A stretch of DNA of 64,000 nt from Terriglobia bacterium (lineage in GTDB: Bacteria; Acidobacteriota; Terriglobia; Terriglobales; Acidobacteriaceae): the NCBI GenBank assembly GCA_020073165.1, contig JAIQFP010000023.1, positions 1 through 64,000 on the forward strand, read 5' to 3'. The notes under the pieces were generated by a model. The model saw only the letters and a program-made list of their open reading frames with translations, was not told the DNA's origin and made no database searches. Of the stretch, positions 1-64,000 are shown in pieces; positions within the stretch are counted from its first letter, which is position 1, and the number at the start of each line of letters is the position of its first letter. The translations under genes and the position numbers were made by a program.

Positions 1-152
1 GTTTAGCCAATAAGGAAATCGCTTATAAGCTTAATCTTTCAATTTACACTGTAAAAAGCCACGTTCATAACATCCTTGAAAAAATGGCTCTTAATACCAG
101 AGTTCAAATCGCGATACATTCTCATACAGCAGAAAAAAACTTTCCGGGTTAA
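1..152 (+). CDS. C-terminal fragment of a LuxR/GerE-type HTH regulator
   Basis: The reading frame enters from the left edge (codons from base 3) and ends at TAA 150-152, giving about 49 residues. The sequence ANKEIAYKLNLSIYTVKSHV, followed by HNILEKM, is the helix-turn-helix recognition region of the LuxR/GerE family (pattern NKEIA..L..S..TVK.H..NI..K). The receiver or sensor half lies outside the window, so the type of regulator cannot be told. Its AT-rich composition matches kaiB/kaiC next to it and not the rest of the window, so it probably belongs to the same foreign or mis-joined segment. Confidence 0.8.
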   Translation, partial: LANKEIAYKLNLSIYTVKSHVHNILEKMALNTRVQIAIHSHTAEKNFPG

Positions 153-220
153 TAAAAATCCTCATATTCCCCTAGATATAATTTCTTCACACGATTTAAG
201 CTTCTAACTTCAATTTGTTT

Positions 221-562
221 TTAACTATGTCCTTTGAGGTCTAGCCCCACCAGTACCCGCTCTGTATTAGAAAGATCACCAATGATCAGCCTCACAGGCA
301 GTGGTAATTTTTTCATTAAAGTTGGGATGGCGAGTATTTGATCATCGCGGCCTAGCTGTGGATTTTTCAAGAGGTCAATCACTTCGATATTGTATTTGCC
401 CTTCAATTGCTCTTCACAAATTGATTTGAGATTATTTAAAGCGGTTACGGCATTCGCAGTTTGCCCGGCAATATACAAACGTAATATATATTTATCACTT
501 GCTGTTTTAGACGGCTTTTGTCTTGGCTTACCGGTTTTAGATTTTACCCGTTTAGTTTTCAT
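221..562 (-). CDS. kaiB: KaiB-like protein
   Basis: 113 residues with the KaiB thioredoxin-like core from about residue 24 ([12 protein letters not shown]) through [20 protein letters not shown] to [19 protein letters not shown]. KaiB binds the KaiC ring and controls its phosphorylation state. In non-cyanobacteria without KaiA the pair usually acts in stress or signalling rather than as a true clock. A basic, Lys-rich extension of about 20 residues precedes the fold. The gene is co-directional with the kaiC fragment and begins 10 bp after the kaiC stop, so the two are an operon (kaiC first). Codon use is AT-rich, unlike everything after 1950. Confidence 0.88.
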
Positions 563-572
563 TAAATATTTT

Positions 573-1945
573 TTATTTTGTTTGTGTAGTTTTAACCGGT
601 TTTTTTATGACTATATCTGCTTTTCGGCTTTTTGCCATTTTACTCTGATCATGGGTAAACCGTTCAGTTCTCGCTTTTTCTATATGGATAATCTTTTGTG
701 TTTCAGATTCTTCTGCTTCAAATTCACCACGTAATTCTGCAACCTGAGCTTCCATTGCTACGCGCTTACGTTCTAATCCGAATTGTTTACGTTTTATTTC
801 TTGTTGGCGCATCACTTGTTCTGCTCTGTCTTTAGCTTCTTGTGATAAACGTGCTGAGCCGGTCAATACGCCCTCCGAACCAACATAGACGTCAAGCAAT
901 TCTATTCCATTATCAGACAATCTGAACTCACGAATCTGATTGGAGTGTGCCATACCACGCGATTTAAGTATATACAACGCCCTGTTACGTTCACCTCCAA
1001 TTTCTATATCACGCAGAAGAAGCCATGTATCTATCAAAGTTGAGATGGAAACATCGGTAAGCTCCAAATCATTACCAGCGGAAGTGAGACTTGCAAAGAA
1101 TGCAGTAATCTGTTTCATTTTCAAAAAATCTACAAGACGCAGTAACATTGTTTTGACTTCGGTTTGGTTCCCTCCAATCACGAATGCATCGATAGGGTCG
1201 ATAATAACAACTTGTGGTTCGATTTTATTGATTAATTTGATAGCCGTTGCCAGATGATGTTCTAATCCTTGCAGTGTTGGACGTGATGCATGAAAATGCA
1301 GCAAACCTTTTTTCACGTATGGTTCCAGGTGTATTCCAACTGAACGCATATTACGCATAAACTGACTCGGGGATTCTTCGAAAGCAAAATAAAGAACCCG
1401 TTCTCCCCGCTTGCAAGCAGCTTCCATAAATTTCGCAGCAATAGTCGTCTTGCCAGTACCGGCGGTACCTGAAACAAGCACCGTGCTTCCGCGAAAGTAA
1501 CCTTTACCGGATAGCATTGTGTCAAGGCGTGGAATACCGGTGGAAATCCGGTCGTTGGATGAAATGCTGTTCAATCCGAGCGAAGTGACTGGCAAAACAG
1601 AAAATCCATCTTCATCAATAAGGAAAGGATACTCGTTAGTACCGTGCGTTGAACCGCGGTATTTGACAACCCGCATCCGTCGAATTGATGATTGATTCTC
1701 CACGCGATGATCTAATAATATGACACAATCGGAGACGTATTCTTCCAAACCTTGTCGTGTTAGCGTTGCTCCGCCCCGCTCTCCAGTAATTATTGTTGTA
1801 ACGCCTTTATTTTTCAACCAGCGTAATAACCTGCGTAGTTCAGCGCGCAGTATTCGGGGATTTGGCAACGCTGAAAAGAGTGTTTCAATAGTATCGAGCA
1901 CAACACGCTTAGCACCGATGCTCTCAATTGCATTATGGATACGCC
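573..1945 (-). CDS. kaiC: KaiC-like ATPase, 5' part missing
   Basis: Recognisable KaiC sequence begins mid-CI domain ([20 protein letters not shown]) and runs through the whole CII domain. The CII Walker A is GTAGTGKT, followed by a DPIDAFV Walker B-like strand and a C-terminal charged coiled-coil tail. The CI Walker A that must precede this is absent. Upstream of about 1945 the frame stays open by chance to 2180 but encodes Cys/Arg-rich nonsense antisense to the epimerase gene. KaiC is a RecA-fold autokinase/ATPase forming hexamers; without most of CI this product would not work. The break coincides with a sharp GC change and with the truncation of the neighbouring gene, pointing to an assembly join. 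Confidence 0.85.
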
Positions 1946-1952
1946 CCCTCCC
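1940..1952. other. Abrupt junction between two unrelated sequences
   Basis: Left of this point the DNA is AT-rich and encodes KaiC on the minus strand; right of it the DNA is GC-rich and encodes an epimerase on the plus strand. Both genes lose their 5' halves exactly here. No transposase, integrase or tRNA lies at the boundary, only a short C-rich run (cgccccctcc). See the matching finding. Confidence 0.7.
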
Positions 1953-2539
1953 TACGCGGCTGCAGCGCTTACATGCTCCGCCCCCACATTTTTGCCGGCG
2001 CCAGCGTGCAGAATTACCTGATGGGAGCTTTCCACGGCACTCCCAACGGCCGGGGAAGGATCGCCGCCCGGTGGCGGGACCAGGGCAAGCGTCTGCCCTG
2101 CATCCTGCCCTACGGCAAACGCTATCTGAGCAACCGCATTCAGTTCGTTCACGTTGACGATATGGCGCGGCTGATTGCATACATCATTCGCAAGCCTGAA
2201 CCCGAATCACAACGCCTCACAGTGTTGAATGTGGCCGGGCGGGGTGAGCCTTTGACTTTTGCCCGCTGCATGGAGATGGCCCGTGCCGGGCTCGTTCGCG
2301 CTCCCGGAAAATGGGCCATGCGGTGGGTGCTCAAGTTCGGCTGGAAGTCCGGCATCTCCGCCATCCCGCCCGAGGCGGTGCCCTACATGACCGGCGAGTA
2401 CATCATGAATACCGATCGCCTGCGCAAGTTTCTGGGAACGGATTACGAGAAGGTGATGCGCTACACCATTACCGAGGCCTTCACCAGCTCCTTTGTGCCT
2501 GAAGAGCAAGCTGTGGCCCAGACGTCCGCCGCGGTATAG
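1946..2539 (+). CDS. NAD-dependent epimerase/dehydratase family protein, N-terminus missing
   Basis: About 197 residues match the C-terminal two thirds of an extended SDR: a LRPHIFAG strand, then a substrate-binding stretch (SNRIQFVHVDDMARLIAYII, where FVHVDDMA is typical) and a C-terminal helical part ending at TAG 2537-2539. The N-terminal Rossmann motif (GxxGxxG) and the catalytic YxxxK should lie upstream but are replaced by the KaiC segment. The fragment cannot be an active enzyme as it stands. The substrate cannot be told. Base composition matches the rest of the window, so this is where the main genome begins. Confidence 0.8.
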   Translation, partial: PSLRGCSAYMLRPHIFAGASVQNYLMGAFHGTPNGRGRIAARWRDQGKRLPCILPYGKRYLSNRIQFVHVDDMARLIAYIIRKPEPESQRLTVLNVAGRGEPLTFARCMEMARAGLVRAPGKWAMRWVLKFGWKSGISAIPPEAVPYMTGEYIMNTDRLRKFLGTDYEKVMRYTITEAFTSSFVPEEQAVAQTSAAV

Positions 2540-2561
2540 GCTGTCCAGGCGAGCGTGCCAG

Positions 2562-3035
2562 CTACTGCCCTCCGTACACCGCCGGTTCCCCTAGACTCCC
2601 CTTGGGCGGCAGATGGCGAAGGTAAACCACGATCTGCCAGATCTCGTCGTCGCTGAGAATGCCCTGGTTGGACGGCATACCAGAAGGGAAGATGCCGTGG
2701 TCAATCACCCACTTCAACTGCCCGTCGCTGTAGCTCTGCACCGCGGGTGAAGTCAGCAACGGCACCGGCGGCGACATCTTCTCGGCAAACGGCACTCCGG
2801 TGTTCTGCCCATCCAGCCCGTGGCACACCATGCAATAGTGCGAGAAATTCTGCCGTCCCGCCTGGATGTTCCCGGCCGTGTCCGGCAGGGGATTGTTGTC
2901 TTGCTTGCCGCGCACCGTGATGTTCCGCTTGACCTGCTCGGCCAGCGAGGTTTCCAGGCGGCCAGGCGGGCGCACTGCGCATCCCGCGAGAGGGATCACC
3001 AGTCCCAGAATCAGTGCTCTGCCCGTCCCCTTCAT
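2562..3035 (-). CDS. Monohaem class I cytochrome c, lipoprotein
   Basis: 157 residues. A short hydrophobic signal ends in a lipobox LAGC (Cys19), so it is probably anchored to a membrane facing the periplasm. The haem site is C68-M-V-C71-H72, with a likely Met ligand in FPSGMPS. The fold resembles the small c-type cytochromes that pass electrons to oxidases. Its start has a GGAG placed 6 nt upstream that overlaps the end of the cupredoxin gene (3 bp between the genes), so it is translated from the same message. With the CuA protein upstream it looks like a two-part periplasmic electron-transfer unit, but no oxidase catalytic subunit is in the window. Confidence 0.9.
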   Translation of the reverse strand: MKGTGRALILGLVIPLAGCAVRPPGRLETSLAEQVKRNITVRGKQDNNPLPDTAGNIQAGRQNFSHYCMVCHGLDGQNTGVPFAEKMSPPVPLLTSPAVQSYSDGQLKWVIDHGIFPSGMPSNQGILSDDEIWQIVVYLRHLPPKGSLGEPAVYGGQ

Positions 3036-3038
3036 CGC

Positions 3039-3419
3039 TTACTCCACCACGATCTTCATGTTCATGTTGCCGTGGTTGGCGCCGCAGAAGTGGTCACAGA
3101 TGGTAAGGAACGTCCCCGCTGTTTGCGGCGTAAGAGTGATTTCCGTCGTCTTCCCCGGGTCGATCTCTTCATCGATCTTCAACGCCCGCATGAAGAAGCC
3201 ATGGGTGACATCTTCGGTGGTCAGGCGCAGCTTCACCGTCTCTCCCTTTTTCAACGTGATCTGGTTGGGGCTGAATCCGAAACGTTTGGCAGTGATTTCA
3301 ATCACGCGCGGACCATCGTCGGCCCGCGCAGCCCGCGGCGCCACGAACGTCAGCACAATCATGAGCGTTACTGGCAGCGTGGCCGCCAGCGAGTACTTGA
3401 GCAAATTAGAGCGAATCAT
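3039..3419 (-). CDS. CuA-type cupredoxin (cytochrome oxidase subunit II-like domain)
   Basis: 126 residues: a signal peptide or N-terminal anchor (about residues 8-33), then a cupredoxin fold. The C-terminus carries C108-D-H-F-C112-G-A-N-H116-G-N-M119, the full CxxxCxxxHxxM ligand set of a binuclear CuA centre, and an earlier His lies in DVTHGFF. It lacks the two transmembrane helices of a normal CoxB, so it is a soluble or single-anchored CuA carrier. Alternatives are a copper chaperone or a nitrous-oxide-reductase-like domain. It sits between the metallophosphoesterase and the cytochrome c on the same strand. Confidence 0.87.
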   Translation of the reverse strand: MIRSNLLKYSLAATLPVTLMIVLTFVAPRAARADDGPRVIEITAKRFGFSPNQITLKKGETVKLRLTTEDVTHGFFMRALKIDEEIDPGKTTEITLTPQTAGTFLTICDHFCGANHGNMNMKIVVE

Positions 3420-3446
3420 CGATCTTTCCTCCGAATCATTTTTACT

Positions 3447-3480
3447 AACTGAGAACTGAGAACCAACAACTGAGAACTGC
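3447..3480. repeat. Short direct repeats of an AACTGAGA unit
   Basis: Three near-identical units of aactgaga(ac) lie in the 102-bp gap between the metallophosphoesterase and the cupredoxin gene. A reverse-complement version (ttctcagt units) occurs at 12596-12629. No protein or clear hairpin is evident. Confidence 0.6.
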
Positions 3481-3521
3481 TGTCGTAAAGAATCCTTTGT
3501 CGCGCCTGCCCGGCGTGGCCA

Positions 3522-4517
3522 CTAGAGGCTCGGATTCCGCAAAATCTGCTGAATCCCATTGATCCCCGAAAACTCCTGCGCCGTCAGCTCGATGTCCTCG
3601 ATGCTGGCGGTGTCGACCGCCGGCTTACCGGCAACATTCTCATGCACCACCCGGATCCCCAGGTTCTTGAACGGCTGGTCCTTGTCGAAGGCGATGGGCT
3701 TCTTCTCCGCAGCCTTCTCCGGGTCCGGGAACGCAAAAATCAGCGACCGGGCCGCGTAGTGATGCACGTGACCCAGTTCATGCTCATCGTCGCGATGAAT
3801 GTGCCCGTAGAGCACGGTCACATTCTCAAACGGCGCCAGCACGTTCATGACGTCATCCCCGTCGCTGGTGAACCACTCCCACTCCGGCTTCAGATCAAAC
3901 AGGGGACGATGCGTGAACACCACGATGGGCGCCGACTTGGGAAATCGCGCCAGGTCTTTCTTGAGCCACGCCAGTTGCTCGGGGCCGACCTCCGGTTTGG
4001 CCCGGGACACATTGTCGAGTGCGACAAAATGGACTCCGCGGTGGTCAAACGAGTAATAGGTCTCCTTCAGGAAATCCCGGTACAAAGCGCCGCCATCCAG
4101 CCCCGCATCGTGCTCGCCCGGAACGCATTTGACCAGCGGCACATTCAGCCGCCCACTGATTTCGAGGAACTGCTTCATGCGCCGGGAATGGACGTCTTTG
4201 TCTTCACTGTCGTGGGTCAGGTCTCCGGTGAACAGCACCAGATCGGGACGCTGCGGCAACCGGTTGACCATTTCCACCGCACGCTCAAACGCTTTGGTTC
4301 CCAGGGGGTCGGGAGGGCCGTTGAACCCTACGTGCGCATCGCTGAGTTGAATGAACGAGAAAGGCGTCACCCTCTCGCCGTTCTTTTTTCCCCAGGCATC
4401 GAACATCGCGCCCACTTCGCCGCTGGCGGCCGCCGCGGGCATGGCCGAATACAAGACACCAATGCCCAGTGAAGTACCCGCAATCTTCAGAAATGACCTG
4501 CGATCCACGTCTTTCAT
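3522..4517 (-). CDS. Tat-exported metallophosphoesterase
   Basis: 331 residues. The N-terminus MKDVDRRSFLKIAGTSLGIG is a twin-arginine signal. The calcineurin-like phosphoesterase motifs follow in order: SDAHVG, GDLTHD, GEHD (in place of GNHD), FTHRP and GHIH, which bind two metals. The substrate is unknown. The start at 4517 is chosen because AAGGAG lies just upstream and the Tat signal begins there; the frame stays open further 5' but runs antisense through the sigma gene. It is the first gene of a run with the cupredoxin and cytochrome c and is divergent from an ECF sigma factor whose promoter it appears to share. Active TatC/TatA genes occur in the same window. Confidence 0.9.
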   Translation of the reverse strand: MKDVDRRSFLKIAGTSLGIGVLYSAMPAAAASGEVGAMFDAWGKKNGERVTPFSFIQLSDAHVGFNGPPDPLGTKAFERAVEMVNRLPQRPDLVLFTGDLTHDSEDKDVHSRRMKQFLEISGRLNVPLVKCVPGEHDAGLDGGALYRDFLKETYYSFDHRGVHFVALDNVSRAKPEVGPEQLAWLKKDLARFPKSAPIVVFTHRPLFDLKPEWEWFTSDGDDVMNVLAPFENVTVLYGHIHRDDEHELGHVHHYAARSLIFAFPDPEKAAEKKPIAFDKDQPFKNLGIRVVHENVAGKPAVDTASIEDIELTAQEFSGINGIQQILRNPSL

Positions 4518-4540
4518 TCCGCTCTCCTTGGCTGGTTGCA

Positions 4541-4628
4541 TGGTGGATAACTGGAGCACAGCCGATTTATTCCCACAAATATTTGTGCGCGCTGGATGGA
4601 ATAAATCGATGCTCCGCTGGTTTACCCT
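4541..4628. promoter_or_regulatory. Mirror-image divergent ECF-type promoters
   Basis: A perfect 10-bp inverted repeat (GATTTATTCC at 4564-4573, GGAATAAATC at 4598-4607) encloses a perfect 14-bp palindrome CACAAATATTTGTG (4574-4587). Read outward, each arm gives GGAATA, then exactly 16 nt, then GTTATCC (minus strand, 4551-4545) or GTTTACC (plus strand, 4620-4626). This is the layout of two ECF-sigma promoters, one for the metallophosphoesterase run and one for the sigma gene itself. The 14-bp palindrome could be an operator between them. On the plus side the -10 ends right at the sigma start codon. Confidence 0.7.
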
Positions 4629-5159
4629 ATGGAGATGCCGGAAGAGCGCTTGACGGCAGCGACGTTCGAAGAGTTGGCCATGCCGCTCTTTGACCAGCTC
4701 TACAATTTCGCGCACTGGCTCGCTCGGGACCCCGCCGAGGCTGAGGACCTGGTGCAGGAGACCTATGCCAAAGCGCTGCGCGGATTCTCCTCCTTCCAGC
4801 CCGGAACCAATTTCCGCGCCTGGATGTATCGCATTTTGCGCAACACCTTTCTCACCTCTCGTAGCGGGCTCAAGGAAACTGTGCCACTCGATCTCGCCGA
4901 CGATGCGGAGGTTCCGGCCAGATCCGACACGCCGGAGACCATCCTCCTCGAGCGCTCGCAACAGCAACTGCTGCAAACCGCCATGGAAGAACTGCCGCTA
5001 CCGTTTCGCGAAATTCTGCTGTTGTGCGAGGTGGAGGAGATGTCTTACCAGGAAATTGCCGACACGCTTTCCGTCCCGATCGGAACGGTCATGTCGCGCC
5101 TGTCACGGGCCCGGACAGGGCTGCGCGAAGTGCTGCGCCGGAAACTAAAGAGGACCTGA
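4629..5159 (+). CDS. ECF-type RNA polymerase sigma factor
   Basis: 176 residues. Region 2 spans about 18-85 (LFDQLYNFAHWLARDPAEAE, DLVQETY, NFRAWMYRILRN). Region 4 spans about 115-170 (LPLPFREILLLCEVEEMSYQ then EIADTLSVPIGTVMSRLSRA), the -35-binding HTH. Regions 1 and 3 are absent, as expected for ECF factors. The next gene, which starts on the base after the stop codon, is a zinc anti-sigma factor. The upstream mirror-image promoter suggests autoregulation and control of the divergent metallophosphoesterase/cupredoxin/cytochrome genes. An alternative start is the ATG two codons downstream. Confidence 0.93.
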   Translation: MEMPEERLTAATFEELAMPLFDQLYNFAHWLARDPAEAEDLVQETYAKALRGFSSFQPGTNFRAWMYRILRNTFLTSRSGLKETVPLDLADDAEVPARSDTPETILLERSQQQLLQTAMEELPLPFREILLLCEVEEMSYQEIADTLSVPIGTVMSRLSRARTGLREVLRRKLKRT

Positions 5160-5912
5160 ATGGCCGACCAGTGGACGGCAAAACTCGACATCTATCTAGA
5201 CGGAGAGCTTCCTGCATCGGAGATGCAGAGTCTGGACGCTCATGTGCGAAGCTGTCCTTCCTGCGCTGCTGACGTTCTGAATCGTCTGCAACTCAAACGG
5301 ACATTGCAATCCGCAGGCAAGCGCTACCAGGCGAGACCCGAGTTTCGCAAGCGCATACAAAAGCAGATCGCCACGCGCCCGCAAACCTCCGCGGTGCGCC
5401 TCTGGATCGCCTCGGCTGCAGCCCTGGCAGTACTCCTCGTTGGAGGACTGTTCCTGGCCCATCTTGGTGAACTCCGTCTCGCTCGCCAGCGGACCTTCAG
5501 CCAAGTCGCCGACCTTCACGTGGCGACGCTTGCCAGCCCCAATCCGGTAGACGTTGTCTCCTCGGATCGGCACACTGTCAAACCGTGGTTCGAGGGCAAG
5601 ATCCCGTTCACCTTCAACCTGCCGGAGTTGCAGAACTCGGAGTTCACCCTGGTGGGTGGCCGCATGGCTTATCTCCGCCATAGTCCTGGAGCGCACCTCA
5701 TCTTCCAGGTGCGAAAGCACCGGATTTCCGTATTGATCTTTCAGGACCGCGATATGAAGGGACTGAGTTCCGACTCCGGAGCGCAAACAGAGCTCTCGTT
5801 TAATTGCGAGAGTTGGAGCCATGGTGGCTTGCGCTATTTTGTTATCAGCGACGCCAGCCCAGACGACATCCGCCAACTGGTGGAATTGCTGAAGGCGGCG
5901 GCCCGCAAGTAG
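5160..5912 (+). CDS. Zinc-binding membrane anti-sigma factor
   Basis: 250 residues. The N-terminal zf-HC2 motif is H28-xxx-C32-xx-C35 (DAHVRSCPSCAADV), the classic ZAS module that sequesters an ECF sigma. A single transmembrane segment lies at about 81-103, followed by a periplasmic domain of about 140 residues that is not a known enzyme. The stop of the sigma gene and this start abut (TGA then ATG), indicating translational coupling and matched amounts. The periplasmic half may sense the envelope signal, and the cluster partners (CuA and haem proteins) hint at a redox or metal cue. That last point is inference. Confidence 0.9.
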   Translation: MADQWTAKLDIYLDGELPASEMQSLDAHVRSCPSCAADVLNRLQLKRTLQSAGKRYQARPEFRKRIQKQIATRPQTSAVRLWIASAAALAVLLVGGLFLAHLGELRLARQRTFSQVADLHVATLASPNPVDVVSSDRHTVKPWFEGKIPFTFNLPELQNSEFTLVGGRMAYLRHSPGAHLIFQVRKHRISVLIFQDRDMKGLSSDSGAQTELSFNCESWSHGGLRYFVISDASPDDIRQLVELLKAAARK

Positions 5913-6006
5913 CCAACTCCTGCCGCCACGCCGGCATGCCGCCGACTACGTCGTGCCAAGGGAAGCTCGTCGTATAGCCGGGTCGGTTCCCCCATCGGCC
6001 GTACCG

Positions 6007-6771
6007 CTATTTCTTCCCCCGATACAGTCCTGCAATCCCGAGCGTGTAGGGCGTCCACGACGCTTCGCGGAATCCAGAACGGCGCATGCGCTCCACCATT
6101 TCGCCTGGGGCGGGAAAGCGCTCGACCGACGCCGGCAGGTATGCGTAGGGCCCCCTCACTCCCGAAATGAAGGTGCCCACTGTCGGCAGCACTCGCTTGA
6201 AATACATGCGGTATAACTTCCCCATCAAGCCCCGCGGTTCGCCGAAATCCAGAATCCCGCACTCCCCTCCCGAGTGCAGTACTCGCAGCATCTCGCGTAA
6301 CCCGGCGTTGTAGTCCGCCAGGTTGCGGAAGCCGAACGCCGCCGTGACCAAGTCAAACTGCCCGTTCGCGAAGGGGAGCCGTAACGCATCCGCTTCCACC
6401 CACCGCAGCGAGGTCCCCTCTGACTTAGCGCTAGCGCGTTGCAGCATGGCGTGAGAAAAATCCGCACCCAAGATGCCCGCCGGGTCTGCTGCCTGGCGCC
6501 GCAAGGCGAATGTCATGTCCCCCGTGCCACAACACAGATCGAGCACTTGTGCATCCGGCCGGGCCAGGATGTGCGCAAAGCTCCGCGCTGCCCGCCGCCA
6601 CCACAAGCGGTCCACATTGAACGAGAGAACGTGATTGAGCAGGTCATAGCGCGGTGCGATCGAGGTGAACATCTCCTGCACGGCGCGGGCTGCCGCCTGC
6701 GGATCGCGGGCCCCTTCCGGGGCAGCACCAAGGATTTCAGTTTTAGCAGGATCGCGCAATTTGAAATGCAA
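6007..6771 (-). CDS. menG/ubiE: Demethylmenaquinone/2-methoxy-benzoquinol methyltransferase
   Basis: 254 residues of the UbiE/MenG family: FTSIAPRYDLLNHVLSFNVD near the N-terminus, the SAM-binding motif VLDLCCGTGD, then FGFRNLADY and the conserved C-terminal GIAGLYRGKK. It adds the last methyl group in menaquinone synthesis (the likely quinone here, by inference). The open frame begins with TTG at 6771. No ATG with a good ribosome site is visible upstream, so the exact start is uncertain. It converges with the anti-sigma gene, and aroB lies upstream on the same strand after a repeat-filled gap. Confidence 0.9.
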   Translation of the reverse strand: MHFKLRDPAKTEILGAAPEGARDPQAAARAVQEMFTSIAPRYDLLNHVLSFNVDRLWWRRAARSFAHILARPDAQVLDLCCGTGDMTFALRRQAADPAGILGADFSHAMLQRASAKSEGTSLRWVEADALRLPFANGQFDLVTAAFGFRNLADYNAGLREMLRVLHSGGECGILDFGEPRGLMGKLYRMYFKRVLPTVGTFISGVRGPYAYLPASVERFPAPGEMVERMRRSGFREASWTPYTLGIAGLYRGKK

Positions 6772-6806
6772 GCCGCACCAGAACTTGGATTACTGATCTT
6801 CCCTTG

Positions 6807-6866
6807 CCGATTGCCGATTGAGCAACGCGCTGGCTCTCAAACTGGGAATCGGCAATCGGAAACTTA
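6807..6866. repeat. Short degenerate direct/inverted repeats (CGGCAATCG type)
   Basis: The 99-bp gap between menG and aroB contains gccgattgccgattg and, in the other orientation, ggaatcggcaatcgg. The same unit recurs at 63910-63937. They could form a weak hairpin; no gene is seen here. Confidence 0.55.
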
Positions 6867-6870
6867 ACCC

Positions 6871-7965
6871 CTACCTTGACAGCGTCCTCAGTTCCTCCAC
6901 CGCCTGGCCGACGGCCTTCTCCGGCACATCCCGCACCACCTCGACCTTTCCGATCGCGGTAGGGAGTACAAAGTGCACCACGCCGTCGCGAGTCTTCTTA
7001 TCTGCCTGCAGGCGACGCACGATGTTCTCGCGGCGCACGCGAAGGCGCGGCAGCGGCCCCAGGCCCAACACGGCGTCCGCAATGCGTCCCGCGGTCACGC
7101 TGTCTATCCTTCCCATCGAGAGAGCGATGTTAGTCGCTGCGATCATGCCCCAGGCGACCGCCTCGCCATGCAACAGGCGCCGGTAGCCAGTCTCCGTTTC
7201 CAGGGCGTGCCCAATGGTGTGTCCGAGGTTGAGTACGCGGCGCAAGCCGGATTCCCGTTCATCCGCCGCTACGATCTCCGCCTTCAGCCGTACCGATTCG
7301 GCGATCACAAACTCCAGTGCCGCCGGGTCGCGTTGCAAAATCTTGGTCTTGCTCTCCTCGAACTGCTGGAACAACTCCGGCCTGCCGATCACCCCACACT
7401 TCAGCGCCTCGTATAGCCCGGCACGAAATTCGCGCTCCGGCAGCGTGCGCAACACCGCTGGATCGATCAGCACCGCACGCGGCTGATGAAACGTTCCCAG
7501 CAGGTTCTTGCCAGCCCGCAGGTTGACTCCCGTCTTACCGCCAACAGCTGCATCCACCTGCGCCAGCACAGTGGTCGGAACCTGCACGAAATCCACCCCG
7601 CGCATATACACCGACGCCAGCAGCCCGGCCACATCGCCGACCACGCCTCCGCCGAACGCCACGATCACCGCGTCCCGGTCGGCGCCTAGCCGTGGGAGTT
7701 TTTCCGCCAGCTGCTCGACTGTAGCCAGCCTCTTGGCGCGCTCGCCGTCTGGCATCTCCACCCACTTGGCCGGAAAGCCCGCGGCCGACAACGAGGCCAT
7801 TAACTTGCTTCCCCACTTCTGCCGCACCGGAGGTACTGTCACTACAAACAACCGCTCGCCCCCGGCCAGAATTTCCCGCAGGTGCTCCCCAGCCCGCTGC
7901 AACAGGCCGCTTTCGATGACGGCTTCGTAGGGATGGGGCGGAACCGGGATCGTGACGCGGATCAT
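6871..7965 (-). CDS. aroB: 3-dehydroquinate synthase
   Basis: 364 residues, normal length. It converts DAHP to 3-dehydroquinate, the second step of the shikimate pathway, using NAD and a divalent metal. Visible motifs are GGGVVGDVAGLLASVYMRGV, GGKTGVNL, KNLLGTFHQP, and the metal-ligand regions NLGHTIGHALE and LLHGEAVAWGM. It is divergent from nadB with only 67 bp between. A TATGAT -10 sequence ends 8 nt before the ATG with no ribosome-binding site between, so the message may be leaderless. Confidence 0.95.
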   Translation of the reverse strand: MIRVTIPVPPHPYEAVIESGLLQRAGEHLREILAGGERLFVVTVPPVRQKWGSKLMASLSAAGFPAKWVEMPDGERAKRLATVEQLAEKLPRLGADRDAVIVAFGGGVVGDVAGLLASVYMRGVDFVQVPTTVLAQVDAAVGGKTGVNLRAGKNLLGTFHQPRAVLIDPAVLRTLPEREFRAGLYEALKCGVIGRPELFQQFEESKTKILQRDPAALEFVIAESVRLKAEIVAADERESGLRRVLNLGHTIGHALETETGYRRLLHGEAVAWGMIAATNIALSMGRIDSVTAGRIADAVLGLGPLPRLRVRRENIVRRLQADKKTRDGVVHFVLPTAIGKVEVVRDVPEKAVGQAVEELRTLSR

Positions 7966-8032
7966 CGAATCTCATCATAACGTAACGTTCCGCACAGGCA
8001 CCCGTGTAGCTGCGTGATAACATTTTCCGTTT

Positions 8033-9601
8033 ATGCAAGGTGTACCCGCTGAAACCGATTTTCTGGTCATTGGCGCAGGCGTCGCCGGGCTGCGTGCGGC
8101 CATCGAACTGGCCGCCGCAGGCCGTGTCGTGGTGCTGGCCAAGCGGGAGGTCACCGACTCGGCCACGCACCTGGCCCAGGGCGGAATCGCCGCTGCGCTC
8201 AGCGACGAAGACGAAATCAGCCTTCATCTGCAAGACACGCTGAACGCCGGCGACGGCCTGTGCAACCTGGAAGCCGCCAAGGTCCTTGTGGGAGAAGGCC
8301 CGGAACGGATCGAGGAGCTCATCCAGTGGGGCACCGAGTTCGACCGTCAGGGCACCAAGCTGGCATTCACCCGCGAGGGCGCGCACAGCCGCGATCGCAT
8401 TCTGCACGCCCATGGCGACTCAACGGGGCGTGAAATCCTGCGCGCCCTCTATGCCAAGGCGAAGACTCTTAAGCACATCTCTGTCTTCGAGTTCGAATTC
8501 TCCACCGACCTTGATGTGAGTAACGGCCGCGTCTCGGGCATTCACCTGCTCAGCGACCGCGGTGAATACGAGCACCTCGCCGCCTCCGCCGTGTTGCTCG
8601 CCACGGGTGGCCTGGGACAGCTCTATCTCAACACGACCAATCCTGCAGTTGCTACCGGAGACGGGGTCGCCATGGCCTTGCGCGCGGGGGCGGAAGTCAG
8701 TGACATGGAGTTTGTCCAGTTCCATCCCACCGCGCTCTACCTGAAGAAGGCGCCACGCTTTCTCCTGTCCGAAGCCCTGCGCGGAGAAGGCGCGTTCCTG
8801 CGCAACCTGGAGATGCATCGCTTCATGAGCAAGTACCACCCCATGGGTGAACTTGCGCCGCGCGATGTGGTCGCCCGCGCTATTGTTCATGAACTCGAGG
8901 TCAGCCGCGCGAAAGATCCCATGGTTTACCTCGACCTGACTCATCTCCACGCCGAGCACGTGAAGAAGCGGTTCCCCCGCATTTACGCCACCTGCATGGA
9001 GTACAACGTCGACATCACCACTGACTTGATTCCCATCCGTCCCGCAGCTCACTACGCCATGGGCGGCGTGCGCACTGATTTGGACGGTCGCACTACCGTG
9101 CCGGGCCTGTACGCAGCCGGGGAGGCCGCAGCCACGGGCGTGCATGGCGCCAACCGTCTGGCCAGCAATTCTCTGCTGGAAGGTCTGGTGTATGGCGCCC
9201 GGGCGGGTAAGATCATGCGTGACGAACTTCGCCCCCTTTCCGTCCGACCGTCCACGAACCAGCGCGCCGCCTCTAACGGCCCGGTGGATGCGGGCAGCGA
9301 GGAAACCATCGCCCAGATCCAGCACTTGATGTGGCAGGACGTGGGCATCGTCCGCAGCGGCAGCGGACTGAAGCGAGCGCTGCAGCAACTGGAGCAGATC
9401 GCTCCCCGCATCGCCCGCCCGCACACCCGTCGCGCCTGTGAGGCACAGAACCTGCATCTCACCGGCCGGCTCGTTGCCCGTTGCGCCTTGGCTCGCGAGG
9501 AGAGCCGTGGCGCCCACTACCGCATCGACTTCCCCGCCCACGACGATGCCCGCTTCCTAAAGCACTCCATAGTGCAGGGCGATTCCATCCGCTTTGCCTA
9601 G
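8033..9601 (+). CDS. nadB: L-aspartate oxidase
   Basis: 522 residues. This FAD enzyme oxidises L-aspartate to iminoaspartate, the first step of de novo NAD synthesis. Motifs are the N-terminal FAD site VIGAGVAGLRAAIELAAAG, the succinate-dehydrogenase-like THLAQGGIAAAL, the substrate region EFVQFHPTALY, and the C-terminal FAD motif GLYAAGEAAATGVHGANRL followed by SNSLLEGLVYGARAG. The quinolinate synthase (nadA) and nadC genes are not in the window. It is divergent from aroB. Confidence 0.95.
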   Translation: MQGVPAETDFLVIGAGVAGLRAAIELAAAGRVVVLAKREVTDSATHLAQGGIAAALSDEDEISLHLQDTLNAGDGLCNLEAAKVLVGEGPERIEELIQWGTEFDRQGTKLAFTREGAHSRDRILHAHGDSTGREILRALYAKAKTLKHISVFEFEFSTDLDVSNGRVSGIHLLSDRGEYEHLAASAVLLATGGLGQLYLNTTNPAVATGDGVAMALRAGAEVSDMEFVQFHPTALYLKKAPRFLLSEALRGEGAFLRNLEMHRFMSKYHPMGELAPRDVVARAIVHELEVSRAKDPMVYLDLTHLHAEHVKKRFPRIYATCMEYNVDITTDLIPIRPAAHYAMGGVRTDLDGRTTVPGLYAAGEAAATGVHGANRLASNSLLEGLVYGARAGKIMRDELRPLSVRPSTNQRAASNGPVDAGSEETIAQIQHLMWQDVGIVRSGSGLKRALQQLEQIAPRIARPHTRRACEAQNLHLTGRLVARCALAREESRGAHYRIDFPAHDDARFLKHSIVQGDSIRFA

Positions 9602-9619
9602 CCGGATCAGGAGGACTGA

Positions 9620-10042
9620 TTGACCGATGAATCTGCCATTCGGGCTGTGGTTGCTGATTTCATCGCAGCCTACAACGCGGGCGACTGGGAGCGCATGCAA
9701 CAAGTTCTTGCTGACGACATCGTAGATATGTCTGGCGGATCAGTCACTCGCGTTGGCCAGGCGGCCCGCGAGTTCTTTCGCTCCCGGGTGGAGGCAGCGC
9801 ACGCCCGGAGCCGGCCGACTCTCAGCGTAAGCCTCGATGAAGTGCAGGTGTTTGGCGATTGGGCCTTCGATCGTGGCAGCCTGGTAGTAGAACTGAAGCC
9901 GCGTAACGGAGGAGAGGTCACCTATATCCGGCAGCGCTTCCTGGAGATCTGGAAGCGCAGCGCAGCCGGGCGCTGGCAAGTCTGCCGGATCATGGACAAC
10001 GATGATGGGAGCGGGCACGCCGGGGCCGACCTGCCCAAGTGA
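9620..10042 (+). CDS. NTF2-like (SnoaL/DUF4440) small protein
   Basis: 140 residues. The opening helix IRAVVADFIAAYNAGDWERM followed by LADDIVDMSGG is typical of the SnoaL/DUF4440 branch of the NTF2 superfamily, cone-shaped folds often used as small ligand-binding or isomerase domains. The start is TTG at 9620, supported by GGAGG 5 nt upstream. The gene follows nadB by 18 bp and is probably co-transcribed with it. No catalytic residue set can be named, so the function is unknown. Confidence 0.78.
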   Translation: MTDESAIRAVVADFIAAYNAGDWERMQQVLADDIVDMSGGSVTRVGQAAREFFRSRVEAAHARSRPTLSVSLDEVQVFGDWAFDRGSLVVELKPRNGGEVTYIRQRFLEIWKRSAAGRWQVCRIMDNDDGSGHAGADLPK

Positions 10043-10046
10043 GCAG

Positions 10047-10955
10047 CTAGGACTTCCTGGGATGTACGACTGACGCCAGCACTGAAGTCAACAGCACTCC
10101 CGCCACCACCCCCAGCGCTAACTCTGTCGGCATGTGGTAATAGTGCGACACCAGCATCTTCGCCCCGACAAAGATCAGAACGACCGAAAGCCCGTAGTGC
10201 AGGTAGTGAAACACTTCCATCATGCCGGCCAGCGCGAAGTACATCGAGCGCAGCCCGAGAATCGCAAACACGTTCGACGTGTACACGATGAACGCGTTCA
10301 GCGTGATCGCAAGGATCGCCGGTATGGAATCCACGGCAAACAGCAGGTCCGTGGTCTCAACCACCAGCAGCACGATCAGCAGCGGGGTGGCGTACAGGCC
10401 CGGACGCCGCACGAAGAACTTGCCGCCTTCATAGTTTTCCGTGACCGGCATCCAGCGCCGGAAGACGCGAAGAACGGGATTCTTCTCCGGATGGATCTCC
10501 ATTTCTTCCTGGCGAAACAGCTTGATGCCGCTGTACACCAGCAGGGCTCCAAAGCCATAAGTGATCCACTCGAAGCGGCGGATCAGTCCCACCCCCAGGA
10601 GGATAAAGGCTCCACGCATCACCAGCGCGCCCAGGATTCCCCAGAACAGCACCTTGTGCTGGTGCACCGGAGGCACATGAAAGTAGCGAAAGATCAGCAG
10701 GAAGACAAAGAGATTATCGACGCTTAAAGAGAGTTCGATCACGTACCCGGTGACAAATTCGAGTGTGGCGCCGCGTCCGTGCCAGAAGTACACCAGCACC
10801 GCGAAGGCCGCGGCCAGCGCCATCCACATGACGCTCCAAGCCAACGCCTCGCGAAATTTTACGCTGTGCGCGCGGCGATGGAACACTCCCAGATCGAGGA
10901 CCAGCATCGCCACCACGAACACGTTAAAAAGGACCCAGAAGAGTAGCTGGTTCAA
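10047..10955 (-). CDS. TerC/Alx-family integral membrane protein
   Basis: 302 residues with about eight or nine hydrophobic segments. The TerC hallmarks are present: the acidic-in-membrane motifs ELSLSVDNLFVFLLIF and ETTDLLFAVDSIPAILAI, and the intervening loop with FRQEEMEIHPEKNP. Members export Mn2+ (Alx/MntX) or are linked to tellurite and metal stress. The yybP-ykoY Mn riboswitch often found upstream of such genes is not visible: only 33 bp separate the start from the preceding M28 peptidase stop. It converges with the NTF2-like gene. Confidence 0.9.
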   Translation of the reverse strand: MNQLLFWVLFNVFVVAMLVLDLGVFHRRAHSVKFREALAWSVMWMALAAAFAVLVYFWHGRGATLEFVTGYVIELSLSVDNLFVFLLIFRYFHVPPVHQHKVLFWGILGALVMRGAFILLGVGLIRRFEWITYGFGALLVYSGIKLFRQEEMEIHPEKNPVLRVFRRWMPVTENYEGGKFFVRRPGLYATPLLIVLLVVETTDLLFAVDSIPAILAITLNAFIVYTSNVFAILGLRSMYFALAGMMEVFHYLHYGLSVVLIFVGAKMLVSHYYHMPTELALGVVAGVLLTSVLASVVHPRKS

Positions 10956-10988
10956 TGGCGGTCTCGTGTCAGATTTTCAGTTGCCAAT

Positions 10989-12494
10989 TTATTGTGCCCT
11001 TCCCCGCTTGCCATTTTGCCAATCTGTCCACATGCCGAACGTCTTCAACTGCTCATCCAGACCCGTCTCCCGCATCGTCTGCTCGATCTGCGCGTGATTC
11101 AAGCGCGGCCCAAGTTTGTCCGGAGAGTCGGCAATGGCAAACGTCACCGCCGCCGCTTCAGCTACGTGCTTCTTAAGCTGCGCCAAGTCCACCTTATCGA
11201 AGGTGTCTGACATGGCGTGATAATTGATCAAATAGTTCCCTTCCTCCTGATTGGCGACGAGCGTAGGTACCCCTTCCAGCATGAAATCAAAGTTGTCGGT
11301 CCCCCATTCCGCGTCGGTGGTGAGGGCGGTCGCGTCAAACTGCTTGAGCGGGGCCACCAGCGTCGTGGCGACACCGACCACGTCTTTCCGGCCGCCCAAG
11401 GAGAAACCGGTGACTTGGCCGATTCCGGAGTCGAACACCACCACGCCGGCCGCCTTATCCAGTTCGCTGCGGTGGGCGACCGTATAGGCATGCGATCCGA
11501 CCATGCCTTCTTCTTCTCCCGAAAACAGAATGAAGCGGATGCTGCGTCTTGGGCGCAGTCCTGAGGCCTTGATGGCGCGCAGCGCGTCGATTACCAGGGC
11601 AGCGTTGCAACCGTTGTCGAGCGCACCGGTGCCCAGTTCCCAGGAATCCAGGTGTGCTCCCAACACTACAAACTCGTCCGGCTTTTGGCTTCCACGGATC
11701 TCCGCCACCACATTTGCCGCTGGAATCGGTCCTCCAATGTGGTTGGGAATGGCAAGGTCGGCATACAGCTTCTGGCCTGCAGCCAACAGGCGCGCCATGC
11801 GTCCCGCATCTTCGCGCGCCACCAGGACCATGGCAATGCGGTCGATTTCGCCGTCTGCCGCATTGGTATGCCGGTAGAGCAGGTCATGCGGACGCGTGGA
11901 CTGGAACGCAATGGCCAGGGCTTTTCCCTGCACCGCCCGATCAATGATTGGCGGCGCGTTCAGATACTCGTCGAACAAGTCTTTCCACTCTTTCATCTCC
12001 TCCGAGTGCACCAGCAGGATGGCGCCTGACACGTTGCCCGCACGCGTGAAGTTCTCGACGCTTCCGTTGCCGACATCGATGACCGGCACGCGCTCGTGCC
12101 CGGCCAGCGCCGGCGCCCAAGCCAGCGAAACCACGCGCACCGGGAATTCTTCCGTCGGGATGAAGCTTGACTTGGGGTCGACACCCTGAACCAGCCATGC
12201 CTTTACACTCATCCGGGTGGCGCCCTCGGCCCAAGACGACCGAATCTTGAAGTCCTCGGCATGGACGCTGTCTGCCCCCGCCGCCTTGAACGCCGATACA
12301 CCCCAGTCCACCGCCTTCTGCATGGCTGGCGTCCCTGGAACGCGCCCGCCAATCCCGTCGGTCAGCCGCTCGAGATTGTCATTCAACGATGAAGGCTTCA
12401 TCGCCTCCACGATAATGCGATCGCTGGATTCTTGGGCAAATGCCGCGCACACCAGGATCACCGGTATCAGAAGGTACGTCTTCGCTCTTCGCAT
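10989..12494 (-). CDS. Secreted M28-family zinc aminopeptidase
   Basis: 501 residues. A signal peptide (about 1-20), then a PA-type insert domain, then the M28 catalytic domain with the zinc ligands in order: GAHLDSWE (His, Asp), LDNGCNA (bridging Asp), SGEEEG (Glu pair), FDSGIG (Asp) and NYHAMSDTFD (His). It likely trims N-terminal residues of peptides outside the cytoplasm. The last codons lie in a stretch of ttgccaat-type repeats, suggesting the C-terminus was shaped by repeat sequence. A TerC gene follows on the same strand. Confidence 0.9.
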   Translation of the reverse strand: MRRAKTYLLIPVILVCAAFAQESSDRIIVEAMKPSSLNDNLERLTDGIGGRVPGTPAMQKAVDWGVSAFKAAGADSVHAEDFKIRSSWAEGATRMSVKAWLVQGVDPKSSFIPTEEFPVRVVSLAWAPALAGHERVPVIDVGNGSVENFTRAGNVSGAILLVHSEEMKEWKDLFDEYLNAPPIIDRAVQGKALAIAFQSTRPHDLLYRHTNAADGEIDRIAMVLVAREDAGRMARLLAAGQKLYADLAIPNHIGGPIPAANVVAEIRGSQKPDEFVVLGAHLDSWELGTGALDNGCNAALVIDALRAIKASGLRPRRSIRFILFSGEEEGMVGSHAYTVAHRSELDKAAGVVVFDSGIGQVTGFSLGGRKDVVGVATTLVAPLKQFDATALTTDAEWGTDNFDFMLEGVPTLVANQEEGNYLINYHAMSDTFDKVDLAQLKKHVAEAAAVTFAIADSPDKLGPRLNHAQIEQTMRETGLDEQLKTFGMWTDWQNGKRGRAQ

Positions 12495-12595
12495 AACGCG
12501 AGATTAGAAATGAAAATCAGGAAAAGGGGAAGGGGCTTGCGGCAAAGTCAGATGGTGCGTTCTCAGGCCAGTGCGTGAAGATTCGTGAGTTGAAG

Positions 12596-12629
12596 CAGTT
12601 CTCGGTTCTCAGATCTCAGTTCTCAGTAG
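12596..12629. repeat. Direct repeats of TTCTCAG
   Basis: Four to five copies of (g)ttctcag lie in the 147-bp gap between the two M28 peptidase genes. They are the reverse complement of the AACTGAGA repeats at 3447-3480. The rest of the gap shows no gene. Confidence 0.6.
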
Positions 12630-12641
12630 ATTCCGCATCCG

Positions 12642-13652
12642 CTACTTGATCTTCTCCAACAACCGCATCGTCTCCAGTGTCACGCCACCGACGATCTCCA
12701 GGCTCTTGGGACTGAGCTTGTCGAGGGTGTCCTGCGGAGTGTGGTGGAACACGTTGTTGTAGCCGTAGTCCAAGTCAATCAAATCGGCGCTGGGAACGCC
12801 TACCCGCGCGAAAGGCAGATGGTCGTCCTCTATGCTGGTGGTGCGCCCGAAGAAGTGCGACTGGTAGCCCAGCCGTGTCGCTGCCTGGTACACCACGCTT
12901 TCCAGCCAGGGAGTGGAGTTGGTGTCCTGCTCGATATTGAGGTCGGCATCGCCAATCATGTCTTCCAGCAGGAAGGCTTTGATGTTTTTGAGGGTGCCGT
13001 CTCTCTGCCACTTTTCCGCCAGGTGGCGGCTGCCATAAAGGCTGTCCGTCGCGGTCCACTCCTTGACCGCCTCCTCGCCGTCCGTCCAGACCAGCCACAC
13101 GCTGTACCCGTCGCGTTTCTTGCCGCGTAACTGGTTGGCGAATTCCAGCAGGATGGCGGTTGACGAGCCGCCGTCGTTGGCCCCTACAAAGCCCGTATTC
13201 CGCAACGGATAGTTCGTATCGTAGTGGCCTGCGATCACGATGATTCCATCCCGCGTCCCGGGGAATTTCGCGGTGATGTTGCGCACGGGGAACTTGCCTT
13301 CCGGCGTGTCCGCCATGAAAGTGTCGTCCTCCACCAGGTCGCCCTTCAGGTGTGTGTAGATGTAGTCTTCGAGCCTTTTGTGATTGGCGCTCCCGACGGG
13401 ACGCGGCCCAAAGGCCACGATCTCCTTCACGTACTGCATGGCCCGCGCGGGGTTGAACGATGGCGCCGGTCCGGAATCGGCAGCCGCCCCCGGCGCGTCC
13501 ACAGCCGTCGGAACCAGCGTCGACGACACTGCCGGCTTTGGCGCTTCCGCAGACTTCTCCCGCGCGCAGGAGGTGAGACTCAGCAGTAGCAGCAGGCACA
13601 CTGCCGCGAGCGCCCGCTGCGGAACCCCACCTTCAGCTCTTGCTCGATTCAT
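12642..13652 (-). CDS. M28-family lipoprotein, glutaminyl cyclase-like
   Basis: 336 residues. The signal ends in LTSC (lipobox). The M28 catalytic domain carries GHYDTN, GANDGGSSTAI, WTDGEEA, EDMIGDAD and HHTPQDTLDK. The single-zinc layout with VWTDGEE and the final NVFHHTPQDTLD resembles the glutaminyl-peptide cyclotransferase branch, though peptidase activity is also possible. The start at 13652 overlaps the tatC stop by ATGA, so it is translationally coupled to tatC. The frame is open further upstream but antisense to nothing useful, and the signal peptide fixes this start. Confidence 0.88.
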   Translation of the reverse strand: MNRARAEGGVPQRALAAVCLLLLLSLTSCAREKSAEAPKPAVSSTLVPTAVDAPGAAADSGPAPSFNPARAMQYVKEIVAFGPRPVGSANHKRLEDYIYTHLKGDLVEDDTFMADTPEGKFPVRNITAKFPGTRDGIIVIAGHYDTNYPLRNTGFVGANDGGSSTAILLEFANQLRGKKRDGYSVWLVWTDGEEAVKEWTATDSLYGSRHLAEKWQRDGTLKNIKAFLLEDMIGDADLNIEQDTNSTPWLESVVYQAATRLGYQSHFFGRTTSIEDDHLPFARVGVPSADLIDLDYGYNNVFHHTPQDTLDKLSPKSLEIVGGVTLETMRLLEKIK

Positions 13653-14452
13653 TCTGCCTTCCGTTCGCGACGTGCACGGCGCTGCTTGGGATGCACTACA
13701 TAGGCAATCCCGATGCTCAGAACGTACAGCGCCACCATAGGCGCGGCAAAGATGCACATGTTCAGGATATCGGTGGTGGGAGTAACGATGGCGGCAATGA
13801 TGAAAATCACCAGGATGGAATAGCGCAGGTTGCGCCACATCCACCCCGCGGTCACGATCCCCATTAGGGCGAGGAAGAACACCAGAATCGGCAACTCAAA
13901 GACAATGCCCAGTCCGACGATGATGGTGAGGAAAAGATCTATGTATTCGCTGATGGTGATCATCGGCTGGAACTGTTTGCCGTAATCGATCAGGAAGGTG
14001 AGAGCCGCCGGAAACACCACTTTGTAGCCAAAGAAGCCTCCGGCAAGGAACAATCCGACGGTGGAGAACATGAAGGGCAGCACGTAACGCTTTTCGTGGC
14101 GGTACAACCCCGGCGAGATGAACATCCAGAGTTGATAGAGCACGATGGGCGAGGCCACAAAGAGACCCGTCATAAATGCGATCTTCAAATACAGGTTGAA
14201 CGGATCGGTGGGATTCAGAAACACCAGCTGCGGAGTCTTGCCATTCCTCTGCAGCGCCTCCATGACGGGCACCTGCATGACGGCGAAGATCCTTTGAGCA
14301 TAACCCCAACAGACAAAGAATCCACCCGCCGCCGCGATGAGGGAGTAGATGATTCTTTTCCGCAGTTCCTCGAGGTGATCGAGGAAGCTCATGGCGGGCA
14401 TCGCTTCTGGTGATGGCTCGGCGGGAGGTATTTCAGCAGCCATTTCAGGCAT
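13649..14452 (-). CDS. tatC: Sec-independent protein translocase TatC
   Basis: 267 residues with six membrane segments. TatC motifs are FLDHLEELRKRI at the N-terminus (residues ~22-33), the conserved NPTDPFNLYLKIAF, and the periplasmic loop before VFFLALMGIV. It forms the receptor for twin-arginine signal peptides in the inner membrane. It overlaps the end of the tatA/B gene by 8 bp and the start of the M28 lipoprotein by 4 bp, forming one tight operon. The Tat substrate metallophosphoesterase at 3.5-4.5 kb is a likely client. Confidence 0.95.
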   Translation of the reverse strand: MPEMAAEIPPAEPSPEAMPAMSFLDHLEELRKRIIYSLIAAAGGFFVCWGYAQRIFAVMQVPVMEALQRNGKTPQLVFLNPTDPFNLYLKIAFMTGLFVASPIVLYQLWMFISPGLYRHEKRYVLPFMFSTVGLFLAGGFFGYKVVFPAALTFLIDYGKQFQPMITISEYIDLFLTIIVGLGIVFELPILVFFLALMGIVTAGWMWRNLRYSILVIFIIAAIVTPTTDILNMCIFAAPMVALYVLSIGIAYVVHPKQRRARRERKAE

Positions 14453-14765
14453 CGGGAGCCTTGGCGGCCGGGGTTTCCGAGGCAGGAGCAGCAGGCTGCA
14501 TCGTTTCCGCGGGAGGCGACCCGCTGGCTACAGTGCCGCCGGGAGGCCGAGAGGGAGGCAGGATTTGGCGCTGCACGTCCGCCACATCCAACTGCCCGAT
14601 TTCCGCCTCGATCTGCGCCTTGAACTCGTTGCTGGCGCGCTTGAACTCGTTCAGGGCCCGGCCCACCTGGCGACCAATTTCCGGCAACTTCTTGGGCCCA
14701 AAGATGATCAGAGCCATCATGAAAATGAAGATCATCTCTGGCCAACCCAGGTTCATGCTCTTCAT
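14445..14765 (-). CDS. tatA/tatB: Twin-arginine translocase subunit TatA/TatB
   Basis: About 106 residues from ATG 14765 (an in-frame GTG at 14807 and an ATG at 14756 are alternatives; no strong ribosome site decides). One N-terminal membrane helix, then the FGPKKLPEIGRQVGRALNEF amphipathic region typical of TatA/B. The long charged helix and Pro/Ala-rich tail of about 45 residues favour TatB-like use, but a single TatA often serves both roles in such genomes. It is the first gene of the tat operon. Confidence 0.9.
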   Translation of the reverse strand: MKSMNLGWPEMIFIFMMALIIFGPKKLPEIGRQVGRALNEFKRASNEFKAQIEAEIGQLDVADVQRQILPPSRPPGGTVASGSPPAETMQPAAPASETPAAKAPDA

Positions 14766-14996
14766 GATACTGCGACAGCGGTCTGCCAGCAATCCGCTCA
14801 AAGCCACCCGACAGGCGTCGGCAGTGCAGTTAAACCGAACCGTCTACCTCCATTCTCGCATCCTAAACTAAGGCGGCGCAGCATTACCCGGATGGTTACT
14901 TCAGGTGCCCGGAAACTGGGGTCTTGGCTGGTTTCAGACGTGTTATACTGCGCTCAGATGCGGGGCATTTTCCGCCCGAATTGAAGGACATTCACG

Positions 14997-16592
14997 ATGG
15001 TTCGGAGTTCTCGTCGTTCTCTCTTTCTGGTCGTTCTCATTCTGGTCACCTGCGGTTTTCTCGGACTGCTCTTCGGCCAGAAAAGCCCCGCCATCGCCAG
15101 CAGTTCCGATGGCGATATCCGTGACAGCCTGCGCCAGTTCACCTCGATTTACGACGTGGTCGAGCAGAACTATGCCGAACCGGTGAACGCCGACAAGGCC
15201 ATCTACAACGGCGCCATTCCCGGCATGTTGCACGTGCTCGACCCGCACTCCAACTTCTTTGATCCCAAGTCCTATGCGCTATTGCGCGAAGACCAGCGAG
15301 GCAAGTACTACGGCGTGGGCATGACCGTTGGCCCCCGCAACAACAAAGTCATCGTCATTGCTCCCTTCGCGGGTACGCCCGCCTACCGCGCGGGCATTCG
15401 TCCGGGGGACATCATTGTTGCGGTGGATGGCAAGCCAACCGACAACATGACCACTTCCGATGTGGCCGACCTGCTGAAGGGGCCCAAGGGCACGACTGTC
15501 CACATCACCGTCTTGCGGGAGGGGGTGGACAAGCCCATTGAGTTCGCCGTGGTGCGCGACGAAATTCCCCGCTACAGCGTGGATCTCCACTTCCTTATCC
15601 GGCCCGGCATCGGCTACATGCACGTCTCCGGTTTTAACGAGACCACGGAGCACGAAGTTGGCCAGGCACTCGACGAGATGGGCGATCTCAAGGGTCTCAT
15701 CCTCGACCTCCGCCAGAATCCCGGCGGCCTGCTCAGCGAAGGCGTCGGGGTTGCTGACAAGTTCCTGCGCAAGGGCCAGTTGATCGTCTCTCACCACGGC
15801 CGGTCTTCTCCGGAAAAGCGCTACGTCGCCACCCATGGCAACGGCGGCAAGGAATATCCCCTGGTGGTGTTAGTCAATCGGGGTACGGCTTCGGCGGCTG
15901 AGATTGTGGCCGGGGCCATCCAGGACCACGATCGCGGTCTGATCGCGGGCGAAACCACCTTCGGCAAAGGCCTGGTCCAGACCGTTTATCCTCTGTCCGA
16001 GAACACCGGACTGGCCTTGACCACGGCTAAGTACTACACCCCGAGCAACCGCTTGATCCAGCGCGACTACTCCAATGTGTCGCTCTACGACTATTACTTC
16101 AACCGTGACACGGAGGACAACACCACCAGCCATGAGGTCAAACTGACCGACAGCGGCCGTACCGTGTACGGCGGTGGCGGTATCACGCCCGATGTAAAAA
16201 TTCCGCCGGTGAAGAGCAACAAATTTCAGGATACCCTGCTGCAGCGTTACGCCTTCTTTAACTTTGCCAAGCGCTACATCTTGAATCATCACCCCACGAA
16301 GGGCTTCGAAACCGACGACGTTACCCTGCAGGACTTCCGCAAGTTCCTTGATGAGGAAAAGATCCCCTATACCGAGGCCGACTTTGTCGAGAATAACGAC
16401 TGGCTGCGCTCCAGCATTCGCAGCGAGATTTTCGTTGACGCCTTTGGCCAGGAGGAAGGCCTGAAGGTAAGGGCTGAAACCGATCCGGAGGTCGTCAAGG
16501 CCCTCGATCTGTTGCCGCAGGCGAAGGCCCTGGCAGACAACGCGCGCCGCATCGTGGCCGAGCGTACCGCTTCGCATAGCCTGAGCCGCTAG
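14997..16592 (+). CDS. ctpA: C-terminal processing protease (S41, Ctp/Prc type)
   Basis: 531 residues. An N-terminal signal anchor (about 8-28), a PDZ domain (~95-185, with APFAGTPAYRAGIRPGDIIV), then the S41 protease core with the catalytic Ser in GTASAAEIVAGA and the Lys in GETTFGKGLVQT. It cleaves the C-termini of periplasmic proteins. The start has AAGGA about 9 nt upstream. A long C-terminal helical extension (~430-531) is typical of this group. A hairpin follows the stop. Confidence 0.93.
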   Translation: MVRSSRRSLFLVVLILVTCGFLGLLFGQKSPAIASSSDGDIRDSLRQFTSIYDVVEQNYAEPVNADKAIYNGAIPGMLHVLDPHSNFFDPKSYALLREDQRGKYYGVGMTVGPRNNKVIVIAPFAGTPAYRAGIRPGDIIVAVDGKPTDNMTTSDVADLLKGPKGTTVHITVLREGVDKPIEFAVVRDEIPRYSVDLHFLIRPGIGYMHVSGFNETTEHEVGQALDEMGDLKGLILDLRQNPGGLLSEGVGVADKFLRKGQLIVSHHGRSSPEKRYVATHGNGGKEYPLVVLVNRGTASAAEIVAGAIQDHDRGLIAGETTFGKGLVQTVYPLSENTGLALTTAKYYTPSNRLIQRDYSNVSLYDYYFNRDTEDNTTSHEVKLTDSGRTVYGGGGITPDVKIPPVKSNKFQDTLLQRYAFFNFAKRYILNHHPTKGFETDDVTLQDFRKFLDEEKIPYTEADFVENNDWLRSSIRSEIFVDAFGQEEGLKVRAETDPEVVKALDLLPQAKALADNARRIVAERTASHSLSR

Positions 16593-16600
16593 TCACCAAT

Positions 16601-16621
16601 CCGGGGTTGCCGTAACCCCGG
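16601..16621 (+). terminator. Hairpin after ctpA
   Basis: Perfect 8-bp arms CCGGGGTT (16601-16608) and AACCCCGG (16614-16621) with a 5-nt loop, 8 bp after the ctpA stop. No run of T follows, so termination may be weak or Rho-assisted. Confidence 0.5.
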
Positions 16622-16730
16622 CGTCCCGCCGGCCGACAGGCTCTGAGCGGAGCCCTATTACCACGCCCCACACTGCGTGAGGCTACTGGGTACTGGCTCC
16701 TGGTTTCCCTCTGCCCTATACTCCATTGGC

Positions 16731-17261
16731 ATGGTGAGGGAGGGAGTCTGGATTTTGACTGCGGTGCTGGCCACAAGCGCGGGGTGGACCGACTGGCGCT
16801 GGCGCCGCATCCCCAACTGGCTCACCCTGCCCGGTCTGCTGCTGGGCATCGCCCTGAATTCCGCTGCCTCGGGTTGGGCCGGCACCAAAGACTCGCTGCT
16901 GGGTGCGGCCTTGGGGCTGGCCTTGCTGCTGCCCTTCGTCCTGGTACGGAGCCTGGGTGCAGGTGACTGGAAGTTGGTGGGCGCCCTGGGCGCTTGTCTC
17001 GGTCCCTACCCCCTGATCGAGGTGCTGGGGGCCACACTCTTCGTCGCCGGACTGATGGCGGTGGGGTTGATCGTGTGGAAGAAGCGGGTGCGTCAAACCC
17101 TGCACAACCTGGGTCACATGGTGGGCGCTTTCTTCACTCTCCACCTGCCCGGGCCGGAACTTTCCCTCGATAGCCCGCAGTCGCTGAAGGTTCCCTTTGG
17201 GGTCGCCGTCGCGGTTGCCGTAATTCTTTATACTGTCAGGCAGGCATGGGGAGCGTCCTAG
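16731..17261 (+). CDS. Type IV prepilin peptidase, TadV/CpaA type (A24)
   Basis: 176 residues, almost entirely membrane helices. The two catalytic aspartates of A24 peptidases are visible: Asp in GWTDWRWRRIPNWLT and Asp in the GxGD motif SLGAGDWKLVGALG. The short form without the N-methyltransferase domain is the TadV/CpaA type that processes Flp pilins and TadE/F pseudopilins. The start at 16731 is preferred over earlier in-frame codons because the first helix follows it. The next gene, a TadE-like protein, overlaps its end. Confidence 0.9.
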   Translation: MVREGVWILTAVLATSAGWTDWRWRRIPNWLTLPGLLLGIALNSAASGWAGTKDSLLGAALGLALLLPFVLVRSLGAGDWKLVGALGACLGPYPLIEVLGATLFVAGLMAVGLIVWKKRVRQTLHNLGHMVGAFFTLHLPGPELSLDSPQSLKVPFGVAVAVAVILYTVRQAWGAS

Positions 17262-17812
17262 TCATGGCGAGTTGGAAAAACACCCTGGCGGAAACCGCTG
17301 CTTCCGAGATCGCTGAAGCCGCCTTGGTGTTGCCCTTGATGTTCACTCTGCTGCTGGGCATCTTCTATGTGGGGCGCGCCTACAACGTTTATGCGGCCAT
17401 GAATCACGCCGCCCGCGAGGGCGCGCGCGCGGCCGCATCGTCCAGCTGTGCCACCTGCGCAACTCCCAACCAACCGCTTCCTGCCGACCAGGTGGCGACC
17501 AGCTATGTGGCTCCGGTGCTGGCCGCCTCTGGGCTCGACACCACGCTAGTCACCTCTGCAACTCCCAACTTTTGCTCCTGTGGTTCCGACACCTGCTCCC
17601 AGCCTGTCGCCTGCGATTCTGCCGGAACCAGCGCAGTTCCCTCAGTTTGTGTCCAGTACAACGTGGACCTGGGCGTACACAACTACAGTCCCCCTACATG
17701 CGGTACTGCCGTGAGCTTCCAGTATCCGTTCCACTTGCCTCTGCCGTTTGCTCCCTCCAGTCTGCAGACAGTGACCATCAGTACCCAAGCCCAGGCGAGG
17801 ACCGAGCAATGA
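17246..17812 (+). CDS. TadE-like pseudopilin
   Basis: 188 residues. An N-terminal segment EIAEAALVLPLMFTLLLGIF is the TadE-type membrane helix preceded by a charged leader, followed by NHAAREGARAAA, which is typical of TadE/TadG proteins. The remainder is Cys- and Pro-rich (SSCATCAT, CSCGSDTC), suggesting a disulfide-rich exported domain. The start ATG 17246 overlaps the peptidase gene; ATG 17264 is the alternative. It is probably a minor pilin of the Tad pilus processed by the upstream peptidase. Confidence 0.85.
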   Translation: MGSVLVMASWKNTLAETAASEIAEAALVLPLMFTLLLGIFYVGRAYNVYAAMNHAAREGARAAASSSCATCATPNQPLPADQVATSYVAPVLAASGLDTTLVTSATPNFCSCGSDTCSQPVACDSAGTSAVPSVCVQYNVDLGVHNYSPPTCGTAVSFQYPFHLPLPFAPSSLQTVTISTQAQARTEQ

Positions 17813-18438
17813 TCCGCCCTCGCCGGCCGCGACCGATGGCAGTGCTTGCCCGCGGTTTGACCCGGTCTTGGGCATGGCTTCGTGACACCCGGGGCTCGCA
17901 AATCGTCGAATTTGCCGTCGCCTTGCCCCTTCTGGTCGTTTTTCTCGTGGCCATTTTTGATTTCGGGAATGCATTCGCTGTGAAGCACAAACTCACCAAC
18001 GCCGCCCGCGAAGGCGCGCGCTTCGCTTCCAACCAGCCCACCACCGACCTGTCTTCCGACACGGCTGGCTCCACCGGATCGCCCGAAGCTGTGGCCACTC
18101 TGGTGGGAGAGTATCTCCTGGCCAACAAGCTCAATGATTGCGGCCTCTCCAATCCCGGCCAGCAAACCATCGCCCAGTCCGGTTTGACCTGGACTTATAC
18201 CGCCAATAGCAACGGCTGCCCCGGTACTCTTACGCTTACAATTGAGCGCGGATACACCTACACGATTGCCACTTCCGATCTTTATCCCGCGGGTATCAAT
18301 GTGGAAGCCACGCGCGTCACCGTGAGCTATCCCTACAAATGGCAGTTCAATACCATATTCCAGTTTCTAGTCCCGGGGGGAGGTTTTGCCGGCAACAGCC
18401 TGATCTCCTCGGTGGCGGTGATGCAGAACCTGAATTGA
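17809..18438 (+). CDS. TadE-like pseudopilin, second copy
   Basis: 209 residues. A leader of about 32 residues is followed by GSQIVEFAVALPLLVVFLVA (a TadE-type processing and membrane region with a conserved Glu) and then NAAREGARFASNQ. The start ATG overlaps the preceding stop (ATGA), giving translational coupling. The exported part is Ser/Thr-rich with a short low-complexity stretch (SSDTAGSTGSPEA). It is likely a minor pilin or priming component of the same Tad apparatus. Confidence 0.87.
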   Translation: MIRPRRPRPMAVLARGLTRSWAWLRDTRGSQIVEFAVALPLLVVFLVAIFDFGNAFAVKHKLTNAAREGARFASNQPTTDLSSDTAGSTGSPEAVATLVGEYLLANKLNDCGLSNPGQQTIAQSGLTWTYTANSNGCPGTLTLTIERGYTYTIATSDLYPAGINVEATRVTVSYPYKWQFNTIFQFLVPGGGFAGNSLISSVAVMQNLN

Positions 18439-19760
18439 TGAGAGTTGGTATGCCTTCGCCCCTCGATTCTTCGCGGCAACGCCAGCGCGGCGTGACCATT
18501 CTGCTGGTGGTGGTTGCCCTCGTGGTGGTGCTCGGCATGGCAGCTTTAGCCATTGACGTGGTTACGCTCTACGTGGCTCGCACTGAAGCGCAGCGCGCAG
18601 CCGATGCCGCTGCCCTGGCCGGCGCCAAAGCCTTCGTGACTTCCGGCTTTACTTCTAGCCTGCCAGGGTTCTCCCTTTCCGATGTGTGTAACAGCGTTGC
18701 CGGAAGTGGAGGTCCTGGGGCAGCAAACAAGGCGGCGGAGGCGACCGCGGCCCAGAACCTGATCGCGGGTGTGCCCGCCACCGTTCTCTCCATAAACTGT
18801 AATCTCGCCCAGCCTGAGAATCCGCAGATCGCGGTCACCGTGCAACGCACCAATTTGCCCACGTTTTTTGCCCGAATCTGGGGGAGCCGCAGCAATAGCG
18901 TGAGCGCTACCGCCACCGCCGAAGCCTACAACCCTTCCGGCTCCTCCGTACCGGTGTCGGTCGCTTTCGTCAAACCGTTTCTGATTCCCAACTGCGATCC
19001 CTCGACGGCTCCCGGAGCGACGTGCACGGCAGGCTACTTTGTTTCAACTTCCAACGGTGCTCTCAATAATCCCGCCGCATATATCGGCGTGTCTCGCCCA
19101 TTCCCGCCAGCCAGTCAGCCCAGTCAGCCTGGGCAGTACTACATCATTGATCCGTCCCCACCTGCCAGTGTCTGCCCCGGAAGCTCCGCTTTGCCCTCTG
19201 GTTCCTGCGATACCGTTGGCGGCGGCGGAGTATACGACAACATTGCCTGTGCGAACGTCAACCAGATGAGTTGCGGCCAAACCGTGAATGTGGATCCCAA
19301 CACAGCGACCGTTTCGTCCCACACGACAACCGCCGACGGTGCGCGCTGCCTGATTCATGCTTCCGCTTCTCCGGCCAGCGCCATTTCCTGCACCAATCCC
19401 AATCCGAACAATCAAGACTGTTTCCTGCCCGGCCCCCCGGTAACAATTAATGGGGGCACATCCAATCCCAATCCCGCATTTCGCCCACCACTGGCTACCG
19501 CTGTGAATATCAGCCGCAGCGACTCGGTTGTGACAGTGCCGGTGTATGACGGTCTGACGGACCTTTGCCCCCTGAGTGGCTCCTGCAGCGGGAGCGCGCA
19601 AATCGTCGGCTTCCTGCAGTTAGGCATTCAGGATGTCAGGACGGATGGAACCGTTGACGCCATCGTGTTGAACGCGACAGGGTGCAACCCCAGCAGCTCA
19701 GGAACGGCAGTCCTCGGGGGTGGCGTTTCCCCGATTCCCGTTCGTCTCATCCACAACTAG
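18438..19760 (+). CDS. TadG-like protein (putative Flp pilus-assembly)
   Basis: 440 residues from ATG 18438, which overlaps the previous stop (TGATG); ATG 18450 is also possible. RQRGVTILLVVVALVVVLGM followed by AALAIDVVTLYVARTEAQRAADAAALAGA is the diagnostic TadG/TadE_G N-terminus. The long exported part is rich in Cys, Pro, Ser and Asn-Pro pairs and has no clear von Willebrand A domain. It completes a four-gene set (peptidase, E, E, G). No tad ATPase, secretin or platform gene lies in the window, so those must be elsewhere. Confidence 0.85.
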   Translation: MRVGMPSPLDSSRQRQRGVTILLVVVALVVVLGMAALAIDVVTLYVARTEAQRAADAAALAGAKAFVTSGFTSSLPGFSLSDVCNSVAGSGGPGAANKAAEATAAQNLIAGVPATVLSINCNLAQPENPQIAVTVQRTNLPTFFARIWGSRSNSVSATATAEAYNPSGSSVPVSVAFVKPFLIPNCDPSTAPGATCTAGYFVSTSNGALNNPAAYIGVSRPFPPASQPSQPGQYYIIDPSPPASVCPGSSALPSGSCDTVGGGGVYDNIACANVNQMSCGQTVNVDPNTATVSSHTTTADGARCLIHASASPASAISCTNPNPNNQDCFLPGPPVTINGGTSNPNPAFRPPLATAVNISRSDSVVTVPVYDGLTDLCPLSGSCSGSAQIVGFLQLGIQDVRTDGTVDAIVLNATGCNPSSSGTAVLGGGVSPIPVRLIHN

Positions 19761-19768
19761 AGGAATGC

Positions 19769-20704
19769 TTATCTTTGCGGAGGCTCCGCCGCTCCCGGCG
19801 GTTCCGGAGGTTCCGATTCCTCTTCCGGCGCCTGGGCGGGGTTCAGAGCCGGGATGGTTTGGGCAACGGGGGCTGCGGGAGGATAGTCCACCGGCTGCCG
19901 CAAGGGCCCGCCCTTGGGACTCAGCAGCACGCTGCGCAGCTGGGCAGGATCGTCTTTCGAACCTACCATAATGAAGTTAAATCGTGAGCCATTCAGCAGC
20001 GAAGCCAGTACATCCCGGGCTGGCCCGGGTCCCATGTCCGCCACTACCAGTTCCTGCTCCGCTCCCCCAGGAATGGGGATATCGGCGCCTGTCTTCCGAT
20101 GCACCTCGTTGAGCAGTTCCGCCAGCGTGACTTTGTCCGCCCAGATGCTCAGCATGCCGTCGCGAAACTCAACCTCGATGCGCCGCGGTGGCTTCCCTTG
20201 AGCCGGAGCCTCCGCCGTTGGGACGGTTCCCTCGGGAGCGACCGGTAAGTTTTTCACAATCTCAAACTGCGTGTTGAACCTACCCGCTTGCTCACTACTC
20301 TTACTCAGTTTGACAAGGACACGATTGCCAGCAGCAATAATCTGGTAGGGCTGCGCGCTCTTCAGATCGACGACCACGCGGGTCACTGGCGGGTTGGCGG
20401 AAAACAGGGCCGCCCGAACCCCTTTCACTTCTCCCCGATTCACCGTGAGCCGGTGCAAAGCGCCACCCGGAAGCGTGTTACGAAAATCAATGACAATGCG
20501 ATCCGGTCCGGTCACAACCTGTGCTTGCGGAGTTACCGGTCCGCTGGCCACAATCTCTACCTCGAGGCCGTTGCCACGTCCCAGCACCGTCACATGCCGG
20601 ATGGTGGCTGCGGCTTGTAGTGCTGCTAACAGAGGGCAAGTCGCCCCCAGGCTGGCGCCAAGCAACAGCCCTGCTAGCAACGCCCTGGTCTGCAAACGCC
20701 GCAT
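19769..20704 (-). CDS. Secreted AMIN-domain protein
   Basis: 311 residues: a signal peptide (~1-28), an AMIN domain (~35-130; TIRHVTVLGRGNGLEVEIVA, then VVTGPDRIVIDFRNT), a second small domain resembling a secretin N-terminal (STN) fold (~170-255), and a Pro/Glu-rich tail. AMIN domains localise PilQ-type secretins and amidases to the envelope. With the Tad genes on one side it may help dock a pilus secretin; that role is inferred. A likely -10 (TGCTAGAAT) and an AGAGAGG ribosome site lie just upstream. It converges with the TadG-like gene. Confidence 0.8.
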   Translation of the reverse strand: MRRLQTRALLAGLLLGASLGATCPLLAALQAAATIRHVTVLGRGNGLEVEIVASGPVTPQAQVVTGPDRIVIDFRNTLPGGALHRLTVNRGEVKGVRAALFSANPPVTRVVVDLKSAQPYQIIAAGNRVLVKLSKSSEQAGRFNTQFEIVKNLPVAPEGTVPTAEAPAQGKPPRRIEVEFRDGMLSIWADKVTLAELLNEVHRKTGADIPIPGGAEQELVVADMGPGPARDVLASLLNGSRFNFIMVGSKDDPAQLRSVLLSPKGGPLRQPVDYPPAAPVAQTIPALNPAQAPEEESEPPEPPGAAEPPQR

Positions 20705-20881
20705 TTGCCTCTCTAGATTAGGATTCTAGCAGCGCCACTCCCGCTAAGCCGCACACTTAGGTCGTAGCACCAGCAAGACCAGTTGGCGCGGACGGGGAGA
20801 TTGCATTCGGCAACGATCTTTGAGATGTGCCCAGAGTGGGCCTTTCTCGCGTTTCCGCGCTACCCACTCTTGTCCAAGAGA

Positions 20882-20907
20882 AAGGGCACGGTGCAAACCG
20901 TGCCCTT
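20882..20907 (-). terminator. Intrinsic terminator of the TPR gene
   Basis: Perfect 11-bp arms AAGGGCACGGT (20882-20892) and ACCGTGCCCTT (20897-20907) with a 4-nt loop. Read on the minus strand, the hairpin follows the TPR gene stop by about 28 nt and is followed by tttctctt. Confidence 0.7.
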
Positions 20908-20935
20908 CGGGGTCACCAACTGGACTCTTGACTCC

Positions 20936-22114
20936 TTACTTTTTCTCGGCTTCCGCCGGAACACTGGCTGTGGCAGAAAGGCGCGCGATTTGCGCCAGTT
21001 GTTTTTGTGCCTCATTCACATCGGTGGTGCTGTGCACCAGGCGCAGATATTGCTGCATGTGGACAAATGCTTGTTGATAGTCGTGCTTCTCCATCAGAAT
21101 CATTCCCAGCACATATTCCAGTTTCGGAATCGCATGCTGCTCATCAACCTTGATTCCCTGCCTGGCGCTTTTTTCGGCGCTCTCGAAGTTCTGCAGAAAG
21201 TAATTTCCTACTGCGTTGAAGAACCAGGCATCGGGAAAGTTCACCGGATTGAGCTCCAGTAATCTTTCGGTGACGCTCACAACTTGCTGCCATTGCCTGG
21301 CCCGGAACGCCAGTTCGGCCACGCCTTGATAGGGGCTGGCAAACTTAGGGTCGGCCGCCAGCGCCTGGTCAAACGAATGCCTCGCCCCAGCCAAGTCCTG
21401 CTTTCGCATTTGCATCCGGCCCAGTTCATACCAGGCGACCGCGTAGCCGGGATAAATCTGCACGGCCTTTTCGAAGTATTGCTGGGCTCCATCCCACTGG
21501 CTCTTTCTCTCCTGGTCCCGTCCCTTTTCAAACGCCTTCTTCGCCGCACTGGGCGCCGCCGCGCTGGTGGCGCTGATGGTCGTACCCTGGACCTGTTCGT
21601 TCCGGTGCAACACGATGCGGCCCAGATCGTTACGGTCCAACGCAGAAACCCGTGAGTTCAGCTCTATCGTTTCAGAAGTGAAGCCCGGCAGCAGGGCTTG
21701 CAGCTGGCAGTCCCTCCAATCGCGCTGGGTGCCGCGGCTCGACGTCGGATTCGTCATGGAGGAGTCCGCGTCCTCTATTCCGGCGTTGTTCCCAGTCATG
21801 GCCGAGGTGCGAGTCACGAATTCGAAGCTGAAGTGCCCGTGCGAATCAGTGTGCGCCTCGTCGCGCTTTTGTCCTTTGCAGACGCTTTGAATAGTGGCTC
21901 GCTCGGTCAGCGGAGTACCGTCATCGCTGACCACCTGCCCGGACAGAAAGATGTTTCCCAAGGGCCGCTCAAATCCGTCCGCCGCAGACGTCCTGGACGA
22001 CGCCTCGCTTCCACGGCTTCTTCCTCCACCACCACGACCTTGGGCTGAAGCGACGGAAGGAGAGAAGATGAGCGTCAAGGCAAGAAGAGTACAGCACAAA
22101 AGCTGGCGTTTCAT
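20936..22114 (-). CDS. Exported TPR-repeat protein
   Basis: 392 residues from ATG 22114, where a signal peptide begins (MKRQLLCCTLLALTLIF...ASA). After a Gly/Arg/Ser-rich linker there is a carboxypeptidase-regulatory-like beta domain (~55-150, IFLSGQVVSDDGTPL). A Ser/Ala-rich hinge follows, and then about four TPR units (~195-370: KKAFEKGRDQERKSQWDGAQ, YAVAWYELGRMQMRKQDLAG, and so on). TPRs mediate protein contacts; in this position a role in Tad pilus assembly, as for TadD, is plausible but unproven. The frame is open 5' of 22114 without further signal. Confidence 0.82.
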   Translation of the reverse strand: MKRQLLCCTLLALTLIFSPSVASAQGRGGGGRSRGSEASSRTSAADGFERPLGNIFLSGQVVSDDGTPLTERATIQSVCKGQKRDEAHTDSHGHFSFEFVTRTSAMTGNNAGIEDADSSMTNPTSSRGTQRDWRDCQLQALLPGFTSETIELNSRVSALDRNDLGRIVLHRNEQVQGTTISATSAAAPSAAKKAFEKGRDQERKSQWDGAQQYFEKAVQIYPGYAVAWYELGRMQMRKQDLAGARHSFDQALAADPKFASPYQGVAELAFRARQWQQVVSVTERLLELNPVNFPDAWFFNAVGNYFLQNFESAEKSARQGIKVDEQHAIPKLEYVLGMILMEKHDYQQAFVHMQQYLRLVHSTTDVNEAQKQLAQIARLSATASVPAEAEKK

Positions 22115-22261
22115 GGCCGCCCCCACAACGTTGAGCGGATTATATGCCCACTCCAGGGCAATCGGCACAAGGATTTTTCCGTCCTCCTGCACGATTCGTA
22201 CCCAGACAGCCTGGCAGGTGTACAGAAGCTCCGAGCGTGATGGGACCCTGGGGCCCGGGCT

Positions 22262-22507
22262 TCACCGCTGGGGATGAATCAAGCGGCGGTGATCGATCAG
22301 GTGTTGCTTGGCGGTCTTCAATTCCAATTCGATCCGCTCATCTTCTGCAGGCACAGAGGAATTCTCCAGCTTACCCTGACCGAGGTCGGCTCGCTTCTCC
22401 TGACGAATGAGGGCTTCGCCGAGTTCGGCCGCCAGCTGATCGCAGACATTGCAATTGGCGGAACGTTCCTCGACTTTTTCGCGCTCGCTCACGCTTGCCT
22501 CAAGCAT
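22262..22507 (-). CDS. Small hypothetical protein with a CxxC pair
   Basis: 81 residues, rich in Glu, Lys and Leu, predicted mostly helical or coiled coil. It contains CNVCDQLAAELGEALIRQEK, a CxxC followed by an amphipathic helix. Codon use is like the neighbours and it is co-directional with the Flp and TPR genes (147 bp before the TPR start). I do not recognise a family with certainty. Confidence 0.5.
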   Translation of the reverse strand: MLEASVSEREKVEERSANCNVCDQLAAELGEALIRQEKRADLGQGKLENSSVPAEDERIELELKTAKQHLIDHRRLIHPQR

Positions 22508-22585
22508 CCGACAAACTCCTCAACGGCCAAGAGATCGGATTGAAGGGGGAGTGGCGATCTCGGCGGAAAGCTGGACCATGGTTGA

Positions 22586-22750
22586 CTACTGGATCGAACT
22601 GGCCACGCTGGAGAACGTATTGTTGGCGTTGGCACCGATCAGTCGCACCGTGCCGACCACGATCACCAGGATTACAGCCAGCATCACTGCGTACTCCGCA
22701 ATGTCCTGGCCATCCTCGTCTGACCATATCTTGGAAAACAAATCATTCAC
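22586..22750 (-). CDS. flp: Flp-type pilin 1
   Basis: 54 residues from GTG 22750. The start is fixed by a strong AAGGAGGG 7 nt upstream. It has a short leader ending in Gly, then QDIAEYAVMLAVILVIVVGT: the Flp pilin signature with Glu at +5 and Tyr at +6 after the G/Q cleavage point, followed by a hydrophobic helix. It would be cut by the TadV-type peptidase at 16.7 kb and polymerise into the Tad pilus. About three quarters of its residues match the second pilin at 23058. Confidence 0.93.
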   Translation of the reverse strand: MNDLFSKIWSDEDGQDIAEYAVMLAVILVIVVGTVRLIGANANNTFSSVASSIQ

Positions 22751-23057
22751 CCTCTCACCCTCCTTTCCCGTCGAAGCCCGGCCCAAGCGGAAAATGACTT
22801 CGACTGCCACGCCGCGCTTTGCCCCCTTCTCCAGCTACATTGCCCGGGTTTCCCCGTTTGCACAATAGCTCGTTCGTGGCCGTTACACCTGTACTCTTGC
22901 CGGATGACCAGAGTACCTGCTCCAGGTGCCGGTCCGGGCACACCAACAAGTTTTGCCAAGACGTCGAAGCGAACCTCAAGGGGGATTAACGGGCGAGCGG
23001 GTGAGAATGCCCGCTGGGTCAAGTGGTGCGCAACCGAGCGCCAGAAGGTTGGGACAA

Positions 23058-23222
23058 CTACTGGATCGAGCTAGCGGCCGCTGAAAACACATTGTTGGCA
23101 TTCGATCCAATCAGCCTGACCGTACCAACGACGAGTACCAGAATCACAGCCAACATCACGGCATATTCTGCGATGTCCTGCCCCTCTTCCTCTGACCATA
23201 TCCGCCGTAAGAAGCTTCTCAT
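23058..23222 (-). CDS. flp: Flp-type pilin 2
   Basis: 54 residues from ATG 23222: MRSFLRRIWSEEEG, then QDIAEYAVMLAVILVLVVGT and a short tail ending ASSIQ. It is the same length as pilin 1 with about 76% identity, so the two are a tandem duplication with divergent leaders. A GGGGGTG sequence upstream can serve as ribosome site. The +5 Glu and +6 Tyr of the Flp motif are intact. The gap to pilin 1 (about 300 bp) holds no other gene I can support. Confidence 0.92.
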   Translation of the reverse strand: MRSFLRRIWSEEEGQDIAEYAVMLAVILVLVVGTVRLIGSNANNVFSAAASSIQ

Positions 23223-23495
23223 GTTCACCCCCATCTTCTGCTGTACGTGGATTGTATTCGTTCGGAGAGCTGGTCGCAGATTGCTTTAGTAACCCGGCTT
23301 GGTGACTAAGGTATTGACAGGGCCTCGCTCGAAAGGAACGCTCGACGGCAGGGCAGGCTGTTCTGCAGTGTGTATCTGGTAGTGACTGGCGGGAGGTTAA
23401 TACCGGAACAACGGCCATGGGGAGCGCTGCTGAAGAAAGCTAAGATTACCCCACCTTGCATCAGAGGCGAGGTTAGGAACACGCGCGGCTGGCGG

Positions 23496-23615
23496 CTAGC
23501 CAATCAGCCGAAACGCGCCGGCCATGATAACCAGAAATAAGGCTGCGATCACCGCATCGTTGGCGAGGTCCTGACGCGAGCCCCTGGACCACCATTTGCG
23601 AACCTGTTCAGTCAT
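23496..23615 (-). CDS. Degenerate Flp-like short membrane protein
   Basis: 39 residues from ATG 23615 (AGAGGA upstream). RQDLANDAVIAALFLVIMAG followed by AFRLIG lines up with the Flp core GQDIAEYAVMLAVILVIVVG...VRLIG. The Gly at the cleavage point is Arg, the +5/+6 Glu-Tyr pair is Asn-Asp, and the protein stops right after RLIG, lacking the C-terminal tail. It could be a decayed third pilin or a short membrane peptide that modulates the other two. Confidence 0.6.
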   Translation of the reverse strand: MTEQVRKWWSRGSRQDLANDAVIAALFLVIMAGAFRLIG

Positions 23616-23761
23616 GGAGTTTTCCTCTACAGGCATCGTAGGAAGCCCCATTGCGCCGGGCAAGTTACAGCGGTAATCGCGAGCAGGTGACGCTGGTGAC
23701 GCAGCCACAATTCTGGGCTTAGCGGTGCAAAGTACGTGGGGTGGTTGGAGTGGATTTCTTC

Positions 23762-24412
23762 TCAATCCGATGCCACTGGCTGCGCTAGAGCAGCGGATAC
23801 CCAGAAGAAGCGCAACTCCGCTTCGCTGCCGTTGAACATGTCACGGTCGCAGCGCCCGATGCCCGGAACCTCGTGAGGCAGTGGGCCAGCCGCACCATCG
23901 GTGTACTGCCACATCGTCCACTTCGACCAGTTCGGGGGGACAACCGGAGTGGGACCGTATTGAGACAGCCACAGCCAACAGTTGGCGAGGATAGGATCGG
24001 TATTGGTTCCCAGCAACTGCTTGAGGTAGTGGCCTCCGTAAAGGCCGGGAAAGCGTCCTGTTACATCTTGGACGTGGGTAACGAAAGCGCGTGCTTGTTC
24101 CAGATCCATGCTGGGTCCCTGGGGATTGGCTTCGAAGTCGAGGACTAACAGTGTCTGCACATCAGGGTTGACGGTGTTGAGGAAATGTTCTCCCTGTTCC
24201 ACTCCGTCGGCGCCGACGCCAAAATGATACGCACCCCACAGCATGCCCGCGGCTGACGCTTTGGACTTGTGGCTCAAGTAGAGTGGGTCCCGATACTGCG
24301 TCCCCTGGGTTACCTTGTGAATGACTCCCACGACTCCCGACTGACGAGCCGCAGTGAAATCCAAAGTGGCATTGAAATGTGACAGGTCCACAACAATATT
24401 CGCGGGTGGCAT
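23762..24412 (-). CDS. Glycoside hydrolase family 25 (lysozyme-like)
   Basis: 216 residues from ATG 24412, preceded by GGAGG 9 nt upstream. The GH25 layout is clear: IVVDLSHFN (first acidic strand), GVIHKVTQG, GAYHFG, LVLDFEANPQ (the DxE catalytic pair), and the C-terminal WTMWQYTDG. It hydrolyses the MurNAc-GlcNAc bond of peptidoglycan. There is no clear signal peptide from this start; a longer N-terminus (to 24532) would add a basic, weakly hydrophobic segment. Its position beside the Flp pilin genes suggests cell-wall clearance for the pilus, by inference. Confidence 0.85.
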   Translation of the reverse strand: MPPANIVVDLSHFNATLDFTAARQSGVVGVIHKVTQGTQYRDPLYLSHKSKASAAGMLWGAYHFGVGADGVEQGEHFLNTVNPDVQTLLVLDFEANPQGPSMDLEQARAFVTHVQDVTGRFPGLYGGHYLKQLLGTNTDPILANCWLWLSQYGPTPVVPPNWSKWTMWQYTDGAAGPLPHEVPGIGRCDRDMFNGSEAELRFFWVSAALAQPVASD

Positions 24413-24684
24413 GACGGATGACCTCCAGAGGAGGTATTGCAAGGTTCTTGCGACCGTCAACAGGACCAACTGGCCCCACCTCTTGCTGAGGTTGCGGTCG
24501 CGAGCCTGCTTATCTAGTGCCCAAGAGCGCAAGATACTCTAGTCGCTTACGACTCCAAATCAACAGAAAGCTGGGGTTTGTTCCGAAATCAGAACAGCGG
24601 GGTCAGGTGGGCAGCACCGCCAACCCGCCTGGGCCGGGTGCGCAGGATTTGGTGGCTCGCTGCGACCATACGCAACTTTGGGAT

Positions 24685-24760
24685 TGGTGGAGCTAGTCGG
24701 GCTCGAACCGACGACCTCATCGTTGCGAACGATGCGCTCTCCCAGCTGAGCTATAGCCCC
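24685..24760 (-). tRNA. tRNA-Ala (anticodon CGC)
   Basis: A complete 76-nt cloverleaf on the minus strand: acceptor GGGGCTA/TAGCTCC including the G3-U70 wobble that is the alanine identity element, D-arm GCTC/GAGC, anticodon stem CATCG/CGATG with loop TTCGCAA (anticodon CGC), T-arm GTCGG/CCGAC with TTCGAGC, discriminator A, and an encoded CCA end. Confidence 0.96.
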
Positions 24761-24895
24761 ACAGATATCAAGAAGTTGGCCGACAACGCAATTTTAACAG
24801 CGTTCTTGAAGGATGGCCAAATGGAGGGTCGCCAGAGATGCGGAGGACTCAAGGGTCTCGAAGACGCTGCCAGCGGCGTATCTACGAGTGCCAGC

Positions 24896-24901
24896 TATAA
24901 T
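24896..24901 (+). promoter_or_regulatory. Perfect -10 box just before ribA
   Basis: TATAAT lies 6 nt before the GTG start of ribA, so transcription would begin at or next to the start codon (leaderless). No good -35 is visible at 17 nt spacing. Confidence 0.5.
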
Positions 24902-24907
24902 ACTGGC

Positions 24908-25519
24908 GTGAGCCCCGAGTCCATCCGTCAGGTCGCTTCCGCAGACTTTCCCACTCGCTGGGGCAAGTTCCGCATCCTTGGGTTTGAAGGCGAATTCGGA
25001 GAGGACCGGCGAGTCGAAACCGCAGTTGCGCTGGTCATGGGTGACGTGCACTCGGCCCCACCGCTGGTGCGCATTCACTCCCAGTGTCTCACGGGAGACG
25101 TCTTCGGCTCGCTGCGCTGCGACTGTCGTCAGCAGCTGGAGATGGCGCTCTCCATGATCGCCCAGAAGGGATCAGGCATTCTCATCTACGAACAGCAGGA
25201 GGGGCGCGGCATCGGCCTGATGGCCAAGCTGCAGGCTTACGAATTGCAGGATGTCGGCCTGGATACGGTGGAAGCCAATGAGCGCCTGGGTTTTAAAGCT
25301 GATCACCGCGAGTTTAACCTGCCGGCGGAAATCCTCAAGCATCTCGGCATTGCCCAGGTACGCTTGCTGTCCAACAATCCTGACAAGGTTGCAGCCGTGG
25401 AACGCGCTGGCATCGAAGTCACCGAGCGTGTGCCTTGCGAGGTCGCACCCAGCCCGCACGCCGAGGAATACCTCAAAACTAAGAAAGAGAAGTTGGGGCA
25501 CCTGTTCACGGAACGGTAG
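24908..25519 (+). CDS. ribA: GTP cyclohydrolase II
   Basis: 203 residues from GTG 24908, close to the usual ~200. It opens the imidazole ring of GTP in riboflavin synthesis. The zinc cysteines are in SQCLTGDVFGSLRCDC; the catalytic region EQQEGRGIGLMAKLQAYELQ and TVEANERLGF are standard. The start is placed here because homology begins at once (IRQVASADFPTRWGKF) and the longer open frame runs through the antisense tRNA. It stands alone, without the DHBP synthase domain often fused in bifunctional RibBA. Confidence 0.93.
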   Translation: MSPESIRQVASADFPTRWGKFRILGFEGEFGEDRRVETAVALVMGDVHSAPPLVRIHSQCLTGDVFGSLRCDCRQQLEMALSMIAQKGSGILIYEQQEGRGIGLMAKLQAYELQDVGLDTVEANERLGFKADHREFNLPAEILKHLGIAQVRLLSNNPDKVAAVERAGIEVTERVPCEVAPSPHAEEYLKTKKEKLGHLFTER

Positions 25520-25580
25520 CTGAGCGGAACTAGTAGGTTTCGACGCTTCCGTCTTTTTTTCGTTTCTTACAATTCTGGCT

Positions 25581-26564
25581 TCAGTTCGAGGCCGCTGCCA
25601 ATAGCGCGCGTTTAGTGAAGACCCGAATCATCTCGCGGCGGTACTCGGGCGTGAGGGCGGATGTCGTGAGTGGCTTGGCGGTTTTCGCAGCCAGCTCGCC
25701 GACTGCCTCGGCCAGGACTTCGTCCATAATCTTGCCATTGAGCAGCTGTGTCACCCCTTTCACCAGCACCGGCGCGGGATTCACCGCGGTCAGCGCCAAG
25801 CGAGCATCGCTGACATGACCGTCGAACCGCTTCAAAACCACGGCGACGCCGGCCAGCGGATAGTCAATCGATCCGCGAACGCGCAGCTTGCGATAGATTC
25901 CCCGATAGTCGGCCGACGATGCCGGCAGGAACACACGAGTCAGCAGCTCGTTGGGTTCCAGCTTGCGGTAATTGTCGCCGATCCCGGTATAGAACTCGTG
26001 CAGCGGCAGGCGACGCGTGCCGGAGGGCCCTGCGATCTCAACCTCCGCATCCAGACACAACAGCGCCGGAGGAGTGTCTCCCGAGAAGGCCGCCCAGCAC
26101 TTGGTCCCACCCGGAGCAACGTGACACAGATCGCCGTCCTTCTTGATGCAGTAGCCGCAAGCCTTGCGCCAGGTGAGCGACTGGTTGTACCACAGGCAGC
26201 GTGTGTCGAGGCAGATGTTGCCGCCGATCGTGCCCATGTTGCGCAATACCGGCGAGGCCACTGTCGCCGCAGCTTCGGTGAGGACCGGATAGTGCTTCCG
26301 CAGGAAGTCGGAGCGCTCGATGCTGTTGAGCGTGGTGAGTGCACCAATCTCCACCCCAATCCCCGTTTGCGGACGGATGCCGTTCAAGCCGGCGATGCAG
26401 CGGACGTCCAGCACATATTCGGGCTCGAACAGTTTCTGGCGCATCGACGGAATAAGATCGGTTCCTCCGGCCAGAACCCGGATGTTGCTGGTATGCCTCG
26501 CCAGATGGCCGACTGCCTCTTTTATCGAGCGTGGACGCAGCAGTCTGAACTGCGGGAGACTCAA
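25581..26564 (-). CDS. hcrB: 4-hydroxybenzoyl-CoA reductase, beta (FAD, Fe-S) subunit
   Basis: 327 residues of the FAD-binding subunit of the xanthine dehydrogenase family: IRVLAGGTDLIPSMR and MGTIGGNICLDTRC hold FAD. Between about residues 118 and 165 it has an insertion with six cysteines (CLDTRC, ACGYC, LCHV, KCWA). This matches the extra [4Fe-4S] site that distinguishes 4-hydroxybenzoyl-CoA reductase from ordinary CO or xanthine dehydrogenases. The cluster routes low-potential electrons for reductive dehydroxylation. The start overlaps the hcrA stop (ATGA). It is the last gene of the block. Confidence 0.87.
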   Translation of the reverse strand: MSLPQFRLLRPRSIKEAVGHLARHTSNIRVLAGGTDLIPSMRQKLFEPEYVLDVRCIAGLNGIRPQTGIGVEIGALTTLNSIERSDFLRKHYPVLTEAAATVASPVLRNMGTIGGNICLDTRCLWYNQSLTWRKACGYCIKKDGDLCHVAPGGTKCWAAFSGDTPPALLCLDAEVEIAGPSGTRRLPLHEFYTGIGDNYRKLEPNELLTRVFLPASSADYRGIYRKLRVRGSIDYPLAGVAVVLKRFDGHVSDARLALTAVNPAPVLVKGVTQLLNGKIMDEVLAEAVGELAAKTAKPLTTSALTPEYRREMIRVFTKRALLAAASN

Positions 26565-29134
26565 TCATCACCCCCCACTGGAGCTTCGCGCCGGCAAGGA
26601 TCGAGCGCATGACGCTCCGGGCCCTTGCCACGAAACCAGAGCGATCCGCCGTGCTCGCGAAAACGCGCCGGGTCGGTGGGATCTATGCCTGCGGTGAGAT
26701 CGATTTTCTTCTGCGCTTTGTTCGCACGCAGGGCCGCCAGCACACGCTCCGGCGTGAATGGAGACTCGTGCAGGCGAATGCCCACCGCGTCGTAAATCGC
26801 ATTCGAAATCGCCGGAATCGTCGCCGCCAGCGAGCCTTCGCTGCATTCTTTGGCGCCAAAGGGGCCTTCGGGGTCGATGCTCTCCACGATGATCGGCTCG
26901 ACTTCCGGAGACTCCACCGAGGAGGGGCTGCGATACTCCAGCAACCCCGGATTCATCAGCATGCCGTCCTTCCAGACCATTTCCTCGGTGAGCGCCTGGC
27001 CCATGCCCATCCAGACCGAGCCGATGATCTGGCCTTCGACAGAAACCGGGTTCAGGGCGCGGCCGCAGTCGTGCGCCGCCCAGACTTTGTGGACGGTAAC
27101 CTCCCCGGTGTCTTCGTCCACGCTGACCTCGGCCACCTGCGCCGAATAGGAATAGGCAGGAGACGGGCCAACGCCCGCACCCTTATGCTTGCCGCCACGA
27201 GCTTCGGGCGGTGGAGCGTACGAACCGGTCCCGGTGAGCGCGCCGTGGAAGTCGATGGCAGCAACCACGGCTTCCTCGAAGGTCAATGAATCCTTGGGAC
27301 CTTCGTCTTTACGCTTTTGTTGCAGTGAGCCGCGCAGAATCTGTCCTTCGACACGACCGGAAACTGAGGCGCCTTCTTGTGTGGGGCGGACACTGGCCTC
27401 CGCGGGCGAGGCGCCCGCGGCCACATGGTTTTTGCTGACTCGATCGTCGCGAAAGGCCAAGTCTTCGGCGGCGCAGTTCATCTTCTTTGCCGCCGCCGCC
27501 GCAATCTGCTTTTTCACCTCTTCCGCAGCGCGCAGCGTGGCATTGCCGTTCATGAACGTGACGCGGCTCGAATACGAGCCGATGTCGATCGGGGTCAGAT
27601 CGGTGTCCGCGGCAACCACCTTCACTCGCCCCAGCGAACATCCCAGCACCTCGCTGGCAATCTGCGCCACCATGGTGTCCGATCCCTGGCCGATGTCGGA
27701 CGCCCCGGTGTAAACGACGACCCCGCCGTCGCGGTCGATCTTGATGTTGACCGTGGAGTGCGGCATATCGGAACGAATGATGGAGTTGGCCGCGCCGCTC
27801 ACGTAGTGGCTGCACGCCACGCCCAGCCCACGTCCCTTCGGCAGCTTGCCTTTGCGCTCCACCCAGCCCGAACGCTCCACCACCTTGGCGATGCATTCAG
27901 GCAAACCATAGCTTTGCACCCGCAGGCCGTTGATCGTCACACAGGGAGGCTTGAGCAAGTTGCGGCGGCGTATTTCCGCGGGATCGAGTTTCAGCTTCAA
28001 CGCCAGCTCATCCAGTTGCGACTCAAACGCGAATCGTACATTCACCGTGCCATGCCCACGCATGGCCCCGCAGACTGGCTTGTTAGTAAGCACGCGGTAG
28101 CCGTCGTATTGAATGTTGGGGATGTCGTAAAGCGCGCCCAGCAACGCCCCGGAGTAGAGGATCGTCACCACACCGTACGAGCAATACCCGCCACCATCCT
28201 GCACTACGCGTGCCTTCACCGCGGTGATGTGGCCGTCCTTGTCGGCGCCAGTCTTCAGATCAATGATCGTGCGCGGCCGTCCACGGTGTGCCCAGAAAAC
28301 TTCCTCGCGGGTGTAGGTAATCTTCACCGGGGCCTGGGCCTTGCGCGCGGCCACCGCCGCGATAATTTCCAGCGGAATGACCTCGCTCTTGCCGCCGAAG
28401 CCGCCACCCACCAGCGGCTTGATGACGCGAATCTGCGCCATCGGCATCTCCAGCACCAGCGACAGCTTGTGTTGCAGGTAGTACGGAACCTGGGTGGATG
28501 ACCACACGGTCAGACGCCCCGGCTTGCCGGTGTGCGGATCGATCTCGAACGCCGCCAGGGTCGAATGCGGTTCCATAGCCGCGTGCGTTACTTCGTTGGC
28601 AATGAAGCGCGCCTCGGCCACGCAAGCCGCTTCGGCCAGCGCCTTCTCGGGATCGCCAAATACGTGGTGATAATCCTTTTCGATGTTGTTCGGCTTGTTG
28701 TCGTGAATGAAATCTCTCTGCGCCTTCATCGAGTCTTCGGGATCGAAGTAGGCGGGTAGCACTTCGTATTCCACGTCAATCAGTTCGATTGCCTGGTCGG
28801 CGGTAGCTTCGTCGACCGCCGCGACGCAGGCGACGTTGTCGCCTACATAGCGGACTTTGTCGGTGCAAAGTGCATGCTCATCGTGCCCCACCGGAAGAAT
28901 GCCATACGGCGTGGGCGCGTCTTGGCCGATCACGACGGCCATCACGCCGTCGAGTTTCTCCGCACGTGTGGTATCAATGCGCTTGATGCGGGCATGGGGA
29001 TAGGGCGAGTGCAGAATCCTGCCCACGAGCATCCCCGGCAGGGAGAGATCGTCCGTGTACTTCCCCGCCCCGGTGGTCTTGCCCGCCGCGTCGACCATCG
29101 CCGTCGGTTTACCGATGATAGAGAAGTCGCTCAT
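26561..29134 (-). CDS. hcrA: 4-hydroxybenzoyl-CoA reductase, alpha (molybdopterin) subunit
   Basis: 857 residues from ATG 29134; upstream frame runs antisense to hcrC and is ignored. Molybdopterin-cytosine-dinucleotide enzyme removing the 4-OH of 4-hydroxybenzoyl-CoA. Motifs: KPLVGGGFGGKSEV, CGAMRGHGTVNVRFAFESQL, DIGQGSDTMVAQ, and PFGAKECSEGSL holding the conserved active-site Glu. It is about 80-90 residues longer than the ~770 usual for the family. Part of the excess, around residues 565-630, includes a stretch encoded by a GC-rich palindrome (27400-27420) of the kind found between genes, apparently inserted in frame. Whether this affects function is unknown. Confidence 0.88.
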   Translation of the reverse strand: MSDFSIIGKPTAMVDAAGKTTGAGKYTDDLSLPGMLVGRILHSPYPHARIKRIDTTRAEKLDGVMAVVIGQDAPTPYGILPVGHDEHALCTDKVRYVGDNVACVAAVDEATADQAIELIDVEYEVLPAYFDPEDSMKAQRDFIHDNKPNNIEKDYHHVFGDPEKALAEAACVAEARFIANEVTHAAMEPHSTLAAFEIDPHTGKPGRLTVWSSTQVPYYLQHKLSLVLEMPMAQIRVIKPLVGGGFGGKSEVIPLEIIAAVAARKAQAPVKITYTREEVFWAHRGRPRTIIDLKTGADKDGHITAVKARVVQDGGGYCSYGVVTILYSGALLGALYDIPNIQYDGYRVLTNKPVCGAMRGHGTVNVRFAFESQLDELALKLKLDPAEIRRRNLLKPPCVTINGLRVQSYGLPECIAKVVERSGWVERKGKLPKGRGLGVACSHYVSGAANSIIRSDMPHSTVNIKIDRDGGVVVYTGASDIGQGSDTMVAQIASEVLGCSLGRVKVVAADTDLTPIDIGSYSSRVTFMNGNATLRAAEEVKKQIAAAAAKKMNCAAEDLAFRDDRVSKNHVAAGASPAEASVRPTQEGASVSGRVEGQILRGSLQQKRKDEGPKDSLTFEEAVVAAIDFHGALTGTGSYAPPPEARGGKHKGAGVGPSPAYSYSAQVAEVSVDEDTGEVTVHKVWAAHDCGRALNPVSVEGQIIGSVWMGMGQALTEEMVWKDGMLMNPGLLEYRSPSSVESPEVEPIIVESIDPEGPFGAKECSEGSLAATIPAISNAIYDAVGIRLHESPFTPERVLAALRANKAQKKIDLTAGIDPTDPARFREHGGSLWFRGKGPERHALDPCRREAPVGGDD
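27400..27420. repeat. GC-rich palindrome inside hcrA, in frame
   Basis: Arms CCGCGGGCG (27400-27408) and CGCCCGCGG (27412-27420) with loop AGG, followed by ccacatgg. The intergenic copy at 44966-44994 has the same loop and tail (ccacacgg) with paired arm changes (CGGCGGGCG/CGCCCGCCG). In hcrA it encodes part of the residues AAGASPAEASVRP. Confidence 0.8.
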
Positions 29135-29147
29135 CGTTCTCTCGGTA

Positions 29148-29636
29148 CTACGTACTCGGTACTGCCTTCTGCTCGGCCTCAATCGCCGCTTTGATCGCCT
29201 GATACATCTGGCTATAGCCGGTACAGCGGCACAAGTTGCTGCTGAGAGCACTGCGAACCTCTTCTTCTGTCGGGTTCGCATTGACCGCCAGCAGGTGCTT
29301 CACCGTCATCATGAACCCCGGCGTGCAATACCCACACTGCGCGCCACCCCAGTCCCCATAAGCCTTCTGGATTGCCGCTAGGCTGCCGTGCTCACTCACC
29401 CCTTCGACGGTGGTGATCTCCTGCCCTTCGCAACTGGCCGCAAGCATGGTGCAGGACAGCATAGGAGTGCCATCCACCAGCACGGTGCAGGCGCCGCAAG
29501 ACGAGTCATCGCAGCCGCGCTTCGATCCCGTAAGCTGCAAGTCCTGCCGCAACGTATCGAGCAACAGCTTGCTGGGCTCGATGGCAAGCTCGTGGGAGCG
29601 GCCGTTGACCTTCAGTTCTATGAGTTCTTTCTTCAT
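29148..29636 (-). CDS. hcrC: 4-hydroxybenzoyl-CoA reductase, gamma (2x[2Fe-2S]) subunit
   Basis: 162 residues. The N-terminal plant-type ferredoxin site is GCDDSSCGACTVLVDG plus a later Cys (MLSCTM). The C-terminal four-helix domain has the second cluster: GGAQCGYCTPGF and NLCRCTGY. It carries electrons between the FAD subunit and the molybdenum site. Gene order C-A-B within 4 kb, with 13 bp to hcrA, makes one complete three-subunit enzyme. The family also includes CO and isoquinoline dehydrogenases, but the beta-subunit insertion decides the assignment. Confidence 0.9.
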   Translation of the reverse strand: MKKELIELKVNGRSHELAIEPSKLLLDTLRQDLQLTGSKRGCDDSSCGACTVLVDGTPMLSCTMLAASCEGQEITTVEGVSEHGSLAAIQKAYGDWGGAQCGYCTPGFMMTVKHLLAVNANPTEEEVRSALSSNLCRCTGYSQMYQAIKAAIEAEQKAVPST

Positions 29637-29654
29637 GATTAGCTGCTGGCTTCC

Positions 29655-29978
29655 TCAATACAGCGGCACCTTCGGATCCACCGTCCGCGCCCAGCCGTCA
29701 ATCCCGCCGCGTACCGATTGCACCTTCTCGAATCCCTGCTGCCGCAACCAGTTAGTGACGCTCAACGACCGCACTCCGTGATGGCACAGCACCACGATAT
29801 GCTCCTCCGGGTCGAGTTCCTGCTGCGCACGCATCGGGACATCGCCCATAGGCATCTGCTTGCTTCCCTCGATGGACGCCTTCTCCCACTCCCATGGCTC
29901 GCGCACGTCGAGCAGGGTGAATTTGTCGCCACGCTTGAGCATGGACTTGACTTGGCCGGCGCTGATTTCGAAATCCAT
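29655..29978 (-). CDS. Single-domain rhodanese
   Basis: 107 residues: LLDVREPWEWEKASIEGSKQ, then the active-site loop CHHGVRS with the catalytic Cys, then GGIDGWARTVDP. It transfers sulfane sulfur to thiol acceptors. It lies 18 bp before hcrC on the same strand, inside the aromatic-degradation block. A role in sulfurating the molybdenum cofactor or building Fe-S clusters of the reductase is a reasonable inference from position only. Confidence 0.88.
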   Translation of the reverse strand: MDFEISAGQVKSMLKRGDKFTLLDVREPWEWEKASIEGSKQMPMGDVPMRAQQELDPEEHIVVLCHHGVRSLSVTNWLRQQGFEKVQSVRGGIDGWARTVDPKVPLY

Positions 29979-29983
29979 AATTT

Positions 29984-30048
29984 AGCCGCCAGCTTTCAGC
30001 CATCAGCTCTCAGGTACGTCCTGACGACTGATGGCTGACGGCTGAATG
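29984..30048. repeat. Inverted repeat with CTGACGG-type units
   Basis: Ten-base arms CAGCCATCAG (29997-30006) and CTGATGGCTG (30028-30037) lie in the gap between the CoA-transferase A gene and the rhodanese. The right arm continues as acggctga; the same ctgatggctgacggctg string occurs at 51726-51742 before glmU. It may act as a partial terminator or be a dispersed repeat. Confidence 0.6.
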
Positions 30049-31014
30049 CTAATACCCAAAGTCCGCCTGCGCCGCGTAGGCATGCTGTTTCACGCCAAGG
30101 TTGTCCACGCGGCAACCGCCTAACTGGTTCATGTACGCCCCACGATCAGCCACGCCGTACACCCAACGCTCGAGCCAGGCGTCGCTGTCTGGTTTCGTCT
30201 TGGTCAGTTCGTGATATTGCCGAAAGAAAGCATCGTCGCGCTTGTAGTAGCCCTGTACGGGCGACGGGTGGGCGCCGTAACGGCACTCCACAACCGCGTT
30301 CACCAGGAATCCGGGAATCACCGTGCGATTGGGATCGCTGGCAATCACCTCAGGCTCGACAATCTCCTCCGCCACCACAATCACCCGCTTGGCGGCGCGC
30401 ACGCCTTCGAGCATCACCCCGAAGTTTCCCCAGCAGTGGCAGTTGCCGTCGGGGTCGGCACGCTGCACGTGGACAATCGTTACATCGGGATTGAGCGCCC
30501 GTACCGCATGCAGTTTCCCATCCTCACGTGGGGACGGACGCCCTCGTCCGTCCGGGCGAGGCGTAGCCTCGCCAACCGGGGCGGCAAACGGCGACTCCAT
30601 CTCTGCAAAGAATTTATTCTCCCGCGCCACGTCGCTGCCTAACGCTGTCCGCGTCGGCATGAACGGCACCCCCATCGCGCCAGCCTGCAACGCCAGCGCC
30701 ACGGTGAAGTTGGTCATGTTGACGACCTTCATTCCGTCCTGCTCAACGGCCCGGCGGAAGTTGTAGGCCGAGCCCATCATCACGTTGCCCACCCAGGCAG
30801 CAATGACTGTCTTGACGCATCCCGCGCCAATCAACTGGTCAAACAGAATGTCCGAAATCGGGCCAATCAACGTGAGCCCGCGCTTTCTCTGCCGGATGAT
30901 CTCGTGTCCCGCGCCGAACGGAATCATCTGCTCCAATTGCAGGCCCAGCGCGACCGAGGCGCCATCGGGCACCAGATCGGCGATCGCTTCGCGCATCGTG
31001 AGCAGCTTCGACAC
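30049..31014 (-). CDS. Class I CoA-transferase, alpha subunit (glutaconate CoA-transferase-like)
   Basis: 321 residues from GTG 31014, which overlaps the stop of the hydratase gene (TAGTG) and has GGGGAGA upstream. The fold runs from MREAIADLVPDGASVALG through GVPFMPTRTALGSDV to ALNPDVTIVHVQRADPDGNC and VVAEEIVEPEVI. Between ESPF and LHAVRALNPDV there are about 20 extra residues (GEATPRPDGRGRPSPREDG) encoded by two back-to-back hairpins, with no counterpart in the family as I know it. It pairs with the beta subunit at 31838-32626, with the hydratase gene between them. The CoA acceptor is unknown, likely a ring-cleavage dicarboxylate. Confidence 0.82.
   Translation of the reverse strand: MSKLLTMREAIADLVPDGASVALGLQLEQMIPFGAGHEIIRQRKRGLTLIGPISDILFDQLIGAGCVKTVIAAWVGNVMMGSAYNFRRAVEQDGMKVVNMTNFTVALALQAGAMGVPFMPTRTALGSDVARENKFFAEMESPFAAPVGEATPRPDGRGRPSPREDGKLHAVRALNPDVTIVHVQRADPDGNCHCWGNFGVMLEGVRAAKRVIVVAEEIVEPEVIASDPNRTVIPGFLVNAVVECRYGAHPSPVQGYYKRDDAFFRQYHELTKTKPDSDAWLERWVYGVADRGAYMNQLGGCRVDNLGVKQHAYAAQADFGY
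30532..30573. repeat. Double hairpin inside the CoA-transferase alpha gene, in frame
   Basis: First hairpin: GGACGGACG (30532-30540) and CGTCCGTCC (30545-30553), loop ccct. Second: GGCGAGGC (30555-30562) and GCCTCGCC (30566-30573), loop gta. Both are perfect. Together they encode the extra Gly/Arg/Pro-rich stretch of the protein without breaking the frame. Confidence 0.8.
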
Positions 31015-31775
31015 TATCTCCCCTTCCACACCGGCTTGCGCTTTTCCATGAACGCGCTGATTCCTTCCTGCGCGTCCTCCGTCTTCATCAACTCGTCGAG
31101 ATAAATTTGTTCGGCTCGAGCCAGGCCCTTGTCGAAGTGCATCGAGTTCCACGCATAGGTGGCCTTCTTGGTGACAGCGAGCGCTGCGGGACTGAGCTGC
31201 GACAGGTGCTGGACTGCCTCCTGCACCGCACCATCCACCTGTTCGTCCGGCAAGGCGTGGTTCGCCAGGCCGATCGCTGCGGCTTCGCTGCCGCTGATCG
31301 TGCGCCCGGTAAGCACAAGGTCCGATGCATGCTTCTGCCCTACCAGTGCCGCCAGGGCGGTCGCCGCCACCGGCGGATAACATCCCAGTTTGATCTCTGG
31401 GAAACCCCAGCCGGCAGCCTGGGAGGTGTACACCAGGTCGCATACCATGGCGAGTTCTGCGCCTCCGCCCAGGCAGTGCCCGCGCACGGCGGCGATCGTC
31501 ACTTTCTTAGTTCCCACCAGCTTCAGGATTACGCCGTGAAACTTGGACAGCATCTCCTGGATCTTGTCGGGAGTGTGCGCGGCAACATCAACCCCGGTTG
31601 AAAACGCTTTACCAGTGGCCCCGAGCACGACAATCGCAACGTCCGCCCGTTCCTCAATCTCATCGATGGCGGTCGCCAACTCGTCCATCATGGCAATGTC
31701 AATGACATTTACCGGAGCGTGTTGCAGCGTGATGCGTGCAACCGGCGGCTCCAGCACAACCGCGATGCGCGACAT
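31014..31775 (-). CDS. Crotonase-family hydratase (dienoyl-CoA hydratase-like)
   Basis: 253 residues. Crotonase oxyanion-hole regions: FSTGVDVAAHTPDKIQEMLS and AAVRGHCLGGGAELAMVCDL. The GVDVA..TPDK..EML..FH pattern is what I associate with cyclohexa-1,5-diene-carbonyl-CoA hydratases of aromatic pathways; ordinary enoyl-CoA hydratases have SAGAD. The second catalytic Glu region (GFPEIKLGCYPPVAA) has Glu-Ile-Lys. It probably hydrates a ring-derived dienoyl- or epoxide-derived CoA ester. It sits between the two CoA-transferase subunit genes and overlaps the alpha-subunit start. Confidence 0.8.
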   Translation of the reverse strand: MSRIAVVLEPPVARITLQHAPVNVIDIAMMDELATAIDEIEERADVAIVVLGATGKAFSTGVDVAAHTPDKIQEMLSKFHGVILKLVGTKKVTIAAVRGHCLGGGAELAMVCDLVYTSQAAGWGFPEIKLGCYPPVAATALAALVGQKHASDLVLTGRTISGSEAAAIGLANHALPDEQVDGAVQEAVQHLSQLSPAALAVTKKATYAWNSMHFDKGLARAEQIYLDELMKTEDAQEGISAFMEKRKPVWKGR

Positions 31776-31837
31776 TGCCGTGGGCGCCTCCGCCTTCTTC
31801 TCAGCTGCGGGTGCAATCGGCCGAACGGTACGAAATC

Positions 31838-32626
31838 CTAGGTTGTCCAGAACCCCTCCTTGTCGTATTCGCGAATCGCTTTGAGTTCTTGCGGACTCGG
31901 TTCGGGAGTCTGAGTCACGTCGTCAGCGACACGCAGCTTCCAGCCCGTATTCGCCAGCACATCGTCCAACCGGACTCCGGGATGCAGCGATGCCAAATAG
32001 GCTTCACCATCATCACCGAAGCGCAGCACCGCTTTCGTGGTGATCGCCGCGACTGGTCCTCCGCGAGGAAGCCCCTTGCGTTGCCGCCAGCCCAAGCCGT
32101 CTCCATTTCCGGGACTGGTGACATAGGAAACGCGTTCGGGTAAGCGCAGTTTGCTGTGCTCCAGCAGGACCACGAAACGCTGGGCAAGGGACGCGATGTC
32201 GCAGGCACCGCCAGATCCCGGAAGCCGTGTCAGCCCTTTTGGGCCACGAACCTCAGTGGAGTTCAGGTTTCCGAACCGATCTACCTCCGCTGCCCCCAGA
32301 AAACCCAGGTGCACCCGCCCTGATTGCAGCAAGCTCATCACTCCCAGCATGTCCAGACACTGGGTTGCGCCCAGAATGTTGGGTGGATCGGCCATGGTGT
32401 AGATCAACTCGGGTGCCGGGGTAGAGCGGATTACACCATTCTCAAACAGGCCAGTGGCGTTCGGAGCGTGCGTGCGTTTTGCCACCACGAACGCGATCAG
32501 CGGCAGCCGCATGCCGACGAACACCACCTCGCCATCGTGGATCTCGCGCGCAGCGCAGGCGACCATGAGCTCACCGCGGGTGTACGCTGCAGTCGTTGGT
32601 CGTTGGCAAAGCTTGCGCCTGAGCAT
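31838..32626 (-). CDS. Class I CoA-transferase, beta subunit
   Basis: 262 residues. LMVACAAREIHDGEVVFVGM followed by RLPLIAFVVAKRTHAPN is the beta-subunit N-terminal fold. Glu62 in LFENGVI sits where the CoA-accepting catalytic Glu of this family lies, so it should be a working transferase rather than an IpdB-type hydrolase that lost it. Further motifs: IGxxQxD-like GFLGAAEVDRFGNLNSTEV, GSGGACDIA and SYVTSPG. The alpha partner is at 30049-31014 with a hydratase gene between. The start ATG 32626 may be replaced by the ATG at 32566. Confidence 0.82.
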   Translation of the reverse strand: MLRRKLCQRPTTAAYTRGELMVACAAREIHDGEVVFVGMRLPLIAFVVAKRTHAPNATGLFENGVIRSTPAPELIYTMADPPNILGATQCLDMLGVMSLLQSGRVHLGFLGAAEVDRFGNLNSTEVRGPKGLTRLPGSGGACDIASLAQRFVVLLEHSKLRLPERVSYVTSPGNGDGLGWRQRKGLPRGGPVAAITTKAVLRFGDDGEAYLASLHPGVRLDDVLANTGWKLRVADDVTQTPEPSPQELKAIREYDKEGFWTT

Positions 32627-32691
32627 TCAATACTAAGGTCCCTCGACTCGCCCTCGCTTGCGCTCGGGCTTCACTCGGGATAACAAAGCCA

Positions 32692-33867
32692 TTACAGGTT
32701 AATCGCCGACTTCCTCGGCTCCGCAATCGTGGTCAGCGGATCCCGCCCACCCTCTTTGGGCGCAATCCACTTCTTTTCGTTGGCGATGATGTCGAGCAAC
32801 AGCTTCTTGTCATCTGCCGACGGCATGTACTCTTTCATGTGCTGCTCGTAAGCTTTGTCGTTGAGCGGTTCGCCGGTCTGCGCGTGGAACTTCTGACCCG
32901 CCCAGCGCCCGATGTTGCGGTTGAACTGGATATGGGGCGCGTACAGCCTGGGCTCTCCCGGCTTCAGCGCGCTGTTGAAGCGCTCGATCAGTCCGGCGAC
33001 CTCATCGCGGTACAGATGCCGGTTGTAGTCGTTTAATTCGTCGAGGTCGGCGGTCTGCTGGTTCTGTGGCTCGTCGTAGCGTCCCTTGATGCCCCAGACA
33101 TATGACCAGTGGGCCGACGACGAGTGGTCCGTGCCAAACAGGTCGTATGAACAGGAAATCCACTTGTTGAGATATTTCTGGATCAGCCACGCGGGAACTA
33201 CGCCGGCCTGGACAATCCGCCGCAGGCCGTCGTTGCCCGTGCCCATGTGGAAGGCCTCTTCGCGCAGCATGTAGGACATTGACCGTCCCAGCGGCGCGAA
33301 GGCCGAGTACTTCAGCATCTGCAACTGGAATTTGCCGTCACGGTCCACGAAGTCGGTGTAGGTGAAGAAGTCCATCCAGTTGTCAACATCCACATTGAAG
33401 GCGCCCAGGAGGCGCTTGTTCTCGAAGGCGCGGCGCTCCAGCATCTTTTGCGCTTCCACTTTCCCGGAGTAGCCAAACTGGTCCACCAGCAAAGCGCACA
33501 TCTGCCAACCGTGCCGCATCTCTTCGATCATGACGCGGGTCAGCGCCTTGCGGTCCCAGTCGGTGGGTGCGGTTTCAAACAGGTTGCGCTGCTGCTCCAC
33601 GCTGGCAAACTCAGTGTCTCCCTGGTAGACGATCAGGTTGATGAGCGCGTCGCGCATCTGCTGGGTGGGCACCTGGCGCAGGTTCTCCCACTTGCGCCGG
33701 CCTTTGAACGATCCGAACTGGATCTCCTCGGTTTCGATAGCGCCAAAAAGAGTGTCGAACTTGAAGTTGGCAATCTCGTCGGTGTTCACGCCGATATCCT
33801 TGCGCCAATCGTCGAACAGGCCAACCCAATCGCTGAAGGTTCCGATTTTTGCTACTTTTCCTGGCAT
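32692..33867 (-). CDS. boxB-like: BoxB-like benzoyl-CoA 2,3-epoxidase (di-iron), short form
   Basis: 391 residues. Di-iron ligand regions: LIVYQGDTEFASVEQQRNLF (Glu), MIEEMRHGWQ (ExxH), and MLREEAFHMGTG (ExxH), plus LLGAFN, FTDF/DRDGKFQLQML and APHIQFNRNIG. These strings match BoxB of the epoxy-benzoyl-CoA pathway more closely than PaaA, and the QGDTE.ASVEQQR phrase is particularly BoxB-like. BoxB is usually about 470 residues; here roughly 80 N-terminal residues are absent. The reductase BoxA is not in the window. It would add O2 to benzoyl-CoA made by HcrCAB. Confidence 0.82.
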   Translation of the reverse strand: MPGKVAKIGTFSDWVGLFDDWRKDIGVNTDEIANFKFDTLFGAIETEEIQFGSFKGRRKWENLRQVPTQQMRDALINLIVYQGDTEFASVEQQRNLFETAPTDWDRKALTRVMIEEMRHGWQMCALLVDQFGYSGKVEAQKMLERRAFENKRLLGAFNVDVDNWMDFFTYTDFVDRDGKFQLQMLKYSAFAPLGRSMSYMLREEAFHMGTGNDGLRRIVQAGVVPAWLIQKYLNKWISCSYDLFGTDHSSSAHWSYVWGIKGRYDEPQNQQTADLDELNDYNRHLYRDEVAGLIERFNSALKPGEPRLYAPHIQFNRNIGRWAGQKFHAQTGEPLNDKAYEQHMKEYMPSADDKKLLLDIIANEKKWIAPKEGGRDPLTTIAEPRKSAINL

Positions 33868-33888
33868 AAATTAGTCCTCGAAATCTTT

Positions 33889-35355
33889 TCAACCAAGGTT
33901 CATCCAAACGCTCTTCAGTTCGGTGTAATGCTCGATGGCATGCATGCCCAGCTCACGGCCGAAGCCGGAGCTCTTGAACCCGCCGAAGGGCACGGCCGCA
34001 TCCATCAGGCCATAAGTGTTGATCCAGACCAGCCCAGCGCGAAGCTGCCTCGCAACGCGGTGGGCTTTGTTGACGTCGCGCGTCCAGACCGCCGCAGCCA
34101 GGCCATAGGGGTTGGCGTTCGCCAAATCGATCACCTGGTCGACGTCGTCAAAACTCAGCGCCGCCAGCACCGGCCCGAAGATTTCCTCCTGGGCAATTTT
34201 CATGGTGTTGGATACGCCGCCAAAAATTGTGGGCTCGACGAAGAAGCCCTTGCCTCCATCGAGCGAGACGCGATTCCCGCCCGCCAGCAGTTTGGCGCCT
34301 TCCTTCTTCCCCGCCTCGATGTAACTGAGCACGCGCTCCATCTGCTCGCGGCTGGCGATCGCGCCCAACCGGGTCTTGGGATCGAGGGGATCGGCGGGCT
34401 GAAGTTTCTTAGCACGCGCGACCAGCTTTTCCAGGAACTCATCTTGAACTTTGCTCTCAACGAACAGGCGCGAGCCCGCGTTGCAGCACTCGCCCTTGCC
34501 ATAAAAGATGCCGTTGATCGCGCCCTTAACCGCGCTGTCGAGATCGGAATCGGCAAAGACGATGTTGGGTGACTTGCCGCCGAGTTCCAGGGTGACGCGC
34601 TTCACCGTGTCGGCACTGCCGCGCATGATTTCTTTGCCGACTGACGTCGATCCGGTAAAGGCAATCTTGTCGATCCCACTGTGGCGGACGAGCGCCTGCC
34701 CTACTTCCGGTCCGCCGGTCAGGATATTGATCACCCCCGCGGGCATGCCCGCTTCGATTGCCAGTTCGCCGAAGCGTAGCGCCGTCAGTGGCGTCTGCTC
34801 GGCTGGTTTCAGCACCACGGTACAGCCGCAAGCCAGCGCCGGACCCAATTTCCACGAGGCCAGCAGCAGCGGGAAATTCCAGGGAATAATCATCCCAACC
34901 ACCCCGACCGGCTCGCGCAGCGTGTAGGTGAACGCGTTCTCGAAGGTGTTTACGGTTTCGCCGTGAATCTTCGTCGCCCAGCCTGCATAGTAGCGCAGGA
35001 CATCGGCGGTCATCGGGATGTCGACGTAGCGCGATTCGAAAATCGGCTTGCCGTTGTCGAGGGTTTCGAGTTCGGCGAGTTCTTCGAGATTCTTCTCCAC
35101 GAGATCCGCAAGTTTCCAGATCAAGCGTCCCCGCTCGCTGGTGGACATCTTGCGCCAGGCACCGCCACGGTCGTCGAACACCTTGCGGGCAGCCGCGACC
35201 GCACGGTCGACGTCCGCCGCCGAAGCTTCCACAACCTGGGTAAGCACTTCGCCGGTGGCCGGGTTGATCGTGTCGAATTTCTTCGAACCTTCGACCCACT
35301 GGCCGTCTATCAGCAGGCGGCCGGGCGCGATTTTCGTCTTAGTGGCTGAAATCAT
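33889..35355 (-). CDS. NAD(P)-dependent aldehyde dehydrogenase
   Basis: 488 residues of the class 1/2 ALDH family: IIPWNFPLLLASWKLGPALA (cofactor site), FTGSTSVGKEI, LELGGKSPNIV (general-base Glu), GKGECCNAGSR (catalytic Cys), and EEIFGPVLAAL. It sits between the BoxB-like gene and a crotonase gene, so it may oxidise the semialdehyde released by ring opening, as BoxD does in the known pathway. It resembles broad aldehyde dehydrogenases more than BoxD, so the substrate stays open. Confidence 0.9.
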   Translation of the reverse strand: MISATKTKIAPGRLLIDGQWVEGSKKFDTINPATGEVLTQVVEASAADVDRAVAAARKVFDDRGGAWRKMSTSERGRLIWKLADLVEKNLEELAELETLDNGKPIFESRYVDIPMTADVLRYYAGWATKIHGETVNTFENAFTYTLREPVGVVGMIIPWNFPLLLASWKLGPALACGCTVVLKPAEQTPLTALRFGELAIEAGMPAGVINILTGGPEVGQALVRHSGIDKIAFTGSTSVGKEIMRGSADTVKRVTLELGGKSPNIVFADSDLDSAVKGAINGIFYGKGECCNAGSRLFVESKVQDEFLEKLVARAKKLQPADPLDPKTRLGAIASREQMERVLSYIEAGKKEGAKLLAGGNRVSLDGGKGFFVEPTIFGGVSNTMKIAQEEIFGPVLAALSFDDVDQVIDLANANPYGLAAAVWTRDVNKAHRVARQLRAGLVWINTYGLMDAAVPFGGFKSSGFGRELGMHAIEHYTELKSVWMNLG

Positions 35356-35388
35356 CTTCGTCCTGTAGCACCGGCATCTTGCCGGCTA

Positions 35389-35484
35389 AGCCTGCCCTGA
35401 GCGTAGTCGAAGGGGGCGGGCGTCTCGCCCGCCCTGCATGCACTGATTACCGCGAAACGCGGGCGAGGGTGCCCGCGTCACACG
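35389..35484. repeat. Intergenic cluster of GC-rich palindromes
   Basis: Three elements in the ~130-bp gap: a CCTGAGCG-type string (35394-35412, ...tgagcgtagtcgaaggg); a hairpin with arms GGGCGGGCG (35414-35422) and CGCCCGCCC (35426-35434); and a hairpin ACGCGGGC (35457-35464)/GCCCGCGT (35471-35478) followed by cacacg. The last belongs to the same family as the palindrome in hcrA and the one after lepB. The last element ends just before the hydratase stop. Confidence 0.75.
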
Positions 35485-36312
35485 TCATTTCGCCGTGAAC
35501 GTCGCCGGCCGCTTCTCCACGTACGCCGCCAAGCCTTCCTTGGCATCATCGCTCTGGAAGAGAATCTGCTGGTTCTCGCGCTCCACCGCCAGCGCCGACT
35601 CCATGGGAATCTCCCATCCTGTCTGCACCGCGCGCTTGATGCGGCCCACGGCCTTGGCCGCCTTGTTCGGCGGAGTGAACTGGCGGGCATACTCCATGAT
35701 GTTGTCCATGAAGTTCTCCCGCTGGTAGATGTCATTGATGATGCCGAACTCCAGCGCCTCTTCGAAGGAATAGGTGTTGCCCGTCACCATCAGCTCGATA
35801 GCCTTGCTTTTGCCCACCATGCGCGACAGGCGCTGGGTCCCGCCGGTGCCGGGCAGCACGCCCAGATTCACTTCCGGCAGACCGATCTTGCCCGCGTCCT
35901 TGCGAGCGATGCGGATGTCCGCCGCCATGGCGATCTCGAGTCCGCCACCCACGCAGTGACCGTTAATCGCCGCGATCACCAGCTTGGGCGTGTGCTCCAG
36001 GCGCAGCAGAGTCTCGTTGGCGTGCAGGCAGAAGTAGTACTTGAACGTCGGATCCACGCTGGCCAGCATTTTGATGTTGGCGCCGGCGGAGAAGAACTTG
36101 TCGCCCGCCCCGGTGAGCACGATGACGTGCACGTTGTTATCCATGCGCGCCTTGAGGATGGCCTCATCGAGCTGGCGGTTCATCTCGTAGGTGTAGGTGT
36201 TGGCCGGGGGATCGTTCATCTCGATCACCGCTACGCCGGCATCGGTACGATAGTTGATCAGTTGCTTGGTGCTCTCGCCGGCAACCGGCTGCACTGTAGT
36301 GGCCATGGTCAA
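35485..36312 (-). CDS. Enoyl-CoA hydratase/isomerase family protein
   Basis: 275 residues. Oxyanion-hole motifs [11 protein letters not shown] and [20 protein letters not shown], with the catalytic Glu region [20 protein letters not shown], where both Glu positions typical of true hydratases look present. An AAGGAG site lies upstream of the start (MTM; either ATG). It is directly downstream of the TetR gene (31 bp), so it heads the catabolic run. It could act on ring-opened intermediates or in beta-oxidation to acetyl-CoA and succinyl-CoA. Confidence 0.88.
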
Positions 36313-36343
36313 AACTCCTTTTCACAATAATTGGAATCTGAAT

Positions 36344-37012
36344 TCAGTTTGCTGATCTCTTCTTCTGCGCCTTCCCCGAGGCGCAGACCCCCTGCAAGAA
36401 AATGTTGCCCATCTGCTCAGCCATTTCGCCGGCATCGGCATCCACACGGGGATGATGCCAGGTATAAATCCAGTTCATCATGCCGAACAAGCTGAGCACC
36501 GCGATGCGACTGGAGAATTCTAGTCCTTTTGCCCGCTTCAGGTTGTCGAGCAGCTCGATGCAGATGCGGTAGTACTCGCGCTTGATGGCCGCAATCTCAG
36601 TCCCGAAGCCGTTCTTCAAAACGTCATCCTCGTGCGACAGCACCTTCATGGCTTTCTGGTTGGCGAGAAAGTACTCCAGGTGATTGAGGATGAATACGCG
36701 AATGCGCTGCTCGGGGTCGGTCACGTCCTTGAGTCGCTCGCGCAGGCGTTCCACGATGGTGGTGAAGGTGTGTTTCTGGATCAGGTAAAGCAGTTTTTCC
36801 TTGGACTCGAAGTAGTAGTACATCCCAGCCAAAGACATGCCGCTGGCCCGCGACAAGTCGCGCATGGAGGCGCCCTCGTAGCCCTTTTCGTAAAAGACAT
36901 CGGTCGCGTAGGTGAGGATCTTGGCCAAGCGGCGGTCGAAACGGGTCTCCGACGGCAGCGCGGCGCGGCGGCGACGCGAGACCCGGGGCGGAGCTGGAGA
37001 GGCGGAGGCCAT
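36344..37012 (-). CDS. TetR-family regulator
   Basis: 222 residues. The N-terminal HTH is AKILTYATDVFYEKGYEGAS then MRDLSRASGMSLAGMYYYFE, with SKEKLLYLI after it. The C-terminal ligand domain is about 140 residues. Basic N-terminal tail rich in Arg and Pro. It is first in the run of genes for aromatic-CoA degradation and has a perfect CGAACGTTCG palindrome between its promoter and start codon, so it probably represses itself and the genes downstream until an acyl-CoA ligand binds. The ligand is a guess from context. Confidence 0.9.
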   Translation of the reverse strand: MASASPAPPRVSRRRRAALPSETRFDRRLAKILTYATDVFYEKGYEGASMRDLSRASGMSLAGMYYYFESKEKLLYLIQKHTFTTIVERLRERLKDVTDPEQRIRVFILNHLEYFLANQKAMKVLSHEDDVLKNGFGTEIAAIKREYYRICIELLDNLKRAKGLEFSSRIAVLSLFGMMNWIYTWHHPRVDADAGEMAEQMGNIFLQGVCASGKAQKKRSAN

Positions 37013-37062
37013 TTTTGTCGAACGTTCGTTCTAATAATAGCGCAAAGGACAGGGTATCACAA
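37013..37062 (-). promoter_or_regulatory. Promoter and operator of the tetR/catabolic run
   Basis: Minus strand: -35 TTGTGA (37062-37057), a 17-nt spacer, -10 TATTAT (37039-37034), and then the 10-bp palindrome CGAACGTTCG (37028-37019), extended as gaacgaacgttcg, between the -10 and the ATG at 37012. A TetR dimer bound here would block transcription start. Confidence 0.65.
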
Positions 37063-37074
37063 GGGCTTGTGATG

Positions 37075-37842
37075 CTATTGCGGAGAGGTCTCGCGTTCGA
37101 CCATGGAGATACGTTTGACTTGGTTGCGGCTGAGATGCTGCAGGGTTCCACCCACTTTGACCACCACTTCGGTCGCCGAAACTGATTCCAGATCTCCGGT
37201 AAGGACACTCCCGTCCCGCAGCTCAATGGTGTCATGGGCTGACGCGCCCAACTCATAGCTCACGCTGCCGCCGGAGACGTCGGCCGGGCCAATCTCCAAG
37301 GGAAAGTGTCCGGTATTGAATCCTTCCTTGCTAAACTCGAGCACGTGTTTGCCAATCCCAACCTGCAGCATTTTCGGTGTGGTACCTGCTTCCGTGCCAT
37401 CAATTTTCAAAAGTGCACCCTGAGGCACGGAGTTGACCGTGATCGAGATCGTCCTGGGAACATCTCTAGCGGCAATGATGGACGCGGAAACTGGAGTCCC
37501 TGACGTATCCACGTTGATCTGGAACTTAACCGCCTGGCCCGGTGCAACATTGCTGAGGGTGATCCAGCCTTCTCCGATTCGCACCCTGTTCTTGTCGAAC
37601 AGGTATAGAGAAAAAGCTTCGCTCGGGATGGCTTTGGAAGACAAGTTTTCCGCGACGGTATCGATGAGGTATGTGCGGCGATTCCCGAAAGAGCCCGCCT
37701 CTTTGAACTTGCCCAGCGTAAAGCGCAACACCGGCGTCCCTGAGTCAGGCCAAACAATGATTTGCGACGGCTGGTCCTTGGCGAGAGCCAGCACTGGGCA
37801 AAGGACAATCAACAGAAACGATGCAAAACCAGACTTCATCAT
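37075..37842 (-). CDS. Secreted PEGA-domain protein
   Basis: 255 residues. Signal peptide (~1-21, ending ALA). A beta domain (~25-128) precedes a PEGA repeat (~130-205: ITVNSVPQGALLKIDGTEAG, TTPKMLQVGIGKHVLEFSKE). The last ~50 residues (IELRDGSVLTGDLESVSATE) resemble an SH3-like barrel seen in small exported proteins. PEGA domains are extracellular surface modules. An extended -10 like TGCTAGAAC lies upstream. It is divergent in purpose from the TetR gene next to it, although on the same strand. Confidence 0.8.
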   Translation of the reverse strand: MMKSGFASFLLIVLCPVLALAKDQPSQIIVWPDSGTPVLRFTLGKFKEAGSFGNRRTYLIDTVAENLSSKAIPSEAFSLYLFDKNRVRIGEGWITLSNVAPGQAVKFQINVDTSGTPVSASIIAARDVPRTISITVNSVPQGALLKIDGTEAGTTPKMLQVGIGKHVLEFSKEGFNTGHFPLEIGPADVSGGSVSYELGASAHDTIELRDGSVLTGDLESVSATEVVVKVGGTLQHLSRNQVKRISMVERETSPQ

Positions 37843-37893
37843 CGCGCGTGAGTTCTAGCATAGGGCGGGGTCAGACGCAACGAAAACCGAAAG

Positions 37894-38949
37894 TTAGTTC
37901 CGGACATCGGACAGTAAGCGCTCCACTTCGGCCTTCAGATCGGCGGTCAAGGGCAGCAGCGGCAGCCGAACCGTACCTCCGAAGTAGCCGTTGTAGTCCA
38001 TGGCGTACTTCACACCGGGAATGCCAAGGTCTCCCACCACGCGCTGAGCGGCCCTGGCGATGCGTTCCTGCTTGAGGCGGGCAAGATCAGCATCGCCTTC
38101 CTTCCACGCGGCATAAACTTCGTAGCAGGCAGTGGGTGCGCAATCGGCAAACGCCAAGATGGCCCCGACGGCGCCCACTTGCAGCGACGGTTCCAGCTTC
38201 TGCGCCGCTCCTACCATGACCTGAAAGCCGACCTCCTTCTGGCGGGTCTTCAGGCCGCCGACCACACTCACCGAAGACGACGATGGCTGGGGCTTGCTTC
38301 CGCCAATCGTCACCAGTTCCCCGCCCCCGTTGCTTTCGGCAGCTTTCAGCATGCGCGGAGTCACCGCCTCAAACGTCTCCGTGACGCTTGCGCTGCGCTT
38401 CACATGCCGCGTGCCTTCCACCATCTTGCAGACTTTCTCCACATCGCCGCTCGATTCCTTGATGCCGATCAGGTTGGGATGCTCCGCCAGTTCGATCACG
38501 ATCTCCGCCGGAATGTCATAACCCGTGGCCTGGGGAAAGTTGTAGATGATGACCGGCAGCGGCGAGCGGTCCGCAACAAAGCGATAAAACGCCAGCATGT
38601 TGGCTGGCTGCATCTGCTTCTTGTAATAGTGCGGCGTGCGCACCATGGCCACGTCATAGCCGGCTTTGGCAGCAAACTCGGTGAGCTGCAGGGTGCCGTC
38701 GGCAGACTCCACTCCGGTCCCGGCAATCAGCACCTTATGCGGCGCAGCCGCCTCACGTGCCGACTGCAAAACGTCGCGCCGCTCCAAGTCGGACAGCAGA
38801 ATGGCCTCCCCGGTCGAGCCAAGCACCACAATGCCCGCTACTGGAGTCTTCGAGTAGCGCTCTACGTTGGCTTCGAGCTTCTTGAAGTAAACGTTTCCCT
38901 CGGGATAGAAAGGCGTGGTGATGGGAGAAAAAATGCCGTGGAGAAGCAT
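37894..38949 (-). CDS. DapA/NanA-family aldolase with a ~60-residue insertion
   Basis: 351 residues from ATG 38949. The TIM-barrel aldolase family is clear: GSTGEAILLS, YNFPQATGYDIP (catalytic Tyr), and GIKESSGDVEKV (Schiff-base Lys). Normal members are about 295 residues. The excess is one block of about 60 residues after KMVEGT (RHVKRSASVTETFEAVTPRM...KPQPSSSSVSVVGGL) that precedes the VLVGxA strand (QVMVGAAQ). The insert is Ser/Gly-rich and basic. The substrate (dihydrodipicolinate, KDG or hydroxy-oxoglutarate) cannot be told. Not linked to other lysine genes. Confidence 0.85.
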   Translation of the reverse strand: MLLHGIFSPITTPFYPEGNVYFKKLEANVERYSKTPVAGIVVLGSTGEAILLSDLERRDVLQSAREAAAPHKVLIAGTGVESADGTLQLTEFAAKAGYDVAMVRTPHYYKKQMQPANMLAFYRFVADRSPLPVIIYNFPQATGYDIPAEIVIELAEHPNLIGIKESSGDVEKVCKMVEGTRHVKRSASVTETFEAVTPRMLKAAESNGGGELVTIGGSKPQPSSSSVSVVGGLKTRQKEVGFQVMVGAAQKLEPSLQVGAVGAILAFADCAPTACYEVYAAWKEGDADLARLKQERIARAAQRVVGDLGIPGVKYAMDYNGYFGGTVRLPLLPLTADLKAEVERLLSDVRN

Positions 38950-39005
38950 GGGAGCAGCCCTCAGCCTACTTAGATAGCTTACCAGTTCGTGTGCTACCAA
39001 TAAAT

Positions 39006-39247
39006 TGTCATCCTGAGCGGAGTGGAGCGATTCGCTTTGCGAATCGCTCTGCGGAGTCGAAGGACCCCTAGCTCGATGACACTGGCCGTGCCGTTCCGGG
39101 GAATTCTCTCGATGATCTCACGGCATGGCAGGATGCAGGGGAGAATACCTTGAAGCGTCTGTATTCGGCTCCAGTTGGTCGGGGTCCTTCGACTCCTGTT
39201 GTCCCTTGCGCGCAAAGCGCGAAGGACTACATCCGCTCAGGATGACA
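39006..39247. repeat. Long inverted repeat with hairpin tips
   Basis: Left arm 39006-39068 begins TGTCATCCTGAGCGGAG and ends GAGTCGAAGGACCCC; right arm 39181-39247 is its inverted relative (GGGGTCCTTCGACTCC ... CCGCTCAGGATGACA). Each arm carries its own central hairpin with different bases: GAGCGATTCGC/GCGAATCGCTC on the left and a GCGC-type tip on the right. They flank 112 bp with no gene, between the carB stop and the aldolase start. A short relative of the outer sequence is at 35394-35412. Confidence 0.8.
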
Positions 39248-39263
39248 GAGTTAAGGTGTAGGC

Positions 39264-42200
39264 TTAGCGGCGCGTTCTGGCCACTCTCTCCGCGTGCAGA
39301 TGTTGCAGCGCCTGCACCCGTATTTCTCCTCGTTGCAGCGCGGCAATCCCTTCCGCGGCGGCCCTCGCGGCCGAAAGCGTCGTAATCGTGGGAATGCGCG
39401 CATTCACTGCTGCGCGACGGATGGCCTTCTCATCGAACCAGGGTTCGAGTCCGGTCGGTGTGTTGACGATGAGCTGAATGCGCTCGCCCTTGATCAGGTC
39501 CACCACGTTGGGCCGGCCCTCTTTCACTTTGTAGACTCGCTCGACCGCCATGCCTTTCCCTTCCAGAATATCCGCGGTTCCGGCGGTCGCTACCAGCTTG
39601 AATCCCATGTCGACGAAGCGACGCGCCAACTCGGCCACTTGCGGCTTGTCGTGGTCGGTGACGCTGATGAACACTGTGCCCTTGGTCGGAAGTTTCTGGC
39701 CCGCACCAACTTGGGCTTTGGCGAAGGCTTCTCCGAAGCTGTCGCCGACGCCCATCACCTCGCCGGTGGACTTCATCTCGGGGCCGAGCACCGTGTCCAC
39801 TCCGGGAAACTTGTTCCATGGAAACACCGGCGATTTCACGTAGTAGCCGCGGCCGGTGTCGAGATCGGCGCGGCGTTCGATGAACTCCGGCAGAAATTCG
39901 CGCAGCTTGCGGCCCGTCATCAGGCGGGCAGCGATTTTGGCCATGGGTACGCCCGTCGCCTTTGAAACGTAGGGCACGGTGCGTGAGGCGCGTGGGTTCA
40001 CTTCCAGCACGTAAACTTTGGCACCGTCGCCCTTGGAGTTGCCATTGCCGCGCGGAATCGCGAACTGAATGTTCATCAGCCCGATCACCTTCAGTGCGCG
40101 CGCCAACTTGAAGGTGTAGTCGCGCATGCGTTCCAGCAACGGCTCGGGAATGTCCACCGCCGGCAGCACGCACGAAGAATCGCCGGAGTGGATGCCGGCT
40201 TCTTCAATGTGCTGCATGATGCCGCCGATTACCACATCCTCTCCGTCAGAGAGCGCGTCCACGTCAACTTCGATGGCGTCCTCCAGGAAGTGATCAATCA
40301 GCACCGGCCGATCCTGGGAGTACTCGACCGCCTCCTTCATGTAGCGGACGACGGTTTCCTCGTCGTAGGCGATGACCATGGCGCGCCCGCCCAGCACATA
40401 GGAGGGCCGCACCAGCACCGGATATTGCACCCGCTTCGCGCCTTCCACGGCTTCCTCGAGTGAGGCCACCATCACGCCGGGTGCTTGCGGAATTTCCAGG
40501 TCTTCCAGCAGCTTGTTGAAACGCTTGCGATCTTCGGCGAGGTCAATCGATTCGGGAGAGGTTCCGATGATATTCACTCCCGCCGCTTTCAACGGCAGTG
40601 AGAGGTTCAGCGGGGTCTGGCCGCCGAACTGCACAATCACGCCGACGGGCGCGTTGGAAGCAGCCTCGTGCTCGTAGACGGCGAATACGTCTTCCAGCGT
40701 GAGCGGCTCGAAGTAGAGGCGGTCGCTGGTGTCGTAGTCGGTCGAGACGGTCTCCGGGTTACAGTTGATCATGATCGTCTCGTAACCGTCATCGCGCAGC
40801 GCGAATGCGGCATGGCAGCAGCAATAATCGAACTCAATTCCCTGCCCGATGCGGTTGGGCCCACTGCCGAGAATGATGACTTTTTTCTTCTGGGTGGGTG
40901 TCGCCTCGTCTTCTTCTTCGTAAGTCGAGTAAAGATACGGCGTGTAGCTTTCGAACTCGGCAGCGCAGGTATCCACGCGCTTGTAGACCGGAGTGACGCC
41001 GTGCTTCTTGCGCAGGTGGCGTACTTTTTCCGGGGCGCCTTTTCCGTCCAGCCGCCAGACTCCAGCCAGCCGCCCGTCGGAGAAGCCCATGCGTTTGGCC
41101 TCGCGCAACACCTCCGCAGGTACCGACTCCATCGGGTGCTTCTCCAGCTCCAACTGCATATCGTTAATCTCCTTGAGCTGGTAGAGAAACCAAGGATCGA
41201 TCGAGGTCATCGTGGAGAGCTGCTTAACCGTATGGCCCTGACGTAACGCGTAGCGCACGTAGGAAAGCCGCTCGGGGTGCGGCGTGACCAGCCGCTGGGT
41301 GAGGATCTTGGGCTCGATCTTCTCCGAGCCAACCTTCTTTCCCGTATCCAGCGCGCGCACGCCCTTGAGCAGCGCTTCTTTGAAGGTGCGGCCGATGGCC
41401 ATCACTTCGCCCACCGACTTCATCTGCGGGCCCAGGTTCTCGTCGACGCCGGGGAATTTTTCGAACTGCCACTTGGGAATCTTCACCACCACGTAGTCGA
41501 GCGTGGGCTCGAAGCAGGCGGGCGTCTTGCGGGTAATGTCGTTAGGAATCTCGTCCAGCGTGTAACCCACGGCCAGCTTGGCGGCAATCTTGGCAATCGG
41601 GAACCCTGTCGCCTTCGAAGCCAGCGCCGATGACCGCGACACGCGCGGGTTCATCTCGATCACCACCATCCGCCCGGTCTGCGGATGCACGCCAAACTGG
41701 ATGTTCGATCCACCGGTCTCGACCCCGATCTCGCGAATCACCGCGATCGCGGCGTCGCGCATCATCTGGTACTCACGGTCGGTCAGGGTCTGCGCTGGAG
41801 CCACGGTGATGGAGTCGCCGGTATGCACGCCCATGGGATCGAAGTTCTCGATCGAGCAGATGATGATGACGTTGTCCTTCAGGTCGCGCATCACCTCAAG
41901 CTCGTACTCTTTCCAGCCGAGCACCGACTCTTCGATGAGGGCCTCGTGGACGGGAGAGAAATCCAGGCCGCGGGCCAGCACTTCCATCAGCTCTTCGCGG
42001 TTGTAAGCGATGCCGCCGCCCGAGCCGCCCAGGGTGAACGACGGGCGAATAATCACCGGGAAACCGATCTTGCCGGCGAACTCCAGGCCATCCTTGAGAT
42101 TGTTGACCAGCGCCGACTTGGGCACGTCGAGGCCGATCTTCTGCATGGCGTCCTTGAAGAACAGCCGGTCTTCGGCTTTCTTGATGGCCGCGATGTTGGC

Positions 42201-42569
42201 GCCAATGAGCTGCACGTTGTATTTGTCAAGAATGCCGCCGTCAGAAAGTTCGACTGCCAGGTTGAGCGCAGTCTGCCCGCCGACCGTTGGCAACACGGCA
42301 AAACCGCAGCCCGGCGACAGTTCGCGCTCGACGCGAATGACCTCTTCCAAGTAGTCGCGAGTGAGCGGCTCGATATAAGTCCGGTCGGCGAGGTCTGGGT
42401 CAGTCATGATGGTGGCCGGATTGGAATTGGCCAGCACCACCTCGTACCCCTCGGACTTGAGCGCCTTGCAAGCCTGCGTCCCGGAGTAATCAAACTCCGC
42501 CGACTGGCCAATAATGATGGGGCCAGAGCCGATGATCAGGATTTTCGAGATGTCAGTGCGTTTGGGCAT
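39264..42569 (-). CDS. carB: Carbamoyl-phosphate synthase, large subunit
   Basis: 1101 residues, normal length. Two ATP-grasp halves are present ([20 protein letters not shown] near the start; [20 protein letters not shown] at ~570), with [10 protein letters not shown] in the first half. The C-terminal MGS-like allosteric domain runs from about residue 945. It makes carbamoyl phosphate from glutamine, bicarbonate and 2 ATP for arginine and pyrimidines. The small subunit gene carA lies upstream on the same strand, but about 1.2 kb away, separated by a RAYT element and a small secreted protein. Confidence 0.96.
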
Positions 42570-42572
42570 TCG

Positions 42573-43187
42573 TTATGCAGTCTTGTTGGTCTTGTCCGCT
42601 GGCATGAGCCTAGCTACGCCGTTGCCAGCTTTGTTGTGAGACGGAACGTCGTCGCTTGGTGCGGTAGTCTTGCTTTGAAAGGGCGCGCCTTCAGGTGCGC
42701 CGACCGCCGCCCCTAAGGCGATGGGCTTTAGCCCCTGGGGTACGCCGTCTAATTCGAAACCGGCGTGTGCGGAAGAGTACGAATAGTCCTCCGGCTGTTC
42801 ACACAGATTCCTCTTTACCGGATTCTGGCGCATGTAAATCACGTGCAGCCTGTGGTCGCTAGCGTCGCGAATACGATGGTCCGAAAAACCCTTCTGCCAG
42901 ACATCCATGTTCGAACCCAGTTCCTTCTTCGCTCGATACGAGAATCCACCCTTGATGAATTGAACTGCTTTCTCGAGGCTGGTGAGTGGAGTGAGCAAGA
43001 CGTGAATATGATCCGGCATGATTACGAACTCGTGGAGGAGGTACGCCGAGCCGCGATAGTGATAGAGCGTGTTGATCATCAATTTGGACCACGGCTCGGC
43101 TTGAAAAAGCGTCCGCCGCCCCCAGGTGCTGGTGGTGACCATGTAGGTCTGTCCCGTGTTGGTGGCATGCTCCCTCGTGGGTCTCAA
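42573..43187 (-). CDS. REP-associated tyrosine transposase (RAYT)
   Basis: 204 residues, Y1/IS200-like HUH family: YMVTTSTWGRRTLFQ, the HUH motif MPDHIHVLLTP, FIKGGFSYRAKKELG, VWQKGFSDHRIRD, then VIYMRQNPVKRNLCEQPEDY. The start codon is TTG 43187, with uncertain exact start. It is flanked by inverted ~66-bp REP-like repeats (42674-42740 and 43195-43260), the left one lying inside its own C-terminal coding region. RAYTs are single-copy housekeeping-like proteins that act on REP sequences, not classical insertion sequences. The ORF is intact. Its position splits carA from carB. Confidence 0.88.
   Translation of the reverse strand: MRPTREHATNTGQTYMVTTSTWGRRTLFQAEPWSKLMINTLYHYRGSAYLLHEFVIMPDHIHVLLTPLTSLEKAVQFIKGGFSYRAKKELGSNMDVWQKGFSDHRIRDASDHRLHVIYMRQNPVKRNLCEQPEDYSYSSAHAGFELDGVPQGLKPIALGAAVGAPEGAPFQSKTTAPSDDVPSHNKAGNGVARLMPADKTNKTA
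42674..42740. repeat. Left REP flank of the RAYT
   Basis: Begins TTTGAAAGGGCGCGCCTTC and ends GGGCTTTAGCCCC, containing a GGGCTTTAGCCC hairpin. It is the inverted copy of 43195-43260, with the two outer blocks nearly identical and the middle diverged. It is translated as the last ~50 residues of the RAYT. Confidence 0.85.
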
Positions 43188-43194
43188 CGGCTTA

Positions 43195-43260
43195 CCTCAG
43201 GGGCTAAAGCCCGTCTCTTTTCCCCTCTTGCGGCGCGCCTGGAAGGCGCGCCCTTTCAAA
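43195..43260. repeat. Right REP flank of the RAYT
   Basis: Begins CCTCAGGGGCTAAAGCCC and ends GGCGCGCCCTTTCAAA, inverted relative to 42674-42740. It lies 8 bp upstream of the RAYT start. It also contains a near-palindrome GGCGCGCC..GGCGCGCC. Confidence 0.85.
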
Positions 43261-43279
43261 GCGTCTCGCATTCAGCTTG

Positions 43280-43705
43280 TCAGTCGACGGTTATGAAGCT
43301 CTGAACCGAAACCTTCCCCGTTTTCTTCCCCCTCTTTATAAGCACGCTTTCGGACCCGCAGTCGTTCCGGCTGCCAGCCCATCGCTGGACGTCCAGAGGT
43401 ATGACGAGTTGCTCGCGCTTCAGATCGAAAACAGCAAAATAACGTCCCGTTTCCAGATCTGTGGCCTCAAAATGACCCAAGCGGTCGGTGCGGCCTTGCG
43501 ATCGAACTGGCAATCCCGTGCAGCACTTGCTGGTTTCTTCGGATGCCTGGTAAATCGTAAATGGGCGATCTCCAACACTCGCGCCTTTCACTTGCAGCTG
43601 TGCGCAGAGCGGAGAATGAACCCAATACCATTCCTGCCCTTCCTCCGCAACCAGACTGCTGGCCAAGAGAAACAGGAGGCACGTACTCCTCGCCAATCCG
43701 CTCAC
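43280..43705 (-). CDS. Small secreted hypothetical protein
   Basis: 141 residues from GTG 43705, with an upstream GGAGGAGA that fixes the start. Signal peptide (~1-18, ending LVA). The mature part has four to five Cys (PLCAQLQVKG, TSKCCTGLPV, NDCGSES) and a beta-rich GHFEATDLETGRYFAVFDL stretch like a carboxypeptidase-regulatory/SpaA-type fold. No specific function recognised. It lies between carA and the RAYT. Confidence 0.7.
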   Translation of the reverse strand: MSGLARSTCLLFLLASSLVAEEGQEWYWVHSPLCAQLQVKGASVGDRPFTIYQASEETSKCCTGLPVRSQGRTDRLGHFEATDLETGRYFAVFDLKREQLVIPLDVQRWAGSRNDCGSESVLIKRGKKTGKVSVQSFITVD

Positions 43706-43755
43706 AGTCTCCTCCGCCAGCACCCGACTGCTGACTCCTGACTCCCAACTCCTGA

Positions 43756-44889
43756 CTACTGCCCTTTCCACTCCTCCATCATCTTCACAAAATCCTTGAA
43801 CAGATAATGCGAATCATGCGGCCCCGGACTTGCCTCCGGGTGATACTGCACGCTGAACAGCGGCAGGTTCCGGTGACGCATGCCTTCGAGCGTGTTGTCG
43901 TTCAGATCCATGTGGGTCAACTCGACTTCGCTCATCGGCAGCGAATCCGGGTCCACCGCGAAGTTGTGGTTGTGGGCGGTGATCTCAACCTTCCCGGTGT
44001 GCAACTGCTTCACCGGATGATTGCCGCCGTGGTGGCCGAATTTCAGCTTGTAGGTCTTGCCGCCTAGCGCAATCCCCGTCAGCTGATGTCCCAGGCAAAT
44101 CCCGAAAATCGGCTGCCGCCCCATCAATCTCCGAATATTGTCCACCGCATACGTGCACGGCTCGGGATCGCCCGGCCCATTCGACAGGAACACTCCATCC
44201 GGCTTCAGCGCCAGCACATCTTCCGCCGGGGTCTGCGCGGGCACTACCGTTACCTTGCAGCCTTCTCCCCGCAGCTTGCGCAGGATGTTCTGCTTAATGC
44301 CGTAGTCATAGGCCACTACGTGGAAACGGGCGGGCTCGTCTTTCACGCCCACCACTTCGTCCGGCAGGTGCGAGCGCTCACCGGTCTCCCAGACGTAGGT
44401 GTTCTTGGTGCTCACGACCTTGGCCAGATCGGTGCCGTCCATCTTCGGGATCGAACGCGCCTTCGCCACCAATTTCTCAGCATCGCTTTCCAGCGTCGAG
44501 ACCACGCCGCGCATCACGCCATGATCCCGCAGATGCCGCACCAGCGCGCGCGAGTCGATGTCGCCCAGCACCGGAATCTTGAAGCCCTCTAGGTACTCCT
44601 CGGCCACCTGCTGCGAGCGCCAGTTGGAGCTGACTTTCGAGAACTCGCGCACGATCAGCCCCTCGATATAAGGCCGCGTGGCTTCGTTGTCTTCGGGGTT
44701 GGTTCCGTAATTGCCGATTTCAGGATTGGTAAGGACTACGATCTGGCCGCAATAGGAGGGATCAGTAAAAATTTCCTGATAGCCAGTGATGGAAGTATTA
44801 AAAACTACTTCCCCGTAACATTCGCCTTTCGCACCGTAGCCTTTGCCTCGGAAGACCCTGCCGTCTTCCAGCGCAAGGATGGCTTGCAT
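43756..44889 (-). CDS. carA: Carbamoyl-phosphate synthase, small subunit
   Basis: 377 residues. The class I glutamine amidotransferase domain has the nucleophile Cys in PIFGICLGHQLTGIALGG and the His/Glu pair in QYHPEASPGPHDS. The N-terminal domain FRGKGYGAKGECYGEVVFNT is typical. It supplies ammonia to CarB. Upstream are a TGCTAGAAT -10-like box and GGAGAATC before the ATG. It is followed at a distance by carB rather than directly, an unusual spacing explained by the RAYT between. Confidence 0.95.
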   Translation of the reverse strand: MQAILALEDGRVFRGKGYGAKGECYGEVVFNTSITGYQEIFTDPSYCGQIVVLTNPEIGNYGTNPEDNEATRPYIEGLIVREFSKVSSNWRSQQVAEEYLEGFKIPVLGDIDSRALVRHLRDHGVMRGVVSTLESDAEKLVAKARSIPKMDGTDLAKVVSTKNTYVWETGERSHLPDEVVGVKDEPARFHVVAYDYGIKQNILRKLRGEGCKVTVVPAQTPAEDVLALKPDGVFLSNGPGDPEPCTYAVDNIRRLMGRQPIFGICLGHQLTGIALGGKTYKLKFGHHGGNHPVKQLHTGKVEITAHNHNFAVDPDSLPMSEVELTHMDLNDNTLEGMRHRNLPLFSVQYHPEASPGPHDSHYLFKDFVKMMEEWKGQ

Positions 44890-44965
44890 TGATTCTCCGG
44901 GGGAGTGGATTTTATGAATTCTAGCAGGGAAGGAGAAATCGGGGAAGGCGTGTCGATTGAATCTT

Positions 44966-44994
44966 CGGCGGGCGAGGCGCCCGCCGCCACACGG
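44966..44994. repeat. GC-rich palindrome just after lepB
   Basis: Arms CGGCGGGCG (44966-44974) and CGCCCGCCG (44978-44986), loop AGG, tail ccacacgg. It is the closest relative of the element inside hcrA, differing by matched changes in both arms. Confidence 0.8.
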
Positions 44995-44997
44995 TCC

Positions 44998-45579
44998 CTA
45001 GCGCACCCGCCCCATCTTCTCCATCGGCCAGTAGCCGAAGACCGCCTTGCCGTAAATGAATGAGGCGTCCACCGGGCCGAAATCGCGGCTGTCGTTCGAC
45101 ATGGTGCGATGATCGCCCAGCAGGAAGTAGCTGTCCGGCGGCACCTCGGTCTCCGGATAGGAGCGCTGGTCGGCGTAGGCGGGCGGCACGTAATCTTCTT
45201 CGAGCGGCTTGCCGTTCAGATAGACCAGTCCGTCCTCAATGCGAATGCGGTCTCCGGCCAGGCCGATGACGCGCTTGATGTAACTCTTGGAAGGATCCCG
45301 GGGATAGCGAAAAACCACGATATCGCCGCGCTGAATGGGCTCCAGTCGGTACACGAACTTGTTGACAAAGATGCGCTCCTGGTCATCCAGCGAGGGCATC
45401 ATGCTGGTGCCTTCCACCTTCACCGGCTGGTACAGGAAGATAATGATGAACGCGGAAATCGCCAGCGAGATGATCAAGTCCCGGAGCCAGACTGAAAGCA
45501 TGGGCCACGCGCGCCACGACGCAGGAGCCTTCGCTCCGGTCTCTGGCTTCGGTTGTGTTGGACTTGCAGGCTCCGCCAT
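44998..45579 (-). CDS. lepB: Signal peptidase I
   Basis: 193 residues with one N-terminal membrane anchor (~32-51). The catalytic Ser is in EGTSMMPSLDD and the Lys in KSYIKRVIGLAGD; FLLGDHRTMSNDSRDFGPV is the conserved box. It releases exported proteins from Sec and Tat signals. A TATAAA -10-like box lies upstream. The gene is divergent from the PCYCGC-type protein. Confidence 0.95.
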   Translation of the reverse strand: MAEPASPTQPKPETGAKAPASWRAWPMLSVWLRDLIISLAISAFIIIFLYQPVKVEGTSMMPSLDDQERIFVNKFVYRLEPIQRGDIVVFRYPRDPSKSYIKRVIGLAGDRIRIEDGLVYLNGKPLEEDYVPPAYADQRSYPETEVPPDSYFLLGDHRTMSNDSRDFGPVDASFIYGKAVFGYWPMEKMGRVR

Positions 45580-45715
45580 TTTGTCTCTGGGCTCTTATTT
45601 TATACGGATCAGCGGCCGGCGGTGAATGTTGCCGATCCAATCGTAACCATCGCCCGCCCCACTACTGCCACTGCGCAATTCAGGTTACAATACTCCAACC
45701 GAGGACACCTGACTT

Positions 45716-46171
45716 ATGCTCAAACGCGGCTTGACCCTGGTTCTTCTTTTCTTCATTACCCTGACTCTGTCGGCTCCCTGGGCCACGTCTCAGCAAGAAG
45801 GAGAGGTACCTGCTTACAACGCGGGGCCACCGGCCAAAGGCACGAAGCTGCCTCCGATACTCGGCAAGGAGCAGCTCTGGGGTGAGAACGCACAATACCC
45901 ATACCAGACCCATGCCTATGAGCTGGCCGCCAAGATTCCGGTCGTGCTGCACCAGCAACCCTGTTATTGCTATTGCGACCGCATGGGGCACAACAGCCTG
46001 CATAGCTGCTTCGAGAATACCCATGGGGCGCGCTGTGACGTTTGTTTGAAGGAGCTGTATTACTCCTACAGCGAGCACAAGAAAGGGAAAACCGCCGCCC
46101 AGATCCGCAAGGGGATCATGAGCGGCCAGTGGAAGCAAGTGAACCTGGAGACGGCTGCAGCGATCAACTAG
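45716..46171 (+). CDS. Secreted PCYCGC-motif protein
   Basis: 151 residues. Signal peptide (~1-25). The core HQQPCYCYCDRMGHNSLHSC followed by FENTHGARCDVCLKE is the PCYCGC domain signature: clustered Cys that probably bind a metal or form disulfides. Function unknown. It stands alone and divergent from lepB. Confidence 0.83.
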   Translation: MLKRGLTLVLLFFITLTLSAPWATSQQEGEVPAYNAGPPAKGTKLPPILGKEQLWGENAQYPYQTHAYELAAKIPVVLHQQPCYCYCDRMGHNSLHSCFENTHGARCDVCLKELYYSYSEHKKGKTAAQIRKGIMSGQWKQVNLETAAAIN

Positions 46172-46412
46172 AGCATGGCTTGCGCTCTCGCTTCTTCCTG
46201 ATGATCGGGTTGACGGCTCGGTGAAGGCAGCGTATAACCTGCTCGCAGCGCTGGCGGCAAGGCCTTTTCCACAGGGGGCGTCCAGGCCAACTTAGCCGAT
46301 GATCTCATGGGCAGGGCTGGGTGAACCAGAAACTGTCAGAACAAGTTGAGCTGTATTCACCTAAGGTGTACAAAAAGGAGTAGTTACGAAGAGTAGCGGA
46401 AGAGTTTTGCAA

Positions 46413-46979
46413 ATGGCGCAGAAGCCCACACCGAAGAAATCCGTCGCCGACGACCCGCGTTTTACACAGGCTGTGCAAAACTATGAGGCCGGTTTGCGGG
46501 CCATGCAGGAGCACAAATTTGAGAAAGCCAAAGGCCACTTGCAGAAGGTGGTTGGCGGCCCCAGCAAGGAACTGGCCGACCGCGCCACGGTTCACTTGAG
46601 CACCTGCAACCAGCATCTGGAGCGGGTCACTACTCAGTTCAAGAGCCCGGAAGAGCATTACGACTACGCCATCTCTCTGATCAACGTGGGCGACTATGTG
46701 AGCGCCCGCGAGCATCTCGAGAAGCTGTCCAAGCAGGTTCCCAAGGCCGACTATGTCGCCTACGGCCTGGCCGCGCTCGACTGCCTCACCGGCCACGTTG
46801 AGGATTCGCTGCGCCATCTGGATGAAGCCATCCGCCTCAATCCCGGGCTGCGCTTCCAGGCCCGGAATGATTCCGACTTCCAGAACCTGGTGGAGGATCC
46901 GCGCTTTACCGAACTGCTTTATCCTGATCCCGGGGCCGAGTTGCCCCCCATGGCGACCGGTTCCGACGAGGGTCGCTAG
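46413..46979 (+). CDS. TPR-repeat protein
   Basis: 188 residues from ATG 46413 (TTG 46407 possible). Helical repeats: FTQAVQNYEAGLRAMQEHKF, EEHYDYAISLINVGDYVSAR, and YGLAALDCLTGHVEDSLRHL. No signal peptide, so cytoplasmic. It ends 5 bp before yvcK, so the two are probably co-transcribed. A TTCACCTAAGGTGTA dyad upstream (46361-46375) might be an operator. Partner unknown. Confidence 0.8.
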   Translation: MAQKPTPKKSVADDPRFTQAVQNYEAGLRAMQEHKFEKAKGHLQKVVGGPSKELADRATVHLSTCNQHLERVTTQFKSPEEHYDYAISLINVGDYVSAREHLEKLSKQVPKADYVAYGLAALDCLTGHVEDSLRHLDEAIRLNPGLRFQARNDSDFQNLVEDPRFTELLYPDPGAELPPMATGSDEGR

Positions 46980-46984
46980 GCCTC

Positions 46985-48073
46985 ATGGCCGAGTCCCCAC
47001 AGCAGCCCGAGCAGCCCGCCCGGGAAAAGCTGCCCGGGCACCGCAGCTTGCGGGTGGTTGCAATGGGTGGCGGAACCGGCCTCTCTACCCTGCTCAAAGG
47101 TCTGAAGGGCTACGTTACTCCCCCCGGCGAACACGCCCCGAGGTTGGATCAACCCTCGATCAGCGATCTCTCGGCTGTGGTCACAGTCAGCGACGATGGA
47201 GGTTCCAGCGGCCGCCTGCGCAAGGAGCTCAACATGCTCCCGCCGGGCGACATCCGTAACTGCATTGTTGCTCTCTCGGAAGACGAGGCCCTGCTCTCCC
47301 GCCTGTTCCAGCATCGTTTTGTGAAGGGCTCGGGCCTGGAAGGCCACAGTTTCGGCAATCTGTTTCTGGCGGCGCTCACCTCGATCACCAGTGACTTCAG
47401 TGAGGCGGTGCGGCTATCCTCTGAGATCCTACTTACCCGCGGTCACATATATCCGTCAACCACCGCCAACATCGAACTGGAAGCGCTGATGGAGGACGGC
47501 ACGCGGGTGCAAGGTGAGACCAGGATCACCGCCAGCAAGGGGAGGATCAGGGAATTGTTCCTGGTCCCGCCCGACGTCGAACCGCTGCCGCAAACGCTGG
47601 ACGCGATTGCCCGGGCTGACCTCATCACCATCGGGCCGGGATCGCTGTTCACCAGCCTGATTCCCAACCTGCTGGTGCGTGGCATGGCCCAGGCAATTGT
47701 CAATTCGCCCGCGGTGAGAGTCTACGTTTGCAACCTCATGACCCAGGCCAATGAGAGCTTGGGGCTCACAGCCGCCGACCACATTCGTGCCCTCAACCGC
47801 CACGCCCAGGTCACGCGCATATTCGACTATGCGGTCATCAACCGCACACCTGCCGACCCGGAACTGAAGGCCAAGTACGCGCTCGAAGGCGCCAGCCAGA
47901 TCGTCGCTGATCTGGAAGCCATCGAAGAGTTGGGCGTGTGCCCCGTCTTGGGCGATTATCTTGACCAGGGCATGGTGGCCCGCCACGCCACCGCACAGGT
48001 GGCGAACGACCTGCTGCAACTGGTGGCCCAGGCCCCGCAGTCAAACTCTCCATCGCCGCACACGGCGACCTAG
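46985..48073 (+). CDS. yvcK: YvcK-family gluconeogenesis/cell-wall factor
   Basis: 362 residues of the CofD/YvcK fold: VVAMGGGTGLSTLLKGLKGY near the start, VTVSDDGGSSGRLRKE, PGDIRNCIVALSEDE, and GPGSLFTSLIPNLLV. YvcK binds UDP-sugars and is needed for growth on gluconeogenic carbon sources. In Gram-positives it sits with rapZ and whiA, which are absent here. A strong hairpin follows the stop. Confidence 0.93.
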   Translation: MAESPQQPEQPAREKLPGHRSLRVVAMGGGTGLSTLLKGLKGYVTPPGEHAPRLDQPSISDLSAVVTVSDDGGSSGRLRKELNMLPPGDIRNCIVALSEDEALLSRLFQHRFVKGSGLEGHSFGNLFLAALTSITSDFSEAVRLSSEILLTRGHIYPSTTANIELEALMEDGTRVQGETRITASKGRIRELFLVPPDVEPLPQTLDAIARADLITIGPGSLFTSLIPNLLVRGMAQAIVNSPAVRVYVCNLMTQANESLGLTAADHIRALNRHAQVTRIFDYAVINRTPADPELKAKYALEGASQIVADLEAIEELGVCPVLGDYLDQGMVARHATAQVANDLLQLVAQAPQSNSPSPHTAT

Positions 48074-48082
48074 GTCGAGTGG

Positions 48083-48113
48083 CCCACTCAAGCCCGCCTT
48101 TGGCTTGAGTGGG
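48083..48113 (+). terminator. Strong hairpin after yvcK
   Basis: A perfect 12-bp stem CCCACTCAAGCC (48083-48094)/GGCTTGAGTGGG (48102-48113), 7-nt loop with ttt, no T-run after. It resembles three other gene-end hairpins of the window (56497, 56558, 57693). Confidence 0.55.
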
Positions 48114-48236
48114 TTCAATTCGCGCCCTTGCGGGCTGCAAACTCGTTCATCTTGATTCCCGCCCCGGCACGGAACATAATGCGCGAGGTTCAGGCTGCTG
48201 TTTTCCTCCCCGGTTGGCCAGACTGGAGGTCACGCC

Positions 48237-49136
48237 ATGAAGTCTCTTCGCACCCTTATGATTGCCGCCCTTCTGCTTCTGGGGCTGGTCCTGCTCGGCG
48301 TCCCGGCCACGCCGGCACAGTCCGTCCCGGACATCCCCCAGGCGCACGTCACTTTCACCACCATTGACGTGCCCGGGGCGGCGAGCACCAACGTGTATGG
48401 CATCAACAGCGCCGGGCACATAACGGGGAATTATTCGGAGCAGGCGAGTTCCCCTGCGCGTGGGTTCTCACTGGCCGACGGTGTCTTCAGCTTCTTTGAC
48501 TACCCTGGCGGAGACGCTAGCGGAGGGGTAGGTATCAATGACTCGGATGTGATCGCCGGCGCGGCGTCGATCAACAACTTCACCGGCATCGTGAGCTTCC
48601 TGTACGACGGAAAGAATTTCAAGACAATTCAAGTGTCGGGGCAACAGCTTACCTGGGCCTACGGCCTCAATAACGCAAACACCGTGGTGGGTGGCTATGG
48701 CACAGGAAATCTGCAGGCTTTCGTGTTCGTAGAGGACCACTTCAGGGCGATCTCTCCGCCCGGAGAATTCTTCAGTGTTGTGGCCAGCGGCATCAATAAT
48801 CTGAACCAGATTGTAGGTTCGGCTGACGGCGTCGGCTTTCTCTACGACCACGGCAAGTTCAAAAAGATCGTGGTGCCCGGAGCAAGTTTTACGGCCCCCC
48901 TTGGCATCAATGACCAAGGGATCATCGTCGGCGGCTATGAGAAGGGGCCGCCGTATGCCAACCACGGTTTCATTCTGAAACATGGGCACTTTCTTTTCCT
49001 GGACTACCCGGGGGCCATCGCTACGTTTGCAGATGGCATCAACTCCGCGGGACAGATCGTCGGTTCCTACCAGTCGGGGGATACGACCTACCACGGCTTC
49101 GTCACCAGCCCGATCACCGATGCGGATTTCAGGTAA
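48237..49136 (+). CDS. Secreted HAF-repeat protein, copy 1
   Basis: 299 residues. Signal peptide (~1-28). At least six ~40-residue repeats each with a GIN.....IVG core (VYGINSAGHITGNY, GVGINDSDVIAG, YGLNNANTVVGGY, SGINNLNQIVGS, LGINDQGIIVGGY, DGINSAGQIVGSY), the HAF pattern predicted to make a beta-propeller. Function unknown; such proteins are common in Acidobacteriota. GGAGG precedes the ATG. Copy 2 is at 49562-50467. Confidence 0.85.
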   Translation: MKSLRTLMIAALLLLGLVLLGVPATPAQSVPDIPQAHVTFTTIDVPGAASTNVYGINSAGHITGNYSEQASSPARGFSLADGVFSFFDYPGGDASGGVGINDSDVIAGAASINNFTGIVSFLYDGKNFKTIQVSGQQLTWAYGLNNANTVVGGYGTGNLQAFVFVEDHFRAISPPGEFFSVVASGINNLNQIVGSADGVGFLYDHGKFKKIVVPGASFTAPLGINDQGIIVGGYEKGPPYANHGFILKHGHFLFLDYPGAIATFADGINSAGQIVGSYQSGDTTYHGFVTSPITDADFR

Positions 49137-49184
49137 GGGCGCCAGAAAGGCCTGTCATCGCGACGAAGACTAAGCATTTCGAGT

Positions 49185-49215
49185 GCGGCGGATGGTTTGA
49201 CCACCCACCCGCCGC
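49185..49215. terminator. Hairpin between convergent genes, copy 1
   Basis: GCGGCGG (49185-49191) and CCGCCGC (49209-49215) at the ends of a 31-bp segment between the HAF gene and the pseudogene. The second duplication unit has the same element at 50518-50548. Bidirectional function is likely. Confidence 0.45.
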
Positions 49216-49233
49216 AAGTTCGACTCTGAGAAC

Positions 49234-49440
49234 TTACCTCTGAATCCACGGAGTAACCCAGTTGGAGATGGACTGCTGGGGCCCTCCCAGGCCGTTCTGG
49301 CCACCCTGGATGAACTTGACGAGCTGGTTCGCCACCTTCTCCGCGGCCCAGGCTGTCGGGTGAGTGTGGTCTCCCCAGTATTGCAAGTAGTTGGGGTCGA
49401 GATCGCCGTAACGAAAATCGCCGGGGTCCCCTTGGCACTG
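49234..49440 (-). pseudogene. Truncated 3' remnant of the convergent secreted-protein gene
   Basis: About 68 codons ending at TAA 49234 (…WGDHTHPTAWAAEKVANQLV, then GGPQQSISNWVTPWIQR). It matches the last residues of the full gene at 50567-51565 (WGDHTHPTAWAAQKVANQLV) with few changes. It is cut at 49440, exactly where duplication unit 2 begins. Upstream bases belong to the second unit's leader, so it cannot make the full protein. Confidence 0.85.
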
Positions 49441-49561
49441 AATTCGCGCCCTTGCGGGCTGCAAACTCTTTCATCTTGTTTCCCGCTCCCGGCACGAAGG
49501 ATAATGCGCGAGGTTCAGGCTTCTGTTTTCCTCCCCGGTTGGCCAGACTGGAGGTCACGCC

Positions 49562-50467
49562 ATGAAGTCTCTTCGTACCCTTATGATTGCCGCCCTTCTG
49601 CTTCTGGGGCTGGCCCTGCTCGGCGTCCCCTCTGCCCCTGCACAGTCGGCCCCGGAGATCCCGCAGGCGCAGGTCACCTTCACCACCATTGACGTGCCCG
49701 GGGCGGCGTCTACTGTCGCAAACGGGATTAACACGGCCGGACACGTGACAGGAAACTACTCGGAGCAGATTGGCTCCCCTGCGCGGGGGTTCTCATTTGC
49801 CGACGGCGTTTTCAGCCTGTTCGACTACCCCGGGGGAGACGACACCGGACCGTTCGGCATCAATGACTCCGATGTGATTTCTGGCGCGGCGTCGGTCAAC
49901 AATTTCACCGGTATGGTCAGCTTTCTGTATGACGGCAAGAACTTCAAGACACTTCAAGTGCCGGGGCAACAGCTCACCTGGGCTTACGGCCTCAATAACG
50001 CAAACAACGTGGTGGGGGGCTATGGCACGGGGAGTCTGCAGGCTTTCGTGTTCGTAGGCGGCCACTTCAAGACGATCTCCCCGCCTGGACAATCCTTCAG
50101 TGTTGTGGCCAGCGGCATCAATAACCTGCGGCAGATCGTAGGTTCGGCCGATGGCACCGGCTTTCTTTACAACCACGGCACGTTCAAGAAGATCGCGGTG
50201 CCTGGGGCGAGTTATTTCACAGCTCCCGAGGGCATCAACGATGATGGCATTGTCGTGGGTACGTACGAAGCATGCTCTCCCGACTGTCGCGTGCACGGCT
50301 TCGTGATGAGAAACGGCAGCTATCTGACACTCGACTATCCTGGTGCAGCGGACACGTTCTGTGTGGGGATTAACAATGCCGGACAAATCGTTGGGACCTT
50401 CGAGACCCAACCACAGGTTTACCACGGATTCGTGACCAGCCCGATCACAGCAGCGGATTTCAGGTAA
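49562..50467 (+). CDS. Secreted HAF-repeat protein, copy 2
   Basis: 301 residues, closely similar to copy 1 throughout, with the same signal peptide start (MKSLRTLMIAALLLLGL) and the same GIN....VG repeats. It differs mainly in one loop near the C-terminus, where YEACSPDCRVHGFVMRNGSY has two extra Cys that may form a disulfide. The upstream GGAGG and leader are conserved. It is the product of tandem duplication and has begun to diverge. Confidence 0.85.
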   Translation: MKSLRTLMIAALLLLGLALLGVPSAPAQSAPEIPQAQVTFTTIDVPGAASTVANGINTAGHVTGNYSEQIGSPARGFSFADGVFSLFDYPGGDDTGPFGINDSDVISGAASVNNFTGMVSFLYDGKNFKTLQVPGQQLTWAYGLNNANNVVGGYGTGSLQAFVFVGGHFKTISPPGQSFSVVASGINNLRQIVGSADGTGFLYNHGTFKKIAVPGASYFTAPEGINDDGIVVGTYEACSPDCRVHGFVMRNGSYLTLDYPGAADTFCVGINNAGQIVGTFETQPQVYHGFVTSPITAADFR

Positions 50468-50517
50468 CCGTGCGCAAACGACGGTTACTGCGACCAGGGC
50501 GAAGCGTTTTTCAGTGC

Positions 50518-50548
50518 GCGGCGGATGGTTTGACTACCCACCCGCCGC
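50518..50548. terminator. Hairpin between convergent genes, copy 2
   Basis: GCGGCGG (50518-50524) and CCGCCGC (50542-50548). It lies between the HAF copy 2 stop and the convergent gene's stop, as in unit 1. Confidence 0.45.
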
Positions 50549-50566
50549 AAGTCTGACTGGGGGAAG

Positions 50567-51565
50567 TTACCTCTGTATCCAAGGAGTGACCCAGTTGGAG
50601 ATGTTCTGCTGAGGGCCTCCCAGGCCGTTCAGACCACCCTTGATGAACTTGACCAACTGGTTCGCCACCTTCTGCGCGGCCCAGGCTGTGGGGTGAGTAT
50701 GGTCGCCCCAGAATTGCGTGTAGCCCTCGGCGAGGTCGCCGTAGCGGAAGTCACCGGGATTACCCTGAGCCTGGCAGAGTGGGTCTCTGTTGGTCGTGCT
50801 GTCGCACCAATTCAATCCCGACCCCGAGCTTGGGGTTGTCCCATCCGCCCAGAGATATGGTCCCCAATCCACCCAGGGAGCGACATCGTAGGTGAGCGGG
50901 CCGGCGTATTCGTCCGGATTATTGTTGACGCCACCCGCCTGGTTAATCTGCGCCACAATCAGCCGCTGCACCGCAATCCCCTCCTCGAAAGCAAACGGCT
51001 CGGGCATCAGGCAGCCCGCGGTCGGATCGCTGGAATCCTCCGGCGGATTCACCGCATACCCGCCGTAGGTGCGGCTGGTCACAAACACCATCTGCAGGTT
51101 GGGGTAGCGCGGCACCCCGCTGGAATTGCCGTCCAGGTCCAGCTTGCAGCACTTGAGATAGCGCACAATGTTCCCCAGGTACCTCTCGGCCTGGTAGGCG
51201 TCCGGATCGAAGGGGGGAATGGTCGTGCAGTGCTGCCGCTTCAGGTCGCACTGCGGATAGGAGGTGGAACTTTTAATGAACACCGCCTGCACCTGGTGGT
51301 CGCTGAAGCCGTTGTAAACCAGGTCCGTGTGAACCCGAATGTAGTTGCATTCCTGAGGGTTGGAGAGTGTGCCGCCGACATCCGGACACTCGTTGTGGGT
51401 GGCGTAATAACCCTGCGGGGTAGGGTCCCACTTATCCAGTGTGGCCCCGCCCAGAGCGCCATTGAAAACGACCACATCCAGACCCACCCCCTTTGCTTTT
51501 TGACAATCTGACGACGCTCTGCCGGCGGACCGGCAAAGTTCGGCACCTTCTCGTGCAAGTTCCAC
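50567..51565 (-). CDS. Hypothetical SGNH-like hydrolase, N-terminus uncertain
   Basis: Up to 332 residues. GLDVVVFNGALGGATLDKWD resembles the block around the conserved Gly of SGNH hydrolases, and FWGDHTHPTAWAAQKVANQL near the C-terminus has the DxxH pair expected for the catalytic Asp/His. The usual first block with the nucleophile Ser (GDS) is missing, as is a signal peptide, although neighbours are secreted. The first ~25 codons lie in or beside a repeat-like stretch. Best explained as a 5'-truncated gene; a second, shorter remnant is at 49234. Confidence 0.6.
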   Translation of the reverse strand: MELAREGAELCRSAGRASSDCQKAKGVGLDVVVFNGALGGATLDKWDPTPQGYYATHNECPDVGGTLSNPQECNYIRVHTDLVYNGFSDHQVQAVFIKSSTSYPQCDLKRQHCTTIPPFDPDAYQAERYLGNIVRYLKCCKLDLDGNSSGVPRYPNLQMVFVTSRTYGGYAVNPPEDSSDPTAGCLMPEPFAFEEGIAVQRLIVAQINQAGGVNNNPDEYAGPLTYDVAPWVDWGPYLWADGTTPSSGSGLNWCDSTTNRDPLCQAQGNPGDFRYGDLAEGYTQFWGDHTHPTAWAAQKVANQLVKFIKGGLNGLGGPQQNISNWVTPWIQR

Positions 51566-51569
51566 GTTT

Positions 51570-51674
51570 TCAAGATTTTGCCTACAACCCCTTTGGAATC
51601 AAAGATCGTTCCCCTAAGTCCTTTGTCTTCAAAGATCACACCTGGGGGGAGGGGTACCCCCTGTGAAAAAAAAC
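51570..51674. repeat. AT-rich repeat-like segment upstream of glmU
   Basis: Two direct copies of CCTTTG....TCAAAGATC (51590-51607 and 51620-51637, 30 bp apart), each also a small dyad (CTTTG/CAAAG), followed by the palindrome GGGGTACCCC (51651-51660) and an A8 run. Its composition differs from its surroundings. No gene is seen in it. It may be the end of a dispersed element that cut the 5' part of the neighbouring gene. Confidence 0.55.
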
Positions 51675-51743
51675 GCTCGAGATTTCCGGGACGAGTCATC
51701 AGCAGCAGTTCCTGGCGGCTGACGGCTGATGGCTGACGGCTGC

Positions 51744-51749
51744 TATATT
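51744..51749 (+). promoter_or_regulatory. -10 box before glmU
   Basis: TATATT ends 7 nt before the preferred ATG at 51757, with no ribosome site between, so the glmU mRNA may be leaderless. The upstream region 51718-51743 is a run of ctgacggctgatgg repeats. Confidence 0.45.
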
Positions 51750-51756
51750 GAATCGA

Positions 51757-53151
51757 ATGCCAAAACCACGTATCGCTATCGCGATCATGGCCGCCGGCAA
51801 GGGCACGCGGCTGAAGTCCCGGCATCCCAAGGTGCTGCATGAAGTCGGCGGCAAGCCGCTGCTGGCCCACGTCATTGCAGCCGCCACGAACGTAGTTCCC
51901 GCGAAGGATGTCTACGCCATCATCGGGCACGAGGCTGACCGGGTACGAGCCGCCGTCTCCCATTCCGGAATTAACTTCGTGTTGCAGGAGCCCCAGCGCG
52001 GCACCGGGCACGCCTTGATGGTCGCGGGCGAAGCATTGGCGTCCTACGACCTGGTGCTGGTGCTCTCCGGGGACGCTCCGCTCATCACCTCAAAAACCAT
52101 CGAGAAACTTCGCGACTTCCACCTGGCGAAGAAAGCTGCCCTGACACTGCTCACCGCCCAACTGGAAAACCCGGCTGGCTACGGCCGGGTGATCCGCAAG
52201 AGCAAAGGCGACGACGTCCATGCCATCGTGGAGCAGAAGGCGCTCTCCGCCGCACAGAAGAAAATTCGCGAGATTAACGCCGGTTTCTATGCCTTTGACG
52301 CTCGCCTGCTGTTCCGCCATATCGGCCGGCTTTCGACCAACAATCCCCACGGCGAGTTTTATCTCACCGACATGGCCGCCATTCTCGGCAAGGCAAACCA
52401 GCGAGTGGTCGCCTTGGACGCAGGCGATCCCCACGAAGTTCTGGGGGGCAACACTCGAGCTGAACTTGCGGAAATTGACCAGCACATGCGCCGTGCCAAG
52501 TGCCAGCAACTGATGACCGAGGGCGTTACCATTTTCTATCCACACACCTGCGTGATTGATATGGACGTCGAGATTGCTGCCGATACGACCATCGAACCGT
52601 TCGTGCAACTTCTCGGCAAGACCCGCATTGGCTCCGATTGCCGTATCCGCTCCTACAGCGTGATCGCCGACTCGGACATCGGCGACGGTGTGCTGATTCT
52701 CCCCGGTTGCGTGCTCGACCAATCCCAGGTGAAGGCCGGCGCCCGGCTGGGCCCGTACTCGCGGCTGCGTCCCGGGAGCGAGATCGGCGAAGGCGCCCAT
52801 GTGGGGAACTTTGTAGAGACCAAGAAAATCAAGATGGGCAGAGGCTCCAAGGCCAACCACCTTACCTATTTAGGAGACACGGAAATCGGCGAAGGGGTGA
52901 ACATCGGAGCAGGCACCATCACTTGCAACTATGACGGCACGAACAAATACAAGACCATCATCGAAGATGGCGTCTTCGTCGGCAGCGATGCCACGCTGGT
53001 CGCGCCGGTGCGGGTGGGAAAGGGTGCTTACGTCGGGGCGGCAACCTGCGTCACGGATGACGTGCCGGCCGATGCGCTGGTTCTCGGCCGGGCGCGGCAG
53101 ATTGTAAAAGAGGGCTGGGCGAAAGAGAAGCGGGCGGCCCAGAAAAAGTAG
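51757..53151 (+). CDS. glmU: Bifunctional UDP-GlcNAc pyrophosphorylase / GlcN-1-P acetyltransferase
   Basis: 464 residues from ATG 51757 (TTG 51748 also in frame). Uridylyltransferase domain: AIMAAGKGTRLKSRHPKVLH, QRGTGHALM, LSGDAPL, GEFYLTDM. From about 245 the left-handed beta-helix acetyltransferase domain follows, with hexapeptide repeats (GSDCRIRSYS, IGDGVLILPG, GAGTITCNYDG). It makes UDP-GlcNAc for peptidoglycan and lipopolysaccharide. It converges with the secreted-protein gene at 53210. Confidence 0.95.
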   Translation: MPKPRIAIAIMAAGKGTRLKSRHPKVLHEVGGKPLLAHVIAAATNVVPAKDVYAIIGHEADRVRAAVSHSGINFVLQEPQRGTGHALMVAGEALASYDLVLVLSGDAPLITSKTIEKLRDFHLAKKAALTLLTAQLENPAGYGRVIRKSKGDDVHAIVEQKALSAAQKKIREINAGFYAFDARLLFRHIGRLSTNNPHGEFYLTDMAAILGKANQRVVALDAGDPHEVLGGNTRAELAEIDQHMRRAKCQQLMTEGVTIFYPHTCVIDMDVEIAADTTIEPFVQLLGKTRIGSDCRIRSYSVIADSDIGDGVLILPGCVLDQSQVKAGARLGPYSRLRPGSEIGEGAHVGNFVETKKIKMGRGSKANHLTYLGDTEIGEGVNIGAGTITCNYDGTNKYKTIIEDGVFVGSDATLVAPVRVGKGAYVGAATCVTDDVPADALVLGRARQIVKEGWAKEKRAAQKK

Positions 53152-53165
53152 CCGCCGAAACCAAA

Positions 53166-53193
53166 GAAAAAGGCCGCGAACGGTTCCGCGGCC
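53166..53193 (-). terminator. Intrinsic terminator for the minus-strand gene
   Basis: Stem GGCCGCG (53172-53178)/CGCGGCC (53187-53193) with inner GAA/TTC pairs. On the minus strand it is followed by TTTTTCTTT (53171 downward), a good U-tract. It also lies 20 bp after the glmU stop and may serve both genes. Confidence 0.8.
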
Positions 53194-53209
53194 TCTGCGT
53201 TGTACTTTC

Positions 53210-54145
53210 CTACCGCGAAACCGCCGCAAACAACTCTGAATGCAGCAACGACTGAAACTTCTTGTCGTCGGTCTTGAAGTGCAGTTGCAGATTGGAACTG
53301 TCCGAGTCCACGGTGACACTGTCCAGCGCGATCTTCTCGGTGGGCGTTGCATTCAACTTCTTGTAGAGCACACCCGCCTTGACCAGGGAAGAAAGCGTGG
53401 TTGCAGTGACCGAATCCGAGGTAAGCACACTGAGATCAAAATTCACCCCGTTGGAGAAATCCATGGTGTAGCGTGAGCCCAGTATCCGTTTCTTGACGGT
53501 GTCGTAGTCGGCCAACTTGGAAGCATCGCCCAGCGCCGAGCGCATCATGTTCTGCGTTCCCTGCTGGTCGAGCACGCTCCACACCATCCCGGAATCCACC
53601 GAACCGATCATGTCGGCGATCTGGTTATTGGAATCAAGCCCGGTGCTATAGCCGTCGCGCGCGTCCAACGCTCCCTGGAGGGCGCTGCGGTCGCCGAACA
53701 GCAGAGTATTGTCATCGAGGAAGGTCATCTGCATGCCGCTCGACATCGGCCACAAGCTGGCCTCGCGCACTTTGACTGGCTTCACTTTTTGCAGGCGCAT
53801 CTTCTTGAGGAATGCCTTGGTGGGGAAAGTCCCTTGGGCGATGCCCACCACCCGCACGCCCTGCTTGGGAGTGCGATAGGAGGCGAAAGTGAGCTGATCT
53901 ACGTCCTTTTCCGGGTCGATGCCGACACTTTTCAGCGCGCCCTCAAACTCCTTTAAGTTCTCCGGCAGCACCTGCTGCTTGAGGGCCTGGGCGGTCTCGG
54001 AATTGCGCAGGGCGCGGTAGTCCACGGAGATGATCTGCTGGACATCGGAAGGGATCACGGTGCGCGCCGAACTGCCCAACGGCACGGCCCACGCCGTCAC
54101 CGCGCACAGAAACACAATGCAGAAACACGTTCTCGCAATTTTCAT
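53210..54145 (-). CDS. Secreted hypothetical protein
   Basis: 311 residues with a clear signal peptide (~1-20, cut near AWA). The mature protein is alpha/beta with SARTVIPSDVQQIISVDYRA, LTFASYRTPKQGVRVVGIAQ, and GDRSALQGALDARDGYS; no catalytic motif seen. It may bind a ligand or act as a periplasmic regulator. I do not recognise its family. A U-rich terminator follows it. Confidence 0.7.
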   Translation of the reverse strand: MKIARTCFCIVFLCAVTAWAVPLGSSARTVIPSDVQQIISVDYRALRNSETAQALKQQVLPENLKEFEGALKSVGIDPEKDVDQLTFASYRTPKQGVRVVGIAQGTFPTKAFLKKMRLQKVKPVKVREASLWPMSSGMQMTFLDDNTLLFGDRSALQGALDARDGYSTGLDSNNQIADMIGSVDSGMVWSVLDQQGTQNMMRSALGDASKLADYDTVKKRILGSRYTMDFSNGVNFDLSVLTSDSVTATTLSSLVKAGVLYKKLNATPTEKIALDSVTVDSDSSNLQLHFKTDDKKFQSLLHSELFAAVSR

Positions 54146-54697
54146 AAACTTCCTCGAGGAAAGATGCCTGGTTAGATGCTGGTTCCCTACCCGTCTACTG
54201 CATCGTGTCCTTAATTGTAAGCCAATTTGCGGTCAACTGGCGGAAACGAAAGTGCAATGGGAATGTGATCAGAACGGTACATGCTGGACAATGCGGATGG
54301 CTGGCTTTCGCGGTTTCACAAGGCGGTGCGAGCAGTCCCTCTGGAAGGTTGGAGGTACCGCATCGGCCTGGCGAGATCCTTGTGGCGAAGCATCCGGACG
54401 GTGCTGAAGGGCGTCGGCAGGCCGAAGGCGGGACGGGTCGTTCGGCTGACTTCAACTCCAGCGGCGACGGCTTTGAGTTCAATTTCTTTCCGCACGCGCA
54501 GGCGCCTTCCATCCGATACAAGAACTAGCGGAGGGAATGGGATTCGAGACCTGCACCAACACTTGGTTCCAGCCACCAAGTATATAATCGCGGGCGACTT
54601 TGCGGGGGGCCGAGTGCCGCAATTCGGACGTGGGACACGCCCTGAAAACCGCGTCCACGATTGCGCATCCCACCGAGCACCCCGACCAGGAGACGAT
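54146..54697. other. ~550-bp gap with no convincing gene
   Basis: Open frames exist on both strands but none has a ribosome site or family resemblance I trust. The stretch shifts from A/T-rich near 54200 to G/C-rich after 54300. It may hold degraded coding sequence; the codons ...FNSSGDGFEFNFF (about 54455-54495, plus strand) look protein-like but are isolated. Confidence 0.4.
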
Positions 54698-56464
54698 GTG
54701 GAGCACTCACTCACAATTCGGTTGACCCGTCCGTCCCATCGCGCAGCGGTCCCCCGCGGCGCGGTCATTCTTCTTTTGCTGCTTCTGGCAGCGGCTTTCC
54801 CGGGCACAACGGCGGCGGCTCAGACTGGATATACCGGGATCTTTGGCGGCGGCCCGCTTTACATCAACGCGACCAACAACATCACCGAGATCAAGAATTC
54901 CGGTTTCACCGAGGTGCTGGTGTGGAGTGTCGAAGTCAAAAGCAACGGCGACCTGAATTTCAACGGGGAGTTTCCCCTGACCTCGAATGGGGTTTATATC
55001 GGCGACCAGACCCATCCCGACTTCGCCTCCAACATGGCGCTGCTGAAAACCGGGACCATCAAGCGGGTGACGTTCAGCATCGGCTCCTCCAACTTCGGAG
55101 ACTGGCAGGACATTACCGCCCTGGTGCGATCGCAGGGCACCGGCCCCGACAGCATCCTTTATAAGGACTTTGCGGCCCTCAAGGCCGCCATCCCCGCGCT
55201 GGACGCCATCGATTTCGACGACGAGAACAGCTTCAACACCCCGACCACGGTTGCGTTTGGAGTGATGCTGGGCGGGCTCGCGTATCACGTGAATCCGGAC
55301 GCCTTCGACAACAGCACCTATTGGACGAATGTGGTTTCGCAAATCAACACCCAGCTTCCGGGCACGGTGGACGGCGTTCATCTCCAGGCCTACGCCGGGG
55401 GCAGCGGAAATAATCCGTGCGTGGGATGGAATTTCGGCAGCGTTCCGGTGTGGCCCGGCCTGTGGGACCGCGACGACACTCCCAGCCAGGTGCAGAGCAT
55501 CATGACCGGTTGGCACAGCCAATGTGGCATTACCGGCGGGTTCATGTGGCTGTATGACGACTTCGTCGGCAATGGCCTCGCGGCCCAATACGCCAACGCC
55601 ATCAACAACGCGGTCGCCAGCAGCGGCTTTACGCTTTCCGGGCCGGGCACGGTGTTCCTGAACCAGAAGGCAACCGCCAATGCCGTGATCACCATTACCG
55701 ACTTCGGCGGTTTCACCGGTGAGGTGACTCTGAGCGTGTCGACTCTGCCGCAAGGCGTCCGCGCGGTGGTGCAGGGACAGGGGAATACGCAGAGAGTGGT
55801 GTTCAAAGCCACGCCTACGGCCAGCACGGGATTCACTCAGGTGACCGTGACCGGGGTTTCCGGCAGCATCACGCAGACTGTGACCTTCACCCTGGCGGTG
55901 AGCGCCGCCGTGGGCGGAACGGGCACGGGCACGCAGGTGGATCTGTGGTCGGAATTCAACCTCAGCGGAATTTATCAGGACGGAATCACGTATTCGACCG
56001 GAGGGCTCGATGGCATCGGGTATTCGTACTCGGCGAACCTGCTGCGGGCCTCGCGGGTGTTCAGCGGCATCCTGCTCGACTTAGGCCCCGCCAATGATCT
56101 GGACGCGGTCGGTTGCAGCGGCCAATCGGTTCCTCTACCCGCGGGACAGTTCTCCAGCCTGGTGCTGTTCGCCAGCGGGGTGCAGGGCAATCAAACCTCG
56201 CAGACGCTCACCGTCCACTACACCGACGGAACCAGTACACCATTCGTGCAGAACTTCAGCGACTGGTTCACGCCGAAAAAGTATCTCGGAGAACTGGAGG
56301 CCGTGGCCATGGCCTACCGCAATTTTCAGGACGGCACGAAGGACAAGCGGACGTTCAATCTGTATGCCTACCGGCTGGTTTTAAGTTCAGCGAAGGTGTT
56401 GCAGAGCATTACCCTGCCCAATAATCCAAAGGTGGTAGTGCTGGCGATTACGCTGGTGCCGTAG
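54698..56464 (+). CDS. Secreted multi-domain protein with GH18-like active-site motif
   Basis: 588 residues from GTG 54698 (AGGAG 5 nt upstream). Signal peptide (~15-45, ending AAAQ). The first domain (~46-305) has YTGIFGGGPLYINATNNITE and LDAIDFDDENSF, which fits the GH18 signature DxxDxDxE. Next is an Ig-like/beta domain (~310-405) and a C-terminal beta-sandwich (~410-588), possibly carbohydrate-binding. It may hydrolyse an N-acetylglucosamine polymer. The longer frame upstream of 54698 has no signal and is ignored. Confidence 0.75.
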   Translation: MEHSLTIRLTRPSHRAAVPRGAVILLLLLLAAAFPGTTAAAQTGYTGIFGGGPLYINATNNITEIKNSGFTEVLVWSVEVKSNGDLNFNGEFPLTSNGVYIGDQTHPDFASNMALLKTGTIKRVTFSIGSSNFGDWQDITALVRSQGTGPDSILYKDFAALKAAIPALDAIDFDDENSFNTPTTVAFGVMLGGLAYHVNPDAFDNSTYWTNVVSQINTQLPGTVDGVHLQAYAGGSGNNPCVGWNFGSVPVWPGLWDRDDTPSQVQSIMTGWHSQCGITGGFMWLYDDFVGNGLAAQYANAINNAVASSGFTLSGPGTVFLNQKATANAVITITDFGGFTGEVTLSVSTLPQGVRAVVQGQGNTQRVVFKATPTASTGFTQVTVTGVSGSITQTVTFTLAVSAAVGGTGTGTQVDLWSEFNLSGIYQDGITYSTGGLDGIGYSYSANLLRASRVFSGILLDLGPANDLDAVGCSGQSVPLPAGQFSSLVLFASGVQGNQTSQTLTVHYTDGTSTPFVQNFSDWFTPKKYLGELEAVAMAYRNFQDGTKDKRTFNLYAYRLVLSSAKVLQSITLPNNPKVVVLAITLVP

Positions 56465-56496
56465 AGAAGGCGTGTTGTACCCACGAAATTGCGGGT

Positions 56497-56588
56497 GCCC
56501 CATTTCTCGCGTTCTTTGCGAGAAGTGGGGCTTGTCACTCATTTCCCGTCGGGTGGCCCGCTCATTCGCGGTTTTTGCGAATGAGTGG
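56497..56588. repeat. Two gene-end hairpins after the GH18-like gene
   Basis: First: stem of about 14 bp, GCCCCATTTCTCGC (56497-56510) and GCGAGAAGTGGGGC (56518-56531), loop with ttcttt. Second: CTCATTCGC (56561-56569) and GCGAATGAG (56577-56585), extendable to 56558-56588, loop ggttttt. They share the (C)CCAC...TTT...GTGG(G) layout of 48083 and 57693. The rest of 56465-56831 shows no gene. Confidence 0.65.
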
Positions 56589-56831
56589 AGTTACGATGCC
56601 GCCTGCACCACCGTAAGAATCTCGCTGCATGCTTTCCGGCCCACACGCATCCGCACAGAACGCGGATGAATCGGCCTCACCAGCCGCTCGCCCCAGGAAC
56701 AATTTCAAATTTTTCTTGACAGCCGATTCGCCGGGGCCCAGACTCGCCTCTGCTCATGGCGTCCACACCTCGGCTCTATGATCAAGAACCAGGCTTCCAC
56801 GAAGCAAATGCTCAAGAACTACCGGAGGAAT

Positions 56832-57626
56832 ATGTTGAAGAAAATGCTTTTCCCGGTTGTACTGATCGCAGGCCTGGTGGTCGTGGCCAGCCTCACAGCA
56901 GTCGCGCAGAACAACGGACTCTCAATCAGGTCTCGCGGCGAAGCGGTTCAGATGCCGGCCCCACCGCCGGTGACGACCCAAGGCGTCATCGAACCAAATT
57001 TGCCTCCACCGTACTGCAGCCCCTGCCTCTTCTACGGTGGCGATCTCGATCCCACAAATCGCCTGGCAAACGGTCTGTTGATTGGGAAGGGCCTTATTTT
57101 CCTGGATTCCGCGGTCTACAGCGCCTTCCAGGTACCCCACGGCAAGACTTGGACGGTCAGGGGACTATTCGCAAACACTCTCTCTACGGTGGGTGTCATA
57201 GATCCGCCCCAGGCCGATTGGGAAATCCGGTCGGGTGTCAGTTCCGGCAACGGCGGAACTGTGGTTGCTTCGGGAACAGGCGCGGCGACGTTCAATCCAA
57301 CTGGCCGGATTTTTATTGATAAAGAGTACACCGTACTGGTAAGGCTGCCGGCGCCGGGGATCACTCTGACGGGTGGAACTTACTACATGGCAGTGATCCC
57401 ATACTGCACGAATGCGAGTAACTCGAATTGTCAGACGGCGCAGTACTTCGAGTCCGACGTTGAACCGCCGATCCGTAACAGTAAAGGCAGGCAGCCAATC
57501 GATGACGCCTTCTTCAACGAGCCTGCCGGCGGCGATAACTTTGAGCCGACCTGGGGCAACAACCCCGAAACATGCTACATCGGTTGCGATGGGTTCTCCA
57601 CAGGCCTGATCGGCAAGAGCCAGTAA
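56832..57626 (+). CDS. Secreted hypothetical protein
   Basis: 264 residues from ATG 56832, with GGAGG just 3 nt before it; earlier in-frame ATGs at 56778 and 56808 would add up to 18 residues. Signal peptide MLKKMLFPVVLIAGLVVV...AVAQ. The mature protein has Cys pairs (YCSPCLF; YCTNASNSNC; CYIGC) and a beta-rich middle (TWTVRGLFANTL, EYTVLVRLPAPGITLTGG, TYYMAVIPYC) like a surface beta-sandwich. No family recognised. Confidence 0.65.
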   Translation: MLKKMLFPVVLIAGLVVVASLTAVAQNNGLSIRSRGEAVQMPAPPPVTTQGVIEPNLPPPYCSPCLFYGGDLDPTNRLANGLLIGKGLIFLDSAVYSAFQVPHGKTWTVRGLFANTLSTVGVIDPPQADWEIRSGVSSGNGGTVVASGTGAATFNPTGRIFIDKEYTVLVRLPAPGITLTGGTYYMAVIPYCTNASNSNCQTAQYFESDVEPPIRNSKGRQPIDDAFFNEPAGGDNFEPTWGNNPETCYIGCDGFSTGLIGKSQ

Positions 57627-57692
57627 TTGTGTTCACAACCCATTCCGGGGGGCTGGCCCACCCTTCTCCCCTCGAAGGCAACACTCGGTTGC

Positions 57693-57721
57693 CCCACCCT
57701 TCGCGGGTTTCGAAGGGTGGG
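57693..57721 (+). terminator. Gene-end hairpin before the FTCD gene
   Basis: Stem CCCACCCTTCG (57693-57703)/CGAAGGGTGGG (57711-57721), 11 bp, loop cgggttt. A partial copy of the left arm is at 57657-57666. It lies between convergent genes. Confidence 0.55.
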
Positions 57722-57811
57722 CGCCGCTTACTCAAGCATGCCGCCGCTTCCCCGCGAAGCTTCCACGCCGCCTGCCTCTGCTCATTGACCAGTACCGCTC
57801 CGGCTTCATCC

Positions 57812-59284
57812 CTATCCCTTCACCGCGTCTGCTTTCTTCCTGATCTCGGCGGCGAAGGCAACGTCTTTGATCGAGCTCAGGTTGATGTCCACGTTGGCGA
57901 GGGCACCTTCGATGGCGGCGCGGGCCAGAGCGATGGCGGTGGTCAGGTCGGACTTCATGTTCGGACTGGTGATGGGCAGTAGCTTCTCCACGATGCCGGC
58001 CACTTCCCTGGCGCACTCGGCCACGCTGAGTGGCACGGTGGTGGCCTGCTTCATGGCGGCGTCAATGATGCCGTCGGCGTTGGCCGATTCTTTGGCCTGC
58101 TTGTAGGCTTTCATCACGGCGCTGTAGGAGTCGGCGTCGGCGTCAATGGCGGCCTTGAGTTCTTCGCGCAATTGCGAAAGCCGCGCGATAGCGGCGCTCA
58201 ACTCGCGCTCGTGCTGCACGTAGGCCTTCTTGCCGCGCGACATGGTGGCCACCATGGTGGCCAGGCCCGCAGCCATGGCTCCGCTGGCCGCGGCGGCGCT
58301 GCCTCCGCCGGGCGTGGCGGTGGGCGCGGCGAGCTGCTCGATGAACGGCTCCACTCCGGCGCGTAATCCGCCGATGGACATCTTCCCTCCCATGGCTGCC
58401 GCCAGCCGGTTTTCCAGAATGAGCGAGGAGTCGAAATTCTCGACTTGCAGAAACCACTCGGCGGCGGCTTCCAGCGCTTTTTTCGGGATCAGCCCCACAA
58501 TCTCGCTGGAAACGGGAATCACGCCGTAGCGGGCGGCTTCGCGCTTCACCATTTCGAACACGCGATGGATCGGCGTCTGCTCAAAGTCGGTCAGGTTCAT
58601 GGACACCTGCGCCATGCCCCGCACCAGGAACCCCGCGCCCTTCACGAAGCGCATGCCACCGGTCGAGAAGCGCACCGCCTTGGCAATCTTCTTGGCGATG
58701 TCCACGTCCGGCGTACTGAGGAAGACGTTGTAGGCGATCAGGAACTTGCGCGCGCCGACCACGGTGGCGCCGGCAGTGGGATGAACGCGGGGCTCGCCAA
58801 AGTCCGGCTTGCGCGCCGGGTTGGTCGCAATATCCGCCCGGATGCCCTCGAACTGGCCACGCCGGATGTTCTCCAGGTTCTGCCGCTCCGGCGACGTGGC
58901 CGCCGCCTCGTACAGGTACACCGGAATCTGGTAGCGCTTCCAGATCTGCTCGCCCACGTGACGCGCCATGGCCACGCAGTCCTCGATGGTGACGCCGTCA
59001 ATCGGGATGAAGGGCACAACGTCTGCTGCCCCCATGCGGGGGTGCGCGCCCTGGTGCTTATTCAGGTCAATCAGCTCCGCCGCCTTACCCACCCCGCGAA
59101 TGGCCGCCTCCTGGATGGGCTCGCGCTCACCCACCAGTGTAATGACGCAACGGTTGTGGTCGGCGTCCATCTCGCGGTCGAGCAGGTACACGCCATCCAC
59201 CTTCATGGCCTCGATGATGGCATCCACTTTCGCTTTGTCGCGGCCTTCGGAGAAATTCGGCACGCATTCAACCAGGGTTGACAT
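57812..59284 (-). CDS. ftcD: Bifunctional glutamate formimidoyltransferase / formimino-THF cyclodeaminase
   Basis: 490 residues. The N-terminal transferase domain (~1-300) has VECVPNFSEGRD, LIDLNKHQGAHPRMGAADVV and HPTAGATVVGARKFLIAYNV. The C-terminal cyclodeaminase (~310-490) has APTATPGGGSAAAASGAMAA and later MKQATTVPLSVAECAREV. It takes the formimino group of formiminoglutamate (last step of histidine breakdown) onto folate and releases ammonia. No hut genes adjoin. Confidence 0.93.
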   Translation of the reverse strand: MSTLVECVPNFSEGRDKAKVDAIIEAMKVDGVYLLDREMDADHNRCVITLVGEREPIQEAAIRGVGKAAELIDLNKHQGAHPRMGAADVVPFIPIDGVTIEDCVAMARHVGEQIWKRYQIPVYLYEAAATSPERQNLENIRRGQFEGIRADIATNPARKPDFGEPRVHPTAGATVVGARKFLIAYNVFLSTPDVDIAKKIAKAVRFSTGGMRFVKGAGFLVRGMAQVSMNLTDFEQTPIHRVFEMVKREAARYGVIPVSSEIVGLIPKKALEAAAEWFLQVENFDSSLILENRLAAAMGGKMSIGGLRAGVEPFIEQLAAPTATPGGGSAAAASGAMAAGLATMVATMSRGKKAYVQHERELSAAIARLSQLREELKAAIDADADSYSAVMKAYKQAKESANADGIIDAAMKQATTVPLSVAECAREVAGIVEKLLPITSPNMKSDLTTAIALARAAIEGALANVDINLSSIKDVAFAAEIRKKADAVKG

Positions 59285-59390
59285 ACGGAAGAAGAATATC
59301 TGGCGGGCTCGTTAGGCTGCAACTAGCACGCCGGAGCCCTGCCGGGGAAAGACAGACGCGGCAAGCTGCGTCTCTGCGGAGAGGAAGAAT

Positions 59391-59996
59391 CTAGGGCTTC
59401 GGAGCCTTGTGGCGCCCCTGCGATCCTGGGACGAATTTTCCGATGCCCAGCCGTACCTGCACCGTATTGATTCCCGGGTTGGGCGAGGTCAGCCCGGCGT
59501 TGGAGATATGCATATAGCGGATCTCGAGGCTCCAATTGTACCTGTGTCCGAGAATGTGTGTGCCCAATGCCCCGCCCGAGGTGAAGTTCACCCGGGAAGT
59601 TCCCGGAGGTACTTGTTCCGTGGTAAACAGAGTGCCACCGTCAATTTCAAGGTAAGGGACCACAGATCCGCGGGTGGCAAAGTTCCACTTCAGGTTGAGC
59701 GGGTTCAGGCCCACTCCGTAGGTAGTATTCCTGGGCTGAAAAACCAGAAACACCGGCACCGCGTCCACGGCATATTCGAAACGTCCCTTCAGAAAGCCCG
59801 GCCCGTGCGGGCGGGTAAGGATCCATCCGTAACGCAAGCCGACGTTCCAGACACCGGTATTGGACGTGCCGCCGCTGACCGAATGGCCGCCGCCGCTCCA
59901 CAGCTCGAGTTCGTGTCCGCCGTCTTCCGGCCTGGCTTGCGCCGAAGCCAGGGAGCTTAGGAACAGAACCAGAATCGCGATGAAACGTATCTTCAT
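59391..59996 (-). CDS. PagL-like lipid A 3-O-deacylase family protein
   Basis: 201 residues from ATG 59996 with a signal peptide (~1-19). The C-terminal IRYMHISNAGLTSPNPGINT is the acyloxyacyl hydrolase/PagL pattern with the His-Ser of the active site followed by SNAG. The rest is antiparallel beta, suggesting an outer-membrane barrel. It may trim lipid A, which implies a lipopolysaccharide-bearing outer membrane. The frame is open upstream to 60053. Confidence 0.75.
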   Translation of the reverse strand: MKIRFIAILVLFLSSLASAQARPEDGGHELELWSGGGHSVSGGTSNTGVWNVGLRYGWILTRPHGPGFLKGRFEYAVDAVPVFLVFQPRNTTYGVGLNPLNLKWNFATRGSVVPYLEIDGGTLFTTEQVPPGTSRVNFTSGGALGTHILGHRYNWSLEIRYMHISNAGLTSPNPGINTVQVRLGIGKFVPGSQGRHKAPKP

Positions 59997-60060
59997 GAAG
60001 GGTGAAACCGAATCTGGCACCATACAGGAAAGTTTCGAGCATGACAAATACACGGATGCG

Positions 60061-60849
60061 TCATAGTCCGAGGCCTCCGTCCACGGCCAGAATCTGCCCG
60101 GTAATGAAATGCGGAGCCGTGGCGAAGAACAGGATCGCAGCCGCCACTTCTTCGCCCGTCCCGTTGCGATGCATGGGGGTCTGCTTCGCCATGCTCTTCA
60201 TAAACGCCGCCGCCGCTTTCTCCCCCAGGTCAATCATCCCCGGGGCCACGCAGTTCACGGCGATCTCGGGCGCCAGTGCCTTGGCCATCACTTTGGTCAG
60301 CATGTGGACCGCCGCCTTGGACGAGCAGTAATGAGCATGACTGGCCCAGGGACGCAGTCCTCCCAACGACCCCATGTTGATGATCCTTCCCTGCCGTTCG
60401 CGCAGGTACTTCAAGGCTTCCTGCGAAACCAGGAATGGCCCGCGGGTGTTGGAAGCAAAAATGGCATCCCATTGCTGCAAGGTGAGTTTGTCGAAATCTG
60501 CGGTCTCGTAATTGGCGGCGTTGTTGACTAGGATGTCCAGCCCACCAAGTTCCTTGACGACCTCCTTCAGGGTGGTCCGCACGCTCTTCTGGTCGGTAAT
60601 ATCGCAACGCAGGGCGACCGCCCGCACTCCTAAGCTGCTGATGTCGATGACCGTGTGCTGCGCTTCGCGAGCGGAGTTGCGAAAGGTAATGGCCACGTCT
60701 GCCCCGGCCCGGGCTAGGGCCAAGGCGCTGGCCCGGCCCAGACGCCGGGCCGCGCCGGTGATCAGGACAGTCTTCCCCTGCAGAGGCTTGTGCACGGATT
60801 TCCCCATGCCCGGGAATTGTATCGGATTGCGGGGACCGGGTCCTTTCAT
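60061..60849 (-). CDS. SDR-family oxidoreductase
   Basis: 262 residues. The Rossmann motif TGAARRLG (the Arg-rich variant typical of FolM/pteridine-reductase-like SDRs), LVNNAANYE, NMGSLGG (catalytic Ser) and HYCSSKAA (Tyr-xxx-Lys). The start is 60849 or the ATG about 14 codons later. Substrate unknown; dihydropteridine or 3-oxoacyl-ACP types are possible. Confidence 0.87.
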   Translation of the reverse strand: MKGPGPRNPIQFPGMGKSVHKPLQGKTVLITGAARRLGRASALALARAGADVAITFRNSAREAQHTVIDISSLGVRAVALRCDITDQKSVRTTLKEVVKELGGLDILVNNAANYETADFDKLTLQQWDAIFASNTRGPFLVSQEALKYLRERQGRIINMGSLGGLRPWASHAHYCSSKAAVHMLTKVMAKALAPEIAVNCVAPGMIDLGEKAAAAFMKSMAKQTPMHRNGTGEEVAAAILFFATAPHFITGQILAVDGGLGL

Positions 60850-60902
60850 CGGTCTGCCTTTTCCGGCTAGAAATGCCGCGCCCGGCTTGCTAAACTCGCG
60901 CC

Positions 60903-61148
60903 ATGTCCGACCTCCGCCAAGTCGTGGTGTACTCCCGCAAAGGTTGCCACCTCTGCGAAATCGTCAAGGAGACCCTGGACAAACTCCACCGCCGCGGTGG
61001 GTTCGACTGGCGCGAGGTGGATGTGGACACCGACGAAGAACTGCGCCGCCAGTTCACCGACGAAGTCCCTGTCGTCTTCATCGACGGCCGTAAAGCCTTC
61101 AAGTACCGCATGGACGAGAGGGAGTTCCTGCGCAAGCTGGCCTGTTAG
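60903..61148 (+). CDS. Glutaredoxin-like thiol protein
   Basis: 81 residues, thioredoxin fold: VVVYSRKGCHLCEIVKETLD with a CxxC active site, then DWREVDVDTDEELRRQF and VPVVFIDGRKAF (cis-Pro). It lacks the usual GSH-binding TVP.D pattern of true glutaredoxins, so it may belong to the DUF836 group. A TAAACT box ends 6 nt before the ATG. Confidence 0.87.
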   Translation: MSDLRQVVVYSRKGCHLCEIVKETLDKLHRRGGFDWREVDVDTDEELRRQFTDEVPVVFIDGRKAFKYRMDEREFLRKLAC

Positions 61149-61260
61149 AAAGTCCACCCTGTTGTCGATCAAGAAATCCGCGGGCCGTGGGCATGCGTGC
61201 GCATTCCGCCTGGGCCGCGTTGGTGGCGGTCGCCGGAAATGCCCGCTACAATGACCCCCG

Positions 61261-62826
61261 ATGCTCCGCACCCGCCTCTACGCTGACCCGCGCCACCACT
61301 TCGTGCATGATGTCGTGCTCGCGGCCTGCGACCGATTCCGGGGGAAAACTGCCCTCGTCGACAGCTCGTGTGATCGCCGCATTTCCTATGCCGAATATGG
61401 GGAGATCATTCGCGCGCTGGCCCGCGGCTTTGTCGCGGCCGGACTGCAGCCCGGTCAGGTGGTTGCGATCTATCTGCCTAATTCCTGGGAGTTCTGCGCT
61501 GCCTACCACGCCGCAACTCTGGCCGGCGGCGTCCCCACCCTGCTCAATCCGAGCTATCGGGAGCGTGAGGTGCGGTACCAACTGGAGAATTCCGGGGCCG
61601 TGTTCCTGATCACCGACGGTCCGCTTATCAAAGAAATCAACTGTGCCGATCTTCCAAACGTGCGCCGGATCTATACCACGCGCTCGCCGGGAGGATCCGA
61701 GGAGTTCACCCAACTCCTGCGCCCCGCAACCTGCGCTCTCCCCGCTCCTTCCGATTCGTCGGAGAGAATTCTGGCCGCGCTGCCCTACTCCAGCGGCACT
61801 ACCGGACTGCCCAAGGGTGTAATGCTCTCGCACTTCAATCTCGTGGCCAACGTCTTTCAACTCCTCGGGCCCAACGCCACCGGATTTCGCCATGAAGACG
61901 TGATGCTCTGCTTCCTGCCGCTTTATCACATCTACGGACTTAACGTCTTGCTCAATCCCGGGCTCACGCTGGGCGCAACCATCGTACTCACCCCCCGCTT
62001 CCATCTCCCGCAACTGCTGGAATTGGTGGTCTCGGAAGGCGTCACCACCATGCCCACGGTCCCGCCGGCACTGAATGCCTTGACCCAAGCCGCCGAAGCC
62101 GGCCAGTTTCCCAAGGAGCATCGGTTGCGTTGGGTCAAGTCCGGCGCTGCGCCGCTGGCTCCCGAACTGGCCCGCCGCTTCACTGCCCTGACCGGAATTC
62201 TGGTGTGTCAGGGTTACGGCATGACGGAAGCTTCTCCCGTTACCCACCTGGGTTATCTCGACCCCCAGCTCTACCGGCCCGAATCTGTCGGCCAGCCGGT
62301 GGCCCAGACCGACTGCCGCGTACTGGACGTAAACGACAGCGAAGTTGATCCCGGAGAGCCTGGCGAGTTGGTGATGCGCGGCCCGCAATTCATGCTGGGC
62401 TATTGGAAGGAACCGCAAGCCACTGCCGCAGTGCTGCGGGATGGCTGGTACTGGTCGGGCGACATCGTTACTCGCGATGATCAGGACTTCTATTACGTCC
62501 TCGACCGCCGCAAGGAGATGATCAAGTACAAGGGCTTCCCGGTTGCGCCGGCAGAAGTCGAAGCATTGCTGCTGGAGCATCCCGCAGTGCGGGACTGCGG
62601 TGTAGTGGGCCGCCCGGACACGGCTGCGGGTGAGATTCCGGTGGCCTTCGTGGTCGTACGGGAAGGGTTTGTGGCGTCTGGAAGGTTGGGGGACGAACTC
62701 TGCACCTTCGTCGCCGAACGCCTTACCCATTACAAACAGCCGCGCGAGGTGCGATTTGTGGAGGCAGTGCCGCGAACGCCTTCGGGAAAGATTCTGCGCA
62801 AGGACTTGCGAAAAGGACTGGCATAG
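61261..62826 (+). CDS. AMP-forming acyl-CoA synthetase/ligase
   Basis: 521 residues. Adenylation motifs in order: LPYSSGTTGLPKGVMLSH, MLCFLPLYHIYG, GYGMTEASPVTH, YWSGDIVTRDDQDFYYVLDR, and the C-terminal Lys in TPSGKILRKDLRK. It makes acyl-CoA from fatty or aryl acids. 4-Coumarate/benzoate-type substrates are possible given the aromatic block 25 kb away, but that is only context. TACAAT ends 8 nt before the ATG, giving another candidate leaderless start. Confidence 0.9.
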   Translation: MLRTRLYADPRHHFVHDVVLAACDRFRGKTALVDSSCDRRISYAEYGEIIRALARGFVAAGLQPGQVVAIYLPNSWEFCAAYHAATLAGGVPTLLNPSYREREVRYQLENSGAVFLITDGPLIKEINCADLPNVRRIYTTRSPGGSEEFTQLLRPATCALPAPSDSSERILAALPYSSGTTGLPKGVMLSHFNLVANVFQLLGPNATGFRHEDVMLCFLPLYHIYGLNVLLNPGLTLGATIVLTPRFHLPQLLELVVSEGVTTMPTVPPALNALTQAAEAGQFPKEHRLRWVKSGAAPLAPELARRFTALTGILVCQGYGMTEASPVTHLGYLDPQLYRPESVGQPVAQTDCRVLDVNDSEVDPGEPGELVMRGPQFMLGYWKEPQATAAVLRDGWYWSGDIVTRDDQDFYYVLDRRKEMIKYKGFPVAPAEVEALLLEHPAVRDCGVVGRPDTAAGEIPVAFVVVREGFVASGRLGDELCTFVAERLTHYKQPREVRFVEAVPRTPSGKILRKDLRKGLA

Positions 62827-62915
62827 TCCCAACCCGGCGCCCCAGGCCACGGGAAATCGGGAGATGTATGCAGGAACACCCGAGTCCAACGCGTCTGCCC
62901 TGACATCTACTAGCC

Positions 62916-63467
62916 ATGGCGAACCCCACAGAACTCAAGCTAGTGGAAACCATCGCAATTCTCACCCGCACGCCTGCGGCCCTGGACGCGCTGTTGCGCG
63001 GGTTGCCCGATATCTGGGTGCTCCGCAATGAAGGAAAGGACACCTGGAGCGCGTTTGACATCGTGGGCCACCTGATCTTCGGCGAGCGCACCGATTGGAT
63101 GCCGCGGGCGCGCATTATCCTGGAGAACGGTGAAAGCCGTCCGTTTGATCCCTTTGACCGCTTTGCGCAGGTGAAAGAGAGTCAAGGCAAATCGCTGGAG
63201 CAATTGTTGGATGAGTTCGCCCGTCTGCGAGCGGAAAACCTGGCGGAGCTGCGGGCTCTGAATCTGCGGCCCGACGACCTTAAACGGCGGGGACGTCATC
63301 CCGAGCTAGGCGTTGTGACCCTGTCAGAGTTACTGGCCACCTGGGCGGTTCACGACCTAACCCACCTGCACCAACTGTCCCGGGTAATGGCCCACCAGTA
63401 TCGCGAGGCGGTCGGTCCCTGGAGTGCTTACCTGGGCGTGCTGCACTGCGCAGGGCACAGCGCATAG
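62916..63467 (+). CDS. DinB-like four-helix protein
   Basis: 183 residues of the DinB_2 superfamily: IVGHLIFGERTDWMPRARII and WAVHDLTHLHQLSRVM hold the three His expected for the metal site. Members include thiol transferases; the function is unknown here. It follows the ligase gene by about 90 bp. Confidence 0.8.
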   Translation: MANPTELKLVETIAILTRTPAALDALLRGLPDIWVLRNEGKDTWSAFDIVGHLIFGERTDWMPRARIILENGESRPFDPFDRFAQVKESQGKSLEQLLDEFARLRAENLAELRALNLRPDDLKRRGRHPELGVVTLSELLATWAVHDLTHLHQLSRVMAHQYREAVGPWSAYLGVLHCAGHSA

Positions 63468-63500
63468 CAAGCATCACGGGGCGCTGCAACGCAGAATTAC

Positions 63501-63881
63501 TTATTCGCCGGTCAGAAACTTGTACTGTGCCGCCGAAAGGGGCACCACACTGAGTCTCCCCTGCCTCACCAGCGGCGAATCGGCGAACAGCTTGCTGGCC
63601 TTGACTTCCGCCAGTGTCACCGCCTTCGCCACCGCCTTGCCCGCCTGAATCTTGACGCCCGGGTTCTTGGGGTCGGACGCATCCACGGAAAGCACCGTGG
63701 CGGTGCCCACTGCGCTCTTTTCATCGCCGGTGTGATAGATCACCAGCCGCTCACCCGGCTGCATGGCGCGCAGATTCTTCAGGGCCACGGGATTGGTCAC
63801 TCCGTCCCAGATGGTGGTCTGATCACGCTGCAGATCGGCAAACGAATATACGGACGGTTCAGTTTTCAGCAGGTAGTCCAT
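63501..63881 (-). CDS. EVE-domain protein
   Basis: 126 residues from ATG 63881 (the frame stays open to 63932). YLLKTEPSVYSFADLQRDQT followed by IWDGVTNPVALKNLRAM is the EVE domain, a PUA-like fold that binds modified bases in DNA or RNA. It may recognise methylated nucleotides. Next to it (63910-63937) are two cggcaatcg repeats. Confidence 0.88.
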   Translation of the reverse strand: MDYLLKTEPSVYSFADLQRDQTTIWDGVTNPVALKNLRAMQPGERLVIYHTGDEKSAVGTATVLSVDASDPKNPGVKIQAGKAVAKAVTLAEVKASKLFADSPLVRQGRLSVVPLSAAQYKFLTGE

Positions 63882-63909
63882 GGTCGGTTCCCGATCAGGT
63901 TGGTTTTCA

Positions 63910-63937
63910 AATCGGCAATCGCAAATCGGCAATCGAA
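63910..63937. repeat. Two CGGCAATCG direct repeats
   Basis: atcggcaatcgcaaatcggcaatcg; the same unit appears at 6807-6866. Confidence 0.55.
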
Positions 63938-63946
63938 AGTTTCTTA

Positions 63947-64000
63947 TTACTGCGGTTTCTGTTCCGGCTGCTTCTCTGGAGGCTTCTGCTCGCTCTTATC
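63947..64000 (-). CDS. C-terminal end of a gene running off the right edge
   Basis: Seventeen codons ending in TAA at 63947-63949: DKSEQKPPEKQPEQKPQ. A Lys/Gln/Pro/Glu-rich tail; nothing else can be told. Confidence 0.4.
   Translation of the reverse strand, partial: DKSEQKPPEKQPEQKPQ

Follow-up and report, generated by a model that had tools for sequence, protein, structure and literature searches.

Can a single bacterial operon first dehydroxylate an aromatic acid by reduction and afterwards use O2 to attack the ring? 4-Hydroxybenzoyl-CoA reductase (Hcr) is usually taken as a sign of anaerobic aromatic degradation. In the window, by which we mean the whole 64,000-nucleotide stretch of DNA analysed, a sequence-only reading placed hcr genes in one run with a gene resembling the epoxidase BoxB. 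Our analysis makes it probable that the run is an inducible aryl-CoA operon, in which 4-hydroxybenzoyl-CoA would be converted to benzoyl-CoA and passed on to either O2-dependent epoxidation or anoxic ring reduction under a common TetR switch.

Gene content of the operon and the Hcr subunits

The gene run proved to be real, with every gene named in the sequence-only reading (Hcr, BoxB-like protein, CoA-transferase, two crotonases, ALDH and TetR) present at 25581-37012 on the minus strand. From 37012 down to 25581, and preceded by a candidate operator, the features are:

37018..37033, minus strand: candidate palindromic operator TAGAACGAACGTTCGA, 5 bases upstream of the TetR start codon
36344..37012, minus strand: TetR-family regulator, at the head of the operon (PF00440, PF17932)
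35485..36312, minus strand: crotonase-2 (Cro2; PF00378), constant partner of the short BoxB
33889..35355, minus strand: aldehyde dehydrogenase (ALDH; PF00171), proposed semialdehyde dehydrogenase with a BoxD-like role
32692..33867, minus strand: predicted short BoxB-like di-iron aryl-CoA epoxidase, 391 aa (TIGR03225, 229.9 bits; six iron ligands)
31838..32626, minus strand: CoA-transferase beta subunit, GctB-like (best solved relative 1poi_B)
31014..31775, minus strand: crotonase-1 (Cro1), relative of the cyclohexadienoyl-CoA hydratase Dch (TIGR03189, 163.6 bits)
30049..31014, minus strand: CoA-transferase alpha subunit, GctA-like (best solved relative 1poi_A; PF01144); start taken as an inferred GTG at 31014, stretch analysed 30049-30972
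29655..29978, minus strand: single-domain rhodanese (PF00581, 65 bits)
29148..29636, minus strand: HcrC-like [2Fe-2S] subunit (TIGR03193, 178 bits; cut-off 257.8)
26561..29134, minus strand: HcrA, molybdopterin subunit of 4-hydroxybenzoyl-CoA reductase (TIGR03194, 1040 bits; cut-off 994.6)
25581..26564, minus strand: HcrB, FAD subunit with a [4Fe-4S] Cys insertion (TIGR03195, 328 bits; cut-off 404.6)

The CoA-transferase, described earlier as one gene, is present as two separate genes, GctA and GctB. The rhodanese gene between GctA and HcrC had been passed over.

In profile searches HcrA exceeded its curated cut-off, while HcrB and HcrC matched their models below theirs; HcrC scored slightly higher with a glyceraldehyde dehydrogenase gamma model than with the Hcr one (187 vs 178 bits). 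These lower scores would fit a different molybdenum hydroxylase that oxidises aryl-CoA or aldehydes and makes no benzoyl-CoA. We consider that reading very improbable, given the HcrA score and the fact that 4-hydroxybenzoyl-CoA reductase 1rm6 is the best solved relative of both HcrA and HcrB, far ahead for HcrA (1rm6_A, E 8e-244, 815 bits; next solved relative 268). The Cys-rich [4Fe-4S] insertion of HcrB, noted in the sequence-only reading, is also intact: five Cys align with 1rm6_B, and the block is kept in 33 of 34 aligned sequences, the window's among them, the sole exception (L240) missing the first Cys. The HcrB Cys residues are thus present, where the loss of key residues had been named as an argument against the enzyme's identity. 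Two further points against the other hydroxylase are that hcrCAB follows a benzoyl-CoA reductase (BCR) gene run in L228 and that the aerobic 4-hydroxybenzoate hydroxylase PobA tends to take Hcr's place (see below).

The window's Hcr therefore shares with HcrCAB of 1rm6 the three subunits, an HcrA over the cut-off and the Cys insertion in HcrB; it differs by a variable extra linker in HcrA. Alignment identified the stretches that vary in HcrA and GctA as loops differing between relatives, and in-frame repeat insertions were rejected as their origin. The HcrA stretch is similar over only 24-31 bases to one other place within the window, so no mobile element is claimed.

A short BoxB-like epoxidase and its partner enzymes

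The BoxB-like protein scored 229.9 bits with TIGR03225, far below the cut-off of 499.1, while a canonical BoxB from the same family of genomes (L064) scored 757. At 391 aa it is also shorter than the canonical BoxBs of the phylum, which mostly have 468-483. In a tree of 57 rows (near copies left out, long branches flagged) it fell outside the canonical BoxB clade, yet with BoxB and away from PaaA. The expectation of a BoxB relative thus held, although not of a canonical one, and the feared clustering with unrelated di-iron enzymes was not seen: tree, pocket residues and fold all point to BoxB. The six di-iron ligands E120, E150, H153, D211, E240 and H243, numbered after the canonical BoxB in PMC5489048, are kept in all 47 short sequences, including the window's. 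Five of seven pocket residues are retained in the window protein (Q116, T119, S123, F193, F203), the differences being F206 to Tyr and T210 to Val. Gln116, which touches benzoyl-CoA in the BoxB crystal according to PMC5489048, is invariant in the 47 short sequences and also in a third BoxB-like type. The best solved relative of the short BoxB is 3per; the predicted model of the short BoxB lies nearest to BoxB crystals (TM 0.80-0.82 of query), with 3pm5, a BoxB crystal with bound benzoyl-CoA, as the top fold match. The short BoxB would most likely act on benzoyl-CoA with O2.

The logic of the Paa pathway is alike, as it also combines an epoxidase with crotonases and an ALDH. Pocket residues, tree and fold nevertheless spoke against a PaaA relative, and that reading was rejected; PaaA deviates at Gln116, Thr119, Ser123 and Phe203. 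PaaA and PaaG models do occur among the weaker profile matches of the operon.

Model searches of the genome for boxC and boxA, which the sequence-only reading had proposed to look for, returned neither over its cut-off (boxC: best 88.7 bits, which was Cro2, cut-off 712; boxA: at most 62 bits, from a match that covers only part of the model, cut-off 459). Ring opening must therefore use other enzymes, and an ordinary box pathway was rejected on these results together with the low BoxB score. With the Box pathway the operon has in common the fold of a di-iron epoxidase, with its six iron ligands and the majority of the pocket residues, as well as crotonase-type enzymes and, frequently, an ALDH. 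Apart from the length and tree position of the epoxidase and the BoxC and BoxA results, it differs in carrying hcr in the same operon and a TetR, where canonical loci have an HTH/shikimate-kinase regulator.

The two crotonases are candidates for the vacant role. Over part of the BoxC N half Cro2 shows 33% identity, and over part of the C half 27-32%. Cro1 is the genome's best match to the Dch model, below the cut-off of 292.5 bits, and forms a sister group to the Dch-like genes inside BCR operons (joint group support 99/98; long branches flagged). In G181, however, Cro1 (L039) occurs alongside a distinct Dch-like gene within the BCR operon (L232), so Cro1 cannot simply be equated with Dch, and we rejected a plain Dch assignment that rested on its being the best model match. 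It is possible that Cro1 supplies the Dch function not seen in the BCR operon of the present genome. In clusters linked to Hcr in genomes with canonical BoxB, Cro1 is kept in 8/8 and Cro2 in 5/8, so both may be beta-oxidation enzymes and not ring openers; no ALDH was seen in these eight clusters.

For the CoA-transferase pair, the Glu of the GctB motif FENG aligned with the Glu of VESG in 1poi_B and is kept in 22/22 sequences, the window's included; we take this Glu to be the catalytic residue of glutaconate CoA-transferase. An IpdAB-type hydrolase (chains 6co6 and 6con, presumably IpdAB) would explain ring opening, but is not favoured, since 1poi is by far the better match and its Glu is conserved. 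The sequence-only reading had suggested looking for a 4-hydroxybenzoate-CoA ligase elsewhere in the genome, and contig C23 carries a gene of the benzoate-CoA-ligase family, for which a role with 4-hydroxybenzoate is a candidate function. It contains FAYGLGN, a motif given for benzoate-CoA ligases in PMC10803450.

Distribution across Terriglobales

The operon recurs across Terriglobales (Acidobacteriota). In 298 genomes of the order, drafts counted raw and ignoring kinship, 79 of the 83 with Hcr carry a BoxB of one of the two types, so that Hcr here accompanies an oxygenase-type protein; the remaining four are truncated by contig ends. Five of the 103 genomes matching BoxB (G001, G011, G023, G025, G237) gave weak matches and were assigned to neither type. 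L240 has Hcr and BCR and no BoxB type. These counts set the order's Hcr apart from the anaerobic setting in another respect, as the BCR-pathway marker Oah is present in 21/83 Hcr genomes, this one included, and was not shown in 62/83; conversely, 21/22 Oah genomes have Hcr.

Among 25 chosen regions from short-BoxB genomes of the family, Cro2 is present in 25, TetR and Cro1 in 24 each, Hcr genes and ALDH in 18 each (ALDH missing from 7) and rhodanese in 16, while Gct genes are missing in 9. Three of the seven regions without Hcr (G041, G080, G188) have HcrB elsewhere in the genome. The grouping of these genes is more than chance.

Hcr is absent from 19/98 BoxB genomes, nine of which have neither Hcr nor PobA. 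PobA was found in 10/19 BoxB genomes without Hcr vs 2/79 with it (raw counts ignoring kinship), and the two enzymes seem, from gene content, to trade places. For PobA, 25 of 29 matching genomes were counted, 18 of them passing the model cut-off; G034, G060, G106 and G176 (E 1e-84 to 1e-91), which have neither Hcr nor BoxB, were left out. Nine of the ten PobA in BoxB genomes without Hcr are over the cut-off, and the tenth (G251) is a partial match.

Ten genomes with canonical BoxB also have Hcr. In 8 of 9 Hcr regions fetched from them the cluster is retained but lacks the short BoxB, and the canonical BoxB lies on another contig, with BoxC in 7/7 canonical loci fetched. Judged by gene content, the replacement of short by canonical BoxB is a natural swap. 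It bears on whether the short BoxB instead epoxidises another aryl-CoA, for example a hydroxylated or heteroaromatic one, with Hcr no more than one of several aryl-CoA genes gathered beside it. The two deviating pocket residues would agree with this, as would the lack of Hcr in 17/86 short-BoxB genomes of the order and the 16 short-BoxB regions outside it, where hcr was found in 0/16, Cro2 lies beside the short BoxB in six and NuoE/NuoF-like genes occur in two. We nevertheless hold it improbable, since the exchange of the short form in an otherwise same gene set and a candidate regulatory site common to the BCR operon (below) point to benzoyl-CoA as the substrate, and the invariant Gln116, although shared with the third BoxB-like type, points the same way.

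A palindrome common to the oxygenase and reductase operons

Elsewhere in this genome lies a class-I-like BCR operon with BcrC-, BcrB-, BcrA- and BcrD-like genes, Had and Oah. Oah (542 bits, cut-off 464) and Had (448, cut-off 339) are over their cut-offs, while BcrC (332 vs 421), BcrB (331 vs 487), BcrA (195 vs 578) and BcrD (200 vs 313) are all below. No Dch-like gene was seen in the operon, and class II BCR was rejected, with no PF01314 match in the genome. The resemblance to the class I pathway thus lies in the Bcr-like genes, Had and Oah, and in Cro1, which groups with Dch-like genes from operons of this kind; the low Bcr scores, the operon without a visible Dch-like gene and a palindrome common to the oxygenase operon set it apart.

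This 16-base palindrome stands in identical form at the 5' end of the BCR operon and recurs in relatives. A site with no more than 2 mismatches to the consensus was found at 27/30 short-BoxB loci, from which the consensus was drawn, and at 12/16 BCR operons, the other four having no palindrome. It was found at 0/7 canonical box loci, and five shuffles gave 0-2 matches per set. We regard the palindrome as a candidate TetR operator common to both operons. Control of the ligase by this operator was rejected, as a search allowing up to 3 mismatches found no site at the C23 ligase. Single 3-mismatch matches in each of three further ligase stretches (L300, L302, L304), two of them at the start of a ligase gene, were left uncounted.

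The predicted sharing of an operator gives strong added support to the proposed route from 4-hydroxybenzoyl-CoA via benzoyl-CoA to an epoxide as a bridge between anoxic and oxic life. Most tests agree with that proposal; what has to be given up is the canonical nature of the epoxidase and the company of boxC and boxA. The same palindrome would also suit an anaerobic benzoyl-CoA degrader whose short BoxB mainly scavenges O2, protecting Hcr and BCR in O2 traces. The SbA1 record (L105) carries TetR, Cro2, short BoxB and HcrCAB, and PMC6018796 counts the SbA1 genome among facultatively anaerobic Acidobacteria, which fits as well. This explanation is unlikely: with no Oah in 62/83 Hcr genomes, 58 of which have a BoxB type (in these drafts some absences may be gaps), most have no visible BCR to protect, and the ALDH (18/25) and crotonases (24 and 25 of 25) beside the short BoxB exceed a scavenger's needs.

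Our preferred model, a dual-outlet aryl-CoA operon, builds on gene content, conservation, co-occurrence, pocket residues and the common palindrome. 4-Hydroxybenzoate would first be activated with CoA, the C23 enzyme and GctAB being possible catalysts. HcrCAB, as known for the family, would then remove the para-hydroxyl reductively, presumably with a low-potential ferredoxin as donor, to give benzoyl-CoA. When O2 is present, the short BoxB would epoxidise benzoyl-CoA, the stand-alone Cro2 and Cro1 may jointly do the job of the two-domain BoxC, and the ALDH would oxidise the ring-opened semialdehyde. When O2 is absent, benzoyl-CoA would pass, in the Oah genomes, to the class-I-like BCR operon. 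Because the palindrome is the same in the two operons, a single TetR regulator, with an aryl-CoA as its probable releasing signal, would open both, and O2 supply would decide between the epoxidase and reductase routes.

Many soil Acidobacteria thus seem to combine, in one operon, reductive hydroxyl removal from an aromatic acid with subsequent O2 attack on the ring, and breakdown of plant phenolics with or without O2 may be possible, because in some genomes the candidate switch site is common to the oxygen-free ring-reducing pathway. Somewhat more doubtful is a distinct strategy for plant phenolics, widespread in Terriglobales, in which Hcr dehydroxylation would be followed by O2 attack through a short non-canonical epoxidase, with two stand-alone crotonases replacing BoxC; where BCR is present too, one aryl-CoA-sensing TetR would open both branches, with O2 selecting the route. 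If true, it would change the reading of hcr and box genes in soil and peat metagenomes, add a second epoxidase form to benzoyl-CoA chemistry and offer a testable regulon with oxic and anoxic routes under one common operator. None of the literature matches listed, covering titles and abstract openings and few subscription journals, joined Hcr, a BoxB type and Acidobacteria.

A comparable regulator is MbdR of Azoarcus sp. CIB, which belongs to the TetR family. According to its abstract (PMC4424350), MbdR acts with 3-methylbenzoyl-CoA, an aryl-CoA effector of the kind proposed here, in the regulation of an aryl-CoA pathway; that pathway is, by the same abstract, anaerobic, and the likeness drawn here is one of effector type. 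Within this genome, a TetR paralogue 65% identical to the operon's regulator lies on contig C26 with a similar site.

The gene run and its conservation

A hybrid aromatic-CoA pathway combining 4-hydroxybenzoyl-CoA reductase (Hcr) with a BoxB-like epoxidase had been proposed from sequence alone. The genes of that proposal (Hcr, the BoxB-like protein, a CoA-transferase (Gct), the crotonases Cro1 and Cro2, an ALDH and a TetR regulator) were all recovered on one strand, and the gene names of the run are backed by family models and solved relatives.

Window 37012 to 25581, minus strand: TetR, Cro2, ALDH, 391-aa BoxB-like protein (short BoxB), GctB-like, Cro1, GctA-like, rhodanese, HcrC, HcrA and HcrB
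Window 29655-29978: single-domain rhodanese flanked by GctA and HcrC; 16 of the 25 family regions retain it

HcrA scored above its curated cut-off and HcrB and HcrC below theirs, while the BoxB-like protein reached 229.9 bits against a BoxB cut-off of 499.1. The Cys-rich insertion claimed for HcrB holds, with five Cys residues aligned with 1rm6_B. Glutaconate CoA-transferase 1poi was the closest solved relative of both CoA-transferase subunits, and the rhodanese perhaps provides sulfur to Hcr's molybdenum cofactor. HcrA (window 27350-27436) and GctA (30502-30594) contain Pro/Arg/Ser-rich in-frame stretches that vary in length and sequence between relatives, the enzymes being otherwise conserved.

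Conservation was assessed in 25 chosen short-BoxB regions of the same family (tblastn, at least 38% identity, some regions cut by contig ends) and in the best 80 of 291 named relatives, only 31 of which have full flanks; all 80 are titled Acidobacteriota or subgroups (Terriglobia, Acidobacteriaceae, Ca. Sulfotelmatobacter etc.). The counts in the family regions and the named loci, respectively, were 24 and 64 for TetR, 25 and 75 for Cro2, 24 and 70 for Cro1, 18 and 38 for ALDH, 16 and 22 for Gct, 55 in the named loci for rhodanese, 18 and 53 for Hcr, and 13 and 51 for an amidohydrolase that is absent from the window's run. Therefore, the core consists of TetR, Cro2, short BoxB and Cro1, with Hcr as a frequent addition. 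The peat genome SbA1 (L105), among the best 80 of the 291, carries TetR, Cro2, short BoxB and HcrCAB. The SbA1-7 paper mentions facultatively anaerobic Acidobacteria, and no word starting with benzo occurs in its main text (PMC6018796).

Short BoxB and its exchange for canonical BoxB

In a tree of 57 rows (17 canonical BoxB, 33 short, four of a third type and three PaaA), canonical BoxB, including a named boxB of Mycetohabitans, the third type and PaaA each fell on one side of a branch with support of at least 100/99. The 33 short rows form no single clade: when PaaA is the outgroup, canonical BoxB branches from among them, in a joint group with nine of them (99/96). The join is unsure because of a long-branch warning from the tree program. 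The 13 rows of short forms from the family itself group as a clade with 100/100 support. The predicted structure of short BoxB (mean pLDDT 80) has a predicted fold nearest to the BoxB crystals (TM 0.80–0.82 of the query; next entry 0.46), and each of the 47 aligned short sequences retains the six iron ligands. Seven substrate-pocket residues are named for BoxB in PMC5489048. Gln116, Thr119, Ser123 and Phe193 are invariant in the 47 short sequences, and only two of these depart from Phe203; position 206, Phe in BoxB, holds Tyr in 44 and Phe in three, and Thr210 is replaced by Val or Ile. PaaA differs at Gln116, Thr119, Ser123 and Phe203.

The third BoxB-like family (L287:9063-10298, L288, L289 and L290; 411–455 aa, about 30% identical to short BoxB) has Asn in place of Phe203. 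The L287 protein gave no NCBIfam match at 1e-30, and its gene lies near homologues of Cro2 (72%), GctB (61%) and part of GctA (80%). A genome search also found one TGA within the matched stretch of each short BoxB gene of L249, L250, L253 and L257, perhaps a true stop near the C-terminus.

Co-occurrence was counted in a single sample of 298 genomes from the order Terriglobales (draft assemblies), with statistics that ignore kinship. Short BoxB was found in 86 genomes, canonical BoxB in 12 and both together in none. Hcr, counted as an HcrB match at E 1e-60 or better, was present in 83 genomes, 79 of them with BoxB of either type; in the remaining four (G100, G144, G192 and G259; L192, L193, L194 and L198) the contig begins with the Hcr genes, and genes upstream of them would fall beyond its edge. 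The Fisher values for the association of Hcr with BoxB types across the 298 genomes were very small, kinship being ignored. Ten of the 12 canonical-BoxB genomes have Hcr, and the Hcr region was fetched for nine of these. Eight (L180-L185, L187 and L188) show the familiar cluster without short BoxB and without ALDH; in the ninth (L186, from G145) HcrB is solitary, at L186:9426, with no match to HcrA or HcrC within the fetched region. The seven fetched canonical loci all contain BoxC and BoxB homologues, and three a BoxD-like ALDH; in L064 the BoxB, BoxC and BoxD models are all above cut-off. That canonical-BoxB genomes keep the cluster without its short BoxB suggests that both BoxB types perform the same job.

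The model of PobA, the aerobic 4-hydroxybenzoate hydroxylase, matched 29 of the 298 genomes at 1e-60, of which the 25 strong ones were counted. Of the 98 genomes that have either BoxB type, 79 carry Hcr and 19 do not; PobA was present in 2 of the 79 versus 10 of the 19 (p 3.6e-7, kinship ignored), the ten being spread over five genera; nine BoxB genomes have neither Hcr nor PobA. This pattern lends support to 4-hydroxybenzoate being the compound on which Hcr acts. The avoidance is weaker across all 298 genomes (p 0.019, kinship ignored).

A palindrome shared with a benzoyl-CoA reductase operon

The window's own genome comprises 4.6 million bases in 35 contigs, with the window on contig C21. 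A PF06050 search of it matched two adjacent genes on contig C14, in a benzoyl-CoA reductase (BCR) operon.

L204:10830-17904, contig C14, own genome: class-I-like BCR operon with Had and Oah, palindrome at its 5' end
Window 37018-37033: candidate operator copy TAGAACGAACGTTCGA, five bases before the TetR start
L303:2920-9140, contig C26, own genome: second TetR locus, related palindrome at the TetR start

The operon contains BcrC-, BcrB-, BcrA- and BcrD-like genes, Had, Oah, an SDR, a TPR protein and a LeuA-like protein. Oah and Had scored above their cut-offs and the four reductase subunits below theirs; the two ATPase-like subunits fit a general activase model best.

The 8-mer AACGTTCG, found upstream of TetR in 31 of 33 loci, belongs to the palindrome TCGAACGAACGTTCGA. 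The window's 16-mer recurs identically at the BCR operon's 5' end (L204 10840-10855), where it overlaps the initial codons of BcrC in its longest reading frame; the true BcrC start may lie downstream of the start of that frame. Allowing at most two mismatches, the palindrome was present in 27 of the 30 short-BoxB loci that had supplied the consensus, in 12 of 16 BCR loci, which are an independent test, in none of seven canonical box loci and in one of 15 other stretches of the own genome. Five Markov shuffles per set gave 0–2, 0–1, 0–1 and 0–1 sites, respectively. In the 12 BCR loci the palindrome either sits at the run's first gene hit or precedes it by about 100 bases; it was not found at this threshold in L231, L240, L242 and L228, the last on a contig that begins inside the run. 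Within the own genome, the remaining site marks the start of the second TetR gene, which shares 65% identity with the window's. This gene is followed by an Amidohydro_2 gene resembling the amidohydrolase located behind hcrB in relatives, and then by a DUF5938/saccharopine-dehydrogenase-like gene and genes for an acyl-CoA ligase and a thiolase. The simplest reading of these sites is that one regulon would join both benzoyl-CoA outlets, the epoxidase and BCR operons. For MbdR of Azoarcus an aryl-CoA effector is known (PMC4424350).

Oah, the marker of the reductive route, was matched at 1e-40 in 22 of the 298 genomes, 21 of them also with Hcr. In L228 hcrCAB follows the BCR genes. Neither BoxB type was found in the genome of L240, a locus where hcr accompanies Had, Oah and a Dch-like gene. 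Oah was not seen in 62 of the 83 Hcr genomes (draft assemblies), and therefore the epoxidase is the visible outlet for benzoyl-CoA there.

Aerobic and anaerobic benzoyl-CoA genes in single genomes are known from other bacteria (PMC10803450 and PMC5852087), and Hcr and BoxB are both reported, located apart, for SAR324 bins (PMC4782131). In the literature outside most subscription journals we found no report of the Hcr-containing operon, of the short form of the epoxidase, of the PobA exchange or of the shared operator.

Proposed ring opening and electron supply

In the proposed mechanism, HcrCAB would yield benzoyl-CoA, which short BoxB would then epoxidise. The model search found no BoxC over cut-off in the own genome, where Cro2 was the best BoxC-model match. 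Since Cro2 aligns with parts of both BoxC halves, the alignment suggests that BoxC may be a protein of two crotonase domains, replaceable by Cro2 plus a second crotonase. Outside the order, Cro2 (56–58% identical) adjoins short BoxB in 6 of 16 fetched regions. Contrary to a BoxC role, Cro1 and/or Cro2 may serve later beta-oxidation, because both persist where canonical BoxB is present (Cro1 in 8/8 and Cro2 in 5/8 linked clusters of such genomes). We consider the chances of the crotonases acting in the BoxC role to be about even.

In L277 (10320-12010), short boxB is followed by a [2Fe-2S] thioredoxin-like ferredoxin (NuoE-like) and a NuoF-like protein, both assigned by Pfam, and by another crotonase; inspection by eye showed this order in L285:6462-8355 as well. 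The NuoE/NuoF-like pair is a plausible candidate reductase that would supply electrons in place of BoxA.

Elsewhere in the own genome, two AMP-ligases on contig C26 (L304 and L312) have acetone-carboxylase-gamma-like and hydantoinase-A-like genes in their vicinity, which may encode a carboxylase acting on acetone or an aromatic ketone. In the window, positions 1-2000, at the very start of C21, have a G+C content of 41.5% versus about 57–63% elsewhere, with no clear gene seen. The DapA-like protein (37894-39000) contains an unusual Ser-rich in-frame stretch (window 38254-38415), and a REP-associated (Y1) transposase-like gene, identified by eye only, lies between carB and carA (window 42573-43187).
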